Shown in pieces: positions 1-64,000 of a stretch of DNA of 64,000 nt. The stretch lies in contig JAFRTM010000003.1 of the NCBI GenBank assembly GCA_017439185.1, forward strand, positions 32,670 through 96,669, given 5' to 3'. The notes below the pieces were generated by a model. It had not been told where the DNA came from. It was given only the letters and a program-made list of their open reading frames with translations, and did no database searches. The translations under genes were made by a program, and so were the position numbers. The DNA comes from Bacteroidales bacterium (GTDB taxonomy: Bacteria; Bacteroidota; Bacteroidia; Bacteroidales; P3). Each line of letters begins with the position of its first letter. Position 1 is the first letter of the stretch.

Positions 1-342
1 CAGCTGCTGCAGCCACGGCAGTGCCGAACCGTCGAGGATAGGCACCTCACCTCCGTCGAGTTCCACCAGTGCGTTGTCGATTTGCATTCCGTGCAGAGCC
101 GACATCAAGTGCTCGATCGTCGCAATGGTATGGCGTCCGGTGCCGAGCGTGGTGCCGCGTGCCGTGCTTCCCACCTTGTCGGCGAGGGCGTGCTGGGTGA
201 TGATGTTAACCCGGTCGGTCCTCCGGAAAGCGATGCCGAAGTTGCCCGCCGCCGGTCTCACCAGCACCGTCACCGTCTTGCCGGTATGCAGTCCGGGTCC
301 GGTAAGTCTGAATGGTATTCTGATTGTTGTCTGTTGTTCCAT
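1..342 (-). CDS. lpxC: UDP-3-O-acyl-N-acetylglucosamine deacetylase, N-terminal part (cut by window edge)
   Basis: The reverse strand reads from an ATG at 342 to the window edge, giving 114 codons without a stop. The translation has the LpxC landmarks GPGLHTGKTV, FRRTDRV, IEHLMSALHGMQIDNA and VELDGGEVPILDGS. LpxC is the zinc enzyme that commits the cell to lipid A synthesis in the cytoplasm. The catalytic half and any FabZ fusion, common in this phylum, lie outside the window. It starts 9 bp after the LysM gene and probably belongs to the guaA-LysM-lpxC transcript. Family assignment is strong; completeness cannot be judged. Confidence 0.9.
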   Translation of the reverse strand, partial: MEQQTTIRIPFRLTGPGLHTGKTVTVLVRPAAGNFGIAFRRTDRVNIITQHALADKVGSTARGTTLGTGRHTIATIEHLMSALHGMQIDNALVELDGGEVPILDGSALPWLQQL

Positions 343-351
343 TGTGTTGTC

Positions 352-2022
352 TTATCTGCGTCCCTGGGCGGGCACAAAGTGGTAGTTGGAGAGTTTGTAG
401 AAGTGGGCGGTCTCGTTCTCAAATCCGTGGCCAGGGTCGCTCTGCTTGAAGTTCAGACCATAGACCATGCCGGCAGGTTTCGACATCACCGGGTTCTTGA
501 AAAACTCAGTTCCCCTCTGGCTGAGGCCGCTGGCAAAGTATATCATCAGGTCGTTGCCGCTCGCAGCATAAAGACCTTGAGGCTCGGTCTTGAACTCTGC
601 CCGGTACAGGTCGGCGAAAGCCTTCTTGTCGGGGTCGGAGAAGTCTATCTCGGTATAGATTGTCGTATAGTGGGCGTGGTCCAGCTGCATGAAGTCCAGG
701 TCGCTGAATTTGTTCAGGTAGTTTTCCATAGACACCAGCGTGACGCCAGTTTTCACCATTATCAGTCGGTTGAGCAGCGTGCTTATCTGTATGTGGTTCT
801 TGTCCTTGTTCTGGTCGTAGATGTTGAGTACCACACAATTGGGAGTCTTCTTCAGCGTTGCCGGCAACTTGGAGTTGGCGCTCCAGTCGAAGAAGGTGTA
901 TTCCACTTTCCCGTTAGCTTTCAGTTCCTTTTCCAGCACTTCGCGCATACGGGCCTCGTTGCGGGAGCCTGTGTGCACGATGTAGAGGTGAGGCTTGGCG
1001 GGACTGTGCTCGATCATCCTGAGCAGGCATTTCACCTGACCTTCCATCGACGGCATGCATTTGAACACGTAAGGGTTGCCTTCCACTATCTCGCTACGCT
1101 CGGACAGCGGGTTTACAATGAACAGCTGGTTCTGCTGTGCCAGGTTGGCGGCCTGCTCGAACTGCTGTCTCGGCAGCAGTGCAATCAGGATGTCCGACTC
1201 GGCCACACGGTGGGTGTTGAACGCCGTGGTGACATCCTGGGTGGTGGTTCCCGACACGTCCACGACGTTGAGGACAACCTTGCAGCCGGTGCGTTCCAAC
1301 CGCTCCAGGCCCATCAATATGCCTTCGTAGAACTGGATGTATTCAAAAGCGCCGTAGTTTTTCTTGCCTCGCTGGTCGAGGTCGAACTTGGTGGTGGATA
1401 TCTTGTCCAGGTCGGCCAGATGCAGAGGCATCATCACAGAGACGTGCACCTTGCCCGCCTCGGTCAGCGGCCTTATGACGGCAGGCGCTGCCGGCGGTTT
1501 GGGAGTGTACTGGGCGGGAGTGCGGCCCTGCTTGGCCGGTTGGGTGGCAGGCTTCTGCTGTGTGGCGGCAGGCTTGGACTCGCTCTTGGTGTCCGTTTTC
1601 GAGTCGCCCGCTCCGGCTACCTTTACCATCTGGCCCGCTTTCAGTCCGTTGGCTTTTACGTCGGGGTTGAGCTCGTAGATGTCCTCCACCGTCATGCCGT
1701 AGGCCTTGGAGAGACTGTAGAGAGTCTGTCCCGGCTCAACCTTGACATAGTGGTAGCTCTTGGCCTCTTCCACCACGGTCTGACCCTTGTAGGGCAGCCA
1801 GATGGTGTCGCCCACCGAGATGTGGTGTATGTCGGTCTTGAGCACCGCCTCGTAGTCTTTCACGCCGTAGGCGCGGCTGATGGAATAGACAGTCTGGCCT
1901 TCGCCAACGATGTGGACGTAGTATTTCTTACCGTTGAGAGTCTGCACCTGGTCGGAGATGGCGATCTGAGCCATGGCACCGAATACGGGGAGCAGCATTA
2001 TCAATATTGTAAGTTTTTTCAT
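352..2022 (-). CDS. Periplasmic protein with two LysM domains and a periplasmic-binding-protein-like domain
   Basis: 556 residues. A signal peptide ends at about residue 18 (AMAQ). Two LysM repeats follow at about 35-80 (GEGQTVYSISRAYGV) and 92-137 (EPGQTLYSLSKAYGM), then a Lys/Thr/Gln/Pro linker at about 140-180. The last 370 residues resemble a type I periplasmic-binding fold (SVMMPLHL, FYEGILMGLERL, LIALLPRQQ, YIVHTGSRN). LysM domains bind peptidoglycan, so a cell-wall-anchored envelope protein is likely. The ligand of the C-terminal domain is unknown. It sits 26 bp after guaA and 9 bp before lpxC. The exact role is not known to me. Confidence 0.8.
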   Translation of the reverse strand: MKKLTILIMLLPVFGAMAQIAISDQVQTLNGKKYYVHIVGEGQTVYSISRAYGVKDYEAVLKTDIHHISVGDTIWLPYKGQTVVEEAKSYHYVKVEPGQTLYSLSKAYGMTVEDIYELNPDVKANGLKAGQMVKVAGAGDSKTDTKSESKPAATQQKPATQPAKQGRTPAQYTPKPPAAPAVIRPLTEAGKVHVSVMMPLHLADLDKISTTKFDLDQRGKKNYGAFEYIQFYEGILMGLERLERTGCKVVLNVVDVSGTTTQDVTTAFNTHRVAESDILIALLPRQQFEQAANLAQQNQLFIVNPLSERSEIVEGNPYVFKCMPSMEGQVKCLLRMIEHSPAKPHLYIVHTGSRNEARMREVLEKELKANGKVEYTFFDWSANSKLPATLKKTPNCVVLNIYDQNKDKNHIQISTLLNRLIMVKTGVTLVSMENYLNKFSDLDFMQLDHAHYTTIYTEIDFSDPDKKAFADLYRAEFKTEPQGLYAASGNDLMIYFASGLSQRGTEFFKNPVMSKPAGMVYGLNFKQSDPGHGFENETAHFYKLSNYHFVPAQGRR

Positions 2023-2048
2023 TGTCGCTGTTTTACTCGTTCATTAGG

Positions 2049-3575
2049 TTATTCCCACTCTATGGTTGCCGGCGGTTTTGAGCTTATGTCGTAGACCACG
2101 CGGTTGACGCCTTTTACTCGATTGATGATGTCGTTAGAGACACGAGCGAGGAATTCGTAGGGGAGGTGGCTCCAGTCGGCGGTCATGCCGTCGACAGACT
2201 CCACAGCGCGGAGAGCCACGACGCTCTCGTAGGTGCGTTCGTCGCCCATCACGCCGACGGACTGAACCGGCAGGAGCATGCAGCCCGCCTGCCACACCTT
2301 GTCGTAGAGGCCGTTGTCGCGGAGGCCGCGGATGAAGATGTCGTCAACCTCCTGGAGGATGCGTACCTTTTCCGGGGTCACGTCGCTGAGGATGCGGATA
2401 GCCAGTCCTGGGCCGGGGAAGGGATGACGCCCTATGAGCTCGTCTTTGATGCCCAATTGACGGCCCACGCGGCGCACCTCGTCTTTGAAGAGGGAGCGGA
2501 GAGGCTCGACGAGCTGGAGTTTCATATAGTCGGGGAGTCCGCCCACGTTGTGGTGGCTCTTGATTGTCTGTGAAGGGCCTTTGACCGAACTGCTCTCAAT
2601 CACGTCGGGGTAGATGGTGCCCTGGCCGAGCCATTTGGCGTCGGTGATGAGCTTGGCTTCGGCATCGAAGACGTCGATGAAAGTCTTGCCGATTGCCTTG
2701 CGCTTCTTCTCCGGGTCGGTGACGCCGGCGAGGACGGAATAGAAACGGTCCTTGGCGTCGACACCTTTCACGTTGAGACCCATGTCCTTGTAGGACTCGA
2801 GGACTCCCTCGAACTCGTTTTTGCGGAGGAGTCCGTTGTCGACGAAAATGCAGTGGAGCTGATGGCCGATGGCGCGGTTGAGGAGGACGGCAGCGACCGT
2901 GGAGTCGACGCCGCCGCTGAGGCCGAGGACTACTTTGTCGCCGCCCACTTTGGCTTTGAGTTCAGCTATGGTGGTCTCGATGAAAGACTCGGGAGTCCAG
3001 CTCTGTGAGCAGTGGCAGATGTCCACGACGAAGTTGCGGAGGAGCGTCTGTCCGTCGGTGGAGTGGTGCACCTCGGGGTGGAACTGAATGGCGTAGGTGG
3101 GCTCGCCCTCGATGTGGTAGCCGGCGAAGCGCACGTTGTCGGTGGAGCATATGCAGTGGTAGTTGTCGGGGACCTCCTCGATGGTGTCGCCGTGGCTCAT
3201 CCAGACCTGGCTTCCGGTGGAGATGCCTTTCATGAGTGGCGACTCGGAGTCGATGAACTGGAGGTTGGCGCGGCCATATTCGCGTATCTTGGACTGCTGG
3301 ACTTTACCGCCGCCCCATTTGGCGAGATACTGTGCGCCGTAGCATACGGCGAGGAGAGGCAGGCGGCCCTTGATGTTGGACATGTCGGGCACGGGTGCGT
3401 CGGCTGCGTTGCAGCTGTATGGGCTACCGGAAAAAATCACACCTTTGATGTTGGAAGTGAGCTCCGGAATTTTGTTAAAAGGATGAATTTCACAATAAAC
3501 ATTAAGTTCGCGAACTTTGCGTGCAATCAACTGAGTGTATTGAGAACCAAAGTCTAAGATAAGTATTGAATCCAT
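2049..3575 (-). CDS. guaA: GMP synthase (glutamine-hydrolysing)
   Basis: 508 residues, the usual length. It converts XMP, glutamine and ATP to GMP. The N-terminal class I amidotransferase domain carries the nucleophile Cys in [10 protein letters not shown] and the His/Glu pair in FHPEVHHS. The ATP-pyrophosphatase domain has the PP-loop LSGGVDST at about residue 220, and the C-terminus ends with the family signature KPPATIEWE. It is the first gene of a minus-strand transcript that continues into the LysM gene and lpxC. A promoter -7 box lies 23 bp upstream. Confidence 0.97.
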
Positions 3576-3597
3576 ATTTATTTATTATAATAAATTG

Positions 3598-3605
3598 CAA
3601 AACTA
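3598..3605 (-). promoter_or_regulatory. Candidate guaA promoter (-7 box TAGTTTTG)
   Basis: Read on the minus strand, TAGTTTTG matches the Bacteroidota -7 consensus TAnnTTTG, 23 bp before the guaA start codon. Confidence 0.5.
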
Positions 3606-3697
3606 CGAATTTATTTTTTAATGGCAAAAAAAAGTTTTCCACAATCTGTTATTTAGTACCAGAAAGGGTGAAATTATTGAAAAATTAGTGGAATATT

Positions 3698-3728
3698 TTT
3701 GTGGAGTAAAATAATGTTAGTATCTTTG
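3698..3728 (+). promoter_or_regulatory. Promoter of the cobalamin-riboswitch leader
   Basis: TTTG (3698-3701), a 19-bp spacer, and TATCTTTG (3721-3728) form an exact Bacteroidota housekeeping promoter. Transcription would begin at about 3735 and run through the riboswitch towards the CoA-transferase gene, giving a leader of roughly 445 nt. Confidence 0.75.
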
Positions 3729-3794
3729 CAACGCAATTGACTGAGGGGTTACTGCTTTTAAGTTTTTTGCAATCAGTTATTTGACACATGGAAT

Positions 3795-3990
3795 AGTCTT
3801 TTAGGTGCCGCTTGAAAAAGAGGCTAAGAGGGAATCACGTGGGAATCGTGAGCTGTCGCGCAACTGTAAGTTCCGCAAAAAAAACGATGACGGGAGAGAC
3901 CATTGGACGAGGAGTCCGAGAAGGTGCCGCCAATCGGGGACGAGTCAGGAAACCTGCCTTTGAGACTTGGCAATGCTTTCGCGTCAAAGG
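3795..3990 (+). ncRNA. Cobalamin riboswitch
   Basis: The core elements occur in the expected order: AGGTGCCG (3803), GCTAAGAGGGAATCACGTG, CGCGCAACTGTAAG (about 3858-3871), and the B12 box GTCAGGAAACCTGCC (3944-3958). These are hallmarks of the adenosylcobalamin aptamer family. The rest of the leader (3991-4180) shows no obvious intrinsic terminator, so control may act on translation, as is common in this phylum. The next gene is a CoA-transferase, not a B12 transporter or synthesis gene, which is unusual. Confidence 0.88.
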
Positions 3991-4180
3991 CGGTTGTCAG
4001 CGTTACGGAAGTTCTTGGGAGACGAGATGATTCTTACCCAGAAAAGAAGTGACGAGAGGAACGCAGGAATAGAGTTGCTGCGGTTGTGTTTTTCCACCAC
4101 TGGGGGGCAGGGGAGCCCAGGTGCGATAGCATTGTATATGTGTTTTGTTAGAGAAAGAAATGTAAAACACTATAAATGCT

Positions 4181-5488
4181 ATGAACTGGAAAGACGAATA
4201 CAAGAAAAAGGTTTCTACGCCCGAGCGGGCGATTGCCGACATACACGACGGCAATTGTGTGATAATGGGGCATGCGGCTGCTGCGCCGAGGGTGGTGCAG
4301 AAGGCGTTGGCTGAGCATTGTCTGGACTATAACGATGTGTTGTTGTTCCACATGACGACGTTGGGGGAGAACGAGTGTCTTCAGCCGAAGTGCTACGGGC
4401 ATTTCCGGCATGTGTCGAATTTTCTGGCGGCGAACTCGCGAGAGGTCGTGGAAGAGCTGGCCGGAGATTTCTTTCCTGCCTATTTCAAGGATGTGCCGGG
4501 AATGATAGGAGGAGACATCCCGTGTGACGTGGCAGTGTTTCAGGCCACGCCACCGAACGAGGAGGGATACTGCTCGTTGGGAGTGTCGTGCGACTATGCG
4601 ATAGCGGCTATCAGGGCGGCGAAGACGGTGATAATAGAGACGAACGAGCTGATGCCGTTCACATACGGGGAGACGATGATACATGTGTCGCAGATAGACC
4701 ATATTCTGCCGTGTGCATACAGGTTGCCGGAGTTGCTGTCGCAGGAGCCGTCTGAGACAGAGTTGGCGATAGGGAAGAATTGTGCGGAACTGATAAGCGA
4801 CGGCTCGACGCTGCAGTTGGGTATTGGTACGATACCGAACGCAGTGTTGGCGTCTCTCGGGGAGAAGAACGACTTGGGAATACACTCGGAGATGTTTTCG
4901 GACGGAGTGGCGAGACTTATGAGGAGTGGCAACATCAATGGGAGGAGGAAGACGATACATAAAGACAAGGTGGTGGCGACGTTTGTGATGGGTTCGAATG
5001 ATTTGTATGAGTTTGTGGACGGGAATCATGACATAGAATTGTATCCAGTTGATTATGTGAACGATCCGTTTGTGATAGCGCAGAATTACAGGATGGTGTC
5101 GATCAATTCGTGTCTGGAGGTAGATTTGATGGGGCAGGTGAGCAGTGAGGCGATAGGAATGAGACAGTACAGCGGAACCGGAGGTCAGGTGGATTTTATA
5201 AGAGGAGCGTGTTTGTCGAGGGAAGGGAAGAGCATAATAGCTATGCCGTCGACGGCGGCGAACGGAACGATATCGAGGATAAAACCTTTTTTGACGCCCG
5301 GTTCGGCGGTGACGACGTCGAGGAATGACGTGGACTATATAGTTACAGAGTATGGATCGGCGAGATTGAAGGGAAGGACGCTGATGCACAGGGCTGAGGA
5401 CTTGATAAGGATAGCGCACCCGAAGTTCAGGCCGGAACTGGCGGAGGAGTATGAGAGGAGGTTTGACTGTCCGTTAATTTATGAATAA
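4181..5488 (+). CDS. Acetyl-CoA hydrolase/transferase family protein (4-hydroxybutyrate- or butyryl-CoA transferase type)
   Basis: 435 residues, the length of the Cat2/AbfT/butyryl-CoA:acetate transferase group rather than the longer succinate:propionate enzymes. The motif GIHSEMFSDG at about residue 226 carries the probable catalytic Glu that forms the CoA thioester. GIGTIPNAVL and a C-terminal glycine-rich stretch (MRQYSGTGGQVDF) fit CoA binding. The enzyme moves CoA between short-chain acids in fermentation; the acyl substrate cannot be told from sequence. It follows a cobalamin riboswitch by about 190 nt and precedes marC by 12 bp, so B12 probably represses it. Confidence 0.85.
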   Translation: MNWKDEYKKKVSTPERAIADIHDGNCVIMGHAAAAPRVVQKALAEHCLDYNDVLLFHMTTLGENECLQPKCYGHFRHVSNFLAANSREVVEELAGDFFPAYFKDVPGMIGGDIPCDVAVFQATPPNEEGYCSLGVSCDYAIAAIRAAKTVIIETNELMPFTYGETMIHVSQIDHILPCAYRLPELLSQEPSETELAIGKNCAELISDGSTLQLGIGTIPNAVLASLGEKNDLGIHSEMFSDGVARLMRSGNINGRRKTIHKDKVVATFVMGSNDLYEFVDGNHDIELYPVDYVNDPFVIAQNYRMVSINSCLEVDLMGQVSSEAIGMRQYSGTGGQVDFIRGACLSREGKSIIAMPSTAANGTISRIKPFLTPGSAVTTSRNDVDYIVTEYGSARLKGRTLMHRAEDLIRIAHPKFRPELAEEYERRFDCPLIYE

Positions 5489-5500
5489 AAAAGCAGAGAT

Positions 5501-6094
5501 ATGTTAGGAAGTATAAGTATAGTAGAGATTTTAAGCACTTTTATAGTGATGTTTGCGATAATAGACATCACCGGGTCGATACCGATCTTCATAGCGATGA
5601 AGGAGCAGGGGAAGTCGATCAAAGCGTTACAGGCCGCAGGCGTCGCCTTGTTGCTCTTCGTCGTCTTCTTTTTTGCGGGCGACGCGTTGCTGCGGCTCTT
5701 CAGCATAGACGCTGCGTCGTTTGCAGTGGCCGGGGCCGTGGTGCTGTTTATCTTGTCGATAGAGATGATAACGGACCGTGAGCTGATAAAGAACAACCAC
5801 AGGTCGTCGGGAGCGTCGATAGTGCCGGTGGCATTTCCACTGATAGCGGGGCCGGGAGCGATCACGGCACTGCTGTCGCTGAGGGCGGAGTATTCGGTGC
5901 CGAACATTATGATCGGGTTGCTGCTGAATATTGTGATAGATTATCTGGTGATAAGGTATCTGAGCCGGCTACACAAGTTCTTGGGAGGGGACATAATATT
6001 CGTGATCCGGAAGTTTTTCGGAGTGATATTGCTGGCGATAGCGGTGAAGTTGTTTGTGGGGAATATCCAATCGGTGGTGGGGACGGCGCTGTAG
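5501..6094 (+). CDS. MarC family integral membrane protein
   Basis: 197 residues with about six membrane segments: 7-28, 41-62, 70-90, 106-125, 136-157 and 170-190. The family motif is seen as DITGSIPIFIAM, and VAFPLIAGPGAI marks the second half repeat. MarC/YchE proteins sit in the inner membrane; their function is unsettled and the old link to multidrug resistance was not upheld. It is probably co-transcribed with the CoA-transferase. It converges with the DUF6266 gene, 12 bp away. Confidence 0.85.
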   Translation: MLGSISIVEILSTFIVMFAIIDITGSIPIFIAMKEQGKSIKALQAAGVALLLFVVFFFAGDALLRLFSIDAASFAVAGAVVLFILSIEMITDRELIKNNHRSSGASIVPVAFPLIAGPGAITALLSLRAEYSVPNIMIGLLLNIVIDYLVIRYLSRLHKFLGGDIIFVIRKFFGVILLAIAVKLFVGNIQSVVGTAL

Positions 6095-6106
6095 GAGAGA
6101 GGAGGA

Positions 6107-6844
6107 TCAGTCGGGCGGCTGGGAGGGAGTCTCGGGAGTTAGGGCTGTGGAGTCTGGGTATTTGATTCTCACCCAGTTGTGGGCGAGTTGGCGGCAGAAG
6201 GTGTGTAGGGCGGCGGCTCTGAGGAGGTCGCCTTCGGGGGAGCCGAGTTCGGCGAGGAGGAGGGAGTCGGATGCGAGGCCGGTTTTGGGGTCGCGCCAGA
6301 AGGCATAGACCCAGATGTGGTCGCCTTGCCACTCGGAAGGAATGCTGATATTCAGTGCGTTGCCGCGGCGTGAGGCTACGTCTTGCATCAGGAGGGAGGC
6401 GGTCTTGGTCTGGCTGTATAGGACTATGGAGAGGCGGTCGTTGGAGTTGCCGTGGCCGTGGAGGAAGTGGAGTCGGAGGCCGTTGCTGGTTTGCTGGAGG
6501 TCGCTGACTTGCAGAGGCTCTAACGGTCCGCGGGCGACTTTGAGGAAGGAGGGGTTGAGGGTGCCGTCGGGTTGGAGGACGTCGGCGAAGACCTGCTCGG
6601 TGAAGCGCACCCGTGGCGAGCGCTCGGACCTATATTCTTTATAGCCAAGTTTATAGACTTTCTTCAGGGAGGCTACGAAGGAGGAGACGAGGGCGAACTG
6701 CCGGCGGTGGGATTGCTGGGCCTCGGTGCGGGGGTTGGCGACGGAGGCGGGCATGGAGCGGAAATAGCGGTGACCGCGTACGGTGTAGCCGATGATGGGG
6801 CCGAGTTTGCCGGAGAAGTTTACCAAGGAACAGTTTTGTGCCAT
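6107..6844 (-). CDS. DUF6266 family protein, copy 1
   Basis: 245 residues. I chose the ATG at 6844 because the product then begins MAQNCSLVNFSGKLGPIIGY, aligning end to end with the second copy at 29113 (same length). The conserved core is GYTVRGxRYFRSMPA, ANPRTEAQQxHR and YRSERSPRVRFTEQVF. The family is known from Bacteroidota and has no assigned function; an abundant beta-rich protein or a phage/T6-related role has not been shown. There is no signal peptide. The short tail TPETPSQPPD is acidic and proline-rich. A promoter box lies 49 bp upstream. Confidence 0.8.
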   Translation of the reverse strand: MAQNCSLVNFSGKLGPIIGYTVRGHRYFRSMPASVANPRTEAQQSHRRQFALVSSFVASLKKVYKLGYKEYRSERSPRVRFTEQVFADVLQPDGTLNPSFLKVARGPLEPLQVSDLQQTSNGLRLHFLHGHGNSNDRLSIVLYSQTKTASLLMQDVASRRGNALNISIPSEWQGDHIWVYAFWRDPKTGLASDSLLLAELGSPEGDLLRAAALHTFCRQLAHNWVRIKYPDSTALTPETPSQPPD

Positions 6845-6892
6845 GGGGGTGAATGTTGATATGTGGATAAGTTGATATGTTGAAATCGGGGG

Positions 6893-6900
6893 CAAAGGTA
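6893..6900 (-). promoter_or_regulatory. Candidate promoter of DUF6266 copy 1 (TACCTTTG)
   Basis: On the minus strand TACCTTTG fits TAnnTTTG. The implied leader of about 40 nt contains two ATATCAAC motifs flanking a perfect DnaA-box nonamer (6862-6870). Confidence 0.5.
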
Positions 6901-7003
6901 CGAAATGTTTTTGTTTTGGCGGAGTTTTTTTTGAGTTTTTTTTTTGTGGGGGTTGTGAGTGGATGATTTTCGGGGTGGGACGGGGGTTGGACAAGTGGGT
7001 GGT

Positions 7004-7058
7004 TTATAGGTGGTTGAGAGGTATCAAGTCTGACTGAAATCTGAGGGAAGACTGATAA
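7004..7058 (+). repeat. 11-bp-periodic intergenic repeat, copy A
   Basis: Five contiguous 11-bp units, including TGAGAGGTATC, AAGTCTGACTG and AAATCTGAGGG. The same arrangement recurs at 14725, 28732 and 37861. It lies in the 428-bp gap between DUF6266 copy 1 and bamD. Apart from the repeats and promoters, I see nothing else in that gap. Confidence 0.7.
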
Positions 7059-7085
7059 TTGTTTTTGGTTGAAAAGGGATGTTTT

Positions 7086-7113
7086 TAGTGGTCAGTATTC
7101 AGTATTCAGTAGC
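7086..7113 (+). repeat. 7-bp tandem array (CAGTNNN)
   Basis: Units TAGTGGT, CAGTATT, CAGTATT, CAGTAGC. On the other strand these read NNNACTG, the same form as arrays at 45101 and 52319. Confidence 0.55.
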
Positions 7114-7259
7114 TGGTTTTTGGGGAGGAAATGTTAAATATAGAGGTCGGATAGTCGGAGGTTTGTTGAAGGTGGTTTTAGGGGAGGGGAAGGGTTGGGG
7201 ATTTTTGGGGGGTGGAGGAAAAAATTATATAAAAATGTTTACAATATAAAAAATGTTTG

Positions 7260-7267
7260 TATATTTG
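7260..7267 (+). promoter_or_regulatory. bamD promoter -7 box (TATATTTG)
   Basis: TATATTTG ends only 5 bp before the ATG at 7273. A TTTA lies 18 bp upstream in place of the -33 TTTG. If this box is used, the mRNA would have almost no 5-prime leader. Confidence 0.55.
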
Positions 7268-7272
7268 CGGCT

Positions 7273-8088
7273 ATGAAAAATTGTTGGCTTATAGTGCTAA
7301 GTATGGTGACAGTCAGTGTGTTGGCTGGCTGTAGCGGTACGAGTAAACTGGTGAAAAGTAACGATTATGACGCTAAATACGAGGCTGCGGTGAAGTTTTA
7401 CGAGGAGGGGAGTTACTCGAAGGCGATACAGTTGTTTGAGAATTTGTCGATGCATTACAGGGGGAGGGACTATTCGGAGAATATCTCGTGGTATTACGGT
7501 CAGTCGTTGCTGAAGGAGAAGGATTATTACACGGCTGCGTACCAGTTCAAGAATTTTGTGAGGCAGTTTCCGTATAGTGTGCATGTGGAGGAGGCGATGT
7601 TTTTGAGTGCTTACTGCAAGTATATGGATTCGCCGGAGTATACGCTGGACCAGACGGTGACGAGGGAGGCGATCACGGAGTTTGAGCAGTTTTCGGACAA
7701 GTATCCGCAGTCGGTGCACATACCGGAGGTGAACGGGTATCTGGATGAGATGAGGGGTAAGCTGATTATGAAGGATTATGAGATTGCGTACGGGTATTAC
7801 AGGATTCAGTCGTATCATGCGGCGTATGTGGCGTTGCAGAGTTTTCTGAATTATTACCCTGACTCGCCAAAGAGGGAGGAGGCGATGTACTATATGCTGA
7901 AGTCGGGGTATGAGTATGCGATAAACAGCAAGGAGGAGAAGGTGAGGGAGAGGCTGCAGCTGGTGGTGAACGATTTTGACAAGTTTGCGTCGTCGTTTAC
8001 GGATTCGAAGTATATGGCGAGTGCGCAGGTGATATACAGCAAGAGCAAGGCGGCTCTGGCGAAGATAGAGGCGGGAGAGAAGCAATGA
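7273..8088 (+). CDS. bamD: Outer membrane assembly lipoprotein BamD
   Basis: 271 residues from the ATG at 7273. An in-frame upstream ATG at 7195 would add 26 residues before the signal peptide and cross the promoter, so I reject it. The lipobox LAGC puts the lipidated Cys at residue 20. TPR-like repeats follow (YEEGSYSKAIQLFENL, YYTAAYQFKNFVRQFP, YHAAYVALQSFLNYYPDSP), as in BamD/YfiO. BamD docks on BamA and helps insert beta-barrel proteins into the outer membrane. It leads the conserved bamD-rpoZ-coaBC order of Bacteroidota. Confidence 0.93.
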   Translation: MKNCWLIVLSMVTVSVLAGCSGTSKLVKSNDYDAKYEAAVKFYEEGSYSKAIQLFENLSMHYRGRDYSENISWYYGQSLLKEKDYYTAAYQFKNFVRQFPYSVHVEEAMFLSAYCKYMDSPEYTLDQTVTREAITEFEQFSDKYPQSVHIPEVNGYLDEMRGKLIMKDYEIAYGYYRIQSYHAAYVALQSFLNYYPDSPKREEAMYYMLKSGYEYAINSKEEKVRERLQLVVNDFDKFASSFTDSKYMASAQVIYSKSKAALAKIEAGEKQ

Positions 8089-8118
8089 ATCAGGGAACAA
8101 ATAAATTTAACAAATAAA

Positions 8119-8568
8119 ATGGAAAAGAAGGAAACAGCAAAGGTGGTGGCGAAGAAGCCCCGCGTGATCAACACGACGATTACACGAAACACAAATGATT
8201 TCAGCCAGATGACTGATAATATCTATGAGACGGTGGCGATGCTTTCGAAGAGGGCGAACCAGCTGGCGGTGCAGGAGAAGAGGGAGCTGCACAAGAAGAT
8301 AGAGGAGTTTGCGACGGGAACGGACGCGATAGACGAGATGTATGAGAACCGCGAGCAGATAGAGGTAGTGAAGCATTACGAGCAGATGCCGAAGCCGGTG
8401 CTGAACGCTACGCAGGAGTATCTGGACCACAAGCTTTTCTATAAGAACCCTATGAAGAGCAAGACGATGGTGAGCATGATGGAGGAGCTGGAGGACGAGC
8501 TGGTGGAGTCGGCGGTGAAGACGAACGACGAGGAGAAGCCGAAGAAGCGCAAGAGCGCGAAGAAATAA
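8119..8568 (+). CDS. rpoZ: RNA polymerase omega subunit, Bacteroidota form
   Basis: 149 residues. The core NIYETVAMLSKRANQLA, ENREQIEVVKHYEQMPKP and ATQEYLDHKLFYKNP matches the Rpb6/omega family as found in Bacteroidota, usually about 110 residues. A Lys-rich tail of roughly 30 residues (EEKPKKRKSAKK) is extra. Omega helps fold and hold the beta-prime subunit. It lies 30 bp after bamD and 9 bp before coaBC, consistent with one operon. Confidence 0.88.
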   Translation: MEKKETAKVVAKKPRVINTTITRNTNDFSQMTDNIYETVAMLSKRANQLAVQEKRELHKKIEEFATGTDAIDEMYENREQIEVVKHYEQMPKPVLNATQEYLDHKLFYKNPMKSKTMVSMMEELEDELVESAVKTNDEEKPKKRKSAKK

Positions 8569-8577
8569 GAGGAGGAG

Positions 8578-9777
8578 ATGAAGATAATAGTCGGCATAAG
8601 CGGCGGTATAGCGGCGTATAAGGTGCCCCAGCTGGTGAGGTTGCTGAAGAAGAGAGGGCATGAGGTGCAGTGTGTGGTCACTGCGCATGCGCTGGAGTTT
8701 GTGACGAAGGTGACGCTGGAGACGGTGTCGGAGAGGCGGCTGTACTGTGACTTGTTCGACGACGGAAACGAGCGGACGACGGAGCATATCTCGCTGAAAG
8801 ACTGGGGCGATGTGCTGCTGCTGGCTCCGGCGACTGCGAATATCATAGGGAAGATGGCGAACGGGATAGGCGACGACGCGCTGAGCACGCTGCTGCTTTC
8901 GTTTGGCGGCAAGCCGATGTTCGTTTGCCCGGCGATGAACACGCAGATGGCGGAGAATGTGGCGGTGGCGGAGAACTTGAGGGTGCTGGAGGAGAGGGGA
9001 GTGAGGGTGATGGATTACGAAGTGGGAGAGCTGGCCTGCGGAGCAGTGGGGAAGGGGAGAATGGCAGAGCCGGAGAAGATAGTGGAGTGGCTGGAAGAGA
9101 AGCTGGAAGAGGGGAAGAGCATGAGAGGGAAGAGGGTGCTGATTACAGCCGGTCCGACCTACGAGAAGATAGACGCGGTGCGGTTTATAGGCAACTATTC
9201 GAGCGGGAAGATGGGCTTTGCGCTTGCCGAAGAGTTTGCGGAGAGAGGGGCAGAGGTGACGCTGGTGGCCGGACCGTGCAACCAAACGACGAAGAGCCGT
9301 GGAGTGAGAAGGATAGACGTGGAGTCGGCGCAGGAGATGTACGACGCGGCAACCGAGGCGTTCGAGAGAGCCGATGTGGCGATACTGTCGGCTGCAGTGG
9401 CCGATTTCCGTCCCGACCACCAAGAAGAGCAGAAGATAAAGAAGCAGGGCGACGGAGGAATGACGCTTAAGCTGGTGCAGAATCCGGATATACTGGCCAC
9501 ACTGGGAAAGAGGAAGAGAGAGGGTCAGCTGCTGGTGGGCTTTGCGCTGGAGACGAACAACGAGATGACCTACGCCACGGAGAAGCTGAAGAAGAAAGGG
9601 CTGGACATGATAGTGATGAACTCGCTGAGAGACGAGGGAGCCGGCTTCGGGACAGACACCAACAAGGTTACGATAATAGACAAGGCAGGGAACGTGGAGA
9701 GCGGCGAGCTGAAAAGCAAGAGAGAGGTGGCCGGCGACATAGCCGACGCGGTGGAGAGGCAGATGGAAAACAAATAA
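8578..9777 (+). CDS. coaBC: Bifunctional phosphopantothenoylcysteine decarboxylase/synthase
   Basis: 399 residues. The N-terminal flavoprotein half (CoaC) has the FMN-binding start IVGISGGIAAYK, the PATANIIGKMANGIGDD motif and the substrate loop PAMNTQM. The C-terminal CoaB half begins near residue 185 with KRVLITAGPTYEKID and FIGNYSSGKMG. The enzyme makes 4-phosphopantetheine precursors for coenzyme A in the cytoplasm. It is in the bamD operon, with 9-bp gaps on both sides. Confidence 0.96.
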   Translation: MKIIVGISGGIAAYKVPQLVRLLKKRGHEVQCVVTAHALEFVTKVTLETVSERRLYCDLFDDGNERTTEHISLKDWGDVLLLAPATANIIGKMANGIGDDALSTLLLSFGGKPMFVCPAMNTQMAENVAVAENLRVLEERGVRVMDYEVGELACGAVGKGRMAEPEKIVEWLEEKLEEGKSMRGKRVLITAGPTYEKIDAVRFIGNYSSGKMGFALAEEFAERGAEVTLVAGPCNQTTKSRGVRRIDVESAQEMYDAATEAFERADVAILSAAVADFRPDHQEEQKIKKQGDGGMTLKLVQNPDILATLGKRKREGQLLVGFALETNNEMTYATEKLKKKGLDMIVMNSLRDEGAGFGTDTNKVTIIDKAGNVESGELKSKREVAGDIADAVERQMENK

Positions 9778-9786
9778 AGGAAAGAA

Positions 9787-10773
9787 ATGAAGAAACTGAG
9801 CATAGTGGCAATAGTACTCGCCGGAGTGGCCCTTCTGGCGCTTGTGGGCGAGACGTTGATATTTGCGACGCACAAAGAGACGCCGATAGAGGTTCAGAAG
9901 CAGGCGATACAGCACGGTTCCAGGATATATGCGCCGCCGATACCCGACAGTGTGAGTTTCTGTGGAGAGAAGCTGCCGCTGGAAAACTACTATGTGAAAG
10001 AGGCGCTGGACAGAGAGCTGATAGTGAACATGTACGGGCACACCAATATGATATTGTGGATGAAGAGAGCCAACCGAGTGTTCCCGGTAATAGAGCCGAT
10101 ACTGAAAAAGAACGGAGTGCCGGCGGATATGAAATACCTGTGTGTGGCAGAGAGCGGACTGACCACGGCCACGTCGCCCGCCAAGGCACAAGGATACTGG
10201 CAGTTCATGGAGATGACTGGGAAGACCTACGGCTTGGAGATAAACGCCGACGTGGATATGCGCAACGACTTGGAGGCCTCGACCGAAGCGGCGTGCAAGT
10301 TCCTGAAAGTGCTGTATTCCCATCTGGGAAGCTGGTCGGCGGCAGCGGCAGCCTACAATTGCGGAGAGGGAGGATTGTCGAAGAGGATGGGGCAGCAGTC
10401 GGCCAAGTCGTACTACGACACAAGGCTTAACAGCGAGACGGCGCGATATGTGTTCAGAATAGTGGCGATAAAGCTGGTGATGCAACATCCGCAAGACTAC
10501 GGGTTCTACCTGAGGAAATGCGATCTTTACCCGGTGATACCCACCACCACAGCTACGCTGGAAGGACAGAACGTAGATTTGTACGAGTTTGCCAAGAAGA
10601 AGGGAGTGAGCTACAAGGTGCTGAGAGAGCTGAACCCGTGGCTGAACGCCGAGAAGATAGTGAACAAAGGCAACAAAAAATATACGGTGAAGCTGCCTAC
10701 CGAGAAAGGGACGAGCCTTTCGAAAATCCTGAAAGACGAAGACCGGTCAACTTCGATAGTCGGACGATTCTGA
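9787..10773 (+). CDS. Lytic transglycosylase (SLT/GH23, MltD-like)
   Basis: 328 residues. An N-terminal hydrophobic helix at about 5-25 acts as signal or anchor. The SLT domain spans about 95-240: VAESGL contains the catalytic Glu, followed by AQGYWQFMEMTGKTYGL and AAAAYNCGEGG. The enzyme cuts peptidoglycan between MurNAc and GlcNAc. A C-terminal stretch (VDLYEFAKKKGVSYKVLRELNPWL, about 268-310) resembles a degenerate LysM. It is joined to coaBC by a 9-bp gap and is followed by uvrA after 29 bp. Confidence 0.88.
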   Translation: MKKLSIVAIVLAGVALLALVGETLIFATHKETPIEVQKQAIQHGSRIYAPPIPDSVSFCGEKLPLENYYVKEALDRELIVNMYGHTNMILWMKRANRVFPVIEPILKKNGVPADMKYLCVAESGLTTATSPAKAQGYWQFMEMTGKTYGLEINADVDMRNDLEASTEAACKFLKVLYSHLGSWSAAAAAYNCGEGGLSKRMGQQSAKSYYDTRLNSETARYVFRIVAIKLVMQHPQDYGFYLRKCDLYPVIPTTTATLEGQNVDLYEFAKKKGVSYKVLRELNPWLNAEKIVNKGNKKYTVKLPTEKGTSLSKILKDEDRSTSIVGRF

Positions 10774-10802
10774 GGAGCTCCGCAGAGAAAGAGGAGAAAA
10801 AG

Positions 10803-13643
10803 ATGGAAGAATTAGAGGTATTAGGAGCCCGGTCGCACAATTTACAGAATGTAGATGTCACGGTGCCGCGCAACAAGCTGGTGGTGTTTACCGGATTGAG
10901 CGGCAGCGGAAAGTCGTCGTTGGCGTTCGACACGATATATGCCGAAGGGCAGAGAAGATATATGGAGACATTCTCGGCATATGCCAGGCATTTCATAGGA
11001 AACATGGAGAGGCCCGACGTGGACAGAATCAACGGATTGAGTCCCGTGATCTCGATAGAGCAGAAGACGACGAACAAGAACCCGCGGTCGACGGTGGGTA
11101 CGGTGACGGAGATATACGATTTTGTGAGGCTTCTGTATGCGAGAATCGGCGATGCCTATTCCCATATCACGGGGAAGCCGATGGTGAAGCATACAGAAGG
11201 GCAGATACTGGAGCTGATAAAAAACGACTACGAGGGGAAAGAGGTGATAGTGCTGGCTCCGCTGGTGAAGAGGAGGAAGGGACATTACAGAGACCTGTTT
11301 GTTCAGGTGGCGAAGAAAGGATTCCTGAGAGTGAGGATAGACGGGGAGATAAAAGAGTTGACCTACAATATGCAGGTGGACCGATACAAGACGCACGACA
11401 TAGAGCTGGTGATAGACCGGCTGAGAGTGAACGAGAAGAGCGAGAGCCGGCTGCAGGAGGCAGTGAAGACGGCATTCAAGCACGGGAAGGGAGTCTTGAT
11501 GGTGCTGGAGCATAGCATAATACCCGGACAGGAACACATACACTACTACAGCAAGCTGCTGATGGACCCCGAGAACGGAATTTCCTATCCCGAGCCGGAG
11601 CCCAACACGTTCTCGTTCAACTCGCCCTATGGAGCGTGCCCGAAGTGTAACGGACTTGGAGAAATCACCGAGATAGACATAAAGAAGCTGATACCCGACC
11701 CGAAGAAGAGCATAAAAGAGGGAGCGTTTGAGGTGCTGGGGAAATATTCGGCGACGAACTATTCGTACAGGCAGATGGAGAGGTTGGGCAGGAGTTACGG
11801 ATTCTCGATAGACGACCCGGTGGAGTCGTTCAGCGAGGAGGCCATGAACGCGATACTGTACGGCACGAGCGACTACAGCGGCTACCATGGGACGGACGAC
11901 GACTATGGCACAGGATTCCAGGGCATAGTAAACTATATATTGGAGCTGACCAATGACGAGAGTCCGGCGTCGCTGCAGAAGTGGGCGAACAGCTTCATGA
12001 ATCCGATAGAGTGTCCCGAATGCCACGGCCACCGGCTGAAAGAAGAGTCGCTGAGTTTCAGGATAGACGGCAAGAACATAGGAGAGGTGGCGGACATGGA
12101 CCTCACGGAGCTTTACGAGTGGGCAACCACGCTGGAGGGCAAACTTGACGGACACAAGAGGACAATAGCGCACGAGATACTGCACGAGATAACTACGAGG
12201 ACCAAATTTATGATAGACGTGGGTATCGGATACCTGTCGCTGAACAGGAGTTCCAAGTCGCTGTCGGGCGGAGAGAGCCAGAGGATAAGGCTTGCGACGC
12301 AGATAGGGGCGCAGCTGGTGAACGTGCTGTATATCCTCGACGAGCCGTCGATAGGGCTGCACCAGAGAGACAACCGCAAGCTGATAAACGCCATGAAAGA
12401 GTTGCGGGACTTGGGGAACAGTGTGATAGTGGTGGAGCACGACAGAGACATGATATTGAATGCCGACTATGTGGTGGATATCGGACCCGGAGCGGGAATC
12501 AACGGAGGGAAGATAATATTTGCGGGAAGCCACGAGGAGTTGCTGTCGGGGAATCACCACACCACGACGCTCGACTACCTGCTGAGGAACAAAGACATTG
12601 AGATTCCCGAGAGGAGAGAGATGAAAGACTGCCAGTATCTGGTGATAGAGGGGGCGAAGGGGAACAACCTGAAAGACGTTACGGCAAAGATACCGCTGAG
12701 GCGGTTTGTGTGTGTAACGGGAGTGTCGGGGAGCGGGAAGTCGTCGCTTATAAACGAGACGCTGCATCCGATACTGTCGTCGTATTTCTTCCACTCGCAG
12801 GCGCGGCCGTTGGAGTACAAGGCGGTATATGGAATAGACCAGGTGAACAAGGTAATAGAGATAGACCAGTCGCCGATAGGAAGGAGTCCGAGAAGCAATC
12901 CGGCGACATACGTCGGGGTGTTTGACGAGATCAGGCAGTTGTTTGCCCAGTTGCCGAGTGCGAGAATCAGAGGGTATAAGCCGGGGAGATTCTCGTTCAA
13001 TGTGGCCGGCGGGCGCTGCGAGAACTGCAAGGGAGCGGGAGTGAGAACGATAGAGATGAACTTCCTGCCCGACGTGTATGTGAACTGTGAGGTGTGCAAC
13101 GGGAAGAGATACAACCGCGAGACGCTGGAGATAAGGTATAAAGGAAAGAGTATCGCCGATGTGCTGGACATGACGGTGAACGAGGCGGTGGACTTTTTCG
13201 AGTCGTATCCCAAGATACACAAGAAGCTGAAGACGATAAAAGACGTGGGACTGGGATATATCACGCTGGGGCAGTCGGCTACGACCCTGTCGGGCGGAGA
13301 GGCGCAGAGGATAAAGCTGGCCAGCGAACTGTCGAAGCCCGACACGGGAAATACGCTGTATATACTTGACGAACCTACCACCGGACTGCATTTCGAGGAC
13401 ATAAAGGTGCTGCTGCAGGTGCTGCAGAGGCTGGTGGACAAGGGGAACAGCGTGCTGGTGATAGAACACAACATGGACGTGATAAAGGTGGCGGACTGGA
13501 TAATAGACATGGGGCCCGACGGGGGCAAGAAGGGAGGAATGATAGTGTTTGAGGGGACTCCCGAGGAGCTGGCGGAGCAGAAAGACAACGCCACGGGAAT
13601 CTTCCTGAGAGAGGAACTGGAGGCCTGCGGAGGGAAGAAATAA
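10803..13643 (+). CDS. uvrA: Excinuclease ABC subunit A
   Basis: 946 residues from the ATG at 10803, which follows a purine-rich stretch; the frame stays open upstream but only overlaps the transglycosylase gene. Two ABC modules are present: Walker A GLSGSGKSS at about 31 and GVSGSGKSS at about 640, with signatures SLSGGESQRI and TLSGGEAQRI. Zinc-finger Cys pairs are CPKC/CPECHG in the first half and CENC/CEVC in the second. UvrA recognises bulky DNA lesions with UvrB in nucleotide excision repair. Confidence 0.97.
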   Translation: MEELEVLGARSHNLQNVDVTVPRNKLVVFTGLSGSGKSSLAFDTIYAEGQRRYMETFSAYARHFIGNMERPDVDRINGLSPVISIEQKTTNKNPRSTVGTVTEIYDFVRLLYARIGDAYSHITGKPMVKHTEGQILELIKNDYEGKEVIVLAPLVKRRKGHYRDLFVQVAKKGFLRVRIDGEIKELTYNMQVDRYKTHDIELVIDRLRVNEKSESRLQEAVKTAFKHGKGVLMVLEHSIIPGQEHIHYYSKLLMDPENGISYPEPEPNTFSFNSPYGACPKCNGLGEITEIDIKKLIPDPKKSIKEGAFEVLGKYSATNYSYRQMERLGRSYGFSIDDPVESFSEEAMNAILYGTSDYSGYHGTDDDYGTGFQGIVNYILELTNDESPASLQKWANSFMNPIECPECHGHRLKEESLSFRIDGKNIGEVADMDLTELYEWATTLEGKLDGHKRTIAHEILHEITTRTKFMIDVGIGYLSLNRSSKSLSGGESQRIRLATQIGAQLVNVLYILDEPSIGLHQRDNRKLINAMKELRDLGNSVIVVEHDRDMILNADYVVDIGPGAGINGGKIIFAGSHEELLSGNHHTTTLDYLLRNKDIEIPERREMKDCQYLVIEGAKGNNLKDVTAKIPLRRFVCVTGVSGSGKSSLINETLHPILSSYFFHSQARPLEYKAVYGIDQVNKVIEIDQSPIGRSPRSNPATYVGVFDEIRQLFAQLPSARIRGYKPGRFSFNVAGGRCENCKGAGVRTIEMNFLPDVYVNCEVCNGKRYNRETLEIRYKGKSIADVLDMTVNEAVDFFESYPKIHKKLKTIKDVGLGYITLGQSATTLSGGEAQRIKLASELSKPDTGNTLYILDEPTTGLHFEDIKVLLQVLQRLVDKGNSVLVIEHNMDVIKVADWIIDMGPDGGKKGGMIVFEGTPEELAEQKDNATGIFLREELEACGGKK

Positions 13644-13661
13644 TAGAATTTGGGTAGAGAG

Positions 13662-14639
13662 ATGCAGTTTGCAGGAGAGATGATATCGTTGTTTGTGGCA
13701 GTGTCGTGGACGGCCACCGCGCTGTTTGCGGAGGTGGCGTCGAAGAGGATGGGGTCGCTGCCGCTGAATGTGGTGAGGATGACGATGTCGCTGCTGTTGC
13801 TGACGGGGACGTTGTGGCTGATAATGGGGACGCCCTACCCGAGGTATGCCGACGGAGGGACGTGGTGGTGGCTGGTGCTGTCGGGAGTGGTGGGATATGT
13901 GATAGGCGACTACTGCCTGATGCAGGGATACATATATATAGGGTCGCGTTTCGGGCAGCTGTTCATGACCCTTTCGGCGCCGACGGCCGCGATAATGGGG
14001 AGAATGCTGATAGGAGAGGAGATGAGGCCGCTGGCGATAGCTGGAATGATGGTGACGCTTACGGGAATAGCGATTTCGATATTGTCGAGAGGGAGCGAGG
14101 AGAAGAAGCTGAGGCTTGCGTTGCCCGGGAAGGGAATATTTTTTGCGAGCATGGCGGGCATCTGCCAGGGATTGGGGCTTGTGCTGAGCAAGATAGGACT
14201 GGAACATTACGACCGGGCGATAGAGATGCAGGGAGTTGACAGTCAGGTGGCCGTTGAAGGAGCTGCGGTTGGAGTGCCGCTGTTTCTGGCGGTGCCGTTT
14301 GCGGCGACGATGATAAGGGCGTCGATAGGGCTTGTGGGTTTTATGCTGGTGCTGATGGTGTTCAACAAAGACTGGAAGGAGAAACTAGGGAGGGCGGTGA
14401 AGGACCGGAAGGCGATGTGGTGTGTGCTGGGCGCTACGGTGTTCGGGCCGTTTATAGGGGTGAGCGCGTCGCTGCTGGCCACCCAATATACGTCAACGGG
14501 GATAGCGCAGACCCTGTTTGCGTTGACGCCGATACTGATAATAGCGCCTGCTGCATTGCTGTTCAAGCAGAAGGTGAGGGTGAAAGAGGTGATAGGGGCG
14601 GTGATCAGTGTGGGAGGAGTTTGCCTGTTTTTTATTTGA
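13662..14639 (+). CDS. EamA/DMT-family transporter
   Basis: 325 residues from the ATG at 13662. A TTG at 13650 and an ATG at 13680 are alternative starts. Ten membrane segments are predicted by eye, arranged as two EamA repeats of five (first about 5-145, second about 170-325). Motifs include GDYCLMQGYIYIG and a late ALTPILIIAPAALLFKQKV. DMT permeases export or import metabolites across the inner membrane; the substrate cannot be deduced. It is 18 bp after uvrA. Confidence 0.8.
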   Translation: MQFAGEMISLFVAVSWTATALFAEVASKRMGSLPLNVVRMTMSLLLLTGTLWLIMGTPYPRYADGGTWWWLVLSGVVGYVIGDYCLMQGYIYIGSRFGQLFMTLSAPTAAIMGRMLIGEEMRPLAIAGMMVTLTGIAISILSRGSEEKKLRLALPGKGIFFASMAGICQGLGLVLSKIGLEHYDRAIEMQGVDSQVAVEGAAVGVPLFLAVPFAATMIRASIGLVGFMLVLMVFNKDWKEKLGRAVKDRKAMWCVLGATVFGPFIGVSASLLATQYTSTGIAQTLFALTPILIIAPAALLFKQKVRVKEVIGAVISVGGVCLFFI

Positions 14640-14724
14640 GAGAGAGGGTCGGAGAGAGAGGTAGTGGCAGAGGTGTAGAAAGGGCCGAAAACGGTCAATT
14701 TTAACACTTTGGTAAGTTGCTGGT

Positions 14725-14790
14725 TTATAGGATACTTATAGGTATCAAGTCTGACACAAGTCTGACATAACTCTGATGCAAGTTTGAGAT
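14725..14790 (+). repeat. 11-bp-periodic intergenic repeat, copy B
   Basis: Six 11-bp units, among them TTATAGGATAC, TTATAGGTATC, AAGTCTGACAC and AACTCTGATGC. It is nearly identical to copy D at 37861 over the first four units. It lies in the 418-bp gap after the EamA gene. Confidence 0.75.
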
Positions 14791-14807
14791 AGAAATATGG
14801 GTGAGGC

Positions 14808-14962
14808 GGCAGAGGAGTATGACAGAAATGGCAGAAGTGTGACAGGGGGGTTGGCAGAAGTTTTTTTTGACGACGGTAGAGGGTTGGCAGAGGTATGACA
14901 GGAGAGTGGCAGAGGTGGCAGAAGGGTATGACAGAAGTGGCAGAGGGGAGAGAGGTGGCACG
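14808..14962 (+). repeat. Cluster of GRCAGA motifs
   Basis: GGCAGA or GACAG(A/G) occurs ten times (14808, 14821, 14830, 14841, 14853, 14886, 14897, 14908, 14917, 14930), plus once more at 14939, spaced mainly 9-13 bp. A TTTTTTTT tract interrupts the series. It lies between the 11-bp array and the exonuclease gene. Confidence 0.5.
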
Positions 14963-15057
14963 GAAGTTGTTGGGATATAAGATAGGGGAGTGTTGTGCCC
15001 GGAGGAGAAAAAGGTATAATATAAATAAAGGTATTCTATATATAAAAAGTAAAAGTT

Positions 15058-15771
15058 ATGGCAGTGGAATTGGAAAACATAATGTTTCTGGACATAGAGA
15101 CGGTGCCGGGAGCGAAGAGGTTCGACGATTTGGAAGAGGCGATGCAGAGGCTGTGGGAGAAGAAGGCGCAGACGATGAGCGAGTTTGTGAACTTCAGCGA
15201 GAATAGTGCGAGGGAGCTGTACAACCGGGCGGCGATATACTCGGAGTTCGGGAAGATAGTGTGCATCTCGGTGGGGATACTGAGGGGAGGAAAGTTTGTG
15301 GAGCATTCGTTTGCGGGAGACGACGAGAAGGCGTTGTTGGAGGACTTCAAGGAGACGATGGCCGGATTCCTGGGCGATCCTTATCACGCGATATGCGGGC
15401 ATAACGTCAAGGAGTTCGACATACCGTTTATAGCGCGGAGGATGCTGATAAACGGAGTGAAGCTGCCGCCGATGCTGCAGTTGAGCGGAAAGAAGCCGTG
15501 GGAGGTGCCGCATATAGACACGTTGGAGATGTGGAAATTCGGTGATTATAAGCATTTTACGTCGCTGGAGCTGTTGTCGGCGGTGTTTGGGATACCGACT
15601 CCGAAAGATGACATAAACGGGAGTCAGGTGGGTCAGGTGTATTGGCAGGACCACGACCTGGAGAGAATAGCGGTGTATTGCCAGAAAGATGTGCTGACGA
15701 CGGCGCGTCTGTACCTGAAGATGACGGGGAGCGAGAGGGAGATAAGCGACGATATGGTGGAGATAAGGTGA
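15058..15771 (+). CDS. 3-prime-5-prime exonuclease, DNA polymerase B-like (PF10108 type)
   Basis: 237 residues. The motif FLDIETVP at residue 10 provides the first two acidic metal ligands of the DnaQ fold, HNVKEFDIPFIARRM the second motif, and YCQKDVLTTARLYL the third, with Asp. This matches the predicted PolB-like exonuclease family common in Bacteroidota; the substrate is unknown, and DNA repair or RNA turnover is possible. The gene follows the repeat-rich gap and precedes lon by 123 bp. Confidence 0.85.
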   Translation: MAVELENIMFLDIETVPGAKRFDDLEEAMQRLWEKKAQTMSEFVNFSENSARELYNRAAIYSEFGKIVCISVGILRGGKFVEHSFAGDDEKALLEDFKETMAGFLGDPYHAICGHNVKEFDIPFIARRMLINGVKLPPMLQLSGKKPWEVPHIDTLEMWKFGDYKHFTSLELLSAVFGIPTPKDDINGSQVGQVYWQDHDLERIAVYCQKDVLTTARLYLKMTGSEREISDDMVEIR

Positions 15772-15894
15772 GGATAATGTTAAAAGAGCGGGCGGAGTGT
15801 AACATTTTGTGTGAAAATCCGTATTAAAAAGGGCGTGTGGAAAAAGAGAAGCGCAAAGAAACAGAATATAAACGAAAAAGATAAACGACAGACA

Positions 15895-18318
15895 ATGAAG
15901 GTGTTTACAGAAGTGGAGAAAGATATATTGGCAGGATCATCGGGAGTGGCGGATTTTATTCCATTGATTTCGAAGGAGGAGGAAGAGTTTTTGCTGAAAG
16001 ACGACGAGGTGCCCAACGAGGTGCCGATATTGCCGATAAGAGACAATGTGCTGTTTCCGGGAGTGATACTGCCGGTGTCGGCAAGCCGGAAGACGTCGGT
16101 GAAGCTGCTGAAAGAGGCGCACCAGAAGGGATTGAGGATAGGAGTGGTGGCGCAGAAGAACGACGCCGAAGAGCCGAGTGAAGAAGATATCTTCGACATA
16201 GGGACCGTGGGGCGAGTACTGAAGGTGTTTGACCTGCCCAACGGGACCACGATGGGAGTGGTGCAGGGAGTGAAGAGATTCAAACTCAACGCGTTGACGT
16301 CGAGGGAACCTTATTTCAAAGGAGAGATAGAGCCGTTTGGTGACGACGCACCGGCGAAGATGGGGAAGGAGTTCAAGGGCAAGATGACGACGCTGAGGAA
16401 GCAATATGCGGCATACCTGAAGAGCAAAGACGCCAAGAACGAGCTGGCCCACAACATAAAAGCCATAGGGAGCGACCTGATACTGGTGAACTACATAGCT
16501 TCGCACATAGAAGCCGAGGTGGGGAGGAAACAGATGATGCTACTGATGGACTACGAAGAGAGAGTGGAGTCGCTGCTGAACTATATGGCTGAGATGGAGG
16601 ACTATATGGACCTGAGAGAGGAAGTGGCGCAGAAGACGAAGAGCATCATGGACAGGCAGCAGAGAGAGTACTACCTGAACCAGCAGATGAGAGTGATACA
16701 GGACGAGCTGGGCGGCTCGCCGATAGACCAGGACATAGAAGAACTGCAGTCGAGGGCGAGGAAGAAGAAATGGAACAAAGAGACGAAAGAGAGTTTCAAC
16801 AAAGAGTTGAGGAGGCTGGAGAGATACCAACCGCAGTCGCCCGACTATTCGGTACAGTACAACTATCTGGACCTGATGCTCGAGTTGCCGTGGAACCAGT
16901 TCACCGTTGACGACCTCAACACAGAACACGCGAGAAAAGTGCTGGACAAAGAGCATTACGGCATAGAGAAGGTGAAAGAGAGAATACTGGAGCACATAGC
17001 CGTGCTGAGCCTGAAGAAAGACATGAAGTCGCCGATACTGTGCCTGGTAGGCCCTCCGGGCACGGGCAAGACCTCGTTGGGACGGAGTATCGCCACAGCG
17101 TTGGGGAGGAAATATGTGAGAGTGGCGCTGGGAGGCCTGCACGACGAGGCAGAGGTGAGGGGACACCGGAGGACATATATCGGAGCCATGCCCGGAAGAA
17201 TATTGCAGGGAATCAAGAAGGCCGGTTCGTCGAATCCCGTGTTCATATTGGACGAGATAGACAAGGTTCAGACCAACTCGTTCAACGGAGACCCGACATC
17301 GGCGCTGCTGGAGGTGCTGGACCCCGAGCAGAACTCGGCATTCCACGACAACTACCTGGATATCGACTACGACCTGTCGCACGTGATGTTTATAGCGACT
17401 GCCAACAGTCTGGCGACCATACAGTCGGCCCTGCTGGACAGGATGGAGGTTATAGACCTGAACGGATATATACTGGAAGAGAAACTGGAGATAGCGACGC
17501 GGCACCTGATACCAAAACAGTTGGTAGAGAACGGATTTAAGAAGACGTCGATAAAGTTCGAGCCCGAGGCGCTGGTGAAGATAGTGAGTGAATACACGAG
17601 AGAGAGCGGCGTGAGACAGCTGGACAAGGCGATAGCCAAGATAGTGAGGAGGAGAGCGGTAGATGTGGCATCGGGCAAAGACCTGAAGAAGACCGTCACG
17701 GCAGGCGAACTGAAAGACATACTGGGATTGCCGATACACACCGGCGAGCACAGAGGGAAAGAGTCGAAGGTGGGAGTGGTGACCGGATTGGCGTGGACGA
17801 GTGTGGGAGGCGAGATACTGTTTGTGGAATCGAGCATCTCCAAAGGAAAAGGGACTCTGACGATGACCGGCAACCTGGGAGACGTGATGAAAGAGTCGGC
17901 TACGCTGGCGTTCGAATACCTGAAAGCCAACGCCAAAGAATTCGGGGTGGATTCGAAGAAGATAGAAGAGTCCAATATCCATATCCATGTTCCCGAAGGG
18001 GCGACGCCGAAAGACGGCCCGTCGGCAGGCATCACGATGTTTGTGGCGATGGTGTCGGCCTTCAGCCAGAAGAAGGTGAAGGCCAATTACGCGATGACCG
18101 GCGAGATAACGCTGAGAGGAGCGGTGACGCCTGTGGGAGGCATCAAAGAGAAGATACTGGCAGCCAAGAGGGCCGAGATAACAGACATAGTGCTGAGCGA
18201 AGAAAACCGCAGAGACATAGAGGACATAAACGCCGATTATCTGAAAGGGCTTAAGTTTCACTATATCACAGAGATGAAAGAGGCCCTGCCGTTGATGCTG
18301 GAGAAAGGGAAGAAATGA
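15895..18318 (+). CDS. lon: ATP-dependent protease Lon
   Basis: 807 residues from the ATG at 15895. The frame is open to a GTG at 15811, but that extension (28 basic residues) is not typical. The N-terminal substrate domain begins at EVPILPIRDNVLFPG; the AAA module has Walker A GPPGTGKTS at about 386 and Walker B FILDEIDK; the protease domain has the Ser of PKDGPSAG (about 711) and the Lys of GGIKEKILAAKRA (about 752). Lon degrades misfolded and regulatory proteins in the cytoplasm. Its stop codon overlaps the next start by 4 bp. Confidence 0.97.
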   Translation: MKVFTEVEKDILAGSSGVADFIPLISKEEEEFLLKDDEVPNEVPILPIRDNVLFPGVILPVSASRKTSVKLLKEAHQKGLRIGVVAQKNDAEEPSEEDIFDIGTVGRVLKVFDLPNGTTMGVVQGVKRFKLNALTSREPYFKGEIEPFGDDAPAKMGKEFKGKMTTLRKQYAAYLKSKDAKNELAHNIKAIGSDLILVNYIASHIEAEVGRKQMMLLMDYEERVESLLNYMAEMEDYMDLREEVAQKTKSIMDRQQREYYLNQQMRVIQDELGGSPIDQDIEELQSRARKKKWNKETKESFNKELRRLERYQPQSPDYSVQYNYLDLMLELPWNQFTVDDLNTEHARKVLDKEHYGIEKVKERILEHIAVLSLKKDMKSPILCLVGPPGTGKTSLGRSIATALGRKYVRVALGGLHDEAEVRGHRRTYIGAMPGRILQGIKKAGSSNPVFILDEIDKVQTNSFNGDPTSALLEVLDPEQNSAFHDNYLDIDYDLSHVMFIATANSLATIQSALLDRMEVIDLNGYILEEKLEIATRHLIPKQLVENGFKKTSIKFEPEALVKIVSEYTRESGVRQLDKAIAKIVRRRAVDVASGKDLKKTVTAGELKDILGLPIHTGEHRGKESKVGVVTGLAWTSVGGEILFVESSISKGKGTLTMTGNLGDVMKESATLAFEYLKANAKEFGVDSKKIEESNIHIHVPEGATPKDGPSAGITMFVAMVSAFSQKKVKANYAMTGEITLRGAVTPVGGIKEKILAAKRAEITDIVLSEENRRDIEDINADYLKGLKFHYITEMKEALPLMLEKGKK

Positions 18319-19757
18319 GAAGACTGCTGATAGCCATAATAGCGCTGCTGCCGCTGGCGGCCGTTGCTCAGGAAGGGGCCTACGCCAAGAAAGTGGGCGA
18401 GCCGAAGCAGTTGCCCGGACAGGTGAGCAGTGTGGTGACCTTCGACGGAGACATATACGTGTCGGTCGATGGCTTGCTGATGAGGATACACGAGAGCGAC
18501 GGCGAGGTGGCGTATGTGCTGCCCGACACGTTGCCGGTGCCCAGCGAGAGGAAAGCCGAATATGTGACCAGGCATCCGAAGAGCGGAGTGGTCTATTTCA
18601 CTAAGACGAAAATGTTCGGGAAACATGTGCTTTACAGGATAGTGCAGAAAGAGAACGGCAAGCAGGTCGCCGAGAAAGTGAAACCCGGAGGCAGGAGCAT
18701 CTCGATAGAGACCCCCGCCTTCTCGCCCGACGGGAATTTTATGGTATTTGTGAGCAAAGAGTTACGAGGATTTGGAGGATATGACGTGTATATCAGCGAG
18801 TGGGGAATAGGAGGCTGGGGAGCTCCGCTGAACATAGGAGAGCAGGTGAACGGAAAAGGCAACGAGACGACGCCGTTCTTTGTCAACGATTACCTGGTGT
18901 ATGCCAGCAACGGGAATGCCGACGGCTACGGGGGCTACGATTTCTATGCCAGCAAGATGAAGAAATACCTCAACGAAGACGGCAGTGTGGCGAGAGTCAC
19001 GTTCCTGAGGCCGCAGCACCTGCCGATGCCCCTTTCGTCGGAAGAAGACGACAGAGCCATGACGGTGAGCGGCAAGAAGGTATATTTGGGTTCCGACCGC
19101 GACAGTGCGGAGATGGGAGACCGGCTATATGTGTATGAATGCGAGTTGGACGGCTTTATGCTTACCGGAGTGGTGACAGACATGCGCGACCGTCCGCAGG
19201 CGAGGGCTATGATAACGGTGAGAGAAGGAGGAGTGGAGGTTGCGAGTGCGCAGACCGATTTCGAAGGAAGATATGTGGTGTATCTGAGGAAGAATAGAAG
19301 TTATGAGGTGATATTCAGTAAGATAGGGTTTGGTATGGACAGGTTGCGTCTTTATACTGAGAGGAAAGACGAGAGCACGCTGTTTTACAAGATGACCCAC
19401 GATGTGAAGCTCGAAAGCTTCGAGCCGGGGCAGTATATGGAGCTGGAAGGGCTGTTCGGCAACGATGCTGCGGTGGAATTGACCGCCGAAGGGAGGAAGA
19501 AGCTGCAGTCGGTGGCAGGGTTCCTGATGGTGAATCCCCATGCGCCGGTCTCGATTACGATGTATTGCAACGTTAGTGGGGACAAGGAGTTCAATATGCT
19601 TGTGGCAGAGCAGAGAGTGGTGAGTGTGAAGAAATTCCTGAAATCGAACGCGCCGAAAGCCGACAGATATACGGTGCAAAATGGGGGAGAATATGCATCG
19701 AAGGAGAACAAAAATCCGAGGAACGACCTGATGACGGTGACGTTTGGGAATTTCTAA
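18315..19757 (+). CDS. Exported PD40/OmpA-family envelope protein
   Basis: 480 residues with a signal peptide ending near AVAQ (about 19). The middle has WD40-like PD40 repeats (TPAFSPDGNFMVFVSK, TTPFFVNDYLVYASNG, DRAMTVSGKKVYLGSD). A carboxypeptidase-regulatory-like fold follows at about 275-340 (LTGVVTDMRDRPQARAMITV), then a divergent OmpA-like C-terminus (LTAEGRKKLQSVAGFLM, AEQRVVSVKKFL). Such proteins usually sit in the periplasm and bind peptidoglycan. ATGA overlap with lon suggests translational coupling, an unusual pairing. Confidence 0.75.
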   Translation: MRRLLIAIIALLPLAAVAQEGAYAKKVGEPKQLPGQVSSVVTFDGDIYVSVDGLLMRIHESDGEVAYVLPDTLPVPSERKAEYVTRHPKSGVVYFTKTKMFGKHVLYRIVQKENGKQVAEKVKPGGRSISIETPAFSPDGNFMVFVSKELRGFGGYDVYISEWGIGGWGAPLNIGEQVNGKGNETTPFFVNDYLVYASNGNADGYGGYDFYASKMKKYLNEDGSVARVTFLRPQHLPMPLSSEEDDRAMTVSGKKVYLGSDRDSAEMGDRLYVYECELDGFMLTGVVTDMRDRPQARAMITVREGGVEVASAQTDFEGRYVVYLRKNRSYEVIFSKIGFGMDRLRLYTERKDESTLFYKMTHDVKLESFEPGQYMELEGLFGNDAAVELTAEGRKKLQSVAGFLMVNPHAPVSITMYCNVSGDKEFNMLVAEQRVVSVKKFLKSNAPKADRYTVQNGGEYASKENKNPRNDLMTVTFGNF

Positions 19758-19813
19758 AGAGGGCTGAGAATAAGGAAGATAGAAGAAGGAAGAAAAAAAA
19801 GTTTGCGAAAAAG

Positions 19814-19844
19814 TTTGTCAGAATAATAAAAGTTAGTACTTTTG
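19814..19844 (+). promoter_or_regulatory. Promoter of tRNA-Pro
   Basis: TTTG, 19 bp, TACTTTTG. The transcript would start just before CCGATTT, which can pair with the AAATCGG at the tRNA 5-prime end. The same GCAGCCGATTT start is found at the 20.7-kb RNA. Confidence 0.7.
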
Positions 19845-19867
19845 CAGCCGATTTGAGAGAAAAAAAT

Positions 19868-19941
19868 CGGGGCGTGGCGCAGTTGGCTAGCGCACTTGCA
19901 TGGGGTGCAAGGGGTCGGAAGTTCGAGTCTTCTCGCCCCGA
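19868..19941 (+). tRNA. tRNA-Pro (anticodon GGG)
   Basis: A full cloverleaf: acceptor CGGGGCG/CGCCCCG, D-stem GCGC/GCGC, anticodon stem CTTGC/GCAAG with loop ATGGGGT (anticodon GGG), 5-nt variable loop, T-stem GGAAG/CTTCT and loop TTCGAGT, discriminator A. The C1-G72 pair is typical of bacterial tRNA-Pro. The 3-prime CCA is not encoded. Confidence 0.96.
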
Positions 19942-19956
19942 CAACAAATCGGGAAA

Positions 19957-19990
19957 GCAGCTTTGACGAAAGAGTCAAGGCTGTTTTTTT
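19957..19990 (+). terminator. Intrinsic terminator after tRNA-Pro
   Basis: Stem CAGCTTTGAC / GTCAAGGCTG with loop GAAAGA, followed by seven T. Confidence 0.9.
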
Positions 19991-20154
19991 AGATTGGAGA
20001 GTTGAGTAAAAACGAGTGGAAATTAAGAATGGAGGGTTGAAAAAATGGGGAAAGAAGAGGGAGGAAGGAGAAAAAGTTTGGAGGGATTTTGGGATGTAAG
20101 TTGTTGTTAATTAAGGGTGTAGTGTAGGAAGAGGAGGGCGAGGATAAAAAAAGT

Positions 20155-20185
20155 TTTGTGGGAATAAAAAAAGTTTGTATCTTTG
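20155..20185 (+). promoter_or_regulatory. rpmE2 promoter
   Basis: TTTG, 19 bp, TATCTTTG: exact consensus. The leader to the ATG is about 85 nt and AT-rich. Confidence 0.8.
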
Positions 20186-20275
20186 CAAACTCAAATTAAG
20201 AGGAAAAAGAGTAAAAAAATAGAGTATAAACAATCGTTTAAGAGCCACTGCTTAAAACGGCAAAAAGAGAAAAAG

Positions 20276-20533
20276 ATGAAAAAAGGAATCCATCCCGAGA
20301 GCTACAGACTGGTTGTGTTCAAAGACATGTCGAATGACAATATGATACTGACCAAGAGCTGTGCAAACACGAAAGAGACTGTTGTTTACACCGACGGTAA
20401 CGAGTATCCTGTGGTGAAGTTGGAAATCAGTAACACGTCGCACCCGTTCTTCACGGGAAAGATGAAGCTGGTTGACACTGCCGGACGCGTCGATAAGTTC
20501 AACAGCAAGTACAAAAGAGCTGGAAGAAAGTAA
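20276..20533 (+). CDS. rpmE2: 50S ribosomal protein L31 type B
   Basis: 85 residues starting MKKGIHPESYRLVVFKDMS. The in-frame extension back to 20183 is rejected because it overlaps the promoter. NTSHPFFTGKMKLVDTAGRVDKF and the C-terminal FNSKYKRAGRK are family signatures. It lacks the zinc-binding Cys set of the type A protein, so it is the zinc-independent form. It is monocistronic, with its own promoter and a strong terminator 25 bp downstream. Confidence 0.96.
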   Translation: MKKGIHPESYRLVVFKDMSNDNMILTKSCANTKETVVYTDGNEYPVVKLEISNTSHPFFTGKMKLVDTAGRVDKFNSKYKRAGRK

Positions 20534-20558
20534 TTTGTCTTTAGATTTTGATCGAGGG

Positions 20559-20593
20559 AGCTCCTACCGCTTAGGTAGGAGCTTTCTTTTTTT
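20559..20593 (+). terminator. Intrinsic terminator of rpmE2
   Basis: Perfect 10-bp stem AGCTCCTACC / GGTAGGAGCT with loop GCTTA, then TTCTTTTTTT. Confidence 0.95.
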
Positions 20594-20672
20594 GAGGGTG
20601 AGAAGATTGAATCTATAGAATCAATAGAATTTATAAGAGGGAGGCGTTTTTTGTTAATTTTAGGGAGAAAAG

Positions 20673-20702
20673 TTTGCAATTAGAAAATATTTAGTATTTT
20701 TG
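20673..20702 (+). promoter_or_regulatory. Promoter of the 20.7-kb structured RNA
   Basis: TTTG, 18 bp, TATTTTTG. The initiation region GCAGCCGATTT matches that of tRNA-Pro. Confidence 0.7.
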
Positions 20703-20706
20703 CAGC

Positions 20707-20896
20707 CGATTTCGAGAGAGAAATCATGAAGCGTTATGCTTAACTCTTGCCTACGGAAACGTGAGAAACTTCCAAGGAATTGCAAGGATAGTATAGCGGT
20801 TCACGAGTATAGCGTGGACTGTTCCATTTCTTCAATTCAAGGTAATTCTCACGACCTCCGTAGGGAGAAGTGGTGTACGGTGCCACGCTTCTTTTT
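20707..20896 (+). ncRNA. Rod-shaped structured RNA, candidate 6S RNA
   Basis: About 190 nt between a promoter and a T-tract. Nested helices form one long rod: CCTACGGA 20750-20757 with TCCGTAGG 20857-20864; CGTGAGAA 20760-20767 with TTCTCACG 20846-20853; GAATTG 20777-20782 with CAATTC 20833-20838; then an unpaired bubble; then an apical 9-bp stem 20797-20805 with 20813-20821. GAAGCGT at 20728 can also pair with ACGCTTC at 20885, just before five T. Length and the rod with a central bubble fit 6S RNA, which binds RNA polymerase. There is no convincing coding frame. Confidence 0.5.
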
Positions 20897-20968
20897 CTGT
20901 GAATTTGTCGTTTTGGCATTGGGCGACAGGTAAAAGTTGCGCCCGAAAACGTAATAGGGTAGAAAAAC

Positions 20969-21313
20969 ATGACGCTCATAGTAATAACAACTTTGTTAAT
21001 GCTCTTCTTATCAATAATATTAGGGGATAGACGAATAGATGGGGTTGGTAGGAAATCCGATTACGAGTCAGTAGAACCGAATGATTATTTGGGATGGTCA
21101 ATTTTGGCTGCGCTGTGTTGCTTTTGGCCAACAGGCATAGTTGCGATTATTTTTTCGGCTAAAGTGAAAAGCGAGTGGCGTCTCGGACACAAAAGCTATG
21201 CGTATGAGTTATCGAAAAAAGCTAAAAAGTTTTGTTGGATTAGTTTAGTTGCGGCAATATGCATGTGGGAGTTGGTATGGGTCTCTATTTATGAGGGATG
21301 GTGGGAGGTGTAG
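20969..21313 (+). CDS. CD225/dispanin-family small membrane protein
   Basis: 114 residues. Membrane segments lie at about 2-18, 42-64 and 90-110. The core DYLGWSILAALCCFWPTGIVAIIFSAKVKSEW plus AYELSKKAKKFCWISL matches the CD225 pattern: paired Cys, PTGIVAI, then a charged loop. Bacterial members are common in Bacteroidota but without a firm function. It starts 72 bp after the structured RNA, with no clear promoter of its own. Confidence 0.7.
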   Translation: MTLIVITTLLMLFLSIILGDRRIDGVGRKSDYESVEPNDYLGWSILAALCCFWPTGIVAIIFSAKVKSEWRLGHKSYAYELSKKAKKFCWISLVAAICMWELVWVSIYEGWWEV

Positions 21314-21437
21314 ATATCTCTAATGGTGGCGTGTTTTTCGATTTTTTTTCTTCTTGGTGTAATATTTTTAGTGGTTTTTGCGTTTAATAGGGGTGTAAAT
21401 TAAGCAAATTGTTGTGAATATTAAAGAAGAAGGAATT

Positions 21438-21881
21438 ATGAAAAAGATTGTTTTGTTGGCTATTGTGGCGGTATTGGCGGTGCTGGCTGTGGGGTGCAAG
21501 AAGAATCAGGCGGGAGACCTCTCGTTGGGTAATGTGACCTACTCGGCATGCAAGAGCCATACAGACAATCTGGCGAAGGCTATGGATCCTTATGGAGACC
21601 CCGACTCGGTGACGGTGACCTACGACGAGGGAACTCTGCACGTGACGCACTTCAACGTGCTGGTGAACTGCGCCTTTGAGGAGACAGGGGTGGATGTGGA
21701 CTTGACCCAAAGCGGCGACACCATAACCATAGAGGAACATGAAAACCGCGACGGAGAGCTGGACCGCTGTATGTGTGCGACAGACTGCACGTACGACATA
21801 AAGGGGGTGGAGAAAGGACACCATGTGTTGGTGTTCAAGAACTGGTATCCGGAGGAGAAGATTTTGAGTTTTGAGTTCTAA
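21438..21881 (+). CDS. Putative lipoprotein, unknown function
   Basis: 147 residues from the ATG at 21438, after a GTG at 21414 that I reject. The lipobox LAVGC puts the lipidated Cys at about 20. The mature part has Cys pairs in SACKSHT, VLVNCAFE and a CMCATDC cluster, and an alternating hydrophobic pattern suggesting a beta-fold. I do not recognise the family. A palindromic element starts within its last codons. Confidence 0.6.
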   Translation: MKKIVLLAIVAVLAVLAVGCKKNQAGDLSLGNVTYSACKSHTDNLAKAMDPYGDPDSVTVTYDEGTLHVTHFNVLVNCAFEETGVDVDLTQSGDTITIEEHENRDGELDRCMCATDCTYDIKGVEKGHHVLVFKNWYPEEKILSFEF

Positions 21882-21969
21882 GTTTTTCGCTTCGCGAAAG
21901 ACGTTTCCTTGGCTCGACAATGTAAGCAAACTTCCATTGTTCTCGCTTTTCGGAAACGTTGTGAGTTCT
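21872..21969. repeat. Palindromic element flanked by an 8-bp direct repeat
   Basis: TGAGTTCT occurs at 21872-21879 and 21962-21969. Between them lie a small hairpin TTTCGCTTCGCGAAA and a large inverted repeat: ACGTTTCC 21901-21908 with GGAAACGT 21952-21959, plus inner CAATG/CATTG. This looks like a small palindromic insertion that now supplies the stop codon region of the preceding gene. Confidence 0.5.
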
Positions 21970-22008
21970 GAGTGAAGTCATTGTTTAATATAAAAAAAAG
22001 GAGGGATT

Positions 22009-22464
22009 ATGAAAAAAGTAATGTTGGCGTGTGCGACGGTGGTGTTGCTTGTCGCCATGGGAGCCTGTAAGGGCGGAGCGGACAACAAAAAGGCGGAAGA
22101 GGTAGAGTTTACGCTGGTTGGGACTACGTGGATGGGTGTCTTTGAGGAGGATTGGACGGAACCGCTGGTGCAACACAACACCGACACAAGTATCTGGCGA
22201 TTCGAGACAGATAGCACGGGGAGTATCTATGAGCATTGGATTGCGGAATATCCAGACCCCTACATGGCAAACTATGATAGCGGAGGGGAGGACATCCCAA
22301 TGACATATACTTACGACCCGGCGACGAAGAAAGGCGTGCTGCACGGCTATCAGACGTCAGACTTTTCGGACAAGGCGATAGAGTTTACCTATAATCCGGA
22401 GAAGAAGACTCTTGAGTATAGCAGCGATGCAGGTATGATAGTTCATCATTTAGTAACGGAATAA
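22009..22464 (+). CDS. Putative lipoprotein, unknown function
   Basis: 151 residues. Signal peptide with lipobox AMGAC (Cys about 20). The mature domain (TLVGTTWMGVFEEDWTEP, TSIWRFETDSTGSIYEHW, MTYTYDPATKKGVLHG, EFTYNPEKKTLEYSS) has the rhythm of a small lipocalin-like beta-barrel, as seen in many Bacteroidota lipoproteins, but I cannot name the family. It is followed after 10 bp by a 31-codon membrane-protein frame, possibly co-translated. Confidence 0.6.
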   Translation: MKKVMLACATVVLLVAMGACKGGADNKKAEEVEFTLVGTTWMGVFEEDWTEPLVQHNTDTSIWRFETDSTGSIYEHWIAEYPDPYMANYDSGGEDIPMTYTYDPATKKGVLHGYQTSDFSDKAIEFTYNPEKKTLEYSSDAGMIVHHLVTE

Positions 22465-22474
22465 ATCAAATGTT

Positions 22475-22570
22475 ATGAAAGAGAAGAATAAAAAGCTATG
22501 GGGCATAGCGATATCGTTTTTTGTGGCGTCGGTGGCTGTGTGGTTGGTGATGAAATTCCTTTGGAAGTAG
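22475..22570 (+). CDS. 31-residue single-span membrane protein (hypothetical)
   Basis: ATG at 22475, stop TAG at 22568-22570. The product begins MKEKNKKLWG and then has one hydrophobic helix (IAISFFVASVAVWLVM), ending KFLWK. A positively charged N-terminus followed by a helix suggests an inner-membrane microprotein. It lies 10 bp after the lipoprotein gene. The short length makes the call uncertain. Confidence 0.4.
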   Translation: MKEKNKKLWGIAISFFVASVAVWLVMKFLWK

Positions 22571-22730
22571 AACGTTGAGGAGAGGGAAGCGGGCGACAGG
22601 AAGTGCCGCCCGCCGTTTGTTTAGCGGGGTAGGGATGAGATGGTCTGCGGAGAAAAAAGTTTCGCTGCAGGGCAATAAATATATATTAGTTGCGTTAATA
22701 TAAAAAGTCATATATAAAATAATACTGACT

Positions 22731-24194
22731 ATGAAAGCTTGTAAAATGCAGACTATGAAAGCGAGAATCATATTGGTGGCGGCGTTGGCGTTGCTGGTGG
22801 TGCTTCCTGTGGGAGTGCAGGCCCAGAAGAAAGGGAAGAAGCAGGCGGAGAAAAACGTGCTGACGCTCCATATAGAAAATTCAGCCGACGACACGGTGTA
22901 TATGGGGAACTATTATGCCAAAGGGACATACGCTACCGACACGGCGCTGAACGACGGGAAAGGAAACTATGTGTTCAAGCGTCTGCCGGAATATGACGGA
23001 CTCTATTTTTTCACCAACCAGAAGGGAAAATATGTGGAGTTTGTGGTGTATGGCGGCGAGAAACCGACATTCGAGTTTACCACCAACGACGAGGACTGGA
23101 AGGCGTTTATGAGAGTGAAAGGGTCTAGAGAGAACGAGGTGTTCTTTGCGTTCCACAACGAGCGGAGGCTGCTGATGGAGAAGCTGGAGGAGGCGTCGAA
23201 GAAGATGAAGAAAGAGGAATTCGAGGAATACAGGAAAGAGGTGCTGAGAGAGAACGACACGCTGATGCTCAAGTATATAGACAAATATCCCGACTGTATG
23301 TTCACCAAGATGATGCTGGCCACCAAGCCGGTGGAGGTGCCGTTCGTGAATGCGGCGGGAGACTCGCTGAGCCAGAACGAGAGATACTACTACTATGTGG
23401 ATCACTTCTTCGACAATGTGCCACTGAACGAGGATTTCATAGTGAGGACGCCGCAGGGGACCTTCTACCAGAAGGTGGAAGATTTCTTCAACCAGGCGCT
23501 GAAGAACCAGATGCCGGAGTTTATCATAGAGAAGACCGACAGAGTGATAGAGCGGTCGAGGCCTGCACCAGAGGTGTTCAAATATCTGGTGCACACCACG
23601 GCGGAGCGGTTCCTGCAGAGCAACGTGATGGTTTACGACGAGGTGTATGTCCACATGATAAAGAAATACTACGCCAGCGGAGACGCCGTGTGGGCAAGTC
23701 CTAGTGCGATAGACGAGAACGTGAAGAGAGCCGAGACGTGGGAGAAAATACTGGTGGGCAAGCAGGCCCCCGAGCTGATACTGAAAGACACGCTGGGAGC
23801 ATACCACATGCTCGGCATGGAGTGTAAGAGGCACAAATACACACTGCTGATGTTCTGGAGTCCCACATGCGGCCATTGCAAGGTGACTATTCCCGAACTC
23901 CACGAGAAATACGTGAAATACAAAGACGAATACGACATCGGAGCCTTTGCCATACTTAGCGAGCCCGACGACCATACCCGTCCGCTGTGGAAGAAGTTTA
24001 TCAAAGACCATGACCTCAACTGGCTCAACCTCGACGGGGGAGAGTGCAACATAGACTGGAAAGAGGTGTATGACGTCATCACCACGCCCAAGATATTCCT
24101 CCTGGACCAAGACCGCAAGATTATAGCCAAGAAATTCAGTCCGGAAGTGTTCGAGGAGGTTATACTCAAGCAGTTGGAGAAGAATAATAAATAA
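22731..24194 (+). CDS. TlpA-like thiol-disulfide protein with DUF4369/DUF5106-type N-terminal region
   Basis: 487 residues; ATGs at 22749 and 22758 are alternatives, and the last best fits the signal peptide MKARIILVAALALLVVLPVGVQA. Residues about 40-340 match the N-terminal regions of Bacteroidota thioredoxin-like exported proteins. The C-terminal thioredoxin fold starts near 350 (GKQAPELILKDTLG); the redox motif CGHC begins at about residue 380, and the cis-Pro is in TTPKIFLL. It probably acts on disulfides in the periplasm. It is 9 bp before the M3 peptidase. Confidence 0.85.
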   Translation: MKACKMQTMKARIILVAALALLVVLPVGVQAQKKGKKQAEKNVLTLHIENSADDTVYMGNYYAKGTYATDTALNDGKGNYVFKRLPEYDGLYFFTNQKGKYVEFVVYGGEKPTFEFTTNDEDWKAFMRVKGSRENEVFFAFHNERRLLMEKLEEASKKMKKEEFEEYRKEVLRENDTLMLKYIDKYPDCMFTKMMLATKPVEVPFVNAAGDSLSQNERYYYYVDHFFDNVPLNEDFIVRTPQGTFYQKVEDFFNQALKNQMPEFIIEKTDRVIERSRPAPEVFKYLVHTTAERFLQSNVMVYDEVYVHMIKKYYASGDAVWASPSAIDENVKRAETWEKILVGKQAPELILKDTLGAYHMLGMECKRHKYTLLMFWSPTCGHCKVTIPELHEKYVKYKDEYDIGAFAILSEPDDHTRPLWKKFIKDHDLNWLNLDGGECNIDWKEVYDVITTPKIFLLDQDRKIIAKKFSPEVFEEVILKQLEKNNK

Positions 24195-24203
24195 TATAAC
24201 AAT

Positions 24204-26312
24204 ATGAAAAAGACAATGTTAATGGCAGTGTGCGCCGGACTTTTGCTGTTCGGCGGCTGCAAAAGCAAGGACAAAGTAATGGAAGAGAATCCTTTTATCG
24301 CGGGCTTTAACACGCCCTACGGCATTCCCGACTTCGGAAAGATCAAGACCGAGCATTATATGCCGGCCTTCGAGGAGGGAATGAGACAGCAGAAAGCAGA
24401 AATAGACGAGATAGTGAACAATACCGAGGCGCCGACCTTCGAGAACACCATAGAGGCTTACGAATACAGCGGCGAGCTGTTGGGCAGAGTGTCCAGCGTG
24501 TTCTTCAACCTCAGCGAGTGCGAGAACAGCGAGGAGATGGAGAAGATAGCCGATACGATTACTCCTATGCTCTCGGCTCACGGCGACGACATAGCTCTGA
24601 ATGCCAAACTGTTTGCGAGAATCAAGGCAGTTTATGACCAGAAAGAGAGCCTCAACCTCGACCCCGAGCAGATGAGACTCCTCGAGGAGACATATAAAGG
24701 ATTTGTCCGTAGCGGCGCCAACGTGCCTGCCGAGCAGCAGGAGAGATTCCGTCAGCTGAACGAGCAGATTGCCTCGCTGACCCTGAGATTTGCCCAGAAC
24801 GTGCTGAAAGCCACCAACGCCTATAAGCTGGTGCTGACTGCTGACCAACTCGAAGGACTTACCGAGGGTCAGATAGCCGCCGCCAAAGAGGCAGCCGAAG
24901 CCGACCCCGAGACCAAAGGAAAATATGTCATCACGCTGCACATGCCGAGCATGGAGCCGTTCCTGCAGAACTGCCCCAACAGAGAGCTGAGGAAAGAGCT
25001 TTGGGACGCATACTCCAGCCGTTGCAACGGAGACAAATTCGACAACACCAAGATTATCGACACATTGGTAAATCTCCGTCTTGAGAGAGCCAACATACTG
25101 GGCTTCAAGAGTCATGCCGACTATGTCCTCGACGACTGCCTGGCCAAGACCCCCGAAGCCGTTTACGCCTGCCTGATGCAGATATGGAACCCGGCACTGA
25201 AGAAGGCCAAAGCCGAATGTGCAGAATACCAGAAGATGATAGCCAAAGACATAGAAGGCGCCAAACTGGAGCCATGGGACTGGCGTTACTATAGCGAGAA
25301 ACTCCGCAAGGAGAAATATGACCTCGACGACGAAGTGGTGAGACCCTATTTCTCGCTGGACAACGTGCTGGGCGGAGCCTTCATGGTGGCCAACAAGCTG
25401 TACAACATAGAATTTGCCGAGACCGACACCCTGCCCACCTACGACAAAGAGGCGAGAGTCTTCGAAGTCAAGGACGGCGGAAAAGTGATCGGAATCCTGT
25501 ATATGGACTTCTTCCCGAGAGAGAGCAAGCGCAGCGGAGCCTGGATGACCGAGTTCAGGGGCCAGAGAGTCAACCGTCAGGGCGAGAACGAGATTCCCAT
25601 CATACAGGTTGTATGCAACTTTACCAAACCCAGCGGCGACAAGCCATCGCTGCTGAACTTCGACGAGAGCGAGACGTTGTTCCACGAGTTCGGCCATGCG
25701 TTGCACGGCTTGCTGAGCAAGTGCCACTATCCGTCGTTGGCCGGAACGAGCGTGCCGAGAGACTTCGTGGAGCTGCCCTCACAGATAATGGAGAACTGGT
25801 GCCGCAACCCGCAGGTGATGAAGACCTACGCCAAGCATTACAAGACTGGAGAGGCAATCCCCGACGAGCTGATAGCCAAGATTGCGGCGGCCCAGACCTA
25901 CGGACAGGGATTTATCAACACCGAGTTGCTTGCTGCTTCGCTGCTCGACATGGACTACCACTCGATTACCGCCAAGCAGGCGGTTGACGCCAACGCCTTC
26001 GAGGCCGAGCACCTGAACAAGATAGGCTTGATACCCGAAATCATCAGCAGATACAAGAGCCCTTACTTCCAGCATATCTTCACCACGGGCTACGATGCAG
26101 GCTATTACAGCTACACGTGGACAGCCATATTGGATGCCGACGCCTTCGAGGCGTTCAAGGAGAGCGGAGACCTGTACAATCCCGAATTGGCCAATAAGTT
26201 CCGCAAGATACTGGAGAGCGGCAACACCACCGACCTTATGCAGCTGTACCGCGACTTCAGAGGTAAGGACCCCGATGTGAAGCCGTTGCTGAGGAACCGC
26301 GGACTTATTTAA
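24204..26312 (+). CDS. M3-family metallopeptidase lipoprotein (peptidyl-dipeptidase Dcp type)
   Basis: 702 residues. The lipobox FGGC gives Cys19. The zinc site HEFGH is at about residues 494-498 (ETLFHEFGHALHGLLS), with the third ligand Glu in the downstream FVELPSQIMENW. Length and the PFL...PYG start match Dcp/oligopeptidase A. It would cut dipeptides from peptide C-termini in the periplasm. Codon use is more ATC/CCC-rich than in uvrA or lon. A strong terminator follows 28 bp downstream, closing the unit with the TlpA-like gene. Confidence 0.93.
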   Translation: MKKTMLMAVCAGLLLFGGCKSKDKVMEENPFIAGFNTPYGIPDFGKIKTEHYMPAFEEGMRQQKAEIDEIVNNTEAPTFENTIEAYEYSGELLGRVSSVFFNLSECENSEEMEKIADTITPMLSAHGDDIALNAKLFARIKAVYDQKESLNLDPEQMRLLEETYKGFVRSGANVPAEQQERFRQLNEQIASLTLRFAQNVLKATNAYKLVLTADQLEGLTEGQIAAAKEAAEADPETKGKYVITLHMPSMEPFLQNCPNRELRKELWDAYSSRCNGDKFDNTKIIDTLVNLRLERANILGFKSHADYVLDDCLAKTPEAVYACLMQIWNPALKKAKAECAEYQKMIAKDIEGAKLEPWDWRYYSEKLRKEKYDLDDEVVRPYFSLDNVLGGAFMVANKLYNIEFAETDTLPTYDKEARVFEVKDGGKVIGILYMDFFPRESKRSGAWMTEFRGQRVNRQGENEIPIIQVVCNFTKPSGDKPSLLNFDESETLFHEFGHALHGLLSKCHYPSLAGTSVPRDFVELPSQIMENWCRNPQVMKTYAKHYKTGEAIPDELIAKIAAAQTYGQGFINTELLAASLLDMDYHSITAKQAVDANAFEAEHLNKIGLIPEIISRYKSPYFQHIFTTGYDAGYYSYTWTAILDADAFEAFKESGDLYNPELANKFRKILESGNTTDLMQLYRDFRGKDPDVKPLLRNRGLI

Positions 26313-26340
26313 GTCGCAATAACGACTAAAATGAGATAGA

Positions 26341-26378
26341 AAGTGGGCAAGCAACTTGTTGCTTGCCCACTTGTTTTT
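26341..26378 (+). terminator. Intrinsic terminator after the M3 peptidase
   Basis: Perfect 14-bp stem (26341-26354 with 26359-26372), loop CTTG, then GTTTTT. Confidence 0.9.
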
Positions 26379-26468
26379 ATCACTGTTCCAACACTTTTGG
26401 GAGATATAACATTAGTCACAAGAGAGTAATTTTTTTTCGCAAAAAAGCATATATATATAAAATATATG

Positions 26469-26476
26469 TATATTTG
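26469..26476 (+). promoter_or_regulatory. Promoter -7 box of the OmpA gene (TATATTTG)
   Basis: TATATTTG, 48 bp before the ATG at 26525, in a very AT-rich stretch. Confidence 0.6.
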
Positions 26477-26524
26477 CAAATTGGAATAACATGTGAAATA
26501 TAAACAAAAAAAAACTTGAATAGT

Positions 26525-27892
26525 ATGAAAATCAAAGGATTAGTTGCCTTAATGAGTATGCTTTGCCTTATGGCGGCAGGAGCCAGCGCCCAAGGGTGGC
26601 TGAACAATGTGGTAAACCGTGCCAAGGACAAGGCCAAGGAGAAAATCGAGGAGAAGATAGAGGAGAAGGTGGATCAGGCGATAGACGAGTCGATGGAAGC
26701 CCTCGAGAACAAGAAGAACAACAAGAAGAACAAGCAGGAGCAGACCCAGGAGGCCCAGCCCCAGCAGCAGGAAGCCGTAGATGAGAGTTATGAGGCCCAG
26801 CCAGAGGTGGCTACCCAAACTGCCAAGACGCAGCAGCGTCAGCCCTTGCAGCAGAAGTGGAACAACTACGACTTCGTGAGCGGCGACCAGATAATCTTCG
26901 AGGACAACAGTGCGGGAGAGCAGTTGGGCGAATTCCCCTCGATGTGGGACGCCTTCAAGGGTGCAGCGGAGATAGTGGAAATCGATGGCAAGAAATGTAT
27001 CAACTACCAGAACGCGAGGATTACGCCGCTGTTCAACAACAACCAGCCCTACCTCACCGACGTTTGCACGATAGAGTGGGACGTCTATTTCATCCACGAG
27101 AAAGTGTGGGAGGCCAACGAAGGGACCGACCTGCACGGATGGGCAGGCCAGAACGTCTCGCTCGTCACGAAAGACAAGATCACCAAAGATTTCGACTGGG
27201 GATCGGAAAGGGCGCTCAAGATACATTTCGAGAGCCAGGCCGACCCCGACCGCAACGTGATGACAGCCGACTTCGCCTTCTACTACGAGTGGTGGACCCC
27301 TTCAGGAGAGCACCGTGACGGAAAATATGACCTACATAACGTGGATCTGGAAGCGTGGCACCACATAGCGATAAGCTTCAATAAGAGGGCTTACAAGGTC
27401 TATTTTGACAATCAGAGAGTTGCGAATATTCCCAACGCCAAGGCGCCCAAGTGGGTGGAATGGGAGACCAACAGCGACTCGCAGAGGTCGCACTTCATCA
27501 AGAACGTGAGAATGGCGAAAGGGGCAGTGCCGCTGTATGACAGATTGGCGAGCGACGGCAAGATTGTGACCTACGCCATCACCTTCGAGGTTGGCAAAGC
27601 CGACATCAAGCCCGAATCGACGGGAGAGATCAACAGGATTACCAAGATGATGCAGGACGACCCGAGCCTGAAGTTCGAGGTGCAGGGCCACTGCGACAAC
27701 ACCGGAGCTGCCGTAGCCAACGAGAAACTCTCGCAGCAGAGAGCCGAAGCGTTAGTGGCAGCTTTGGTTGCCAACGGAATAGCTAAGGATAGGCTGACCG
27801 CGGTGGGTAAAGGAAGCTCGGTGCCAATCGGAGACAACTCAACCGACGAGGGAAGAGCGAAGAACAGAAGGGTTGAGTTTGTGAAGAAATAA
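26525..27892 (+). CDS. OmpA-family protein with coiled segment and LamG-like middle domain
   Basis: 455 residues from the ATG at 26525; the TTG at 26516 is rejected. A signal peptide ends at AGASAQ (about 23). A charged helix (AKDKAKEKIEEKIEEKVDQAI, here shown in part) and a Gln/Glu-rich stretch follow to about 110. Residues about 140-325 look like a concanavalin/LamG-type domain (WHHIAISFNKRAYKVYFDNQRV). The C-terminal OmpA domain has FEVGKADIKPES and the peptidoglycan-binding GHCDNTG...LSQQRAEAL...GRAKNRRVEF. It likely tethers the outer membrane to the wall. Confidence 0.85.
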   Translation: MKIKGLVALMSMLCLMAAGASAQGWLNNVVNRAKDKAKEKIEEKIEEKVDQAIDESMEALENKKNNKKNKQEQTQEAQPQQQEAVDESYEAQPEVATQTAKTQQRQPLQQKWNNYDFVSGDQIIFEDNSAGEQLGEFPSMWDAFKGAAEIVEIDGKKCINYQNARITPLFNNNQPYLTDVCTIEWDVYFIHEKVWEANEGTDLHGWAGQNVSLVTKDKITKDFDWGSERALKIHFESQADPDRNVMTADFAFYYEWWTPSGEHRDGKYDLHNVDLEAWHHIAISFNKRAYKVYFDNQRVANIPNAKAPKWVEWETNSDSQRSHFIKNVRMAKGAVPLYDRLASDGKIVTYAITFEVGKADIKPESTGEINRITKMMQDDPSLKFEVQGHCDNTGAAVANEKLSQQRAEALVAALVANGIAKDRLTAVGKGSSVPIGDNSTDEGRAKNRRVEFVKK

Positions 27893-27909
27893 GGCTTGAG
27901 AGAGGTAGA

Positions 27910-28605
27910 ATGGGCATAATAATGGTGAGAAAGGGACTTTGTGCGGTTGTTGCTGCGGTGGTGTCGGTGTTGGTGCTTGCCTCATGTGGAGGGGGAAACG
28001 GAGAGAAGAAGGCCGGAGAGTGGGTGGACCTCGGATTGCCGAGCGGGACCTTGTGGTACAGCGTAAACCTCGGAGCGGGAGCGCCCGAAGAGTACGGCGA
28101 CTGCTACGCCTGGGGCGAGACGGAGGAGAAAGATGAGTGCACCTGGGAGACCTACCGGTGGTGCAACGGAGCCCATGAGCTGCTCACAAAATATTGTAAC
28201 TCAGTGACCTTTGCCGCCGACAGCGTTACCGACCAGTTGGAAGAACTAGAGCCGGCGGACGACGTGGCGACAGTAGTGTTGGGCGAAGGAGCCAGCATAC
28301 CGACGCGCTACGACTGGGAAGAGCTGAAGAGCTGCACCCGGTCGAAATGGACGACAGTCAACGGGGTGAAGGGGCGCAAATTCTCGGCCCATGGCAAGTC
28401 GATATTCCTGCCGGCCGGCGGGTGCCAGCTTGGCGGCGAGCGGCAGGGAGCGGAGACGAGAGGCGACTACTGGTCCTCGTCGCTGAACCCCTACGACCCC
28501 GGCAACGCGTGGTATTTCTACTTCGACGAGGGTGGCAAGTATGTGAGTTATTATTACAGGTACTACGGGCGGAGCATAAGGCCGGTGCGTCATGTGTGCC
28601 AGTAA
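27910..28605 (+). CDS. Lipoprotein with Fibrobacter-major-paralogous/DUF1566-type domain
   Basis: 231 residues; the ATG at 27925 is an equally good start. The lipobox LASC gives the lipidated Cys at about 26. The domain pattern EWVDLGLPSGTLWYSVNLGA...YAWGET...PTRYDWEELKS...FLPAGG...GDYWSSS...SIRPVR is a surface-lipoprotein module very common in Bacteroidota, related to C-type-lectin-like folds. The ligand is unknown. It lies 17 bp after the OmpA gene and is followed by a terminator. Confidence 0.85.
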   Translation: MGIIMVRKGLCAVVAAVVSVLVLASCGGGNGEKKAGEWVDLGLPSGTLWYSVNLGAGAPEEYGDCYAWGETEEKDECTWETYRWCNGAHELLTKYCNSVTFAADSVTDQLEELEPADDVATVVLGEGASIPTRYDWEELKSCTRSKWTTVNGVKGRKFSAHGKSIFLPAGGCQLGGERQGAETRGDYWSSSLNPYDPGNAWYFYFDEGGKYVSYYYRYYGRSIRPVRHVCQ

Positions 28606-28633
28606 ACACTGAATAACTGATATATAGTATATA

Positions 28634-28670
28634 GTCCCCCGACGCCGTCAGGCGTCGGGGGACTTGCTTT
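28634..28670 (+). terminator. Intrinsic terminator hairpin
   Basis: Perfect 13-bp stem GTCCCCCGACGCC / GGCGTCGGGGGAC with loop GTCA, followed by TTGCTTT. Confidence 0.8.
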
Positions 28671-28731
28671 ATGGGAGTCGGAAGGAGAGGGAAGAGATCG
28701 GATCAAGACGGGGAAGTGTTAGGAGGTTGAT

Positions 28732-28786
28732 AGATAGGTGTTTGAGAGGTATCAAGTCTGACTGAACTCTGAGAGAACTCCGAGAT
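28732..28786 (+). repeat. 11-bp-periodic intergenic repeat, copy C
   Basis: Units AGATAGGTGTT, TGAGAGGTATC, AAGTCTGACTG, AACTCTGAGAG and AACTCCGAGAT. It is closest to copy A. Both A and C lie upstream of a region that carries a DUF6266 gene. Confidence 0.7.
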
Positions 28787-28921
28787 TCGGTTTTGGCAAA
28801 AAGGGGAGGAATTTAAGAAAAGGAGGAGAGAAAAAGAGGGCGGATTCGGGGGCGGGAGAAAAAAAGTTCGGGGCGGAAAAGGGGGAGGGGAGAGGTTTTC
28901 GGGAAAGAGGGCGAAAAAAAG

Positions 28922-28953
28922 TTTGGTAGATATAAAAATAATGAGTATCTTTG
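28922..28953 (+). promoter_or_regulatory. Promoter of DUF6266 copy 2
   Basis: TTTG, 20 bp, TATCTTTG. Start would be at about 28960, leaving a leader of about 150 nt. Confidence 0.7.
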
Positions 28954-28959
28954 CGGGGT

Positions 28960-29112
28960 AAAAAGTTGATAATAAGGTGGGGCCTTTAGAAAGCGCGTCT
29001 CTTCAAGGCGCTGTGACAGATAGCAGAGAAACCCCACACTACGTGCGGGGTTATAGAGAGTTAGCCTCTTCGAGGCTGTTTATAGAAGTAATATAAGATA
29101 AAAAAGAGATAT
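28960..29112 (+). promoter_or_regulatory. Structured leader with two competing helices
   Basis: GTGGGG (28977-28982) can pair with CCCCAC (29032-29037), enclosing AGCGC/GCGCT. The same CCCCAC can instead pair with GTGCGGGG (29043-29050). A third hairpin AGCCTC/GAGGCT (29063-29077) is followed by GTTTAT. The alternatives exclude each other, as in attenuators or riboswitches. It matches no riboswitch class that I know. Confidence 0.45.
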
Positions 29113-29850
29113 ATGGCAACAAATTGTTCGTTAAACCACTGGTCGGGGAACGTAGGAGGGCTGATAGGCTATACCGTGCGGGGGCAGCGATATTTCCGGT
29201 CGATGCCTGCGAGGGTGGCCAATCCGCGCACCGAGGCGCAGCAGGCCCACAGGCAGCAGTTCGCGATAGTGTCGTCGTTTGTGGCGACACTGAAGAGAGT
29301 GTATAAGGTTGGTTATAAAGAATATAGGACCGAGAGATCGCCGAGGGTGAGATTTACCGAGCAGGTGTTCGGCGAGGTGCTGCAGGCCGACGGCACGTTG
29401 GATATGAGCAGGCTGAAGGTGGCCCGCGGGCCGATGGAGCCGTTGCAAGTCAGAGACTTGCGGCAAGAGGAGGGAGTCCTCAGGCTGGAGTGGCTTCACG
29501 GACGCGGCAAAGGCGACGACCGTCTGAGCATAGTGCTCTACAGCCAGAGTAAGGGAGTCGCGCTGATGATGCAAGATGTGGCCTCGCGCAGAGGCAACGC
29601 GCTGAATATCAATATCCCTTCCGAATGGGAAGGCGACCATATCTGGGTTTATGGCTTCTGGCGCGACCCGAAGAGCGGAATAGCCTCCGACTCCGTGGTC
29701 CTTGCCGAGCTGGGCTCGCCCGAAGGGGACATCCTGAGAGCCGCCGAGAGGCGCGACTTCAATAGGAGACTTGCCCACAACTGGGTGAGAATCAGATATA
29801 AAGAGTGGGCGGCCGAAAGTCCCGAGGGAAATCTGCAGCCGCCCGACTAA
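29113..29850 (+). CDS. DUF6266 family protein, copy 2
   Basis: 245 residues, the same length as the copy at 6107-6844 and similar along the whole chain (GYTVRGQRYFRSMPARVANP, GYKEYRTERSPRVRF, MMQDVASRRGNALNI, EGDHIWVYGFWRDPK). Differences are spread throughout, so this is an old duplication and not a recent copy. No signal peptide is present. Unlike copy 1 it has a long structured leader. It converges with glmM, 30 bp away. Function unknown. Confidence 0.8.
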   Translation: MATNCSLNHWSGNVGGLIGYTVRGQRYFRSMPARVANPRTEAQQAHRQQFAIVSSFVATLKRVYKVGYKEYRTERSPRVRFTEQVFGEVLQADGTLDMSRLKVARGPMEPLQVRDLRQEEGVLRLEWLHGRGKGDDRLSIVLYSQSKGVALMMQDVASRRGNALNINIPSEWEGDHIWVYGFWRDPKSGIASDSVVLAELGSPEGDILRAAERRDFNRRLAHNWVRIRYKEWAAESPEGNLQPPD

Positions 29851-29880
29851 GATTACCGAATAAGTGTAATTGCCTCTTCC

Positions 29881-31272
29881 TCAATCATTCACCATCGCTA
29901 TAATTTCCTTCGCCAGCCGCTCGGCCACCTCGGCCGAGTGAGCCTCGGAATAGACGCGGATGATAGGCTCGGTGTTAGACTTGCGGAGGTGCACCCAACC
30001 CTCCTCGAAGTCGATCTTCACCCCGTCGATGGTGTTGACCGAGGCCCCTTCGAGCTTAGAGTAGTGGAGAGCCAGGTTTTTGAGGATGGCGTCCACGTCG
30101 GTAGAGGGCTTGAGGTCGATGCGGTTCTTGGAAATGATGTATTGCGGCAGACTGTCGCGTAGGGCTGTGGCTTTCATGTTTTTATGAGCCAGATGGCTGA
30201 GGAAGAGAGCCACGCCAACGAGTGCGTCGCGGCCGTAGTGGAGTTCGGGATAGATGACGCCGCCGTTGCCCTCGCCGCCGATGACCGCGTGAGTGGCCCT
30301 CATCTTCTCCACCACGTTGACCTCGCCGACAGCTGCTGCGGAGTAGGAGCAGTTGGGGTAACGGCGAGTTACGTCGGCCAGAGCCCGAGAGGAGGAGAGG
30401 TTAGAGACCGTGTTGCCCGGAGTGCGACCCAGAATGTAGTCCGCCACCGTGACCAGAGTGTATTCCTCGCCGTACATAGAGCCGTCCTCGCATACCAGAG
30501 CCAGGCGGTCCACGTCAGGGTCGACGACGATGCCCAGGTGGCAGTGTTCGCGTGCGACGGTAGCGGCGATGTCGGAGAGATTCTGCGGAATCGGCTCAGG
30601 ATTGTGGGCAAAATGGCCGTCAGGAGTACAGTTCAGCTCGACGATGTCGTTCACCCCCAAAGCTTTCAGCAGGGGAATTATGGCCAGCGAGCCTGTGGAG
30701 TTGACCGCGTCGAGAGCCACGCGGAAGCCGGCTTTGGAGATAGCCTCGCGGTCCACCAGCTTCAGTTTCAGGACCTCGTCGATATGACGGGCGATGGCAT
30801 CGTTGTCGTGAGCGACCTTGCCCAACTTATCCACCGAGGCATAGGAGTAGTCGTCCTTTTCGGCGATAGACAGGACCTCGTTGCCTTCGGCTGCGGAGAT
30901 GAAAGTGCCGTCGCTGCCGAGGAGTTTCAGAGCGTTGTATACCACTGGGTTGTGAGAAGCTGTGATGATGATGCCGCCGTCAGCCTTGTGGTAAGTCACG
31001 GCGAGTTCCACCGTAGGAGTAGTGGAGAGACCCAGCAGCATCACGTCGGCGCCCATAGCCTGGAGAGTGGCGACTACCAGCGATTCCACCATAGGTCCCG
31101 AAGGCCGCGCGTCGCGACCCACCACCAGAGAGAGCTGCTTGCCCTCGTTACGACGCTGCAGGAAAGTGGCGAACGCCGAGGTAAATTTCACAATGTCGAG
31201 CGGCGTAAGGTTGTCAGACGGAAGGCCGCCGATAGTGCCGCGAATACCCGATATACTTTTAATCAGAGCCAT
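29881..31272 (-). CDS. glmM: Phosphoglucosamine mutase (phosphohexomutase family)
   Basis: 463 residues. The phosphoserine loop is TASHNPVVYNALK at about residue 103, the metal loop DPDVDRLAL, the sugar loop GEGNGGVIYPEL, and the phosphate loop SNTEPIIRVYSE. Length and the start MALIKSISGIRGTIGG fit Bacteroidota GlmM, which converts glucosamine-6-P to glucosamine-1-P for UDP-GlcNAc. Phosphomannomutase activity cannot be excluded from sequence. It is divergent from the deoxynucleoside kinase gene. Confidence 0.88.
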   Translation of the reverse strand: MALIKSISGIRGTIGGLPSDNLTPLDIVKFTSAFATFLQRRNEGKQLSLVVGRDARPSGPMVESLVVATLQAMGADVMLLGLSTTPTVELAVTYHKADGGIIITASHNPVVYNALKLLGSDGTFISAAEGNEVLSIAEKDDYSYASVDKLGKVAHDNDAIARHIDEVLKLKLVDREAISKAGFRVALDAVNSTGSLAIIPLLKALGVNDIVELNCTPDGHFAHNPEPIPQNLSDIAATVAREHCHLGIVVDPDVDRLALVCEDGSMYGEEYTLVTVADYILGRTPGNTVSNLSSSRALADVTRRYPNCSYSAAAVGEVNVVEKMRATHAVIGGEGNGGVIYPELHYGRDALVGVALFLSHLAHKNMKATALRDSLPQYIISKNRIDLKPSTDVDAILKNLALHYSKLEGASVNTIDGVKIDFEEGWVHLRKSNTEPIIRVYSEAHSAEVAERLAKEIIAMVND

Positions 31273-31339
31273 ATTTGTGTTCTATTGATGATAAAATGCA
31301 AATTTTACAGTGATGCGGAAAACGCAAAATTTCAAAATG

Positions 31340-31347
31340 CAAAAATA
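31340..31347 (-). promoter_or_regulatory. Candidate glmM promoter (TATTTTTG)
   Basis: TAnnTTTG on the minus strand, 67 bp upstream of the glmM ATG, in the 284-bp divergent gap. Confidence 0.5.
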
Positions 31348-31432
31348 CGAAGAAAAAGGCACCTGACAACAATGGGAGTGGTGAAAATATACACCCAGAG
31401 ATGTTGATAAGTGTAAAAAAATGACATGTTTT

Positions 31433-31463
31433 TTTGTCAGAATAGAAAAAAGGTGTATATTTG
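31433..31463 (+). promoter_or_regulatory. Promoter of the deoxynucleoside kinase gene
   Basis: TTTG, 19 bp, TATATTTG: exact consensus, about 90 bp before the ATG. Confidence 0.75.
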
Positions 31464-31556
31464 CGTTTTATTAGTATAGAGCGTTTCTTGGCTATTTGGT
31501 TGAGAAACAATGAGAAAAAAGAATTATTAATATAATAAACATATAATAAAAAGGTT

Positions 31557-32171
31557 ATGCACATAGCAGTAGCAGGGAACATAGGATCGGGAAAGACGAC
31601 GCTGACCAAGCTTTTGGCGAAACATTATGGCTATAAACCCGTATATGAGAGCGGCGACAATCCCTATATGGATTCGTATTACGAGGACATGAGGCGCTGG
31701 GCGTTCAATATGCACGTCTATTTCCTGGGAGTGAGATTCAAGCAGTTGGTGGATGTGATGAAGGAAAACCCCAATATAGTGCAGGACCGTACACTCTACG
31801 AGGATGCCTATATCTTTGCTCCCAATCTTAACGCTATGGGACTGATGAACACGCGCGACTACGAGAATTATCATCAGTTGTTCGAGTTGCTCAGTTCGTT
31901 TGTGCAACCGCCCGACCTTATCGTGTATCTCCGAGCCGACGTGCCGACGCTGATACGTCAGATACAGCGCCGCGGGCGAGCCTACGAGAGCAGCATACGC
32001 CTGGACTACCTCACGAGTTTGAACCAGAGGTATGAGGACTGGATAGCCAATTACGACAAAGGCAAGATGATAATCGTGGATGTGGAGCAGACCAACTTTG
32101 CCGACAGTCCCGAGGACCTCGGGCATGTGATCAACCAGATCGACGCCGAGTTCAACAGCCTGTTCAATTGA
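31557..32171 (+). CDS. Deoxynucleoside kinase (dAK/dCK/dGK family)
   Basis: 204 residues. The P-loop GNIGSGKTT lies at 7-15; VQDRTLYEDAYIFA carries the DRS-like motif (here DRT) that positions substrate, and the lid region is RRGRAYES. The family phosphorylates deoxyadenosine, deoxycytidine or deoxyguanosine for nucleotide salvage. Which base is preferred cannot be told. It leads a plus-strand cluster with kdsB 20 bp downstream. Confidence 0.88.
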   Translation: MHIAVAGNIGSGKTTLTKLLAKHYGYKPVYESGDNPYMDSYYEDMRRWAFNMHVYFLGVRFKQLVDVMKENPNIVQDRTLYEDAYIFAPNLNAMGLMNTRDYENYHQLFELLSSFVQPPDLIVYLRADVPTLIRQIQRRGRAYESSIRLDYLTSLNQRYEDWIANYDKGKMIIVDVEQTNFADSPEDLGHVINQIDAEFNSLFN

Positions 32172-32191
32172 TAAAAGCAGACGAAGAAGAG

Positions 32192-32953
32192 ATGAAGACC
32201 GTAGCCATAATACCTGCACGCTGGGCTTCCAGCCGTTTCGAGGGCAAGCCCTTGGCCTTGCTCGCCGGCAAGACGATAGTGCAGAGAGTGTGGGAACGGG
32301 TATCGGCCATGGACTGCGTGGAAGCCGCCGTGGTGGCTACCGACGACGAGAGAATAGCATCGGAAGTGGAGAGGTTCGGCGGGCGCTATATGATGACAGA
32401 GAGCACCCACCGCAGTGGCACCGACAGATGTGCCGAGGTGGCGAGAAGGCTGGCTGCCAGCGGAGAGAGCTACGACGTGACGGTCAACGTGCAAGGCGAC
32501 GAGCCGTTCGTGGAGACCGCGCAAGTGGCGGCGTTGGTCAGTGCATTCGAGGATGCTGATGTGGAAATCGCCACCCTGGCCCGGAAGATTACCAGAGAAG
32601 AAGACGTGGAAAACGAAAACGTGGTGAAGGTGGTGAGGAACCTGAAAGGCGATGCGCTCTACTTCAGCAGGCAGGCATTGCCCTTCCGGCGAGGAGAGGA
32701 GAGAGGGAAGTGGCTTGGCGGGTGCGACTACCTGCAGCATATCGGAGTCTATGCCTTCCGCAGCGAAGTGTTGGTGAAAGTGTCGGAGTTGCAGCAGACG
32801 GAATTGGAGAAGGCCGAGTCGCTGGAGCAGCTGCGCTGGATAGAGAACGGCTACAGAATAAGAGTGGCGCTCACCGAGGGAGAGAACATAGGAATCGACA
32901 CCCCCGCCGACCTGGCGAGAGCGGAGATGTGGCTGAGAGAGCACAACGTATAA
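32192..32953 (+). CDS. kdsB: 3-deoxy-manno-octulosonate cytidylyltransferase
   Basis: 253 residues from the ATG at 32192; an upstream TTG at 32168 overlaps the kinase stop and is rejected. Signatures: IIPARWASSRFEGKPL, ATDDERI, STHRSGTDRCAEV, NVQGDEPFV and HIGVYAFR. KdsB makes CMP-Kdo for the inner core of lipopolysaccharide. With lpxC this shows a lipid A/Kdo-type outer membrane. Confidence 0.95.
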   Translation: MKTVAIIPARWASSRFEGKPLALLAGKTIVQRVWERVSAMDCVEAAVVATDDERIASEVERFGGRYMMTESTHRSGTDRCAEVARRLAASGESYDVTVNVQGDEPFVETAQVAALVSAFEDADVEIATLARKITREEDVENENVVKVVRNLKGDALYFSRQALPFRRGEERGKWLGGCDYLQHIGVYAFRSEVLVKVSELQQTELEKAESLEQLRWIENGYRIRVALTEGENIGIDTPADLARAEMWLREHNV

Positions 32954-32990
32954 CAGAGAAACAAGAAAGAAAAACAAATAACGCAAAGAT

Positions 32991-35045
32991 ATGAATATAA
33001 CTGACTACATTGTAGAGAGCCTGAAGAAGGGCAAAACGGTGGAAATAGCCGGCATCGGTCAATGGACAACGCGCGAAGAGGCGGCCCATCACGACCCGCA
33101 AAGCCACACGTTCTACCCGCGGCGCAAGGTAGTGGAATTTACCCCGCAGTGTAAAGGGGACAAATCGTTTGTGGAGTATATCGCTTCGCAGGAGTGCGTA
33201 GGCACTAATGTGGCGGATCAGATGGTAAAGAACTATGCCGACACGCTGACAGAGAGGATGAAGGCGCAAGGGAAGGTAGAGATAAACGGCCTCGGCACCT
33301 TGGGATTCGGCTCGTTCACCGTGGCGGATTCCTTGAACCTGGGGACCGATGACGCCATGGCCCCGATAGACGGCATCAAGACCTACCAGGCGGCGGCCGA
33401 CGACGACCCCTTCGCCGCCTTCGAGCAGCCCCTGCGTCCGATAGGGGAGCCCGAGCCAGAGCCGGTGGAGCCAGAGCCCGTTGAAGCAGAGCCCGAAGTT
33501 GCTCCCGAGCCAGAGGCAGATATGCCCGAGCCGGAGGTTGCAGAGCCCGAAGTGGCGGCAGAGCCCGAGCCGGACCCCGTGGAGGAGCAGCCTGTAGTGG
33601 AAGAGCCCGTGGCAGCAGAGCCCGAGCCGGCAGTGGCGGCTGCAGCAGTGGCCGGTGCTGTGGCAGCATCGTCTTTGCCGTCGCCCGACGAGACAGTGCA
33701 GATGACCAAGAAAGAGGCGAAAGCGGCAGAGAAGAAACTGAAAGAGGAACAAAAGAAACAGAAAGCCGAGGAGAAAGCAAAAGAAAAGAAGGAGAGAGAA
33801 GAGTCGATACGTAAGCAGGAAGAGCTGAAAGCCAAGGAGAAAGTCGCCAAGAAAGAAGCCGAAGAGGCCAAGAAGAGAGCGAAGAAAGAAGAAGAGGAAG
33901 CCAAGAAGAAAGCTAAAGCAGAGGCCAAGGCCGAAGCCAAAGCCGCCAAGAAGGCAAAGAAAGAAGAGGCGAAACCGATGCCGGTTGCAGAAGTGACTGA
34001 AAATCATCAGGAAGTCAATAACGGCAAGCAAGAAGGCAAGAAAAAGAAGAAGAGCAAAGTGTGGTTGTGGATAGTGCTGGCGATACTGGCGTTGCTGCTT
34101 GCGGCAGTGCTGGTGTTCCTTTTCGTGAAACCCGCCAAGGACTTTGTCTTCGCCCAGATAGACAAGATAGCCGGCAATAACGCAAAAGACAAGACCGAGC
34201 AGGTGGACCTGAACCTCGACGAGATGGTGAGCAACAGCGAGCCGACCCAGAAAGAGACGGTGGTAGCTGCCGAGCAGAATGAGTCTACCGAGGCCGAGCA
34301 GAGCGAGGAAGCCGAAGAGGTCTCGAAGCCCGCAAAACCGATGGCAGGAGCCATGTACAGCAATGCAATGCTGTTCACGTACAGCGAAGATCTCGTAGGA
34401 TTTACCCCGGCAGAGATCGACGAGTTTGCCCAGGAGGTTACCGACTACATGAGCGACTACCTGACCACATATCTCGCCGCCAAGAAATACACCACGGCCA
34501 AGGTGCCGCTGACGGAGAGAGTGAAACAATATGCCACCACGAGGCTGACCGAACTGCTGGATGTCTCACATTTCGAGGTGGAACGCCTTGTGCCGAGCGA
34601 TGACTACATGGCAGCTAGTTTGATGGATTACAAACGTATGCACAAAAGTCGTCAGAAGCAGGTGATGGTCCAGAGCGAACTGCTCGACGGCAGCACGCTT
34701 GACGGCATCCTCAACACCATGGTCGAGGAGCTGGGCCTGAAGAGCGATGTGGCGAAGGTGGTGATGCCTCCGGCACCCGCCCCGGCACCGCAGATTCCGA
34801 CAGCAAGCAGGTCTCGCAAAGGCTTCGACTTGATAGCGGGATACTATGTGGACAAGAATGTGGCAGACCAGATGTACAAGAGACTGAAAGGCTACGGCTG
34901 CAATGCCTATATCATAGAGATCAACCACGGATACTATGTGTCGATGGGATCGGCAGCCACGCAGACCGAGGCCGACGCAATGCTGAGAGAGGCTAAGAAG
35001 TGGTATGACGGAGACTTGTCGGTACGCAAGAATCTGACCCGATAG
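32991..35045 (+). CDS. HU-like/SPOR membrane protein with PE-repeat and Lys-Glu-Ala-rich linker
   Basis: 684 residues. Residues 1-115 match the HU-like (CCDC81-type) domain of Bacteroidota: IAGIGQWTTREEAAHH, FTPQCKGDKSFVEYIA, INGLGTLGFGSF. About 150-235 is a Pro-Glu repeat (EPEPVEPEPV). About 240-345 is a very charged Lys/Glu/Ala helix, probably a coiled coil. One membrane helix lies at about 357-379, and a SPOR-type domain at about 605-684 (AGYYVDKNVADQMYKRLKGYGCNAYI). SPOR binds denuded glycan at division sites, so the protein may join cytoplasmic factors to septal wall. Confidence 0.85.
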   Translation: MNITDYIVESLKKGKTVEIAGIGQWTTREEAAHHDPQSHTFYPRRKVVEFTPQCKGDKSFVEYIASQECVGTNVADQMVKNYADTLTERMKAQGKVEINGLGTLGFGSFTVADSLNLGTDDAMAPIDGIKTYQAAADDDPFAAFEQPLRPIGEPEPEPVEPEPVEAEPEVAPEPEADMPEPEVAEPEVAAEPEPDPVEEQPVVEEPVAAEPEPAVAAAAVAGAVAASSLPSPDETVQMTKKEAKAAEKKLKEEQKKQKAEEKAKEKKEREESIRKQEELKAKEKVAKKEAEEAKKRAKKEEEEAKKKAKAEAKAEAKAAKKAKKEEAKPMPVAEVTENHQEVNNGKQEGKKKKKSKVWLWIVLAILALLLAAVLVFLFVKPAKDFVFAQIDKIAGNNAKDKTEQVDLNLDEMVSNSEPTQKETVVAAEQNESTEAEQSEEAEEVSKPAKPMAGAMYSNAMLFTYSEDLVGFTPAEIDEFAQEVTDYMSDYLTTYLAAKKYTTAKVPLTERVKQYATTRLTELLDVSHFEVERLVPSDDYMAASLMDYKRMHKSRQKQVMVQSELLDGSTLDGILNTMVEELGLKSDVAKVVMPPAPAPAPQIPTASRSRKGFDLIAGYYVDKNVADQMYKRLKGYGCNAYIIEINHGYYVSMGSAATQTEADAMLREAKKWYDGDLSVRKNLTR

Positions 35046-35085
35046 GAGAGTAAACGGCTGAGTAATAGAGAACAGGATAGACGAA

Positions 35086-35748
35086 ATGGGCCATCACAAA
35101 CTGGAGCGCTTTGCGGAGAACCTGACGTTTGACAACCTCTTCCAGGTGTCGTATGCGATGCTGCAGGAAGACGGTTTCGACAAGAAGGGGAAGTGGTGCG
35201 ACTATTTCGGCAACGGCAACCCCATAACTTTGGAACTGGGCTGCGGCAAAGGCGACTACACCGTGGCGCTGGCCCGGTTGCATCCCGACCGCAACTTCAT
35301 AGGAGTGGACATCAAAGGGGCACGCCTGTGGAGGGGAGCCAAGACGGCTACGGAGGAGAAGATGGGGAATGTGGCGTTCATAAGGACACGAATAGAGATG
35401 ATAGACCGCTTCTTCGCTCTGGGCGAGGTGGGGGAGATATGGATCACCTTCCCCGACCCGCAACCCAAGAAGCCAGGGAAACGTCTGGTATCGCCTAGAT
35501 TTCTGGAGTGTTACAGCCATTTCCTGGCTCAGGGAAGCCCTATCCACCTGAAGACCGACTCGCAGGAACTGCACGAATATGCCCTGGAGGAGGTGATAAA
35601 GCCGAACGGTTACCCGTTGGAGTATGCCACCAACGACCTATACAATACTGATTACGAAGGAGAAGCTAAACTTACGCAGACCTTTTACGAAAAGATGTTC
35701 CTTGCGGAAGGGAAGCCCATCACCTATCTGAAATTTAGAATTAATTAA
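35086..35748 (+). CDS. trmB: tRNA (guanine-N7-)-methyltransferase
   Basis: 220 residues. The SAM-binding motif is LELGCGKGDYT, followed by GVDIKGARLWRGA and the catalytic TrmB motif ITFPDPQPKK. It methylates G46 in the tRNA variable loop. It is 40 bp after the HU/SPOR gene and 20 bp before yebC. Confidence 0.95.
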   Translation: MGHHKLERFAENLTFDNLFQVSYAMLQEDGFDKKGKWCDYFGNGNPITLELGCGKGDYTVALARLHPDRNFIGVDIKGARLWRGAKTATEEKMGNVAFIRTRIEMIDRFFALGEVGEIWITFPDPQPKKPGKRLVSPRFLECYSHFLAQGSPIHLKTDSQELHEYALEEVIKPNGYPLEYATNDLYNTDYEGEAKLTQTFYEKMFLAEGKPITYLKFRIN

Positions 35749-35768
35749 CCCTTAATACATTATATAAT

Positions 35769-36509
35769 ATGAGCGGACATAACAAATGGAGCAAGATTAA
35801 ACGCGCAAAAGGCGCAGCCGACGCAAAACGCAGCAAACAGTACAGCAAAATCCTGAAAGAGGTGGCAGTAGCCGTGAGAGAAAGCGGTCCCGACCCCGAC
35901 TCGAACCCCAGACTGCGACTGTTGGTGCAGAACGCCCGTGGCTGCAACATGCCTAAAGACACGCTGATGCGCGCCATCAACAAGGCGTCGGACAAGGACG
36001 CTGCCGTTATGCAGGAGATAACTTTCGAGTGCCACGCCAACCACGGCATAGCACTTTTCATCGAGTGCCTGAGTGACAACAACATGAGGACAGTAGCCAA
36101 CGTGAGAGCCATCATGAACAAGTTTGGCGGCACGCTGGAGACCAACGGCTCGCTGTCGTTCCTCTTTACCCGTAAGGGAGTGTTTGTGATCCCCAGGAAG
36201 CCCGATATGGATGTCGAGGAGCTGGAGATGACCCTTATCGACGGAGGACTGGAAGAGATGGAGGTGGACGACGAGTACCTGACCCTCTACACCGCCTACG
36301 AGGACTTTGGTAACATGGTCAAGATGCTGGAAGACATGAAGATAGAGTGCGAGAGCGCCGAGCTTCAGAGGATTCCGAACACCACGCGCACCATCGACGA
36401 GGAGAGTATGCGTAAGGTGCTGAAAGTCATCAATATGCTGGAAGAGGACGATGACGTGGTCAACGTCTTCCACGATATGGAGATACCCGACGACTTCGAG
36501 GAGGAATAA
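35769..36509 (+). CDS. YebC/PmpR-family protein
   Basis: 246 residues, usual length. It begins with the signature MSGHNKWSKIKRAKGAADAK (shown in full here, 20 residues) and has NMPKDTLMRAINKASDKD and FTRKGVFVIP. YebC/TACO1 proteins act in transcriptional control in some species, and family members have been linked to translation of difficult sequences. It is 3 bp upstream of rsmI, a tight coupling of two translation-related genes. Confidence 0.93.
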   Translation: MSGHNKWSKIKRAKGAADAKRSKQYSKILKEVAVAVRESGPDPDSNPRLRLLVQNARGCNMPKDTLMRAINKASDKDAAVMQEITFECHANHGIALFIECLSDNNMRTVANVRAIMNKFGGTLETNGSLSFLFTRKGVFVIPRKPDMDVEELEMTLIDGGLEEMEVDDEYLTLYTAYEDFGNMVKMLEDMKIECESAELQRIPNTTRTIDEESMRKVLKVINMLEEDDDVVNVFHDMEIPDDFEEE

Positions 36510-36512
36510 ACT

Positions 36513-37205
36513 GTGAAGTTGTATCTGGTACCGACACCTGTAGGGAACCTCGGCGACATGACCTATCGTGGCGTCGAGGTTCTTCGTGAGGTGGACTTGA
36601 TATTGGCCGAGGACACGCGGACGAGCCGTGTGGTGCTGCAACATTATGGTATAGAGACTCCAATGGAGAGTTACCATATCTTCAACGAGCACGAGCGAGT
36701 GGGGCGACTGGTGGAGCGACTGCAGGCAGGCACGAAGATAGCCATAGTAACCGATGCGGGCACTCCGGGAATCAGCGACCCCGGATTTCTGCTTGTAAGA
36801 GAGGCAGTTAAGGTGGGAGTAGAGGTGGAATGCCTGCCGGGAGCCACGGCGATGGTTCCGGCGGTGGTGATGAGCGGGTTGCCGTGCGACCGTTTCGTGT
36901 TCGAAGGATTTCTGCCGCACAAGAAGGGTAGGCAGACGGCGGTGAGGAGGATTGCGGAGGAGGAGCGTACGAGCGTGATTTACGAGAGTCCGTTCAGGCT
37001 GGTGAAGCTGCTGGAGGAGCTGAAAGAGGCGTGCGGAGGAGAGAGAGAGGTGGCTGTGTGTCGGGAAATCAGTAAGTTACATGCCGAGACGGCGAGAGGT
37101 ACGATTGACGAGGTGTTGGGGCATTTCAAGTCCAAAGAGGTGAAGGGGGAGATAGTGGTGGTGCTGCAAGGAAGAGGCGAGGTGAAATCGCAAAAAGATG
37201 ATTAA
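36513..37205 (+). CDS. rsmI: 16S rRNA (cytidine(1402)-2-prime-O)-methyltransferase
   Basis: 230 residues with a GTG start at 36513, supported by GAGGA 8 bp upstream inside the end of yebC and by the canonical start KLYLVPTPVGNLGDMTYR. Other marks: EDTRTSR, DAGTPGISDPGF, PGATAMVPA, FEGFLPHKKGRQ and YESPFRL. It is slightly short at the C-terminus compared with E. coli, as usual in this phylum. Confidence 0.95.
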   Translation: MKLYLVPTPVGNLGDMTYRGVEVLREVDLILAEDTRTSRVVLQHYGIETPMESYHIFNEHERVGRLVERLQAGTKIAIVTDAGTPGISDPGFLLVREAVKVGVEVECLPGATAMVPAVVMSGLPCDRFVFEGFLPHKKGRQTAVRRIAEEERTSVIYESPFRLVKLLEELKEACGGEREVAVCREISKLHAETARGTIDEVLGHFKSKEVKGEIVVVLQGRGEVKSQKDD

Positions 37206-37233
37206 CAGAGAGTAACGGATAGGAGGAAAGGTT

Positions 37234-37686
37234 ATGCCGATAACGATGTTTTTGTTCAGATTGGGATGTGCGCTGTTGGCGGGTATAATCATTGGAGCCC
37301 AGAGGGAGTTGAAACAGCACCAGGCTGGATTGACCACCAATGCGCTGGTGTCAGTGGGTGCCTGCATCTTCATACTGATAAGCGAGTCGGTGATAATGCA
37401 TGCCGAGTTGTCGGGAGGACCTGTCAACAACGATAACTTGAGGGTCCTTTCTCAAGTCGTCACGGGCATCGGATTCCTAGGTGCAGGTGTTATCATGAAG
37501 AACGGCTTGACGATACACGGCCTTAGTTCTGCTGCAACCATCTGGTGTTCAGCTGGTTTAGGGTGCTTGTGTGGTTATGGCATGTGGCTGGAGGCATTGA
37601 TTGCAGTAGGGGTTATACTGCTGATTAACTGGGGATTGAAGAGCATAGAGATTTATTTCAAGAAGAAGAACGGCGAGGAGCAGTAA
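37234..37686 (+). CDS. MgtC/SapB-family membrane protein
   Basis: 150 residues with four to five membrane segments. Signatures are GIIIGAQRELKQHQAGLTTNALVSVGA, GIGFLGAGVIMKNGLTIHGLSSAATIW. The family is linked to growth at low magnesium in some pathogens, but function in commensals is unknown. It lacks the soluble C-terminal domain of Salmonella MgtC. It ends the plus-strand cluster; a repeat-rich gap of 529 bp follows. Confidence 0.88.
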   Translation: MPITMFLFRLGCALLAGIIIGAQRELKQHQAGLTTNALVSVGACIFILISESVIMHAELSGGPVNNDNLRVLSQVVTGIGFLGAGVIMKNGLTIHGLSSAATIWCSAGLGCLCGYGMWLEALIAVGVILLINWGLKSIEIYFKKKNGEEQ

Positions 37687-37860
37687 AGGTAAGTTTTCGC
37701 AGATTTTTTTTGAGGAGATAGGGGAGGAGAATTGGAGTTGCCGACGGCGGGAAGGGGTCGTTTGGCAAAAATGGCTATTTTAGGGGTTATTGGATTGGAA
37801 ATCAGTGAGTAATTATGTGTTGAGTGCTTGGTAAGGTTTGGCTGATGCTAAGTTGCTGGT

Positions 37861-37915
37861 TTATAGTATACTTATAGATATCAAGTCTGATACAAGTCTG
37901 AGGTAAAACTGACAA
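37861..37915 (+). repeat. 11-bp-periodic intergenic repeat, copy D
   Basis: Five units, TTATAGTATAC, TTATAGATATC, AAGTCTGATAC, AAGTCTGAGGT and AAAACTGACAA, closest to copy B. Confidence 0.75.
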
Positions 37916-37956
37916 TGATTTTGGAGAGGTTTGAGGGTGGGAGAATAGTCAAGGTA

Positions 37957-38107
37957 GTGTGTCTCCGACACACGGTATATGTGGTATTACAACACCCCAC
38001 ACAAGGGTGTTGCTCTCCGATGGTCGCAATCACCCTTGTATGGGGTTTACTCCATAAAGTCGTAGGCCTGCAAGCAGGCAGACTGAGATAGTGTGCCTCC
38101 GGCACAC
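37957..38107 (+). repeat. Cluster of short perfect hairpins (REP-like)
   Basis: Two related palindromes, GTGTGTCTCCGACACAC (37957-37973) and GTGTGCCTCCGGCACAC (38091-38107), both followed by GG and preceded by TA. Between them lie CAACACCC/GGGTGTTG (37990-38012) and GCCTGC/GCAGGC (38066-38079). The rest of this gap, up to 38215, shows nothing else. Confidence 0.6.
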
Positions 38108-38215
38108 GGATTGAGATGATTGGCTTCTGGCACGGGTTTATTGATTTTTTTATCATTGATACAATATTATTGAGGATTTGTCGTTATATAGGAGAAGAAA
38201 TGAGATTGGTATAGT

Positions 38216-40465
38216 ATGGGAGAACTGAATCCTTTGTTTCGGGAGTTGGCGCTGATACTGGTGACGGCTGGGGTAATCACTGTGATATTCAAGTGGTTGA
38301 AGCAGCCGCTGGTGTTGGGGTATATCGTGGCAGGATTCTTTATCGGTCCCCATTTTCCGTGGTTTCCGGTGATAAGGGGAGACGAGAACTTGACGCTTTG
38401 GAGCGACATCGGCATCGTGTTCCTGATGTTTGCATTGGGATTGGAGTTCTCGATCAAGAAGTTGAAGAAGGTGGGCGCTACGGGGGCCATCACGGCGCTG
38501 ACGGAGTTGGCCATCATGTTTCTGATTGGCAGCAGTGTGGGACGGATTCTTGGTTTCGACGCGATGGAGAGCGTGTTCCTGGGCTGTATGCTGAGCATAA
38601 GTTCTACCACTATCATAATCAAGAGTTTCGACGATTTGAAGCTGAAACAGCAGAAGTTCACGGGAACGGTGACGGCGGTGCTTGTGGTGGAGGACATCGT
38701 GGCGGTGCTGCTGCTGGTGGTGCTTGGCACGGTGAGCGTGAGTAAGACGTTCGACGGCGGTGCGCTGGCTATGAAGATGTTGGAGCTGGCGTTTATGCTG
38801 ATAATCTGGTTTGTGTTCGGCATCTATCTGATTCCTACGATGTTGAGGTTGATGAGGAAGTGGATGACGGAGGAGATACTGTGCATAGTGGCGGTAGGTT
38901 TGTGTTTCGCCATGGTGGTGTTTGCCGACTGGGTGGGTTTTTCCACGGCGTTGGGAGCCTTCGTGATGGGAGCCATACTGGCCGAGACCATAGAAGTCGA
39001 CGTGATACACAGGATAATCACGCCGGTGAAGAACCTGTTCGGAGCTGTGTTCTTCGTGGGAGTGGGAATGCTGGTGGACCCGGCGGTGCTGGCGAAGAAC
39101 TGGTTGCCGGTGTTGGTTATAGCGCTGACAATCATAGTGTTCAAGTCGTCGGCAGCGACGTTGGGAGTTCTGCTGAGCGGCAAGCCGCTGAAGACGGCGA
39201 TGCAGAGCGGCTTCTGTTTCTGCCAGATCGGTGAGTTCTCGTTTATCATAGCAGGCTTGGGATTGAGTTATAGTGTGATACGTGCCGACTTGTATCCTAT
39301 AATAGTGAGTGTCAGTATATTGACCACGTTTGTGACGCCATATATGATAAAGGCAGGTTCGCCGGCCTACGAGAAGCTGTGGCCCAAGTTGCCGGCGAAG
39401 TGGAAAGAGATGTTGGAACGCTACAGCAGCCAGTCGAAGAGCGAAGGTCATGCGGCCACGATAAAACGTTTCCTGAAGAGACAATTTACTGATATAGTGA
39501 TATATGGCTCTATATTGGTGGCGCTGATGGCGTTGTCTCTGTTTCTGCTGAAGCCGTTGCTTAACAAGCTGATAGTCAACAGCGACAAGACACCGTCGAT
39601 ATGGGGCAACGTGATAGGGTTGGTCGTGACATTGGCGGTCATGGCTCCGTTTATTTGGGCTATGATTTCAAAAAATCTTAAACGCGAGAGGGTCAAACAG
39701 TTGCTGAAACTCTACCGCCACAGCCAAGCGGTGGTGATTCCTGTCATCCTTCTGCGCTATTTCGCTGCCATAGTGGCGGTCGGCGTTGTGATGGGTCGTT
39801 ATACCAATATGGCGTTCGGATTCATACTGATATTGGCTGTCACGGTATTCATCGTGGTGCGCTTCTCGGGCATGGCCAACAAGTTCTACAAGAGGATAGA
39901 AGGGCAGTTTATGGCCAACTTCAACTCGCGCCAGGCGCAGACCTCGTTCCAGATACCCAGCACCATGGAGCACCAATTCTCGATGGAGCGGCTGACGGTG
40001 ACGCAATATTCCAAGTTTGTGGGAGTTATGTTGAAAGACTCGGGGTTCCGGCAGGACTTTGGAGTGAATGTGGTGAGCATAGAGAGGGGAGGAAAGATCA
40101 TGGACCTGCCGCCCAAGGAGACCGTGGTGATGCCGCTTGACCGCCTGACGGTGATAGGTACCGAAGAGCAGATATCGCGGTTCAGAGCAGCGGTGGAGGT
40201 GGAACCGAGCATCTTGATAAGAGACCATGCCGACCACGAGATGAGGACCTACCGGTACACGGTCGTTTCGACCGGTCCGTTGGTGGGTCAGGAGCTGTCG
40301 CACAGCAACTTCCAGAGCCGCCATCACGGAATGATAATAGCCATACAGAGGGGCGACCAATATATAGTCAATCCGCCAGCATCGACAGTGTTTAAGGTCG
40401 ATGACGTGGTGTGGTTCGTGTCGCCCGAGAACATCTCGCTGAGGCAGTTTGTTGAAGGCGGATGA
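38216..40465 (+). CDS. CPA2-family cation:proton antiporter with TrkA-C domains
   Basis: 749 residues. About 12 N-terminal membrane segments (to residue about 390) carry the Na/H exchanger motifs QPLVLGYIVAGFFIGP, GLEFSIKKLKK and VEDIVAVLLL. A Lys/Arg-rich break is followed by about four further helices (430-560), and then a cytosolic TrkA-C-like part (about 595-740: TVVMPLDRLTVIGTEEQI, VFKVDDVVWFVSPEN). It probably exchanges K+ or Na+ for protons at the inner membrane; ion and direction are not determinable. Confidence 0.88.
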   Translation: MGELNPLFRELALILVTAGVITVIFKWLKQPLVLGYIVAGFFIGPHFPWFPVIRGDENLTLWSDIGIVFLMFALGLEFSIKKLKKVGATGAITALTELAIMFLIGSSVGRILGFDAMESVFLGCMLSISSTTIIIKSFDDLKLKQQKFTGTVTAVLVVEDIVAVLLLVVLGTVSVSKTFDGGALAMKMLELAFMLIIWFVFGIYLIPTMLRLMRKWMTEEILCIVAVGLCFAMVVFADWVGFSTALGAFVMGAILAETIEVDVIHRIITPVKNLFGAVFFVGVGMLVDPAVLAKNWLPVLVIALTIIVFKSSAATLGVLLSGKPLKTAMQSGFCFCQIGEFSFIIAGLGLSYSVIRADLYPIIVSVSILTTFVTPYMIKAGSPAYEKLWPKLPAKWKEMLERYSSQSKSEGHAATIKRFLKRQFTDIVIYGSILVALMALSLFLLKPLLNKLIVNSDKTPSIWGNVIGLVVTLAVMAPFIWAMISKNLKRERVKQLLKLYRHSQAVVIPVILLRYFAAIVAVGVVMGRYTNMAFGFILILAVTVFIVVRFSGMANKFYKRIEGQFMANFNSRQAQTSFQIPSTMEHQFSMERLTVTQYSKFVGVMLKDSGFRQDFGVNVVSIERGGKIMDLPPKETVVMPLDRLTVIGTEEQISRFRAAVEVEPSILIRDHADHEMRTYRYTVVSTGPLVGQELSHSNFQSRHHGMIIAIQRGDQYIVNPPASTVFKVDDVVWFVSPENISLRQFVEGG

Positions 40466-40510
40466 TTGAAAATGAATAAGTTATATCGTAAAATAACAAA
40501 AAGACAGAAT

Positions 40511-42160
40511 ATGAAAAGAATAGTTGCAGTGGTGGCGTTGGCAATGACGCTGACGGTGGGTTTTACGGCGAAAGGACAGGACGATAAAGGTTTCGAGATA
40601 TCGAAAAACCTTGAGATATTCGCCAATGTCTATAAAAACGTGCATCAGAACTACGTCGACGACGTGGAGCCCGGCAAGTTGATGAAGACGGCGATAGATG
40701 CCATGTTGTCGTCGCTCGACCCCTATACCAACTATTACGCCGAGAGCGACATGGAAGACGTGAAGTTGCAGCTCTTGGGCGAATATGGCGGAGTGGGCGC
40801 CCTGATACACCAGGAGGGCAACAAGATCTATGTGGCCGAGCCCTACGAGGGGCTTCCGGCCGACAAGGCAGGGCTGAAAGCAGGCGACAGAATATTGGAA
40901 GTCAACGGCGAAAGCACCGACGGCAAGAGTACGTCCGACGTGAGCGGAGCCATGAGAGGACAGGCCGGCAGCAGCGTGAAACTGAAACTCGAGCGCGAAG
41001 GCAAGACGTTCGAGAAGACCCTCACCCGTCAGGAAATCAAGCTGCCCAACGTGCCTTACAGTGGTATGGTGACGGGCAATGTGGGATACATAAAACTCGA
41101 CGAATTTACCCAGGAGGCAGGCAGAAACGTGCGTGAAGCGTTCAAGCGTCTGAAAGCACAAAATCCTGACATGAAAGGCGTTATCATAGACCTCCGTGGT
41201 AACGGGGGAGGACTGATGGCCGAGGCGGTGGACATCGTGAACATCTTTGTGAAGAAAGGAGAGCTGGTGGTGGAGACCAAGGGCAAGGTGGCGTCGAAGA
41301 ACATCCGCAGCTACACCCGCAATGCCCCCGAGGACACCGAAATACCTGTGGCAGTGTTGATTGACGGCTACAGTGCCAGTGCCTCGGAGATCGTGAGCGG
41401 CAGTCTGCAGGACTTTGACCGTGCGGTCATCCTAGGTACTCGCAGCTATGGTAAAGGATTGGTACAGAATATCTTGCCCATGGCTTACAACACCCAGATG
41501 AAGGTGACCGTCTCGAAATATTATATACCCTCGGGCCGATGCATACAGGCTATAGATTATAGCCACCGCGACGAGAACGGCAGAGCCATAAGGGTTCCCG
41601 ACTCCCTGAAGACGGCATTCAAGACACGCAATGGCCGCACCGTCTATGACGGCTTCGGCATAGAGCCCGACGTGGAGGTAGAGCCGGAGTATATCTCCCA
41701 GCTCTCGATCACGCTGGTGCAGAAGTTTTTGATTTTCAACTATGTCAACAAATTTGTGAAAGAACATGCCACCATTGCCTCGCCTTCGGAATTCGAGGTG
41801 AGCGACGAGATTTACAACGACTTCGTCAAGTGGCTGAAAGACAAGGACTATTCCTATACTACCGCCACCGAGCGAATGCTCAAAGATTTGCGCGATATGG
41901 CAAAGGAGGAGAGTTATTACGAGGCTCTGAGCAAGGAACTTGACAAGCTGGAAGAGCAGCTGAAAAAAGACAAGGCCGACGATCTGACCAAGTTCAAAGG
42001 AGAGATCAGCGAGTTGCTGAAACGTGAGATTCTCTGCCGCTACTACTATCAGAAAGGCCGTGTCGAAGGGGCGTTGAAAAACGACAAGGAGGTGCGCAAG
42101 GCAGTGGAGATACTCAACGATCAGAAAACCTATAACGAGCTGCTAACCAAGAAGAAGTAG
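40511..42160 (+). CDS. C-terminal processing peptidase (S41A) with PDZ domain
   Basis: 549 residues from the ATG at 40511, which begins the signal peptide MKRIVAVVALAMTLTVGFTAKG; starts at 40466 and 40472 are possible but place 13-15 polar residues before it. PDZ at about 85-160 (GGVGALIHQEGNKIYVAEPYEG, shown in part). The catalytic Ser is in GYSASASEIVSG (about 290) and the Lys in GTRSYGKGLVQ (about 316). Such proteases trim envelope proteins in the periplasm. Confidence 0.9.
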   Translation: MKRIVAVVALAMTLTVGFTAKGQDDKGFEISKNLEIFANVYKNVHQNYVDDVEPGKLMKTAIDAMLSSLDPYTNYYAESDMEDVKLQLLGEYGGVGALIHQEGNKIYVAEPYEGLPADKAGLKAGDRILEVNGESTDGKSTSDVSGAMRGQAGSSVKLKLEREGKTFEKTLTRQEIKLPNVPYSGMVTGNVGYIKLDEFTQEAGRNVREAFKRLKAQNPDMKGVIIDLRGNGGGLMAEAVDIVNIFVKKGELVVETKGKVASKNIRSYTRNAPEDTEIPVAVLIDGYSASASEIVSGSLQDFDRAVILGTRSYGKGLVQNILPMAYNTQMKVTVSKYYIPSGRCIQAIDYSHRDENGRAIRVPDSLKTAFKTRNGRTVYDGFGIEPDVEVEPEYISQLSITLVQKFLIFNYVNKFVKEHATIASPSEFEVSDEIYNDFVKWLKDKDYSYTTATERMLKDLRDMAKEESYYEALSKELDKLEEQLKKDKADDLTKFKGEISELLKREILCRYYYQKGRVEGALKNDKEVRKAVEILNDQKTYNELLTKKK

Positions 42161-42178
42161 TCATCGCGAGGCGGAAAG

Positions 42179-43789
42179 ATGAGGGCTAAGATCCATAGGA
42201 TTGTCTATCTGTTGTTGCTGGTGCTGCTGGCTGTGTCCATGACCACCAGCAACTTTCTGATGAATCTTGCATGGGTGTTGCTGTTTGCCAACTGGGTGAT
42301 AGAGTGGGACATGAAACGCAAGTTCTCCGAACTGTCGCACAACTGGCTCCTGATGTCGTTTCTTCTGCTCTTAGTGCTTCATCTTGTAGGACTTATATGG
42401 ACCGACAACCTCGCCTACGGCCTCGACGACATCCGCAAGAAACTTCCCCTCTTCGCCATTCCGTTGGTGGTGCTTACCTCCAAGCCGCTGACCCGGCGTC
42501 AGTGGCAGCCGGTAGCTTTTGTATATGTCGGCACAGTGTTGGTTGTCAGTGTTATCGGACTTGTCCGCTACCTGACTATCGCCGACCTGCCCTATCGCCG
42601 TATCGTCCCCTTTATATCGCACATCCGGTTCTGCCTAAACATCTGTATGTCAATAGTATTGCTGTTGTCGGCGATAGCCGGGGCGGCAAGGCAGGGGACA
42701 GCAAAGTCGCGATGGATTATTGTCGGAGCTATTGTGTTGATACTTTGGCTATTGTTCTTTATGCTCCTGGTGCAGTCCTATACAGGCTTCGCAATCTTGT
42801 TCGTCACCGCGACAGTGTGCCTCGTTGCCGGCTGGCGGAGGTTCTCCAACAAGCTGAGGTGGAGCCTCATGGGAGTCTTGCTGGCAGTGGTCGTGGCCAC
42901 GGTAGGCGTGAGTGCCTATTATGTCAATGAGTACTATAACGGAACATCAGCGGTAACGGCTGATAGCAAGACGTTTACATGTAAAACGGTCAACGGGAAT
43001 CCCTATACCTACGCCCACGATGGGCTGGTGGAAAACGGCAACTGCGTCAACGACCGGGTCTGCGAAGAAGAGATACGTCGGGAGTGGGCTCAGGTGAGCC
43101 GCTATCCGGTTGATTCCATGACCTCTACCGGGTATCCTCTCTATCCTGCCCTCCTGCGTTACCTCAACGCTTCGGGTCTCGGAAAAGACAGCGTTGGAGT
43201 CCATAGCCTTACGGCAACCGATATCAAAGCCATCGAGCAAGGAGTCGGCAATCCGGTGTATCTGCAGCCGGTGAGCCTCCGCAAGATGTTCTACGTGATG
43301 CTGTTCGAATACGAGAACTATCGTTGTTACCACAGTGTCAAGGACTTCACCATGCTCCAACGCTTCGAGCTTTGGCACAACGGCTGGCAAGTCTTTGTCT
43401 CTCATCCTGTTATAGGAGTCGGCACCGGCGACGTCTATGACTCTTGCCTTCAGCAACTCGAGACCTCCGGCTCGCCCCTTGCAGGAACTACTAAACATAC
43501 TCACAACCAGTATCTTGCGCTCCTCGTGGCATTTGGTGCCGTCGGCTTCCTCCTGTGGCTCTGCACGGTGTTGTATGCCGTTGTCCGTCAGCGTCTTATG
43601 CAATCATTGAAGTTCGCCGCCGCCTTCTCCATCGTAGCAGTGTCGTTCCTCACCGAGGACACCCTCGAAACCCTTGCCGGCGTCGTCTTCGTGGCCTTTT
43701 TCCTCTCCCTCCTGTCTCAGAAGGTTGACTCTGCCGGAAACGACCTCCCAAGTGCAATCAACCATGGACCAACCATGGACCAACCATAA
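42179..43789 (+). CDS. O-antigen ligase/polymerase-like membrane protein (Wzy_C family)
   Basis: 536 residues, about ten membrane segments with a large soluble loop at about 250-430. The motif THNQYLALLVAFGAVGFLLWL near residue 445 is typical of the O-antigen ligase superfamily, and GVGTGDVYD precedes it. It may ligate or polymerise a surface glycan in the periplasm; no glycosyltransferase genes lie nearby. Its coding strand is pyrimidine-rich with CGC/CGT and ATC codons, unlike genes before 40 kb. The last codons are an 11-bp tandem repeat. Confidence 0.75.
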   Translation: MRAKIHRIVYLLLLVLLAVSMTTSNFLMNLAWVLLFANWVIEWDMKRKFSELSHNWLLMSFLLLLVLHLVGLIWTDNLAYGLDDIRKKLPLFAIPLVVLTSKPLTRRQWQPVAFVYVGTVLVVSVIGLVRYLTIADLPYRRIVPFISHIRFCLNICMSIVLLLSAIAGAARQGTAKSRWIIVGAIVLILWLLFFMLLVQSYTGFAILFVTATVCLVAGWRRFSNKLRWSLMGVLLAVVVATVGVSAYYVNEYYNGTSAVTADSKTFTCKTVNGNPYTYAHDGLVENGNCVNDRVCEEEIRREWAQVSRYPVDSMTSTGYPLYPALLRYLNASGLGKDSVGVHSLTATDIKAIEQGVGNPVYLQPVSLRKMFYVMLFEYENYRCYHSVKDFTMLQRFELWHNGWQVFVSHPVIGVGTGDVYDSCLQQLETSGSPLAGTTKHTHNQYLALLVAFGAVGFLLWLCTVLYAVVRQRLMQSLKFAAAFSIVAVSFLTEDTLETLAGVVFVAFFLSLLSQKVDSAGNDLPSAINHGPTMDQP

Positions 43790-43837
43790 AGGAACCCTTA
43801 CCTTACCCTTGCTTTATCCTTAAGTTGACCTTAATGA
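43759..43837 (+). repeat. Two adjacent 11-bp-periodic tracts spanning a gene end
   Basis: CAACCATGGAC occurs twice plus a partial third (43759-43787), running into the TAA stop. Then ACCCTTACCTT, ACCCTTGCTTT, ATCCTTAAGTT and GACCTTAATGA follow (43794-43837), running into the next start codon. The unit sequences differ from the AAGTCTGA family but the period is the same. Confidence 0.6.
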
Positions 43838-45081
43838 ATAAAACTCCAAATAACGAAACGATGTACCACTATCATACGCTCTCCAACGGCTTGCGTATAG
43901 TCTTCCGACCAACGACCTCAACGGTCGCCTATTCAGGCGTTTACATCAACGTGGGCTCGCGCGACGAGGCTCCTGCCGACGAGGGGATGGCCCATTTCAT
44001 CGAGCATTCCATCTTCAAAGGCACTGAGCATCGCCGTTCCTACCACATTCTCAACCGCATCGACGGGGTTGGTGGCGAACTTAACGCCTTCACTACCAAG
44101 GAGGAAACCTGCATCTATGCCTCCTCCCTTGCCGAACATCTCGAGCGGTGCCTCGAGCTCTTCAGCGATGTCCTTTTCCACTCGGTGTTTCCCTCCCACG
44201 AGATTGAAAACGAGAAAGATGTGGTGGTCGAGGAAATCAACAGCTACCGAGACCAGCCGGCCGAGCTCATCTACGACGAGTTCGAGGAGCTCTTTTTTCG
44301 TGGTCATCCGCTGAGTCACAATATCTTAGGCACCAAGCGCAACGTGAAAGGCTTCACCCCGGCCCGTCTGCGCGACTTTATGCGTGCCAACTACACCCCC
44401 AGCCGTATGGTGGTTACCGTGGTCGCCAACGTCGATTTTCGCAAGTTGGTGCGTCTCTGTGATAAATATTTTGGCTCCTATCAGTCCTCCGAATCTCCTT
44501 CGCCGCGGCTGCAGTCGCCTGTCTCACAACGTTTTGACATGACTGTCAACCGCCACACCCATCAGGTGCACCTGATGGTCGGGTGTCCTGCCCCCAACCT
44601 CTTCGACGAGCGCAAGGTGGCCTTTACCCTCCTCAATAACATCATAGGAGGACCGGCTATGAACTCCCGTCTCAACGTGGCGATACGCGAACGTTATGGA
44701 TTTTGCTACACCATTGAATCACAGTATATTCCCTATTCCGATGCCGGCTTGTTCAATGTCTATGCCGGTGTTGACGGCGATGCCGCTGAACGTACTACAG
44801 AGTTGATATTGCGTGAGTTGCGCACCTTCTGCTCCCAGCCCCTTACGCCACACCAACTTCTCGTCGCACAGAAGCAGCTCATAGCTCAGATGTCCATCAA
44901 TAACGACGTGGCACTCAACGAGATGCAGTCCATCGGCAAGGCCTATCTCAACTACGACCACGTCGATACGCTCGAGGAGATGAGCCGCGACCTGCTCTCC
45001 GTTACCGCTGCCGACATCCAGAACCTCGCCAACGAGCTCTTCGCCTCCGACGACTCCTTCAGTTTCCTCTATTACAAATAG
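43834..45081 (+). CDS. M16-family zinc peptidase
   Basis: 415 residues from the ATG at 43834; the TTG at 43825 is rejected, and an ATG at 43861 is possible. The inverted zinc motif HFIEH is at residues 54-58, with the distal Glu in VVEEINSYRDQPAELIYDEF. The second half is the inactive M16 partner domain (NRHTHQVHLMVGCPAP, NNIIGGPAMNSRLNVAIRE). There is no signal peptide, so it is probably a cytoplasmic processing-peptidase homologue. Coding strand is C/T-rich, opposite to the upstream block. Confidence 0.92.
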   Translation: MNKTPNNETMYHYHTLSNGLRIVFRPTTSTVAYSGVYINVGSRDEAPADEGMAHFIEHSIFKGTEHRRSYHILNRIDGVGGELNAFTTKEETCIYASSLAEHLERCLELFSDVLFHSVFPSHEIENEKDVVVEEINSYRDQPAELIYDEFEELFFRGHPLSHNILGTKRNVKGFTPARLRDFMRANYTPSRMVVTVVANVDFRKLVRLCDKYFGSYQSSESPSPRLQSPVSQRFDMTVNRHTHQVHLMVGCPAPNLFDERKVAFTLLNNIIGGPAMNSRLNVAIRERYGFCYTIESQYIPYSDAGLFNVYAGVDGDAAERTTELILRELRTFCSQPLTPHQLLVAQKQLIAQMSINNDVALNEMQSIGKAYLNYDHVDTLEEMSRDLLSVTAADIQNLANELFASDDSFSFLYYK

Positions 45082-45100
45082 TTGCTTTCTCGCCAATAAA

Positions 45101-45135
45101 CCCACTGCCCACTGACTACTGGCCACTGATCACTT
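45101..45135 (+). repeat. 7-bp tandem array (NNNACTG)
   Basis: Units CCCACTG, CCCACTG, ACTACTG, GCCACTG, ATCACTT. It fills the gap between the convergent M16 and fucosidase genes and overlaps the fucosidase stop codon. Confidence 0.65.
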
Positions 45136-46371
45136 CATCCTCCTCACCTTGGCGTATGGCGCCTCTTCCGTCAGCGTAATCTCGTATTTCCGCTTGCCGT
45201 CCTTGCTTTGCGTATATCGCTTGTTGCCAGCCGAATAGGGGTATAGCGGACGTGTGCCGTATATCGCCTGTCCGTTAGCCTTCAGCCAGGCTCCGATCTC
45301 TCTCATTCTCAACACTGCAGCCTCCGGCAACTCCCCGTCGGCGTCGGGCCCCACGTTCAGCAGGTAGTTGCCTCCCTTCGCCACCACGTCAATCAGGGTG
45401 TGTATCAGCTGCTTGGTGCTCTTGTATCTGTCGTTCTCCACCCACGACCAGCTGTCGCCCATCGTCATACACGTCTCCCAAGGGTAGGGGAGGAGCGAGT
45501 CGGGCACCTGCTGCTCGGGAGTACGGTAGTTCTCGTGCCTCCCGCCCACGCTGCGGTCCACGATTATCAGGTTTTTGTTCTCCTCGCGCGCCATCTTTGC
45601 GATGTTGTCCATGTCGATGTCTTGCACCCTGCCGTAGCACCCCAGCCACGGCCTTGTCTCCTCGTTGATGCTCCATTCGGGTCTTACCCAGCCCCCGTCG
45701 AGCCACAGGATGTCTATGTCGCCGTAGTTGTGTGTCAGCTCCTTTATCTGGTTGAAGGTGAACTGTTTGTATCTCTCCCACCGCTTTGGATGGCTCACTA
45801 TGTCGTAGTTCACGTTCCTGTCGGGCGTAGCCCATTCGTGGGCCCAGTAGTCGTCGCAGTGCCAGTCGGGCTTCGAGAAGTAGAGACCCGTCCACATCCC
45901 CGCTCCCCTGAACGCCTCCACCACCTCGCGGGTGAAGTCCCTCTGTGCCGGGCATTCCTTGCCCATTGTGGTGTAGTCGGTCTCATGGCTGTCGAACATG
46001 CAGAAGCCGTCGTGGTGCTTTGTGGTGAACACAACGTATTTCATGCCGGCCCCTTGGGCTGCTTTGGCCCATTCTTTCGCGTCGAAGTGCTTGGGGTTGA
46101 ACGACTTGTTCAGTGCGCGGTAGCGTGCCTTGTATTCGTCGTAGGGTTCCCCTTTGCGGTCTATCCACGGCTCGTTGCAGATGCTCCAGCTCTCCACGAT
46201 GCCCCATTGCGAGTACATGCCCCAATGCACCATAAATCCGAATTTCAGGTCCTGCCATTCCTCCAGCCGTGCCACCACCGCCGGGTCATTCTCCCGCTCC
46301 TCCTCCTTCTGCGCCATGGCAGGAAGGAGTCCGGTCAATAATACTATGCAAAAAAATGCTATCTTCCTCAT
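45130..46371 (-). CDS. GH29 alpha-L-fucosidase
   Basis: 413 residues with a signal peptide ending at PAMAQ (about 20). The catalytic TIM barrel shows FGFMVHWGMYSQWG, TTKHHDGFCMFDS and ILWLDGGW, where Asp225 is the likely nucleophile. It releases fucose from host or plant glycans in the periplasm or outside the cell. The C-terminal beta-sandwich usual in GH29 is reduced to about 40 residues (ALYPYSAGNKRY-like end), so the chain is short. No sus genes or other glycosidases adjoin it. Confidence 0.88.
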   Translation of the reverse strand: MRKIAFFCIVLLTGLLPAMAQKEEERENDPAVVARLEEWQDLKFGFMVHWGMYSQWGIVESWSICNEPWIDRKGEPYDEYKARYRALNKSFNPKHFDAKEWAKAAQGAGMKYVVFTTKHHDGFCMFDSHETDYTTMGKECPAQRDFTREVVEAFRGAGMWTGLYFSKPDWHCDDYWAHEWATPDRNVNYDIVSHPKRWERYKQFTFNQIKELTHNYGDIDILWLDGGWVRPEWSINEETRPWLGCYGRVQDIDMDNIAKMAREENKNLIIVDRSVGGRHENYRTPEQQVPDSLLPYPWETCMTMGDSWSWVENDRYKSTKQLIHTLIDVVAKGGNYLLNVGPDADGELPEAAVLRMREIGAWLKANGQAIYGTRPLYPYSAGNKRYTQSKDGKRKYEITLTEEAPYAKVRRMK

Positions 46372-46424
46372 AAGTCATTATATTTCAAACGTGAATTTTA
46401 GAAGTCTACTATAGAGTTTCATGG

Positions 46425-46482
46425 TTTTACCCTTTCGGGTATAAAAACTCATTTTTCTATATATTATACCCGATAAGGTGTA
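46425..46482. promoter_or_regulatory. Two inverted repeats between fucosidase and ATPase cassette
   Basis: TTTTACCC-tttc-GGGTATAAAA (46425-46446) and TATACC-cgataa-GGTGTA (46465-46482). They resemble operators of a DNA-binding repressor, but no such gene is adjacent. They lie 53-111 bp upstream of the fucosidase ATG. Confidence 0.35.
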
Positions 46483-46484
46483 AG

Positions 46485-46553
46485 TTGCCCGATTTTGTCG
46501 AAAATTTTTGCCCGTTTTTGTCGCATTTCGTTGCCTGTTTTTGTTGTTTGCTT
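46485..46553. repeat. 23-bp tandem array, downstream copy
   Basis: Three 23-bp units with core TTGCCYGWTTTTGTYG. The first unit (46485-46507) is identical to the first unit of the array at 47875. It ends 2 bp from the stop codon of the DUF4143 ATPase. Confidence 0.85.
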
Positions 46554-46555
46554 TT

Positions 46556-47824
46556 TTAGTCTTTAAGGTTTGTGACGGGGACAACGTATATTCCGTCATC
46601 TCTGCGATAGGAGGTATTGCCACCTGTCAGTACCATCATAAACGAGGGGGGCGTTAATTCGGTGTCCTCTACCTTTTGTTTTAGTGTCAGCAGGTTTCTG
46701 GCGGCATCGTCTATTTGTCTGCTTCCCAGTTTTACTTCCACTGGAGCCCACCTTCCATCATATAGAGATATTATCATGTCTGCTTCCAGTCCAGTCCGGT
46801 CGCGGTAGTGTAGGACCTCGCCGTCGTTCGCTTGGGCGTAGACCTTTATATCGCGAGCGCAGAGTGCCTCGAAGAGTAGTCCGAACGTTTCAAAGTCTTG
46901 CAATATCTTCTCTGGTGTGAGTCGCAATGCGGCCACCGCCATCGAGGGATCGCAAAATAGGCGTTTGTTGGATGTTCGTATTGCTGATTTCGATCTTATG
47001 TTGGGCATCCAGGCAGGGATGTCTTCAATCACGAATATTCGCCTTAATGCGTTGAGGTAACTGTCCAGTGTTCGGTCCGAGATTCCTATGTCGTTTGTTT
47101 CGATGTCTTGTAGTATGGTCTTGTTCGAGGCCAGTGTCGCTGTGTTACGTGCCAAGGAGCGCAGTAGTAGTCTCACTCTCTCTGGATTCTTTTCTATGTT
47201 GTCTATCCTCGACACGTCTTGGTTTATGACCATGTCCAGATAGTTGCGAGGCACCTCCAGCCTCGCTTCCCTGCTCAGCGTCAGTGCTCCGGGCCATCCC
47301 CCGCGGGCTACGAGGTAGGCCAGCTCTTCTATGGGCGTATCGGTAATGCTTTCTATGTTTTCGGCGGTACCGTCAAAAAGTTCTCTCAGCGAAACCCCAC
47401 CTTTGCTGTCGCCTGATTCATATAGGCTCATAGGTCTCATCGTCATCCTTGCTATTCGCCCAGTTCCGGTATGTTGCGTCGCGTTGTCGGTAGGCACTGC
47501 CGAACCGGTAAGTATGAATTGTCCGACTGCCCCTCTTCTGTCTATCGCATATCTTACGGCATCCCATATCGAAGGATACATCTGCCATTCGTCCAGGAGT
47601 AGCGGAGTCTCTCCGTTAAGCAATAGTGATGGCTTGCTGTTCATTACTTCGGCATAATGTATAGTCTTGTCAGGGTCCTGTAGGTAAACGGCACTTTTGG
47701 CTGCCTGTTCTGCCGTGGCTGTCTTGCCGCACCATTTGGGTCCTTCTATCAAAACAGCACCCGTACACGCCAGTTTTTTTGCTAATATTTTGTCGTAAAT
47801 CCTTGATTTATACTCAATTTTCAT
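46556..47824 (-). CDS. AAA ATPase with DUF4143 domain
   Basis: 422 residues from the ATG at 47824. The frame remains open for 65 codons upstream, but those codons translate the repeat array, so I reject them. Walker A is GPKWCGKT (28-35) and Walker B is PLLLDEWQ. The C-terminal DUF4143 part has a PD-(D/E)XK-like region (YRDRTGLEADMIISLYDGRWAPVEVKLG). These ATPases are widespread, present in many copies in Bacteroidota, and of unknown function. The gene and its promoter are bracketed by matching repeat arrays. Confidence 0.88.
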   Translation of the reverse strand: MKIEYKSRIYDKILAKKLACTGAVLIEGPKWCGKTATAEQAAKSAVYLQDPDKTIHYAEVMNSKPSLLLNGETPLLLDEWQMYPSIWDAVRYAIDRRGAVGQFILTGSAVPTDNATQHTGTGRIARMTMRPMSLYESGDSKGGVSLRELFDGTAENIESITDTPIEELAYLVARGGWPGALTLSREARLEVPRNYLDMVINQDVSRIDNIEKNPERVRLLLRSLARNTATLASNKTILQDIETNDIGISDRTLDSYLNALRRIFVIEDIPAWMPNIRSKSAIRTSNKRLFCDPSMAVAALRLTPEKILQDFETFGLLFEALCARDIKVYAQANDGEVLHYRDRTGLEADMIISLYDGRWAPVEVKLGSRQIDDAARNLLTLKQKVEDTELTPPSFMMVLTGGNTSYRRDDGIYVVPVTNLKD

Positions 47825-47851
47825 ATGTAAGATTGTTTGTATATCCGATTG

Positions 47852-47859
47852 CAAATATA
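47852..47859 (-). promoter_or_regulatory. Promoter -7 box of the DUF4143 ATPase gene (TATATTTG)
   Basis: TATATTTG on the minus strand, 27 bp before the ATG. The upstream array begins 15 bp further up, where the -33 element would be. Confidence 0.65.
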
Positions 47860-47874
47860 CAAAAATATTTTTAA

Positions 47875-47943
47875 TTGCCCGATTTTGTCGAAAATTTTTG
47901 CCTGTTTTTGTCGTTATTTGTTGCCTGATTTTGTCAAAATTTA
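47875..47943. repeat. 23-bp tandem array, upstream copy
   Basis: Three 23-bp units (47875, 47898, 47921), in the same orientation and phase as the copy at 46485. A weaker pair with the same spacing may be present at about 48050-48090 (GACCCGTTTTTCG, GGCCTGTTTTTAG). Confidence 0.85.
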
Positions 47944-48132
47944 GCGATCCAATCTCAAAATATAAATCAAAATTCCTAAAAACGCCCCAAATTTGCCACG
48001 AAAAACTTTCTAGCGGCAAATTGCCCGTAAAATATGCATTCGTTCAAAATTGACCCGTTTTTCGCCCTCGTGTGGCCTGTTTTTAGTATTCGCTACATGT
48101 GCACGTGCGTTATTTGGGGTGCCTATCTAAAT

Positions 48133-49011
48133 TCAGGCCTCCCCATTGCTCTCTCCGAACTCCAAGTCTATCTTGTTTACTGCCGATACCTTCGTCTGGT
48201 CTATAATTCTTGCGTATATCTGCGTGGTATTGATGTTCGAGTGCCCAAGCAGCTTGCTCACTGTGTACAGGTCGGCTCCCAGCGTCAGCATCATCGTCGC
48301 GTGCGTATGTCTTGAGGAGTGAAATGTCACGTGTTTGTCTATCCCTGCCTCTTTTGCCCATTCTCCAATAATCTGGTTCAGCGTGTATCGCGATGGCAGT
48401 TTGAATACGCACACTTCGCTACCTGTCTCGCATCTCTCTGGTAGGCACTCTACCGCCTGCTTTGACAAGGGTAGCCACAGAGGGTTCCCCGTCTTCTTCT
48501 GTCTCAGTGTTACCCACGTCTGGCCTCCGTTTATGTTTATGTCTCGCCATCTTAGCGCTCTTACGTCGCTGATTCTCAGTCCGCAGAATACGCTGAACAG
48601 ATAGGCACGCTTTACCATCCCGTCGCGGCACTCTGTAGCTCTCAACCGTTTTACCTCCTCGATGGTTAAGTATATCATCATCTGCTCCTCTTTTTTTATC
48701 CTCTCTGTATGGTTTATCAGTACAAACGGGTTCCGTTCAATCATTTCCTCCCTAACCGCTTCGTTCAGCGCCGCCCTCAGGCAGTCCTGGAACACCTTCG
48801 CCGTTGCGGCTGATAGTGGCTTCCCCTGTTTCGTTTTTGCTTTCTTCAGAAAGTCTATGAACCCAAGGCAGTAGGCCTTCCCCGCGTCTCTCAGTCTGCA
48901 GTCTCCGTATTGGCACAATAGCCTCGTTGTGAGGTCTATATGCTCGATTAGGCTTGCACTGCAGCCGGACTTCTTTTCTCTATAGAGCTTCATCCATTCA
49001 ATAAGAGTCAT
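48133..49011 (-). CDS. Tyrosine recombinase (phage-integrase family)
   Basis: 292 residues. The catalytic set is complete: Arg146 (FCGLRISDVRAL), Lys173 (QKKTGN), His231 and Arg234 (HSSRHTH), His257 (LLGHSNI) and Tyr266 (TTQIYARI). The N-terminal core-binding domain is short, and no arm-binding domain is evident, as in Bacteroides invertases. It lies 32 bp after the truncated adhesin, in the same direction, and so is probably read from the adhesin promoter. No other mobile-element genes adjoin it, which favours a resident invertase over an integrase of a mobile element. Confidence 0.92.
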   Translation of the reverse strand: MTLIEWMKLYREKKSGCSASLIEHIDLTTRLLCQYGDCRLRDAGKAYCLGFIDFLKKAKTKQGKPLSAATAKVFQDCLRAALNEAVREEMIERNPFVLINHTERIKKEEQMMIYLTIEEVKRLRATECRDGMVKRAYLFSVFCGLRISDVRALRWRDININGGQTWVTLRQKKTGNPLWLPLSKQAVECLPERCETGSEVCVFKLPSRYTLNQIIGEWAKEAGIDKHVTFHSSRHTHATMMLTLGADLYTVSKLLGHSNINTTQIYARIIDQTKVSAVNKIDLEFGESNGEA

Positions 49012-49043
49012 AAACCATCTTTTTTTCCGTTGAATAAAACTCC

Positions 49044-52000
49044 TTAGCTGTATTCGTATTCTTTGAACTCCGTCCGACAGTATTTTATGTCTCCATAGGC
49101 GTACACTATGGGCGAAGCCATCGTGACTCCTTCGCAGAACGACTGCACCGGGAGGGCATCTGACTTCAAATTAACCCAAGCCGAGTCCAGCGTGAATTTG
49201 ATATGGTTGTTCACCGTCGTTTGGCAGCCAAAGTTATCAGTCAGCACCAGCTGGCAGCCACTCGCAGCATCGCCCCATTGCGGGCGAACCCATAGAGTGT
49301 CCACCTCTTGCTCTGTATGGACATCACCTGTGCACGAAAGTCCTCGTTCTTCAAGTGTTACATTGAACCCCCATGACAGCGGAAGCTTGTCCTCAGAAAG
49401 TTTCAGTTCCCACTCAAATATCCAACCGTTGTCCTCCTCCCAACTGTCGCATACCTGCACTTTCCACTCTCCGTTTAACGGACATGTCATGAGATTCTCA
49501 AAACCCTGCCAAGGGTGGTACACCTGTGCGGTCGGTTCTCCCGATGTCATTGTCGTTGGCATTACATAATACGAGTACCCTGTGGGACCATCAGTCGCAA
49601 TGTTAGCCACTTCGTAAACATAGCCATCGTCTCCCGAAGCATAGTTGTAGCCGTTGTAATTTGACCACACATAGTTTGCTCCAGTGCCAGGAGCATTATC
49701 AGCCTCATCACAATATCTAGAACCATCATCATTATAATTAGGGGATCCAAATGCCACATAGTAAAGACTATTACCCTCTTGATATGGCCAGCCATATGTG
49801 TCGTCATCCTCTCCACCCCTATTCGTCTTAAAATAGTCTTGTAGAATTATTGCACTGCGGTTGTTGGGACAAATAAGCTTTATCTGAATATCACCGATAA
49901 AACTGTGTTCCATGTTGATGCGCAGAAAACGGATGTCGTCAGCACTTGTAACGGTAGCCGCAGGATCAAAATCGTTGAAAGTCACACTTGATGTGTAACA
50001 TGAGATATCACAGTTGGGACCATCAGGGATAAATGTTCGAACACCTTGCCCCAATGCCGCCTCTATATTTACGGCTGGCTCTTCAATCTGCAAGTCACTG
50101 CCACTGCCCGTACCAATAACAATCCTGCCCTCGGTACCCACGCATATTTCCCCCAAGTAAATATCGGGTAACGCATCGCTGGCAGCGTGAATACCCCCAG
50201 AAACACGTATGCGTGCCTGCGCCGTGGCTTCACACGTGCCGTCACTTACAGTAACCGACACATCGTAACCACGCTGCTGTTGGGTGGCCGTGGCGTAACC
50301 ATTGAGCGGCACTGTTACGGTTGAACCCGATGACTCATGGTTGCCAGCATTATCGTGAGCATTCCATGTCCACGAGTAGGAGTTAGGGGTTAGATCGGTT
50401 GATACGCCTAATGTAACTGACGTGGGGATGGTATCAGCCAATGCAGGCGCACAGCGATTGATATAACATACACCATCTACCATTTCATCGCATCCACCAC
50501 CTACTGTTATCGACACATCTGCACACTTTACTTTTACTGTCCACGACGCCGTTACAGCACACCAGTTTTTTGTCCCGTCGTTATATTCACTCAATGTCGC
50601 CGTTATTGTAACCGTCCCTGGAGCATGGCCAGTCACCACACCGCTATTGGAAACGGTGGCGACAGCGTCGTCGCTGCTGCTATATGATATTGTGCCGCCA
50701 CTTGGGGTCAGACCATTTGTAACAGCTTGGGTTGTTGTTGCATCCACCATGATTTCACGGTAGGACTCGGCAAACGAAAGGCTTCCACTTGTGCGTGGTG
50801 AACAACATTGTATGCAGAATTTGGTGTTAGGACGATTGAAAGTCTTATATCCTGTGTATGGAGACGCCATCGAAGGATCATCGCTGTCACTATGATAATA
50901 AATTTGCTTATTTTTGTCTGCGGCAGTGTAGTAAAAAGTGTAATCATACCCATCATAAGAGCCAGAATGGTCGATAATAGCCAATACCAGATTACCATCC
51001 CCTGTATATTCAAACGGGACATCAAGGGTAAACCAATTCCAACCTGTAGAGCAGTTCATCCCACCACTATATACGAGGTGCAAAGCGCCTGATGCTATCC
51101 AGTCGTTGCCATCGTCGAATTCCGTTTTATTCGTCTCACCCATATACACCTCTATCCTGGAGGATTTTGATGCCATTGCTGTTGTGTAGCGGTATTGGAA
51201 TGCCATGCTGTATATCGTGCCGCTACAAAGTTCATCCTTGTCGTAAATTATTTGGCGATACCCATAATAATACCAAGGACTGACTGGACCATAATTATAA
51301 CTATAATTATTTCCATCACCGATAGTGTGAGTTGTGTGACCACATGCGCTTACATTAACCGTGTATGTGGCACTTGACGAGCAATACAAGGTGCCATTGA
51401 CTGTTTCTTGCGAAAGCGTGGCGGTTATGGTGGCCGAACCTTCATTGACACCAGTCACCTCTCCAGTTGTAGGGTTGACTGTCGCAACTGTGTTATCACT
51501 GCTACTGTATGTTATTGTTCCGTTATTTGGAGTGCAACCGTTGCTGGCCGTTTGCGTGACATGTCCTCCAACGGAAGTATTCAACGATGCGTTAGCGAAG
51601 CTGAGACTCCCACTGCGATCTTGACAATTTACGACACAGCATGTTTGCGTTAGAGTGACCGTGAACCTGCGGCGATTCTGTTGGCCTCCACTATTTTTAT
51701 AGTACCAAATTGTGATAGTTCCGCCTGTGATTGTTGTAGTATGAGATTGGCCATCTTGAATATCCATCACCTGAGTACCATCAGTACCTCCATTATATAC
51801 ATACAAATGCCCCTTGTTGCTTACTCCCTCTGTCATTTGTACAGTTACGGTGACAGGACATCTCGATTCTTCGACAGAAATAGTGTATTTAACGTCTAAA
51901 GTTCCCACGTATCTTTCAGCGTTTATGGTATATGGATGTCCACATCCACTGTAAGGCAAGGTGTTTGTGACGTTTCCTGTCAAATCCCATGATGCAGTTC

Positions 52001-52469
52001 TATTTGTCCACGTACCCTGAGCATAACCATACCCCACCCCCACCATCACCAGCAAAACCAACAACGCCAACACGCCTCTGCCAAACATAGACTTACCATA
52101 GACTTTGCTCATCAAGCTCGCATGCCGTGCACAACTCTTGGAAAAACGATTTGTGACGGTAGCCGCTTGCTCTTTCTCGAACTTGCCTCCAGAGTTTTCG
52201 TTAAGCCGAACGCAGACATGCTTGCATATATGCTGAGGCGAGAAAACGACCGATGCATAGAATATGCATCGAACTTGCCTCCTACTTGCCTCCGAGGTGA
52301 TTCCTTTTGATTTGTCTTCCATCTGGCCACTGACAACTGACAACTGGTTGTTATATCCTTCCATAGTAGAACGAGTTTCACGCACTACGACCTTTTCGCC
52401 GCTGCTTCTCTCTCCCCCTCTTGCCTCTGCACCGCCATTTTTCTTTTCCAAATAGTAATTATTAATCAT
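49044..52469 (-). CDS. SprB-like surface adhesin, N-terminal half only (truncated cassette)
   Basis: 1141 residues. A 119-residue polar extension precedes a signal peptide (MSKVYGKSMFGRG..., ATG at 52112, possibly the true start). Then come a CUB-like part, Ig-like BIG2 repeats (YSSSDNTVATVNPTTGEVTG), a Tyr/Trp-rich module (about 410-560) and a P-domain-like region (LNGEWKVQVCDSWEEDNGWIF). From about residue 410 to 1126 it aligns with residues about 1160-1891 of the gene at 53732. Similarity stops at Gly1126; 15 unrelated residues (DIKYCRTEFKEYEYS) then precede the stop. It has no C-terminal anchoring domain. Confidence 0.85.
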   Translation of the reverse strand: MINNYYLEKKNGGAEARGGERSSGEKVVVRETRSTMEGYNNQLSVVSGQMEDKSKGITSEASRRQVRCIFYASVVFSPQHICKHVCVRLNENSGGKFEKEQAATVTNRFSKSCARHASLMSKVYGKSMFGRGVLALLVLLVMVGVGYGYAQGTWTNRTASWDLTGNVTNTLPYSGCGHPYTINAERYVGTLDVKYTISVEESRCPVTVTVQMTEGVSNKGHLYVYNGGTDGTQVMDIQDGQSHTTTITGGTITIWYYKNSGGQQNRRRFTVTLTQTCCVVNCQDRSGSLSFANASLNTSVGGHVTQTASNGCTPNNGTITYSSSDNTVATVNPTTGEVTGVNEGSATITATLSQETVNGTLYCSSSATYTVNVSACGHTTHTIGDGNNYSYNYGPVSPWYYYGYRQIIYDKDELCSGTIYSMAFQYRYTTAMASKSSRIEVYMGETNKTEFDDGNDWIASGALHLVYSGGMNCSTGWNWFTLDVPFEYTGDGNLVLAIIDHSGSYDGYDYTFYYTAADKNKQIYYHSDSDDPSMASPYTGYKTFNRPNTKFCIQCCSPRTSGSLSFAESYREIMVDATTTQAVTNGLTPSGGTISYSSSDDAVATVSNSGVVTGHAPGTVTITATLSEYNDGTKNWCAVTASWTVKVKCADVSITVGGGCDEMVDGVCYINRCAPALADTIPTSVTLGVSTDLTPNSYSWTWNAHDNAGNHESSGSTVTVPLNGYATATQQQRGYDVSVTVSDGTCEATAQARIRVSGGIHAASDALPDIYLGEICVGTEGRIVIGTGSGSDLQIEEPAVNIEAALGQGVRTFIPDGPNCDISCYTSSVTFNDFDPAATVTSADDIRFLRINMEHSFIGDIQIKLICPNNRSAIILQDYFKTNRGGEDDDTYGWPYQEGNSLYYVAFGSPNYNDDGSRYCDEADNAPGTGANYVWSNYNGYNYASGDDGYVYEVANIATDGPTGYSYYVMPTTMTSGEPTAQVYHPWQGFENLMTCPLNGEWKVQVCDSWEEDNGWIFEWELKLSEDKLPLSWGFNVTLEERGLSCTGDVHTEQEVDTLWVRPQWGDAASGCQLVLTDNFGCQTTVNNHIKFTLDSAWVNLKSDALPVQSFCEGVTMASPIVYAYGDIKYCRTEFKEYEYS
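49093..49123 (-). other. Candidate recombination site, left copy (31-bp inverted repeat)
   Basis: 31 bp identical to 59373-59403 on the opposite strand. It contains CCATAGTGTACGCCTATGG: 6-bp inverted arms around a 7-bp spacer. Homology between the two adhesin genes ends exactly at its outer edge. Confidence 0.7.
52319..52346 (+). repeat. 7-bp tandem array (NNNACTG) inside the adhesin N-terminal extension
   Basis: CCATCTG, GCCACTG, ACAACTG, ACAACTG. On the minus strand it encodes QLSVVSGQ near residue 42 of the long form of the left adhesin. An intergenic-type repeat here suggests that the first 119 codons may not be translated, or that they can shift frame. Confidence 0.6.
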
Positions 52470-52600
52470 AGTACGCGTGTGTATGTGAATATATTTACTT
52501 TTTTCTTCCCCGTACGTGCAAAGCCCGCAAACTCTAAGTCGCTACCACTCAATCAATTTCCTCCCTGAGACCGCCTGTTTGCGCACAATACACGAACCTG

Positions 52601-52608
52601 CAAATATA
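52601..52608 (-). promoter_or_regulatory. Promoter -7 box of the left adhesin cassette (TATATTTG)
   Basis: TATATTTG on the minus strand, about 130 bp before the ATG at 52469. It would also drive the recombinase gene. Confidence 0.7.
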
Positions 52609-53110
52609 CAAACTATTTTTAACATACCAAAGTTAATAATTATAAAAAATATTAAATTATAAAAAATACAATGTGAACATCCTGATAATCAACACCCGCA
52701 ATTCCGCAATTTTAACATTTCAATTTTTACCCCCAGCACCGCCACCTCACAGTTCATTATTACTATCCCCAAAACATCGTTTCGATAATGATAAATCACT
52801 GATAATCTGCTATCTAGTGTTTTTATGTCAACACTCCACTCATTTTTCAAATTTTTCCAAGCCTTATCCTTGTTTCTCCAAATCCTAACTCCTTGACACA
52901 TAGCACACAAATATGTATCAACTCTATGTGAAGCCTATGGTGAATTTTGTCCAAACCAGTCATGTCCCGAAGCCATACCCTCAGGCACTCGTTCTCCGTT
53001 TCCATTCCCATGAAATTTTCATGCCGAATATCTTGTCATTCGATTCACATCAGTCGTTTTCTTGCGTCAAAAACCACTATAATTCAATGCCGATTTTACG
53101 TATTTCGTCC

Positions 53111-53119
53111 TGTTGATAA
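53111..53119. other. Single DnaA-box-like nonamer
   Basis: TGTTGATAA differs by one base from the complement of TTATCCACA. It is alone in the divergent intergenic region, 66 bp from parS. The rest of 52470-53731 shows AT-rich DNA, a palindrome CATGAAATTTTCATG (53009-53023) and the elements listed here, but no gene I can support. Confidence 0.3.
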
Positions 53120-53184
53120 CTTGTTAATATTTTGTCGGTAGGTTGTTGGTGTTTTTGTTAGCAATGCGTATAATCAGTTAGTTA

Positions 53185-53200
53185 TGTTTCACGTGAAACA
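53185..53200. other. Perfect parS site
   Basis: TGTTTCACGTGAAACA matches the conserved 16-bp ParB-binding palindrome with no mismatch. Such sites normally cluster near the replication origin and seed chromosome segregation complexes. Confidence 0.88.
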
Positions 53201-53206
53201 TTGTTG

Positions 53207-53375
53207 AAAAATCCGGCAGGTAAACGACATTACCTGCTACCCGCATCACCTCGGAAAGGTGCGCTCCCCGATTGTCAGAGTCTTGCCCGTAATCCGGCTA
53301 CTTATTATTCCAGGGGGAGCGAAGAGAGGAAAAGGGAGACGAGGCACTCCCTGACACCATGGTGTCGGATTTTTT
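53207..53375 (-). ncRNA. Candidate structured RNA in the divergent adhesin region
   Basis: On the minus strand a -7 box TAACTTTG (53379-53386) is followed by a 14-bp palindrome GACACCATGGTGTC (53353-53366), a long helix CGCTCCCC/GGGGAGCG (53262-53269 with 53314-53321), CACCT/AGGTG, and at the end a hairpin GCAGGTAA/TTACCTGC (53216-53237) followed by CCGGATTTTT, a terminator form. On the plus strand the 14-bp palindrome is followed by eight T, so that strand could also terminate. It matches no RNA family I can name. Confidence 0.4.
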
Positions 53376-53603
53376 TTGCAAAGTTAAAAACACCGATGAA
53401 AAACCATTCTTACAAACTGTTTGCCAGTAATTTACCTATCGGGTCACATTTTTCGGCGTCAGGGTTGCAAATAAGGCAGAACACTGGAAAACTATTGAAC
53501 TTGAGAGAGTTTTCTTGATTTTGTAAATAGTTACTAACCAACAGTTTTTGATTTTTTAAGAAAAATTATTATTTATAAACTTGTGTATGTTGAAAAATGT
53601 TAG

Positions 53604-53611
53604 TATCTTTG
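53604..53611 (+). promoter_or_regulatory. Promoter -7 box of the right adhesin (TATCTTTG)
   Basis: TATCTTTG, 120 bp before the ATG. The leader carries an alternating purine-pyrimidine tract (CGCACATACGCGTGCGTGCG, 53681-53700 region). Confidence 0.7.
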
Positions 53612-53731
53612 CATTTCAACACCATAGTTTTTTGTCAGTTCAAAACGGACGTAAGATACTGTGGCAGAGTTTTTTATTACGCACATACGCGTGCGTGCGC
53701 AGATACAAGAATAAAAATAATACCGCAATAG

Positions 53732-56700
53732 ATGGAAAATTATTATTACGAAGAGACTACGAGAAGCGTAACCGCCCAGAATGAAAATCGCGGAAACGAG
53801 ATGCAGAGGACCTGTAACGAGAGAGGAGAAAAATGGGAGAAGGAGACGGGCGTACCCGTATTCAAAGACACCCGAATCGGAGCCAAGGGAGGCTGGTCTC
53901 AGGTATCACACAGATATAACTCACAGATAAGTGAGAGGTTATTGAGCGATGACTGTGTGTCAGAGGTTTCTGAGCACTGGCTAAAAACAAGCAAAAGAGA
54001 AACTACAGATATGAATGGCAAAGGATTGAGAAGAGGAGTGCAAGCATTGGTCGCAGCAGTGTCCTTGCTGGCAATGGTATTGAATGGAGTAAACGCGTTG
54101 GGACAGTGTGCGCATACGGAGAAGACTGTTGGAACTGGAGATGCAAATACAAACAGGAACACATTGGGTTATCCAATAAACACGTATTATAAATACAACT
54201 ATTCGCAAATCATTTATACGCCTGATGAAATTTGTGGAAACAACACAGCTGGTGTGATTTATGGAATAGCATTTCGGCACTATACCGGCAATTTTAATGC
54301 AAAAACCAGTAATGTTGAAATATACATTGGTGAAACTGATAAAAATGAGTTTAACAACACGACAGATTGGATTACAACAGGGTTGACAAGGGTTTATAGT
54401 GGGGGCTTGGACTATAATGGTAATGGATGGAAATGGTGTCAATTTTCCAATGAATTTCACTATTCTGGTCATAGGAATTTAATTGTAGCCATATGGGATA
54501 AATCAGGCGATTACAAGAATGATAACTCCAGGTACTTTTACCAATCATCTTGCACCGGCTACAAATTCCTGAATTTCAGAGATGACAACAATCAAATTGC
54601 AAGCATAGAAGCCCCCGGACGCACAGCAAATCTCAGGGCTCAATACCGACCTCAGACAAAGTTTTGTGCAGAATGCTGCAATAGTAGTTATTCTGTTCCG
54701 GTTTGTTTTGATTTTGAAGATGCGACTGCAAGTAATTCTTACAGCACAGACTCAGGATTGCCATTATGCTGGGGGAGAATCTATGGAGGGACAACTACGG
54801 GATGCGCTCCTCATGTGTACAATGGGACAGCATACGCCAGGGCAAACGACGGAAACGGAATAATAATGCTTGCTGCAAATAACAGCACGACGTATGGCAA
54901 CCCGAATTATGTTATACTGCCCCAAGTTACAGGAGTTGCAGCAGGCACAACAATAACATTTAACGCATGGTGGGAAAATACCAGCTATTGTACATTGACT
55001 TTGGGTTATATGACTAACCCAGGTAACCCAGCTACTTTTGTGGCAATAGGAAGCGCAACGCCTGTTGCTGCGGCAGGCGGCTCTGCGGCGACTGGCATTA
55101 ATGAGTTTACTGTGCCTGCCGGATTCCCGTCAGGAGCCTATATTGCATTCAGAATCAGTAACACAAATGGCACTTGGTACACAGTTACCATTGATAACAT
55201 CTGTTTTAAAAACTGTACAGAACCAACATTTACTCTTAGTGGCGGGAACCTTACTTGTGCGATGGGAGGAACATGCAACGGGCGTACTTTAACCACAAAC
55301 AACACAGGTACACAGACCTGGGCATCGAGTGCTACCAATGTTGCTACGGTGGATGGCAGCGGAAACATAACAATGGTGGGTGCAGGCACGACCACAATAT
55401 CGGTGACGGTTCCCGAAGACAACGGACTATGCGGAGCTTCGGCGAGCTACCAGCTCACGGTGACCTGCCAGACACCAACTTTTGCAATAACACCAAACAG
55501 CGGAACATTGACCATCGGCAACACCAGAGACCTGAACACTTTGCTCAACAACCCGACGGGAGGCTCGGTTACGTGGGGCACGAGCGCCGCAGGCGTGGCA
55601 AGCGTGACCGATGGCGTGATCAGAGCTGAAGGAGCCGGAACAGCAACGATCACCGCCACTCTTGCGTCCAGCGGAATATACTGCGGGGCTACGGCTACAT
55701 ATACCGTGACGGTGAATGAATGTGACGAGGAGATTTTGTTGAACGGCAATATCACGAAGGACATTGAGTGCGGCAGAACTTATTGTTTCTACGACAGCGG
55801 CAAAGATGGAAGCTATAGCAACAATGAGGACTACACGGCGACCTTCACTTCTGGGGGGGTGATAAAGATGCGTTTTGTGTCATTCACTGGAGAGAGCGGT
55901 TGGGACTACATTAGCATCAACGGTACGACAAGCGACGTAACCGAAACATCAACCATTGCCGGCAACACCACGTTCACAGCATCTGTGAGTGGCGGAATAG
56001 TCACTGTGACATGGCATTCGGATGGATCTAACGTTTATGCTGGATGGAAAGCATATATTACAGCTGAGGATTGCTGCACACAGACTCCGTCGTTCTCGCT
56101 CAGTTCGACAAGCGGAACAAAACAAGTTGGAGAGACGGTAAACCTGATGCCATTGCTGACCAACACACCTGCAACAACAGTGTCATGGACGTCGAGCAAC
56201 GTGAATGTCGCCCAAGTGAGCACTGCTGGAGTTGTGACAGCCGTCGGGCCAGGAACTGCAGTGATAACGGTGAGGAGGGAGAAAGACGGGAACTGGTGTC
56301 CCGCCACGGCGACATACACCATCACAGTGCCATGCCCGACATACACTGTGCCGCTGTGTTTTGACTTTGAAGACTACGGAACCGCTGGAAATTCAGAAAG
56401 TACAGATGCCGGCATTCCAGCCTGTTGGGACAGATTGTACACAGGTTCATCCGCTGGATATGCTCCACACGTGGTGAACGGCAGTGTTGCATACTCGTTG
56501 GACGGCAACGGTCTTGTGTTGATTAGCGGAGATGCCACTTACTACGGAAATAACAGTTATGTGATAATGCCGTATATTACTGGCATCACTATTGGGGATA
56601 CAATCAAATTTAATGCATGGTGGGAAAATGCAAGCAATGGAACTTTGACGTTGGGTTATATGACAGACCCCGCAAATGCAGGGTCATTTGTAGCACTGAA

Positions 56701-59700
56701 CACCACAGCCATAGCGCCAGCCACGAGTTCAAATCCGGTGACACCAACGACAGGTTATACAACAACAGGTGCGGCAGATGTGACTTATGCCTACGTGCTG
56801 AATACAAATCTGCCGACAGGTGCGCGACTTGCATTCAGGAGGTACTATACCAGCAGCTGGTATTGTGTGGTGATAGACAACATCTGCATCAGCCATCCCT
56901 GCACGTCACGCACAAGCGGAACGCTGGCATTCAACAACCCATCGCAGACGATAGCGGTTGGGCAGCACTATACCCAGACACCCGTTAACGGCTTGACCCC
57001 GTCAGACGGAACTGTAAGCTACCATTCCAGCAACCGTTCAGTAGCGACAGTGGATCCAGCCACTGGAGAGGTGACAGGATTGGCGGAAGGGACAACCACT
57101 ATCACTGCAACCCTGTCGGGTATGACGGTAAGTGGAACATATTACTGTCCGGTGAGTACAAGCTACACTATAGATGTCACGGCATGCGAATACACCAACA
57201 ACACAATAGGGACTGGAAGTAGCCAGTCATATTATTATGGTCCTGTAAACGATTACTACAATTATGGTTATCGCCAAATAATATACGACAAGAGCGAACT
57301 CTGCAAAGGAGCAATACACAGCATAGGGTTCCAGTATGCCGGAAGCACTACGATGACTAGCAAGGGAAGTGACATATACATTTATATGGCCGAGACGGAC
57401 AAGACGGAGTTTGACAACACCAACGACTGGATTGACGATGACGACTTCACCCTGGTGTACAGCGGCGGCATGAACTGCCAGAACGGATGGAACTGGATAG
57501 CCCTGGACAATACGTTCAACTACACTGGCACGAACAATCTCGTAGTGGCTATCCACGATCGTTCTGGGGCCTATGATGGCATAGACTATACATTTTATTA
57601 TACCGTTGGATCGGAAAACAAACAAATATATTACTACAACGACAACACAGACGCTTCTATGTCCGCCCCGCCAACCGGAACAAGAACAACAAACCGACCG
57701 AACACTAAGTTCTGCATCGAGTGCTGCACTGGACGAACAGGAACACTGTCGTTTGAAGAGACATACCAGACCATTTTGGTTGGGCAAACATATACCCAAC
57801 GAGTGAGCAACCACCTGACACCGAGCAACGGAGACGAACAATATGAGAGCAGCAACCCAGGAGTGGCAACAGTGAACCCAACCACAGGCGCAGTCACAGG
57901 CGTAGCCCCCGGCATAGTGACCATCACTGGTACCATCAAGTCTTACGACAACGGCAGTGGTACAGAATATTGCGCAGTCACAGCGACATACACTGTGGAG
58001 GTGAAATGTGCCGAGGTGGCCATAACCTCGCCTAACGGATGTGCCGAGATAGTGGACGGTATCTGTATGATAAATGCCTGTGCTCCGACATCGCTGACCC
58101 TCGGAGTGGAGAGTACTATGACACCGACGAGTTATACCTGGGTATATAACGGTTACGACAATACGGGAGAACACGAGAGTCACGGCTCAACCCTCACGAT
58201 GGCACTGAACGAGCAGCGAGGGTATGATGTAAGAGTGACAGTGAGCGATGGAGTATGCGACGCTACCGCGAGAGCGCGAGTCAGAGTGTCGGAGGGTGTA
58301 GTTCCTACCAGCAACGCCTTGCCAGACATCGACCTTGGGCATATTTGCGTTGGAACGGAAGGCCACATAACCATCGGAAGCGGAAGTGGAAGCGACATTC
58401 AAGTTGACGAACCTTCCGTAACCGTGGAGGCTGTTTTGGGACAAGGAGTCCAAACATTCATTCCTGATGGCCCTAATTGTGACACAAAGTGCTACAATTC
58501 CAATGTAACATTCAACGATTTCAGCGAGACTGCCACAGTCACAAGTGCCGACGACATTAAATATCTAAGAATAAACATGGAGCATAGCTACATCGTGGAT
58601 CTTCAGATAAAGCTAATCTGTCCGAGCAATCGCAGTGTGATAATTTTCCAAGACTACTACACTACGGCAAATGGTGGTTTGGACGATGACACATATACAT
58701 GGCCTCACACTCACATTTCTGGTGGTCGAAACATATTGGAACAGGTTGTATTGGGTACCCACAACGCAACAGATGGTACGACAACATCAACAAGATGCAA
58801 CCCCGCGAATAATCCGGCAGGAATAGGCGAGGATTACTGTTGGTCCAACAACACAAGTGACGGATACACCTATGCCAGTGGCAATGGGTACATATATGAA
58901 GCTGCAAACCTAAATACAATAGCGACACAGACATATCAAGTCAAGCCATCGGACATGACAAACATGAGTCAGATATATCATCCATGGGAAGATTTCTCAG
59001 GATTGATAGGCTGTCCATTGAACGGCACATGGCAGGTGCAGGTATGCGATAGCTGGGAAGAAGACAACGGCTGGATATTCAATTGGGAGCTGAAACTGTC
59101 TGAAGATAAGTTGCCTACACAATGGGGCTTCGACGTAACTTTGAAAGACCGCTCGCTTGACTGCGGCGAAGACGCCGTGCATACCGAGCAGGTCGGAGAC
59201 ATACTGTATATCCGTCCCCAGTGGGGAGACCGGGCCACCGACTGTCAGTTGGTGTTAACTGACAACTTCGGCTGCCAGACAACACTGAGCAACCATATAA
59301 ACTTTGTAATTGATTCGGCGTGGATTAACCTTAAGTCGGGGAATCCTGTACAGCAGTTCTGCGAGGGAAGCGCGATGGCTTCGCCCATAGTGTACGCCTA
59401 TGGCGGAAAGGCTGCGAGCTGGGAACTTGAGTGGTGGGTCAACGATGGTGCGCACACTACGATAGCAGGAAATAATACTTCAATAACCACGGGTTCTGCC
59501 TCAATCTGGGGCGGTGCGGCCAACGTTACAGTAGGAAACGGAGCGGGTGGAGATGAACACGGAATAGTAAATATAGGATACGCGGGCGCGGGTATGCCCG
59601 CGGGCGTGTATCATTATATAATAAAGGGAAAGAAATGCGGAGATGCAAGCTGCGAACATTGTGCGGACAATACCAAGGAGGGAACAATCACGGTGTACGC

Positions 59701-62700
59701 CCTGCCGGAGGCAACGGCAGAAGGGTCGACGATATGCTCGGGAGGTAACAACGGCACAATAACGGTGTCGGCTACGGCCGGAAGCGGCGGCACTTTGTCG
59801 TACAGTCGTGACAACGGTTCGCATTGGCAGTCTGGTAACGAGTTCACGGGCTTGACAGCCGGGAACTATACCATCACAGTGAGAGAGAGTCATGCTGACG
59901 GCGTGAACTGCGACATAACGGTTCCGGTTTCGGTGAACGTGTATGAGACGCTGACGGCAAACAACGTTGTGGGAGGCGGTAGTTTCTGCATAGGGACAAC
60001 CACCAACCTGACGGAGACGCCGAGCGGCGGTTCGGGCAGTTACAACATAGTATGGAAGAATGGTTCGACGGTGTTGCAGACCAACAACGGAGTGACAACG
60101 AGTACATACGCCGCGAATATTAGCACTGCGGGGACTACAACCTATACGGTGGTGGTGACGGATGCGGTGTGTGGCAATAGTGTGGAGAAGACGGTGACAG
60201 TGGAGGTGTATGAGACACTGGGAGTGACGGCCATCACGGGAGCTGGAAGTTTCTGTAGGGGAACCACAGTGACTTTGACCGAAGTGCCGAGTGGAGGAAA
60301 CGGCAGTTACACCTATCAGTGGCAGTCGTCGCCCAACGGCACGTCAAACTGGACTAACGTGGGTAGCGGAAATAATATTTTCCAGCCGAATACGTCGACG
60401 GCTGGAACGACATATTACCATGTGACAGTTAGTGACAACTGCGGCAACACGAGGACGACAGATGCGGTTGCAGTAACGGTATGGCCCGATTTGACGGCAG
60501 ACATCACGGCCCCGGTGACGGGAACCTGTATAGGGCCGATGGTGACGCTGACGGTGAGCAACCTGAACGGAGTTGGAGGTTACAGCTATGCCTGGGAACA
60601 GTCGGCGACCGGAGGGGCTGGCACATGGAGTGCGGCCAGCGGCACGAACAACCAGGCATCATATACGGCATCAACGACTGCGGCCGGTACGATGCACTAC
60701 AGGGTGACGGTAACAGATAACGGCCGGACTGGAGACTGCAAGACGGTGGTGAAGGAGACAACGGTGACGGTGTGGCCGACGCTGACGGTTGAGGTAAGCG
60801 ATGGCACGACAGGAATCTGTAAGGATGCCAGCTTCAGCCTAACGGCGACGGCTGGTGGATACAGCAATACGTCGAATTTGAGTTATCTGTGGGAGCAGTC
60901 GGCTAACGGCACGAATGGATGGAGTGCGGCCAGCGGCACGAACAACGCGGCAACCTACACGGTGCCGACGGGGACACCCGGTACGATGTACTACAGGGTG
61001 ACGGTGACGGATGCAGGTTATGAGGCTCCGTGTAAGACGGTGACGTCAGTTGTACGCAGTGTGGTGGTGTGGCCGACGCTGACGGCATCAATATCGGGAG
61101 GGACTGCAGGCGTTTGTGCCAGTGAGACGGCTCACAACCTCACGGTTAATGTTACAAATGGTAGTGGATCTACGTTGACCTATCAGTGGCAGTCGTCGCC
61201 AAATGGCAATGAGCCTTGGACTAATGTAGGAAACAGCAGCGCGACGTACGGGGCCGACATCTCGGAGGCGGGTACAACGTATTATAGAGTGATTGTTACC
61301 GATGCAGGCTATGTTTCGCCTTGTAATGTAGTAACAGCTGACGCAATATTGGTGGTGGTAAAACCGAATCCGACGGTTAGTGTGACGAATAAGGAGCAGG
61401 AGATATGTGCTGGAGCGGTGGAAAATATGGTGATAACTGCGACGAACGGAACGATAAGTGTGAGTGACAACGGAACACCAGGACATTTGCCCACAGGGTT
61501 GACATACAATTCTTCGTCGCATACAATTTCGGGAAGTCTGAATACGGCTGGGGACTATTATATTACGGTGACGGTGACGAGCGATCAGACACCTAGTTGT
61601 GGTACGGCGACAGAGACGATACATATAAAGGTTAATCGTTTGCCGATAGTGGATCTGTCTCCATCAAGCGCTACGTTGTGTAACGGACAGAGTGTTGACA
61701 TTACGGCCACACCTTCGTTGGGTACAGGCGATTTGACATTGACATGGAGTCCCACGACGTCGTTGACGATAACCAACGGAGGCCAAAACGTGACGGCGGC
61801 ACCGACGACAACTACGACATACAGATGCACGGTGTCAGACGGTAATAGTTGCTCGTCATATAGCGATGTAACGATTACGGTGAATCCGCTGCCAGTGCTG
61901 ACGTTGGGAGCAGTATCACATAACCCGTTGAATTGTTATGGGGATAATAATGCAATTATACCGGTAAGCACGTCGGCAACTACGCCGAACTATTATTTCT
62001 CAAATGACAACGGAGAGAACTGGGTGCCAAGTGGAGGACAGTCTGGTAGAAATTATAACTTCCCAGGATTGGGAGCAGGTACGTACGACTTGTTGGTGAA
62101 AGATGGTAATGGATGTGTCAGTGCGGTAAGGCAGGTCGAGATTACGCAGCCGGCTGAGTTGGAGTTTGTCACGGTCAGTGGAACTGAGCCGTTGTGCCAT
62201 GGAGATGGAAATGGAAGCATTACGGTGACTATCACTGGCGGTACGGCGAACTATCAGTTCGCTCTCGATAACGAAGGAACAGGCGATGCCAACTACTCGG
62301 AAGCGCAGGCTTCTACGTCATACACGTTCTCGGATGTCAGTGCAGGTACCCATACCATATATATTAAAGACGCAAACGGTTGTAAGATCAACCAATCATA
62401 TACCTTGAACGAGCCTCAGGTAGTAGCTGCTGCGGCAATCGCGGCATCGGCCACCACGGTATGCTCGGGTACAGAGGTGACGCTGAGTTCTCAGACTGCG
62501 ACAGGTGGCACGCCTGGTACTGGCACTGATCCGGCATATACTTACACATGGACTGCATCGGCCGGCTCGGCACCTGCCACGACTACGCCCACCGCACCTG
62601 CGGTGACTGCGGCTACCCATACTCCTACGGCTACGACAACCCCTGTGACGGTGACCTATACGCTGACGGTGAAGGATGCTCATAACTGCTCAGATGTGAA

Positions 62701-64000
62701 GACGATAGACGTGGTGGTGAACCCGCTGGTGGAACTGACGGTGACAGGGACGGCGGAGCAGACGTTGTGCCTTGGCGAGAGCATGAGCAATGTGGTGGTG
62801 ACGTACGCCAATGCTGCGTTGAACAGCGGCAGCTGGCCTTCGGTGGCAGGCGTGACGGCAGTGGAAAATCCTACAGGGACCTACACCTTCAGCGGCACAC
62901 CGACCACGGCAGGTGACTATTCATATAATATAACAGCGACGAGCATTTACACACCGCAGTGCGAGGCAAAGAATGCCACAATCACGTTGCATGTGAAAGA
63001 CACGCTGGTGCCCGGATTGCCAGCTACGGCAGAGATATGCGCCACGGCGTCGGAGGCTTTGAACTCGGTGACGCTGACATCGGCTGGAACTACTACAGAC
63101 TATACATACGACTGGACAGTGCCGAGCGGCGGAACGATAACCTCTGGCGGTGGCGGAAGTAATACGGTGACGGCTCAGTTTGCCACTGCAGGTACCTACA
63201 CGATAACGCTGACGGTGACGAATAAGACGACTAACTGTGTGTCGCATGCGAAGACAGTGGTGACGGTGAACGCAGTGCCAGTGGTGGCGATAGCCGACCC
63301 GGGTACGTTGTGCCCCAATGTGGGAACGCAGACGCTTACGGGTAATTTGACGACCACGACGTCGGCAAACTATACTTACGTGTGGAGTGGAGACTTGACG
63401 ATGAGTCCGGCTACGCCCGCCGCGACGAGCGCAACATCAATAACGACGACGGCGACGATACCGAGCACGCCCTGCACGGGAAGCTATGCGGTGACGTTGA
63501 CGGTTACTGACGGCAAGGGCTGTAAGAGCCATACGGAAAGGGTGGTGAGTGTACAGGATGTGACGGCACCAGAGATAGCCGGCGCACTGCCTGCCAAGAC
63601 GGTGGACGGCTGCAGTGCAGACCTGAGCACGCTGTATCCGGCGAAGGCCACGGTGGCCGAACTCGAGGCAGAGGCTACTGCGCTGAGCGGCACGCTGAGC
63701 ATCAGCGACAACTGCGGAGGAGCCGTGACGATAAAGAGTGTGAGCGAGACGTCGACCGGCACGTGTCCGATAGTGGTGACACGTGCCTATACGATAACGG
63801 ATGCCTGTGGCAATAGCAGCACGATAGCGCAGACAATCAACGTGGAAGACCAGACAGCGCCGACGTACACGAGACCTGCCGACATCACCTTCTACAAAGA
63901 TGCCAACTGCCTGGCCGACACCAGCACGGCAGCAGCCGGCGAGCCTACGATGGTGGCCGACAACTGCACAGCGGCGCCGACGGTGACCTACACCGACGGA
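53732..64000 (+). CDS. Giant SprB-like surface adhesin, 5-prime 3423 codons (runs off the window)
   Basis: The frame is open from ATG 53732 to the last base. A 93-residue polar extension precedes a signal peptide (ATG at 54011). Then come two Tyr/Trp-rich modules (from about 150 and about 1160), two MAM-like DFED modules (about 325 and 875), BIG2 Ig-like repeats, a P-domain-like part (about 1600-1790), and past residue 1891 a long series of PKD/Ig-like repeats, two SprB repeats (CYGDNNA..., CHGDGNG...) and HYR-like modules (DNCGGAVTI, DACGNSSTI). Such proteins are usually exported by the type IX system through a C-terminal signal, here beyond the window. Confidence 0.88.
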   Translation, partial: MENYYYEETTRSVTAQNENRGNEMQRTCNERGEKWEKETGVPVFKDTRIGAKGGWSQVSHRYNSQISERLLSDDCVSEVSEHWLKTSKRETTDMNGKGLRRGVQALVAAVSLLAMVLNGVNALGQCAHTEKTVGTGDANTNRNTLGYPINTYYKYNYSQIIYTPDEICGNNTAGVIYGIAFRHYTGNFNAKTSNVEIYIGETDKNEFNNTTDWITTGLTRVYSGGLDYNGNGWKWCQFSNEFHYSGHRNLIVAIWDKSGDYKNDNSRYFYQSSCTGYKFLNFRDDNNQIASIEAPGRTANLRAQYRPQTKFCAECCNSSYSVPVCFDFEDATASNSYSTDSGLPLCWGRIYGGTTTGCAPHVYNGTAYARANDGNGIIMLAANNSTTYGNPNYVILPQVTGVAAGTTITFNAWWENTSYCTLTLGYMTNPGNPATFVAIGSATPVAAAGGSAATGINEFTVPAGFPSGAYIAFRISNTNGTWYTVTIDNICFKNCTEPTFTLSGGNLTCAMGGTCNGRTLTTNNTGTQTWASSATNVATVDGSGNITMVGAGTTTISVTVPEDNGLCGASASYQLTVTCQTPTFAITPNSGTLTIGNTRDLNTLLNNPTGGSVTWGTSAAGVASVTDGVIRAEGAGTATITATLASSGIYCGATATYTVTVNECDEEILLNGNITKDIECGRTYCFYDSGKDGSYSNNEDYTATFTSGGVIKMRFVSFTGESGWDYISINGTTSDVTETSTIAGNTTFTASVSGGIVTVTWHSDGSNVYAGWKAYITAEDCCTQTPSFSLSSTSGTKQVGETVNLMPLLTNTPATTVSWTSSNVNVAQVSTAGVVTAVGPGTAVITVRREKDGNWCPATATYTITVPCPTYTVPLCFDFEDYGTAGNSESTDAGIPACWDRLYTGSSAGYAPHVVNGSVAYSLDGNGLVLISGDATYYGNNSYVIMPYITGITIGDTIKFNAWWENASNGTLTLGYMTDPANAGSFVALNTTAIAPATSSNPVTPTTGYTTTGAADVTYAYVLNTNLPTGARLAFRRYYTSSWYCVVIDNICISHPCTSRTSGTLAFNNPSQTIAVGQHYTQTPVNGLTPSDGTVSYHSSNRSVATVDPATGEVTGLAEGTTTITATLSGMTVSGTYYCPVSTSYTIDVTACEYTNNTIGTGSSQSYYYGPVNDYYNYGYRQIIYDKSELCKGAIHSIGFQYAGSTTMTSKGSDIYIYMAETDKTEFDNTNDWIDDDDFTLVYSGGMNCQNGWNWIALDNTFNYTGTNNLVVAIHDRSGAYDGIDYTFYYTVGSENKQIYYYNDNTDASMSAPPTGTRTTNRPNTKFCIECCTGRTGTLSFEETYQTILVGQTYTQRVSNHLTPSNGDEQYESSNPGVATVNPTTGAVTGVAPGIVTITGTIKSYDNGSGTEYCAVTATYTVEVKCAEVAITSPNGCAEIVDGICMINACAPTSLTLGVESTMTPTSYTWVYNGYDNTGEHESHGSTLTMALNEQRGYDVRVTVSDGVCDATARARVRVSEGVVPTSNALPDIDLGHICVGTEGHITIGSGSGSDIQVDEPSVTVEAVLGQGVQTFIPDGPNCDTKCYNSNVTFNDFSETATVTSADDIKYLRINMEHSYIVDLQIKLICPSNRSVIIFQDYYTTANGGLDDDTYTWPHTHISGGRNILEQVVLGTHNATDGTTTSTRCNPANNPAGIGEDYCWSNNTSDGYTYASGNGYIYEAANLNTIATQTYQVKPSDMTNMSQIYHPWEDFSGLIGCPLNGTWQVQVCDSWEEDNGWIFNWELKLSEDKLPTQWGFDVTLKDRSLDCGEDAVHTEQVGDILYIRPQWGDRATDCQLVLTDNFGCQTTLSNHINFVIDSAWINLKSGNPVQQFCEGSAMASPIVYAYGGKAASWELEWWVNDGAHTTIAGNNTSITTGSASIWGGAANVTVGNGAGGDEHGIVNIGYAGAGMPAGVYHYIIKGKKCGDASCEHCADNTKEGTITVYALPEATAEGSTICSGGNNGTITVSATAGSGGTLSYSRDNGSHWQSGNEFTGLTAGNYTITVRESHADGVNCDITVPVSVNVYETLTANNVVGGGSFCIGTTTNLTETPSGGSGSYNIVWKNGSTVLQTNNGVTTSTYAANISTAGTTTYTVVVTDAVCGNSVEKTVTVEVYETLGVTAITGAGSFCRGTTVTLTEVPSGGNGSYTYQWQSSPNGTSNWTNVGSGNNIFQPNTSTAGTTYYHVTVSDNCGNTRTTDAVAVTVWPDLTADITAPVTGTCIGPMVTLTVSNLNGVGGYSYAWEQSATGGAGTWSAASGTNNQASYTASTTAAGTMHYRVTVTDNGRTGDCKTVVKETTVTVWPTLTVEVSDGTTGICKDASFSLTATAGGYSNTSNLSYLWEQSANGTNGWSAASGTNNAATYTVPTGTPGTMYYRVTVTDAGYEAPCKTVTSVVRSVVVWPTLTASISGGTAGVCASETAHNLTVNVTNGSGSTLTYQWQSSPNGNEPWTNVGNSSATYGADISEAGTTYYRVIVTDAGYVSPCNVVTADAILVVVKPNPTVSVTNKEQEICAGAVENMVITATNGTISVSDNGTPGHLPTGLTYNSSSHTISGSLNTAGDYYITVTVTSDQTPSCGTATETIHIKVNRLPIVDLSPSSATLCNGQSVDITATPSLGTGDLTLTWSPTTSLTITNGGQNVTAAPTTTTTYRCTVSDGNSCSSYSDVTITVNPLPVLTLGAVSHNPLNCYGDNNAIIPVSTSATTPNYYFSNDNGENWVPSGGQSGRNYNFPGLGAGTYDLLVKDGNGCVSAVRQVEITQPAELEFVTVSGTEPLCHGDGNGSITVTITGGTANYQFALDNEGTGDANYSEAQASTSYTFSDVSAGTHTIYIKDANGCKINQSYTLNEPQVVAAAAIAASATTVCSGTEVTLSSQTATGGTPGTGTDPAYTYTWTASAGSAPATTTPTAPAVTAATHTPTATTTPVTVTYTLTVKDAHNCSDVKTIDVVVNPLVELTVTGTAEQTLCLGESMSNVVVTYANAALNSGSWPSVAGVTAVENPTGTYTFSGTPTTAGDYSYNITATSIYTPQCEAKNATITLHVKDTLVPGLPATAEICATASEALNSVTLTSAGTTTDYTYDWTVPSGGTITSGGGGSNTVTAQFATAGTYTITLTVTNKTTNCVSHAKTVVTVNAVPVVAIADPGTLCPNVGTQTLTGNLTTTTSANYTYVWSGDLTMSPATPAATSATSITTTATIPSTPCTGSYAVTLTVTDGKGCKSHTERVVSVQDVTAPEIAGALPAKTVDGCSADLSTLYPAKATVAELEAEATALSGTLSISDNCGGAVTIKSVSETSTGTCPIVVTRAYTITDACGNSSTIAQTINVEDQTAPTYTRPADITFYKDANCLADTSTAAAGEPTMVADNCTAAPTVTYTDG
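59373..59403 (+). other. Candidate recombination site, right copy (31-bp inverted repeat)
   Basis: Identical to 49093-49123 in inverted orientation, and in the same reading frame (MASPIVYAYG). Upstream of it the two genes are clearly diverged at DNA level; within it there are no differences; downstream there is no similarity. Confidence 0.7.

Follow-up and report, generated by a model that had tools for sequence, protein, structure and literature searches.

Organization of the adhesin locus

The window analysed here, a 64,000-nucleotide stretch of a Bacteroidales bacterium genome whose end coincides with the end of contig C15 (96,669 bp), carries two divergent adhesin genes and a gene for a tyrosine recombinase. 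The following features were delimited (positions in the window).

48133..49011, minus strand: tyrosine recombinase P0003, 292 aa, outside the invertible segment, with core-binding and catalytic domains only
49044..52469, minus strand: left adhesin gene, open reading frame of 1141 aa
49044..49092, minus strand: tail after the left site, 15 codons and a stop, which by translation would truncate whichever head lies on the left
49093..49123, minus strand: left proposed recombination site, 31 bp, inner dyad at 49093-49111
49093..59403, no strand: proposed invertible segment, 10,311 bp, containing both heads and both promoter-like elements
49093..52469, minus strand: left (idle) head, 1126 residues, Big_2 and P-domain, without stalk
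52601..52631, minus strand: left-head promoter-like element, TTTG-N19-TATATTTG, 131 nt upstream of the ATG, -7 box starting at 52608
53581..53611, plus strand: right-head promoter-like element, TTG-N20-TATCTTTG, 120 nt upstream of the ATG, -7 box starting at 53604
53732 to beyond 64000, plus strand: right adhesin gene, open reading frame of at least 3423 codons, open at its end
53732..59403, plus strand: right (joined) head, 1891 residues
59373..59403, plus strand: right proposed recombination site, 31 bp, dyad at 59385-59403
59404..64000, plus strand: stalk, at least 1531 residues, with K319L-like PKD, SprB, He_PIG, PKD and HYR_4C domains, leaving the contig

The open reading frames and the alignment of the heads bear out an earlier note on this DNA, which had described two divergent homologous adhesin genes, the left one cut short after residue 1126 and the right one continuing past residue 1891. 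Left residues 147-1126 align with right residues 950-1891 over 928 columns, with 58.9% amino-acid and 58.8% nucleotide identity, and the alignment stops at left 1126 and right 1891. Upstream of the aligned part, the right head has 949 residues, including two copies of a module of about 180 residues that is unmatched in the left head, versus 146 residues in the left. A Pfam search with four pieces of the heads returned no match above the cut-off, and neither RNA families (44000-64000) nor tandem arrays (48000-64000) were detected. Within the segment, each head is preceded by a promoter box of the Bacteroidota type, the two elements being alike (TTTG/TAnnTTTG).

The giant shared C-terminal part that the note had also proposed is present as a stalk of 1531 residues or more that ends beyond the contig; since C15 ends with the window, the right gene lacks its 3' end in this sequence. 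Because the stalk runs off the contig, its sorting signal had to be deduced from paralogues, whose C-termini matched TIGR04131 in all three proteins scanned (two above the cut-off) and Pfam CHU_C in all three above the cut-off, the source genome containing 13 CHU_C matches. From these we infer a type IX sorting domain at the missing end of the stalk. Contig C23, which opens with a frame ending in CHU_C, was considered as the remainder of the stalk and discarded, given that its ends do not overlap with C15 and its protein is nearer to those of C18 and C26.

The recombinase begins 32 bp beyond the stop of the left gene, where the note had placed it, and 81 bp from the left site. It matches Phage_integrase (PF00589, 2.6e-30) and Phage_int_SAM_5 (6.5e-10), and its residues R146, K173, H231, R234, H257 and Y266 are invariant in an alignment with three relatives and are also seen in alignments to XerA and to a XerC-like chain. 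The catalytic domain has kept the R, K, H-x-x-R, H and Y that are the catalytic residues of tyrosine recombinases. Its M1 aligns at about residue 91 of a 379-aa integrase relative, the one relative scanned for the Pfam domain Arm-DNA-bind_5, which is present there and was not found in the enzyme of the locus. The nearest relatives sit among small genes in surroundings that appear mobile-element-like by eye, and they look like mobile-element integrases and not invertases. When six loci of integrase relatives were inspected for attachment sites, they gave at most direct repeats of 13-16 bp, and no resemblance to the dyad described below was visible by eye. If the segment does flip, the locus would also suggest that a mobile-element integrase may have become a local invertase through loss of its arm-binding domain.

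The 31-bp inverted repeat

The homology of the two adhesin genes ends at the last base of a 31-bp inverted repeat, which is exact and gains no further matching base on either flank. It lies 3346 nt from the start codon on the left and 5641 nt on the right, both 1 mod 3, and both frames read MASPIVYAYG across it, in agreement with the former claim that the similarity stops at the same codon and in the same frame within the repeat. Inverted repeats lying within homologous coding sequence in matching phase, together with a recombinase gene at the locus, are features expected of programmed, gene-altering DNA inversion.

Nowhere else in the codon alignment do the heads stay identical for so long, the runner-up measuring 14 bp, and stretches of at least 31 bp arose in 2 of 5000 simple simulations that used the codon identity seen here (38% of identical residues); run lengths and simulation alike disfavour a chance origin. 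A conserved protein motif was likewise rejected as its cause. Of nine sequences searched with the site region, six matched the surrounding head, five of them ending before the site and one (L139) crossing it with different residues, so that MASPIVYAYG is absent from all six, and searching with 100 residues centred on the site region gave no match.

Within the repeat lies a 6-7-6 dyad, CCATAG-TGTACGC-CTATGG, which is shaped like the core site of a tyrosine recombinase, even if its arms measure just 6 bp and such a dyad would be expected by chance within 31 bp with a probability of about 1% (an arithmetic estimate, spacers 6-8). In the source genome the dyad occurs at these two places only, as do 30 of the 31 bases of the repeat when up to three mismatches are allowed.

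Proposed exchange of heads by inversion

We consider that the locus is a two-state inversion switch which displays one head at a time on a shared stalk, with a probability of roughly 0.8. The invertible head-swap arrangement envisaged in the note is supported by the anatomy and by the evolutionary tests, and its rivals fit poorly; we infer use of these sites by the recombinase, inversion in cells and an adhesive role of the proteins. The recombinase (48133-49011) would act on the two inverted sites and invert the 10.3-kb segment between them, which holds the heads and their promoter-like elements, the stalk and the recombinase lying outside. In the sequenced state the 1891-residue right head is fused in frame with the stalk and the left head stops 15 codons past its site; after inversion the 1126-residue left head would join the stalk and the right head would be truncated with the same 15-codon tail, to which no similarity was found at the start of the stalk. 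As only the stalk-joined head would possess the putative type IX sorting domain, only that head would be anchored on the surface. If the segment flips, the result would be a clean two-state switch of the tip on one giant type IX-type stalk, changing specificity and not dosage. Against this reading weigh the single orientation and the lack of an orthologous locus reported below, the integrase-like look of the recombinase relatives, the short arms of the dyad, the missing stalk end and the 22-bp runs that other adhesin loci of the source genome share.

According to a different explanation, the left gene was once a full-length adhesin that arose by duplication and is now dead, a deletion having removed its stalk; the 31-bp identity would then be a leftover or the trace of a short gene conversion, and the recombinase a mobile-element integrase left stranded. 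The truncation of the left gene, the mobile-element-like surroundings of the recombinase relatives, the arm-binding domain seen in the scanned relative and missing from the locus enzyme, and exact 22-bp runs between other adhesin loci of the source genome would all accord with it. The state of the left head would not: its 1141-codon frame is open, its own promoter box is kept, and, when the two heads are compared, synonymous sites have reached saturation (pS 0.84) with pN at 0.29. Furthermore, in a relative-rate test against nine outgroup segments the majority outgroup residue was that of the left head in 18 cases and of the right in 17; the left head, itself intact, shows no faster evolution than its counterpart, although a very recent deletion would escape this test. 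Constraint and relative rates thus disfavour a decaying remnant; in addition, a leftover would not keep 31 bp identical while the aligned heads stand at 59%, and a deletion leaves the dyad unexplained. We regard this explanation as unlikely.

To the possibility that the switch is driven otherwise, by another recombinase of the genome acting on the sites or by rare RecA-driven inversion, we give even less credence. The source genome does contain two further recombinase matches (31% and 36%), but both are on other contigs, and within that genome the dyad occurs at this locus alone; 31 bp of identity with flanking DNA about 74% identical is little substrate for RecA. Least credible in our view is a role of the sites in integration or in the exchange of cassettes, with heads moved in and out by the recombinase and inversion being incidental. 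The integrase-like appearance of the nearest recombinase relatives would suit such a role, but the source genome has two sites only, which are inverted, and lacks a third cassette; recombination between sites that face each other on one molecule leads to inversion, not excision.

Within the head-swap switch, the recombinase may possibly be read from the promoter of the idle head, because it starts 32 bp after the idle stop and neither a terminator-like site nor a TAnnTTTG box was found between that stop and its start. The undisplayed head would then set its own rate of display, a tentative proposal under which switching would not be equal in its two directions and would depend on the conditions in which the promoter of each head is active.

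Known inversion systems and related loci

The locus has two sites only, in contrast to the several segments and at least three sites of an R64-type shufflon, which swaps the C-terminal ends of PilV. Like the locus, that shufflon (Rci/sfx) combines a 7-bp core, an asymmetric 31-nt site and alternative adhesin tips (PMC11852207), but there several segments and sites are involved and here one segment with N-terminal ends, and the site identity is 12+7+12 there and 18+7+6 here. The note had called a pair of divergent heads with their own promoters and one shared giant stalk a form it did not know, a view that needs tempering. One source reports for Mycoplasma pulmonis vsa, and suggests for Ureaplasma mba/UU172, that genes for surface proteins invert at short repeats and so bring a promoter and 5' part before another 3' part, Xer-type recombinases being implicated in mycoplasmas (PMC3047005); since this movement was already reported, our locus is a variant and not unprecedented. 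In mba one anchor-bearing 5' part meets varied 3' parts, whereas here two promoter-bearing heads would compete for one shared 3' stalk in a giant adhesin of the type IX kind. The pneumococcal cod/SpnIII hsdS system with PsrA similarly combines one functional gene and idle homologues, short intragenic inverted repeats and a tyrosine recombinase in the locus, its 15-bp IR1 working together with its upstream sequence, but hsdS encodes methylase target-recognition subunits and has several repeat pairs (PMC7096588). In Bacteroides fragilis, the shufflons of susC/susD and of type I R-M systems invert large coding segments, among them those of genes for surface proteins, and put whole genes behind an invertible promoter (PMC5729914); here, gene halves with their own promoter-like elements are proposed to move. 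In the parts cited, the inversions described for Bacteroidales affect promoters, susC/D genes and restriction systems (PMC5729914, PMC10939037). Segment-swapping inversions are already known (hsdS, mba/vsa, shufflons), and the locus is probably a new variation on them.

Of the two orientations that a programmed inversion locus should show within a population or between strains, the source genome, the one genome of its species in the comparison, has one only, and neither same-species strains nor inverted arrangements were found in viral contigs, genus genomes or family genomes. The exact 31-mer occurred in no viral contig, and among 120 genus genomes both the site and the 19-mer dyad (up to one mismatch) were present in one, the source itself. 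The C-terminal part of the head matched at E <= 1e-60 in three of these 120 genomes including the source, the others at 36-38%, and revealed no orthologous locus among them. Searching named genomes with the recombinase gave 48 loci, in three of which (L044, L045, L047) repeats were sought, and 28 stretches around recombinase relatives held no exact inverted pair of at least 22 bp separated by more than 200 bp. One of these stretches (L115) has a 33-bp pair 122 bp apart, at 7.8 kb from the recombinase; L119 and L132 each have an A/T-rich pair, of 20 bp and 21 bp respectively, and the other pairs measured 15-17 bp.

Eighteen stretches around adhesin relatives were fetched, 15 of them with adhesin matches and each limited to 20 kb or to contig ends. 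A recombinase homologue (E <= 1e-3) was found in none, the window being detected as positive control, nor did any contain an exact inverted pair of at least 19 bp more than 200 bp apart, just a 16-bp and an 18-bp pair, both in L139, being recovered. On contig C26, an exact 22-bp inverted pair lies inside two adhesin genes 111 kb apart, with flanks 75-80% alike, and a second 22-bp pair near C26 adhesins, 12.8 kb apart, has flanks that are unlike.

Divergent adhesin heads and their common site

Contig C15 ends with the window, which takes up its final 64,000 bases; the contig belongs to a genome of 2.15 Mb (28 contigs, 92% complete). Its relevant features are listed below.

Features of the adhesin locus
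48133-49011, minus strand: tyrosine recombinase, 292 residues, outside the proposed invertible segment (49093-59403)
49044-52469, minus strand: left adhesin gene, 1141 residues
53732 to contig end, plus strand: right adhesin gene, at least 3423 residues
49093-49123 and 59373-59403, inverted: repeat arms, exact reverse complements over 31 bp

The homology claimed in the earlier note for the two divergent adhesin genes was borne out over residues 147-1126 of the left gene and 950-1891 of the right (928 aligned residues, 58.9% identical), the aligned part being preceded by 949 residues in the right head versus 146 in the left. The right head carries two copies (53% alike) of a module of about 180 residues, to which a search (locus L006) found no match in the left gene. 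Pfam assigned Big_2 and P-domain to both genes, and PKD-type, SprB, He_PIG and HYR_4C domains to the right stalk. In window positions 52440-53760, the first residues of the heads are somewhat alike (MINNYYLEKK and MENYYYEE), with a long stretch and then a hydrophobic segment in both.

The similarity indeed ends at the repeat, as had been noted, with the same frame in both genes: MASPIVYAYG is read through it in identical codon phase, no further base matches at either end, and similarity on the far side is not above background. The 31 identical bases are exceptional, since synonymous sites of the heads are saturated (pS 0.84, pN 0.29), only 210 of 547 identical residues have the same codon, the next longest identical run in the codon alignment is 14 bp, and a run of 31 was reached in 2 of 5000 simulations. 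A protein-family motif was ruled out as the cause, because among nine sequences searched six adhesins matched the surrounding head, five matches ending before the site and one (locus L139) crossing it with different residues.

Of the 31 identical bases, 18 lie towards the head, 7 form the centre and 6 lie on the fixed side; they include CCATAG-TGTACGC-CTATGG, a 6-bp dyad with an asymmetric 7-bp centre found only at these two places in the genome assembly. Its layout is like that of a recombinase site; as the chance of such a dyad anywhere in 31 bp is about 1% (arithmetic, spacers 6-8), the dyad is support rather than proof. In its 7-bp core and asymmetry it resembles Rci/sfx as described in PMC11852207, a likeness and not a membership. 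Another exact 22-bp inverted pair lies at window positions 6163-6184 and 29773-29794, 23.6 kb apart.

Control stretches and related genomes

As controls, 18 stretches around other adhesin hits were compared, five from the same genome (L136-L140) and 13 from four relatives (G019, G105, G087, G048). Adhesin matches were present in 15; none of the 18 contained a recombinase homologue at E <= 1e-3, for which the window as positive control gave one, or, within a stretch, an exact inverted pair of at least 19 bp more than 200 bp apart. Runs of 22 bp are not unique to the window locus, because contig C26 of the same genome holds two exact 22-bp inverted pairs between stretches. One (16260-16281 and 127258-127279) spans 111 kb, its arms being within two divergent adhesin genes and their flanks 75-80% alike, which is ordinary paralogy; the other (105325-105346 and 118117-118138), 12.8 kb apart with unlike flanks, has neither arm in a large adhesin frame, and one of them precedes an adhesin gene by about 300 bp. 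Among the stretches compared, only the window locus combined an identical run of 31 bp, against a background of 59%, with a dyad and a recombinase.

The site occurs in one of 120 genus genomes, its own, and no inverted version of the locus was found among the genomes compared. The C-terminal part of the head has matches in 3 of 120 genus genomes (E <= 1e-60) and 2 of 190 family genomes (E <= 1e-62), both counts including its own. The locus thus appears lineage-specific, as far as these genomes show.

Predicted exchange of heads

Inversion between the two sites would give the stalk the other head; as calculated from the frames, the resulting state would comprise the left head of 1126 residues joined to the stalk and the right head of 1891 residues with a 15-residue tail. 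An exchange of this kind is the most likely reading. Both heads were compared with nine outgroup segments, of which four are paralogues from the same genome and five come from relatives: the majority residue agrees with the left head at 18 informative positions and with the right head at 17, and for single outgroups the ratio lies between 32:22 and 19:29 (lowest p 0.19). With no rate excess, and with frame and promoter box intact, the left head fits one in service part of the time. A truncation that happened very recently would give the same rate result, but would leave the site unexplained.

The Bacteroidota promoter consensus is TTTG and TAnnTTTG. Similar promoter-like elements of both heads lie inside the segment, TTTG-N19-TATATTTG 131 nt upstream of the left ATG and TTG-N20-TATCTTTG 120 nt upstream of the right ATG. 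Because a scan of the 32 bp between left stop and recombinase found neither a terminator-like site nor a TAnnTTTG box, the recombinase may be transcribed from the promoter of the idle head. Closest to it on the same strand is a TAnnTTTG box within the left head (49236), which had no TTTG or TTG flagged at the right distance; a second one inside this head, at 52089, had.

Paralogues in the same genome end in a C-terminal type IX sorting domain. According to PMC9143113, type B domains direct the secretion of SprB, and anchoring by PorP-like partners has been proposed for proteins carrying them. The presumed sorting domain of the right adhesin is out of view, since the contig ends, and we expect the idle head, which has no such end, to stay unanchored. 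Elsewhere in the genome, a frame at the start of contig C23 (L203, from base 2), open for 953 codons from the contig start and ending in a CHU_C sorting domain, is a giant adhesin's C-terminal end, detached from the rest and closer to proteins of C18 and C26 than to the window stalk; a 6334-codon open frame on C24 (about 190997-209599) is another giant adhesin with a CHU_C end.

The earlier note knew of no comparable form, which holds only in part. According to PMC3047005, inversion swaps promoter and 5' part in M. pulmonis vsa and is suggested to do so in Ureaplasma. Pneumococcal hsdS has idle homologues, short repeats and a tyrosine recombinase in the locus (PMC7096588), and shufflons of susC/D and R-M genes are described in B. 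fragilis (PMC5729914). A type IX adhesin with exchanged N-terminal heads was not among the matches listed in the literature searched, the principal surveys being outside its scope. We rate the inversion swap as already known and its proposed form in a giant adhesin as new.

The recombinase and its relatives

The tyrosine recombinase reported past the truncated end is confirmed, 32 bp after the left stop. R146, K173, H231, R234, H257 and Y266, which we take to be the catalytic residues, are invariant in an alignment with three relatives (46-52% identical, 379-386 residues), whose neighbouring genes are small and, judged by eye, mobile-element-like. It begins where the arm-binding part of these relatives ends in the alignment, such a domain being found in P0004, the one relative scanned. 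Matches at E <= 1e-40 occur in 33 of 120 genus genomes, own included, none outside it exceeding 52% identity. The 28 stretches around recombinase relatives contained no exact inverted pair of at least 22 bp more than 200 bp apart. Adjacent recombinase matches (47% and about 36%) on three viral contigs (L092, L093, L094) suggest paired tyrosine recombinases. In one relative (L116), an integrase and small genes sit between direct repeats of 16 bp (5999-6014 and 10974-10989, about 5 kb apart), a candidate small mobile element.
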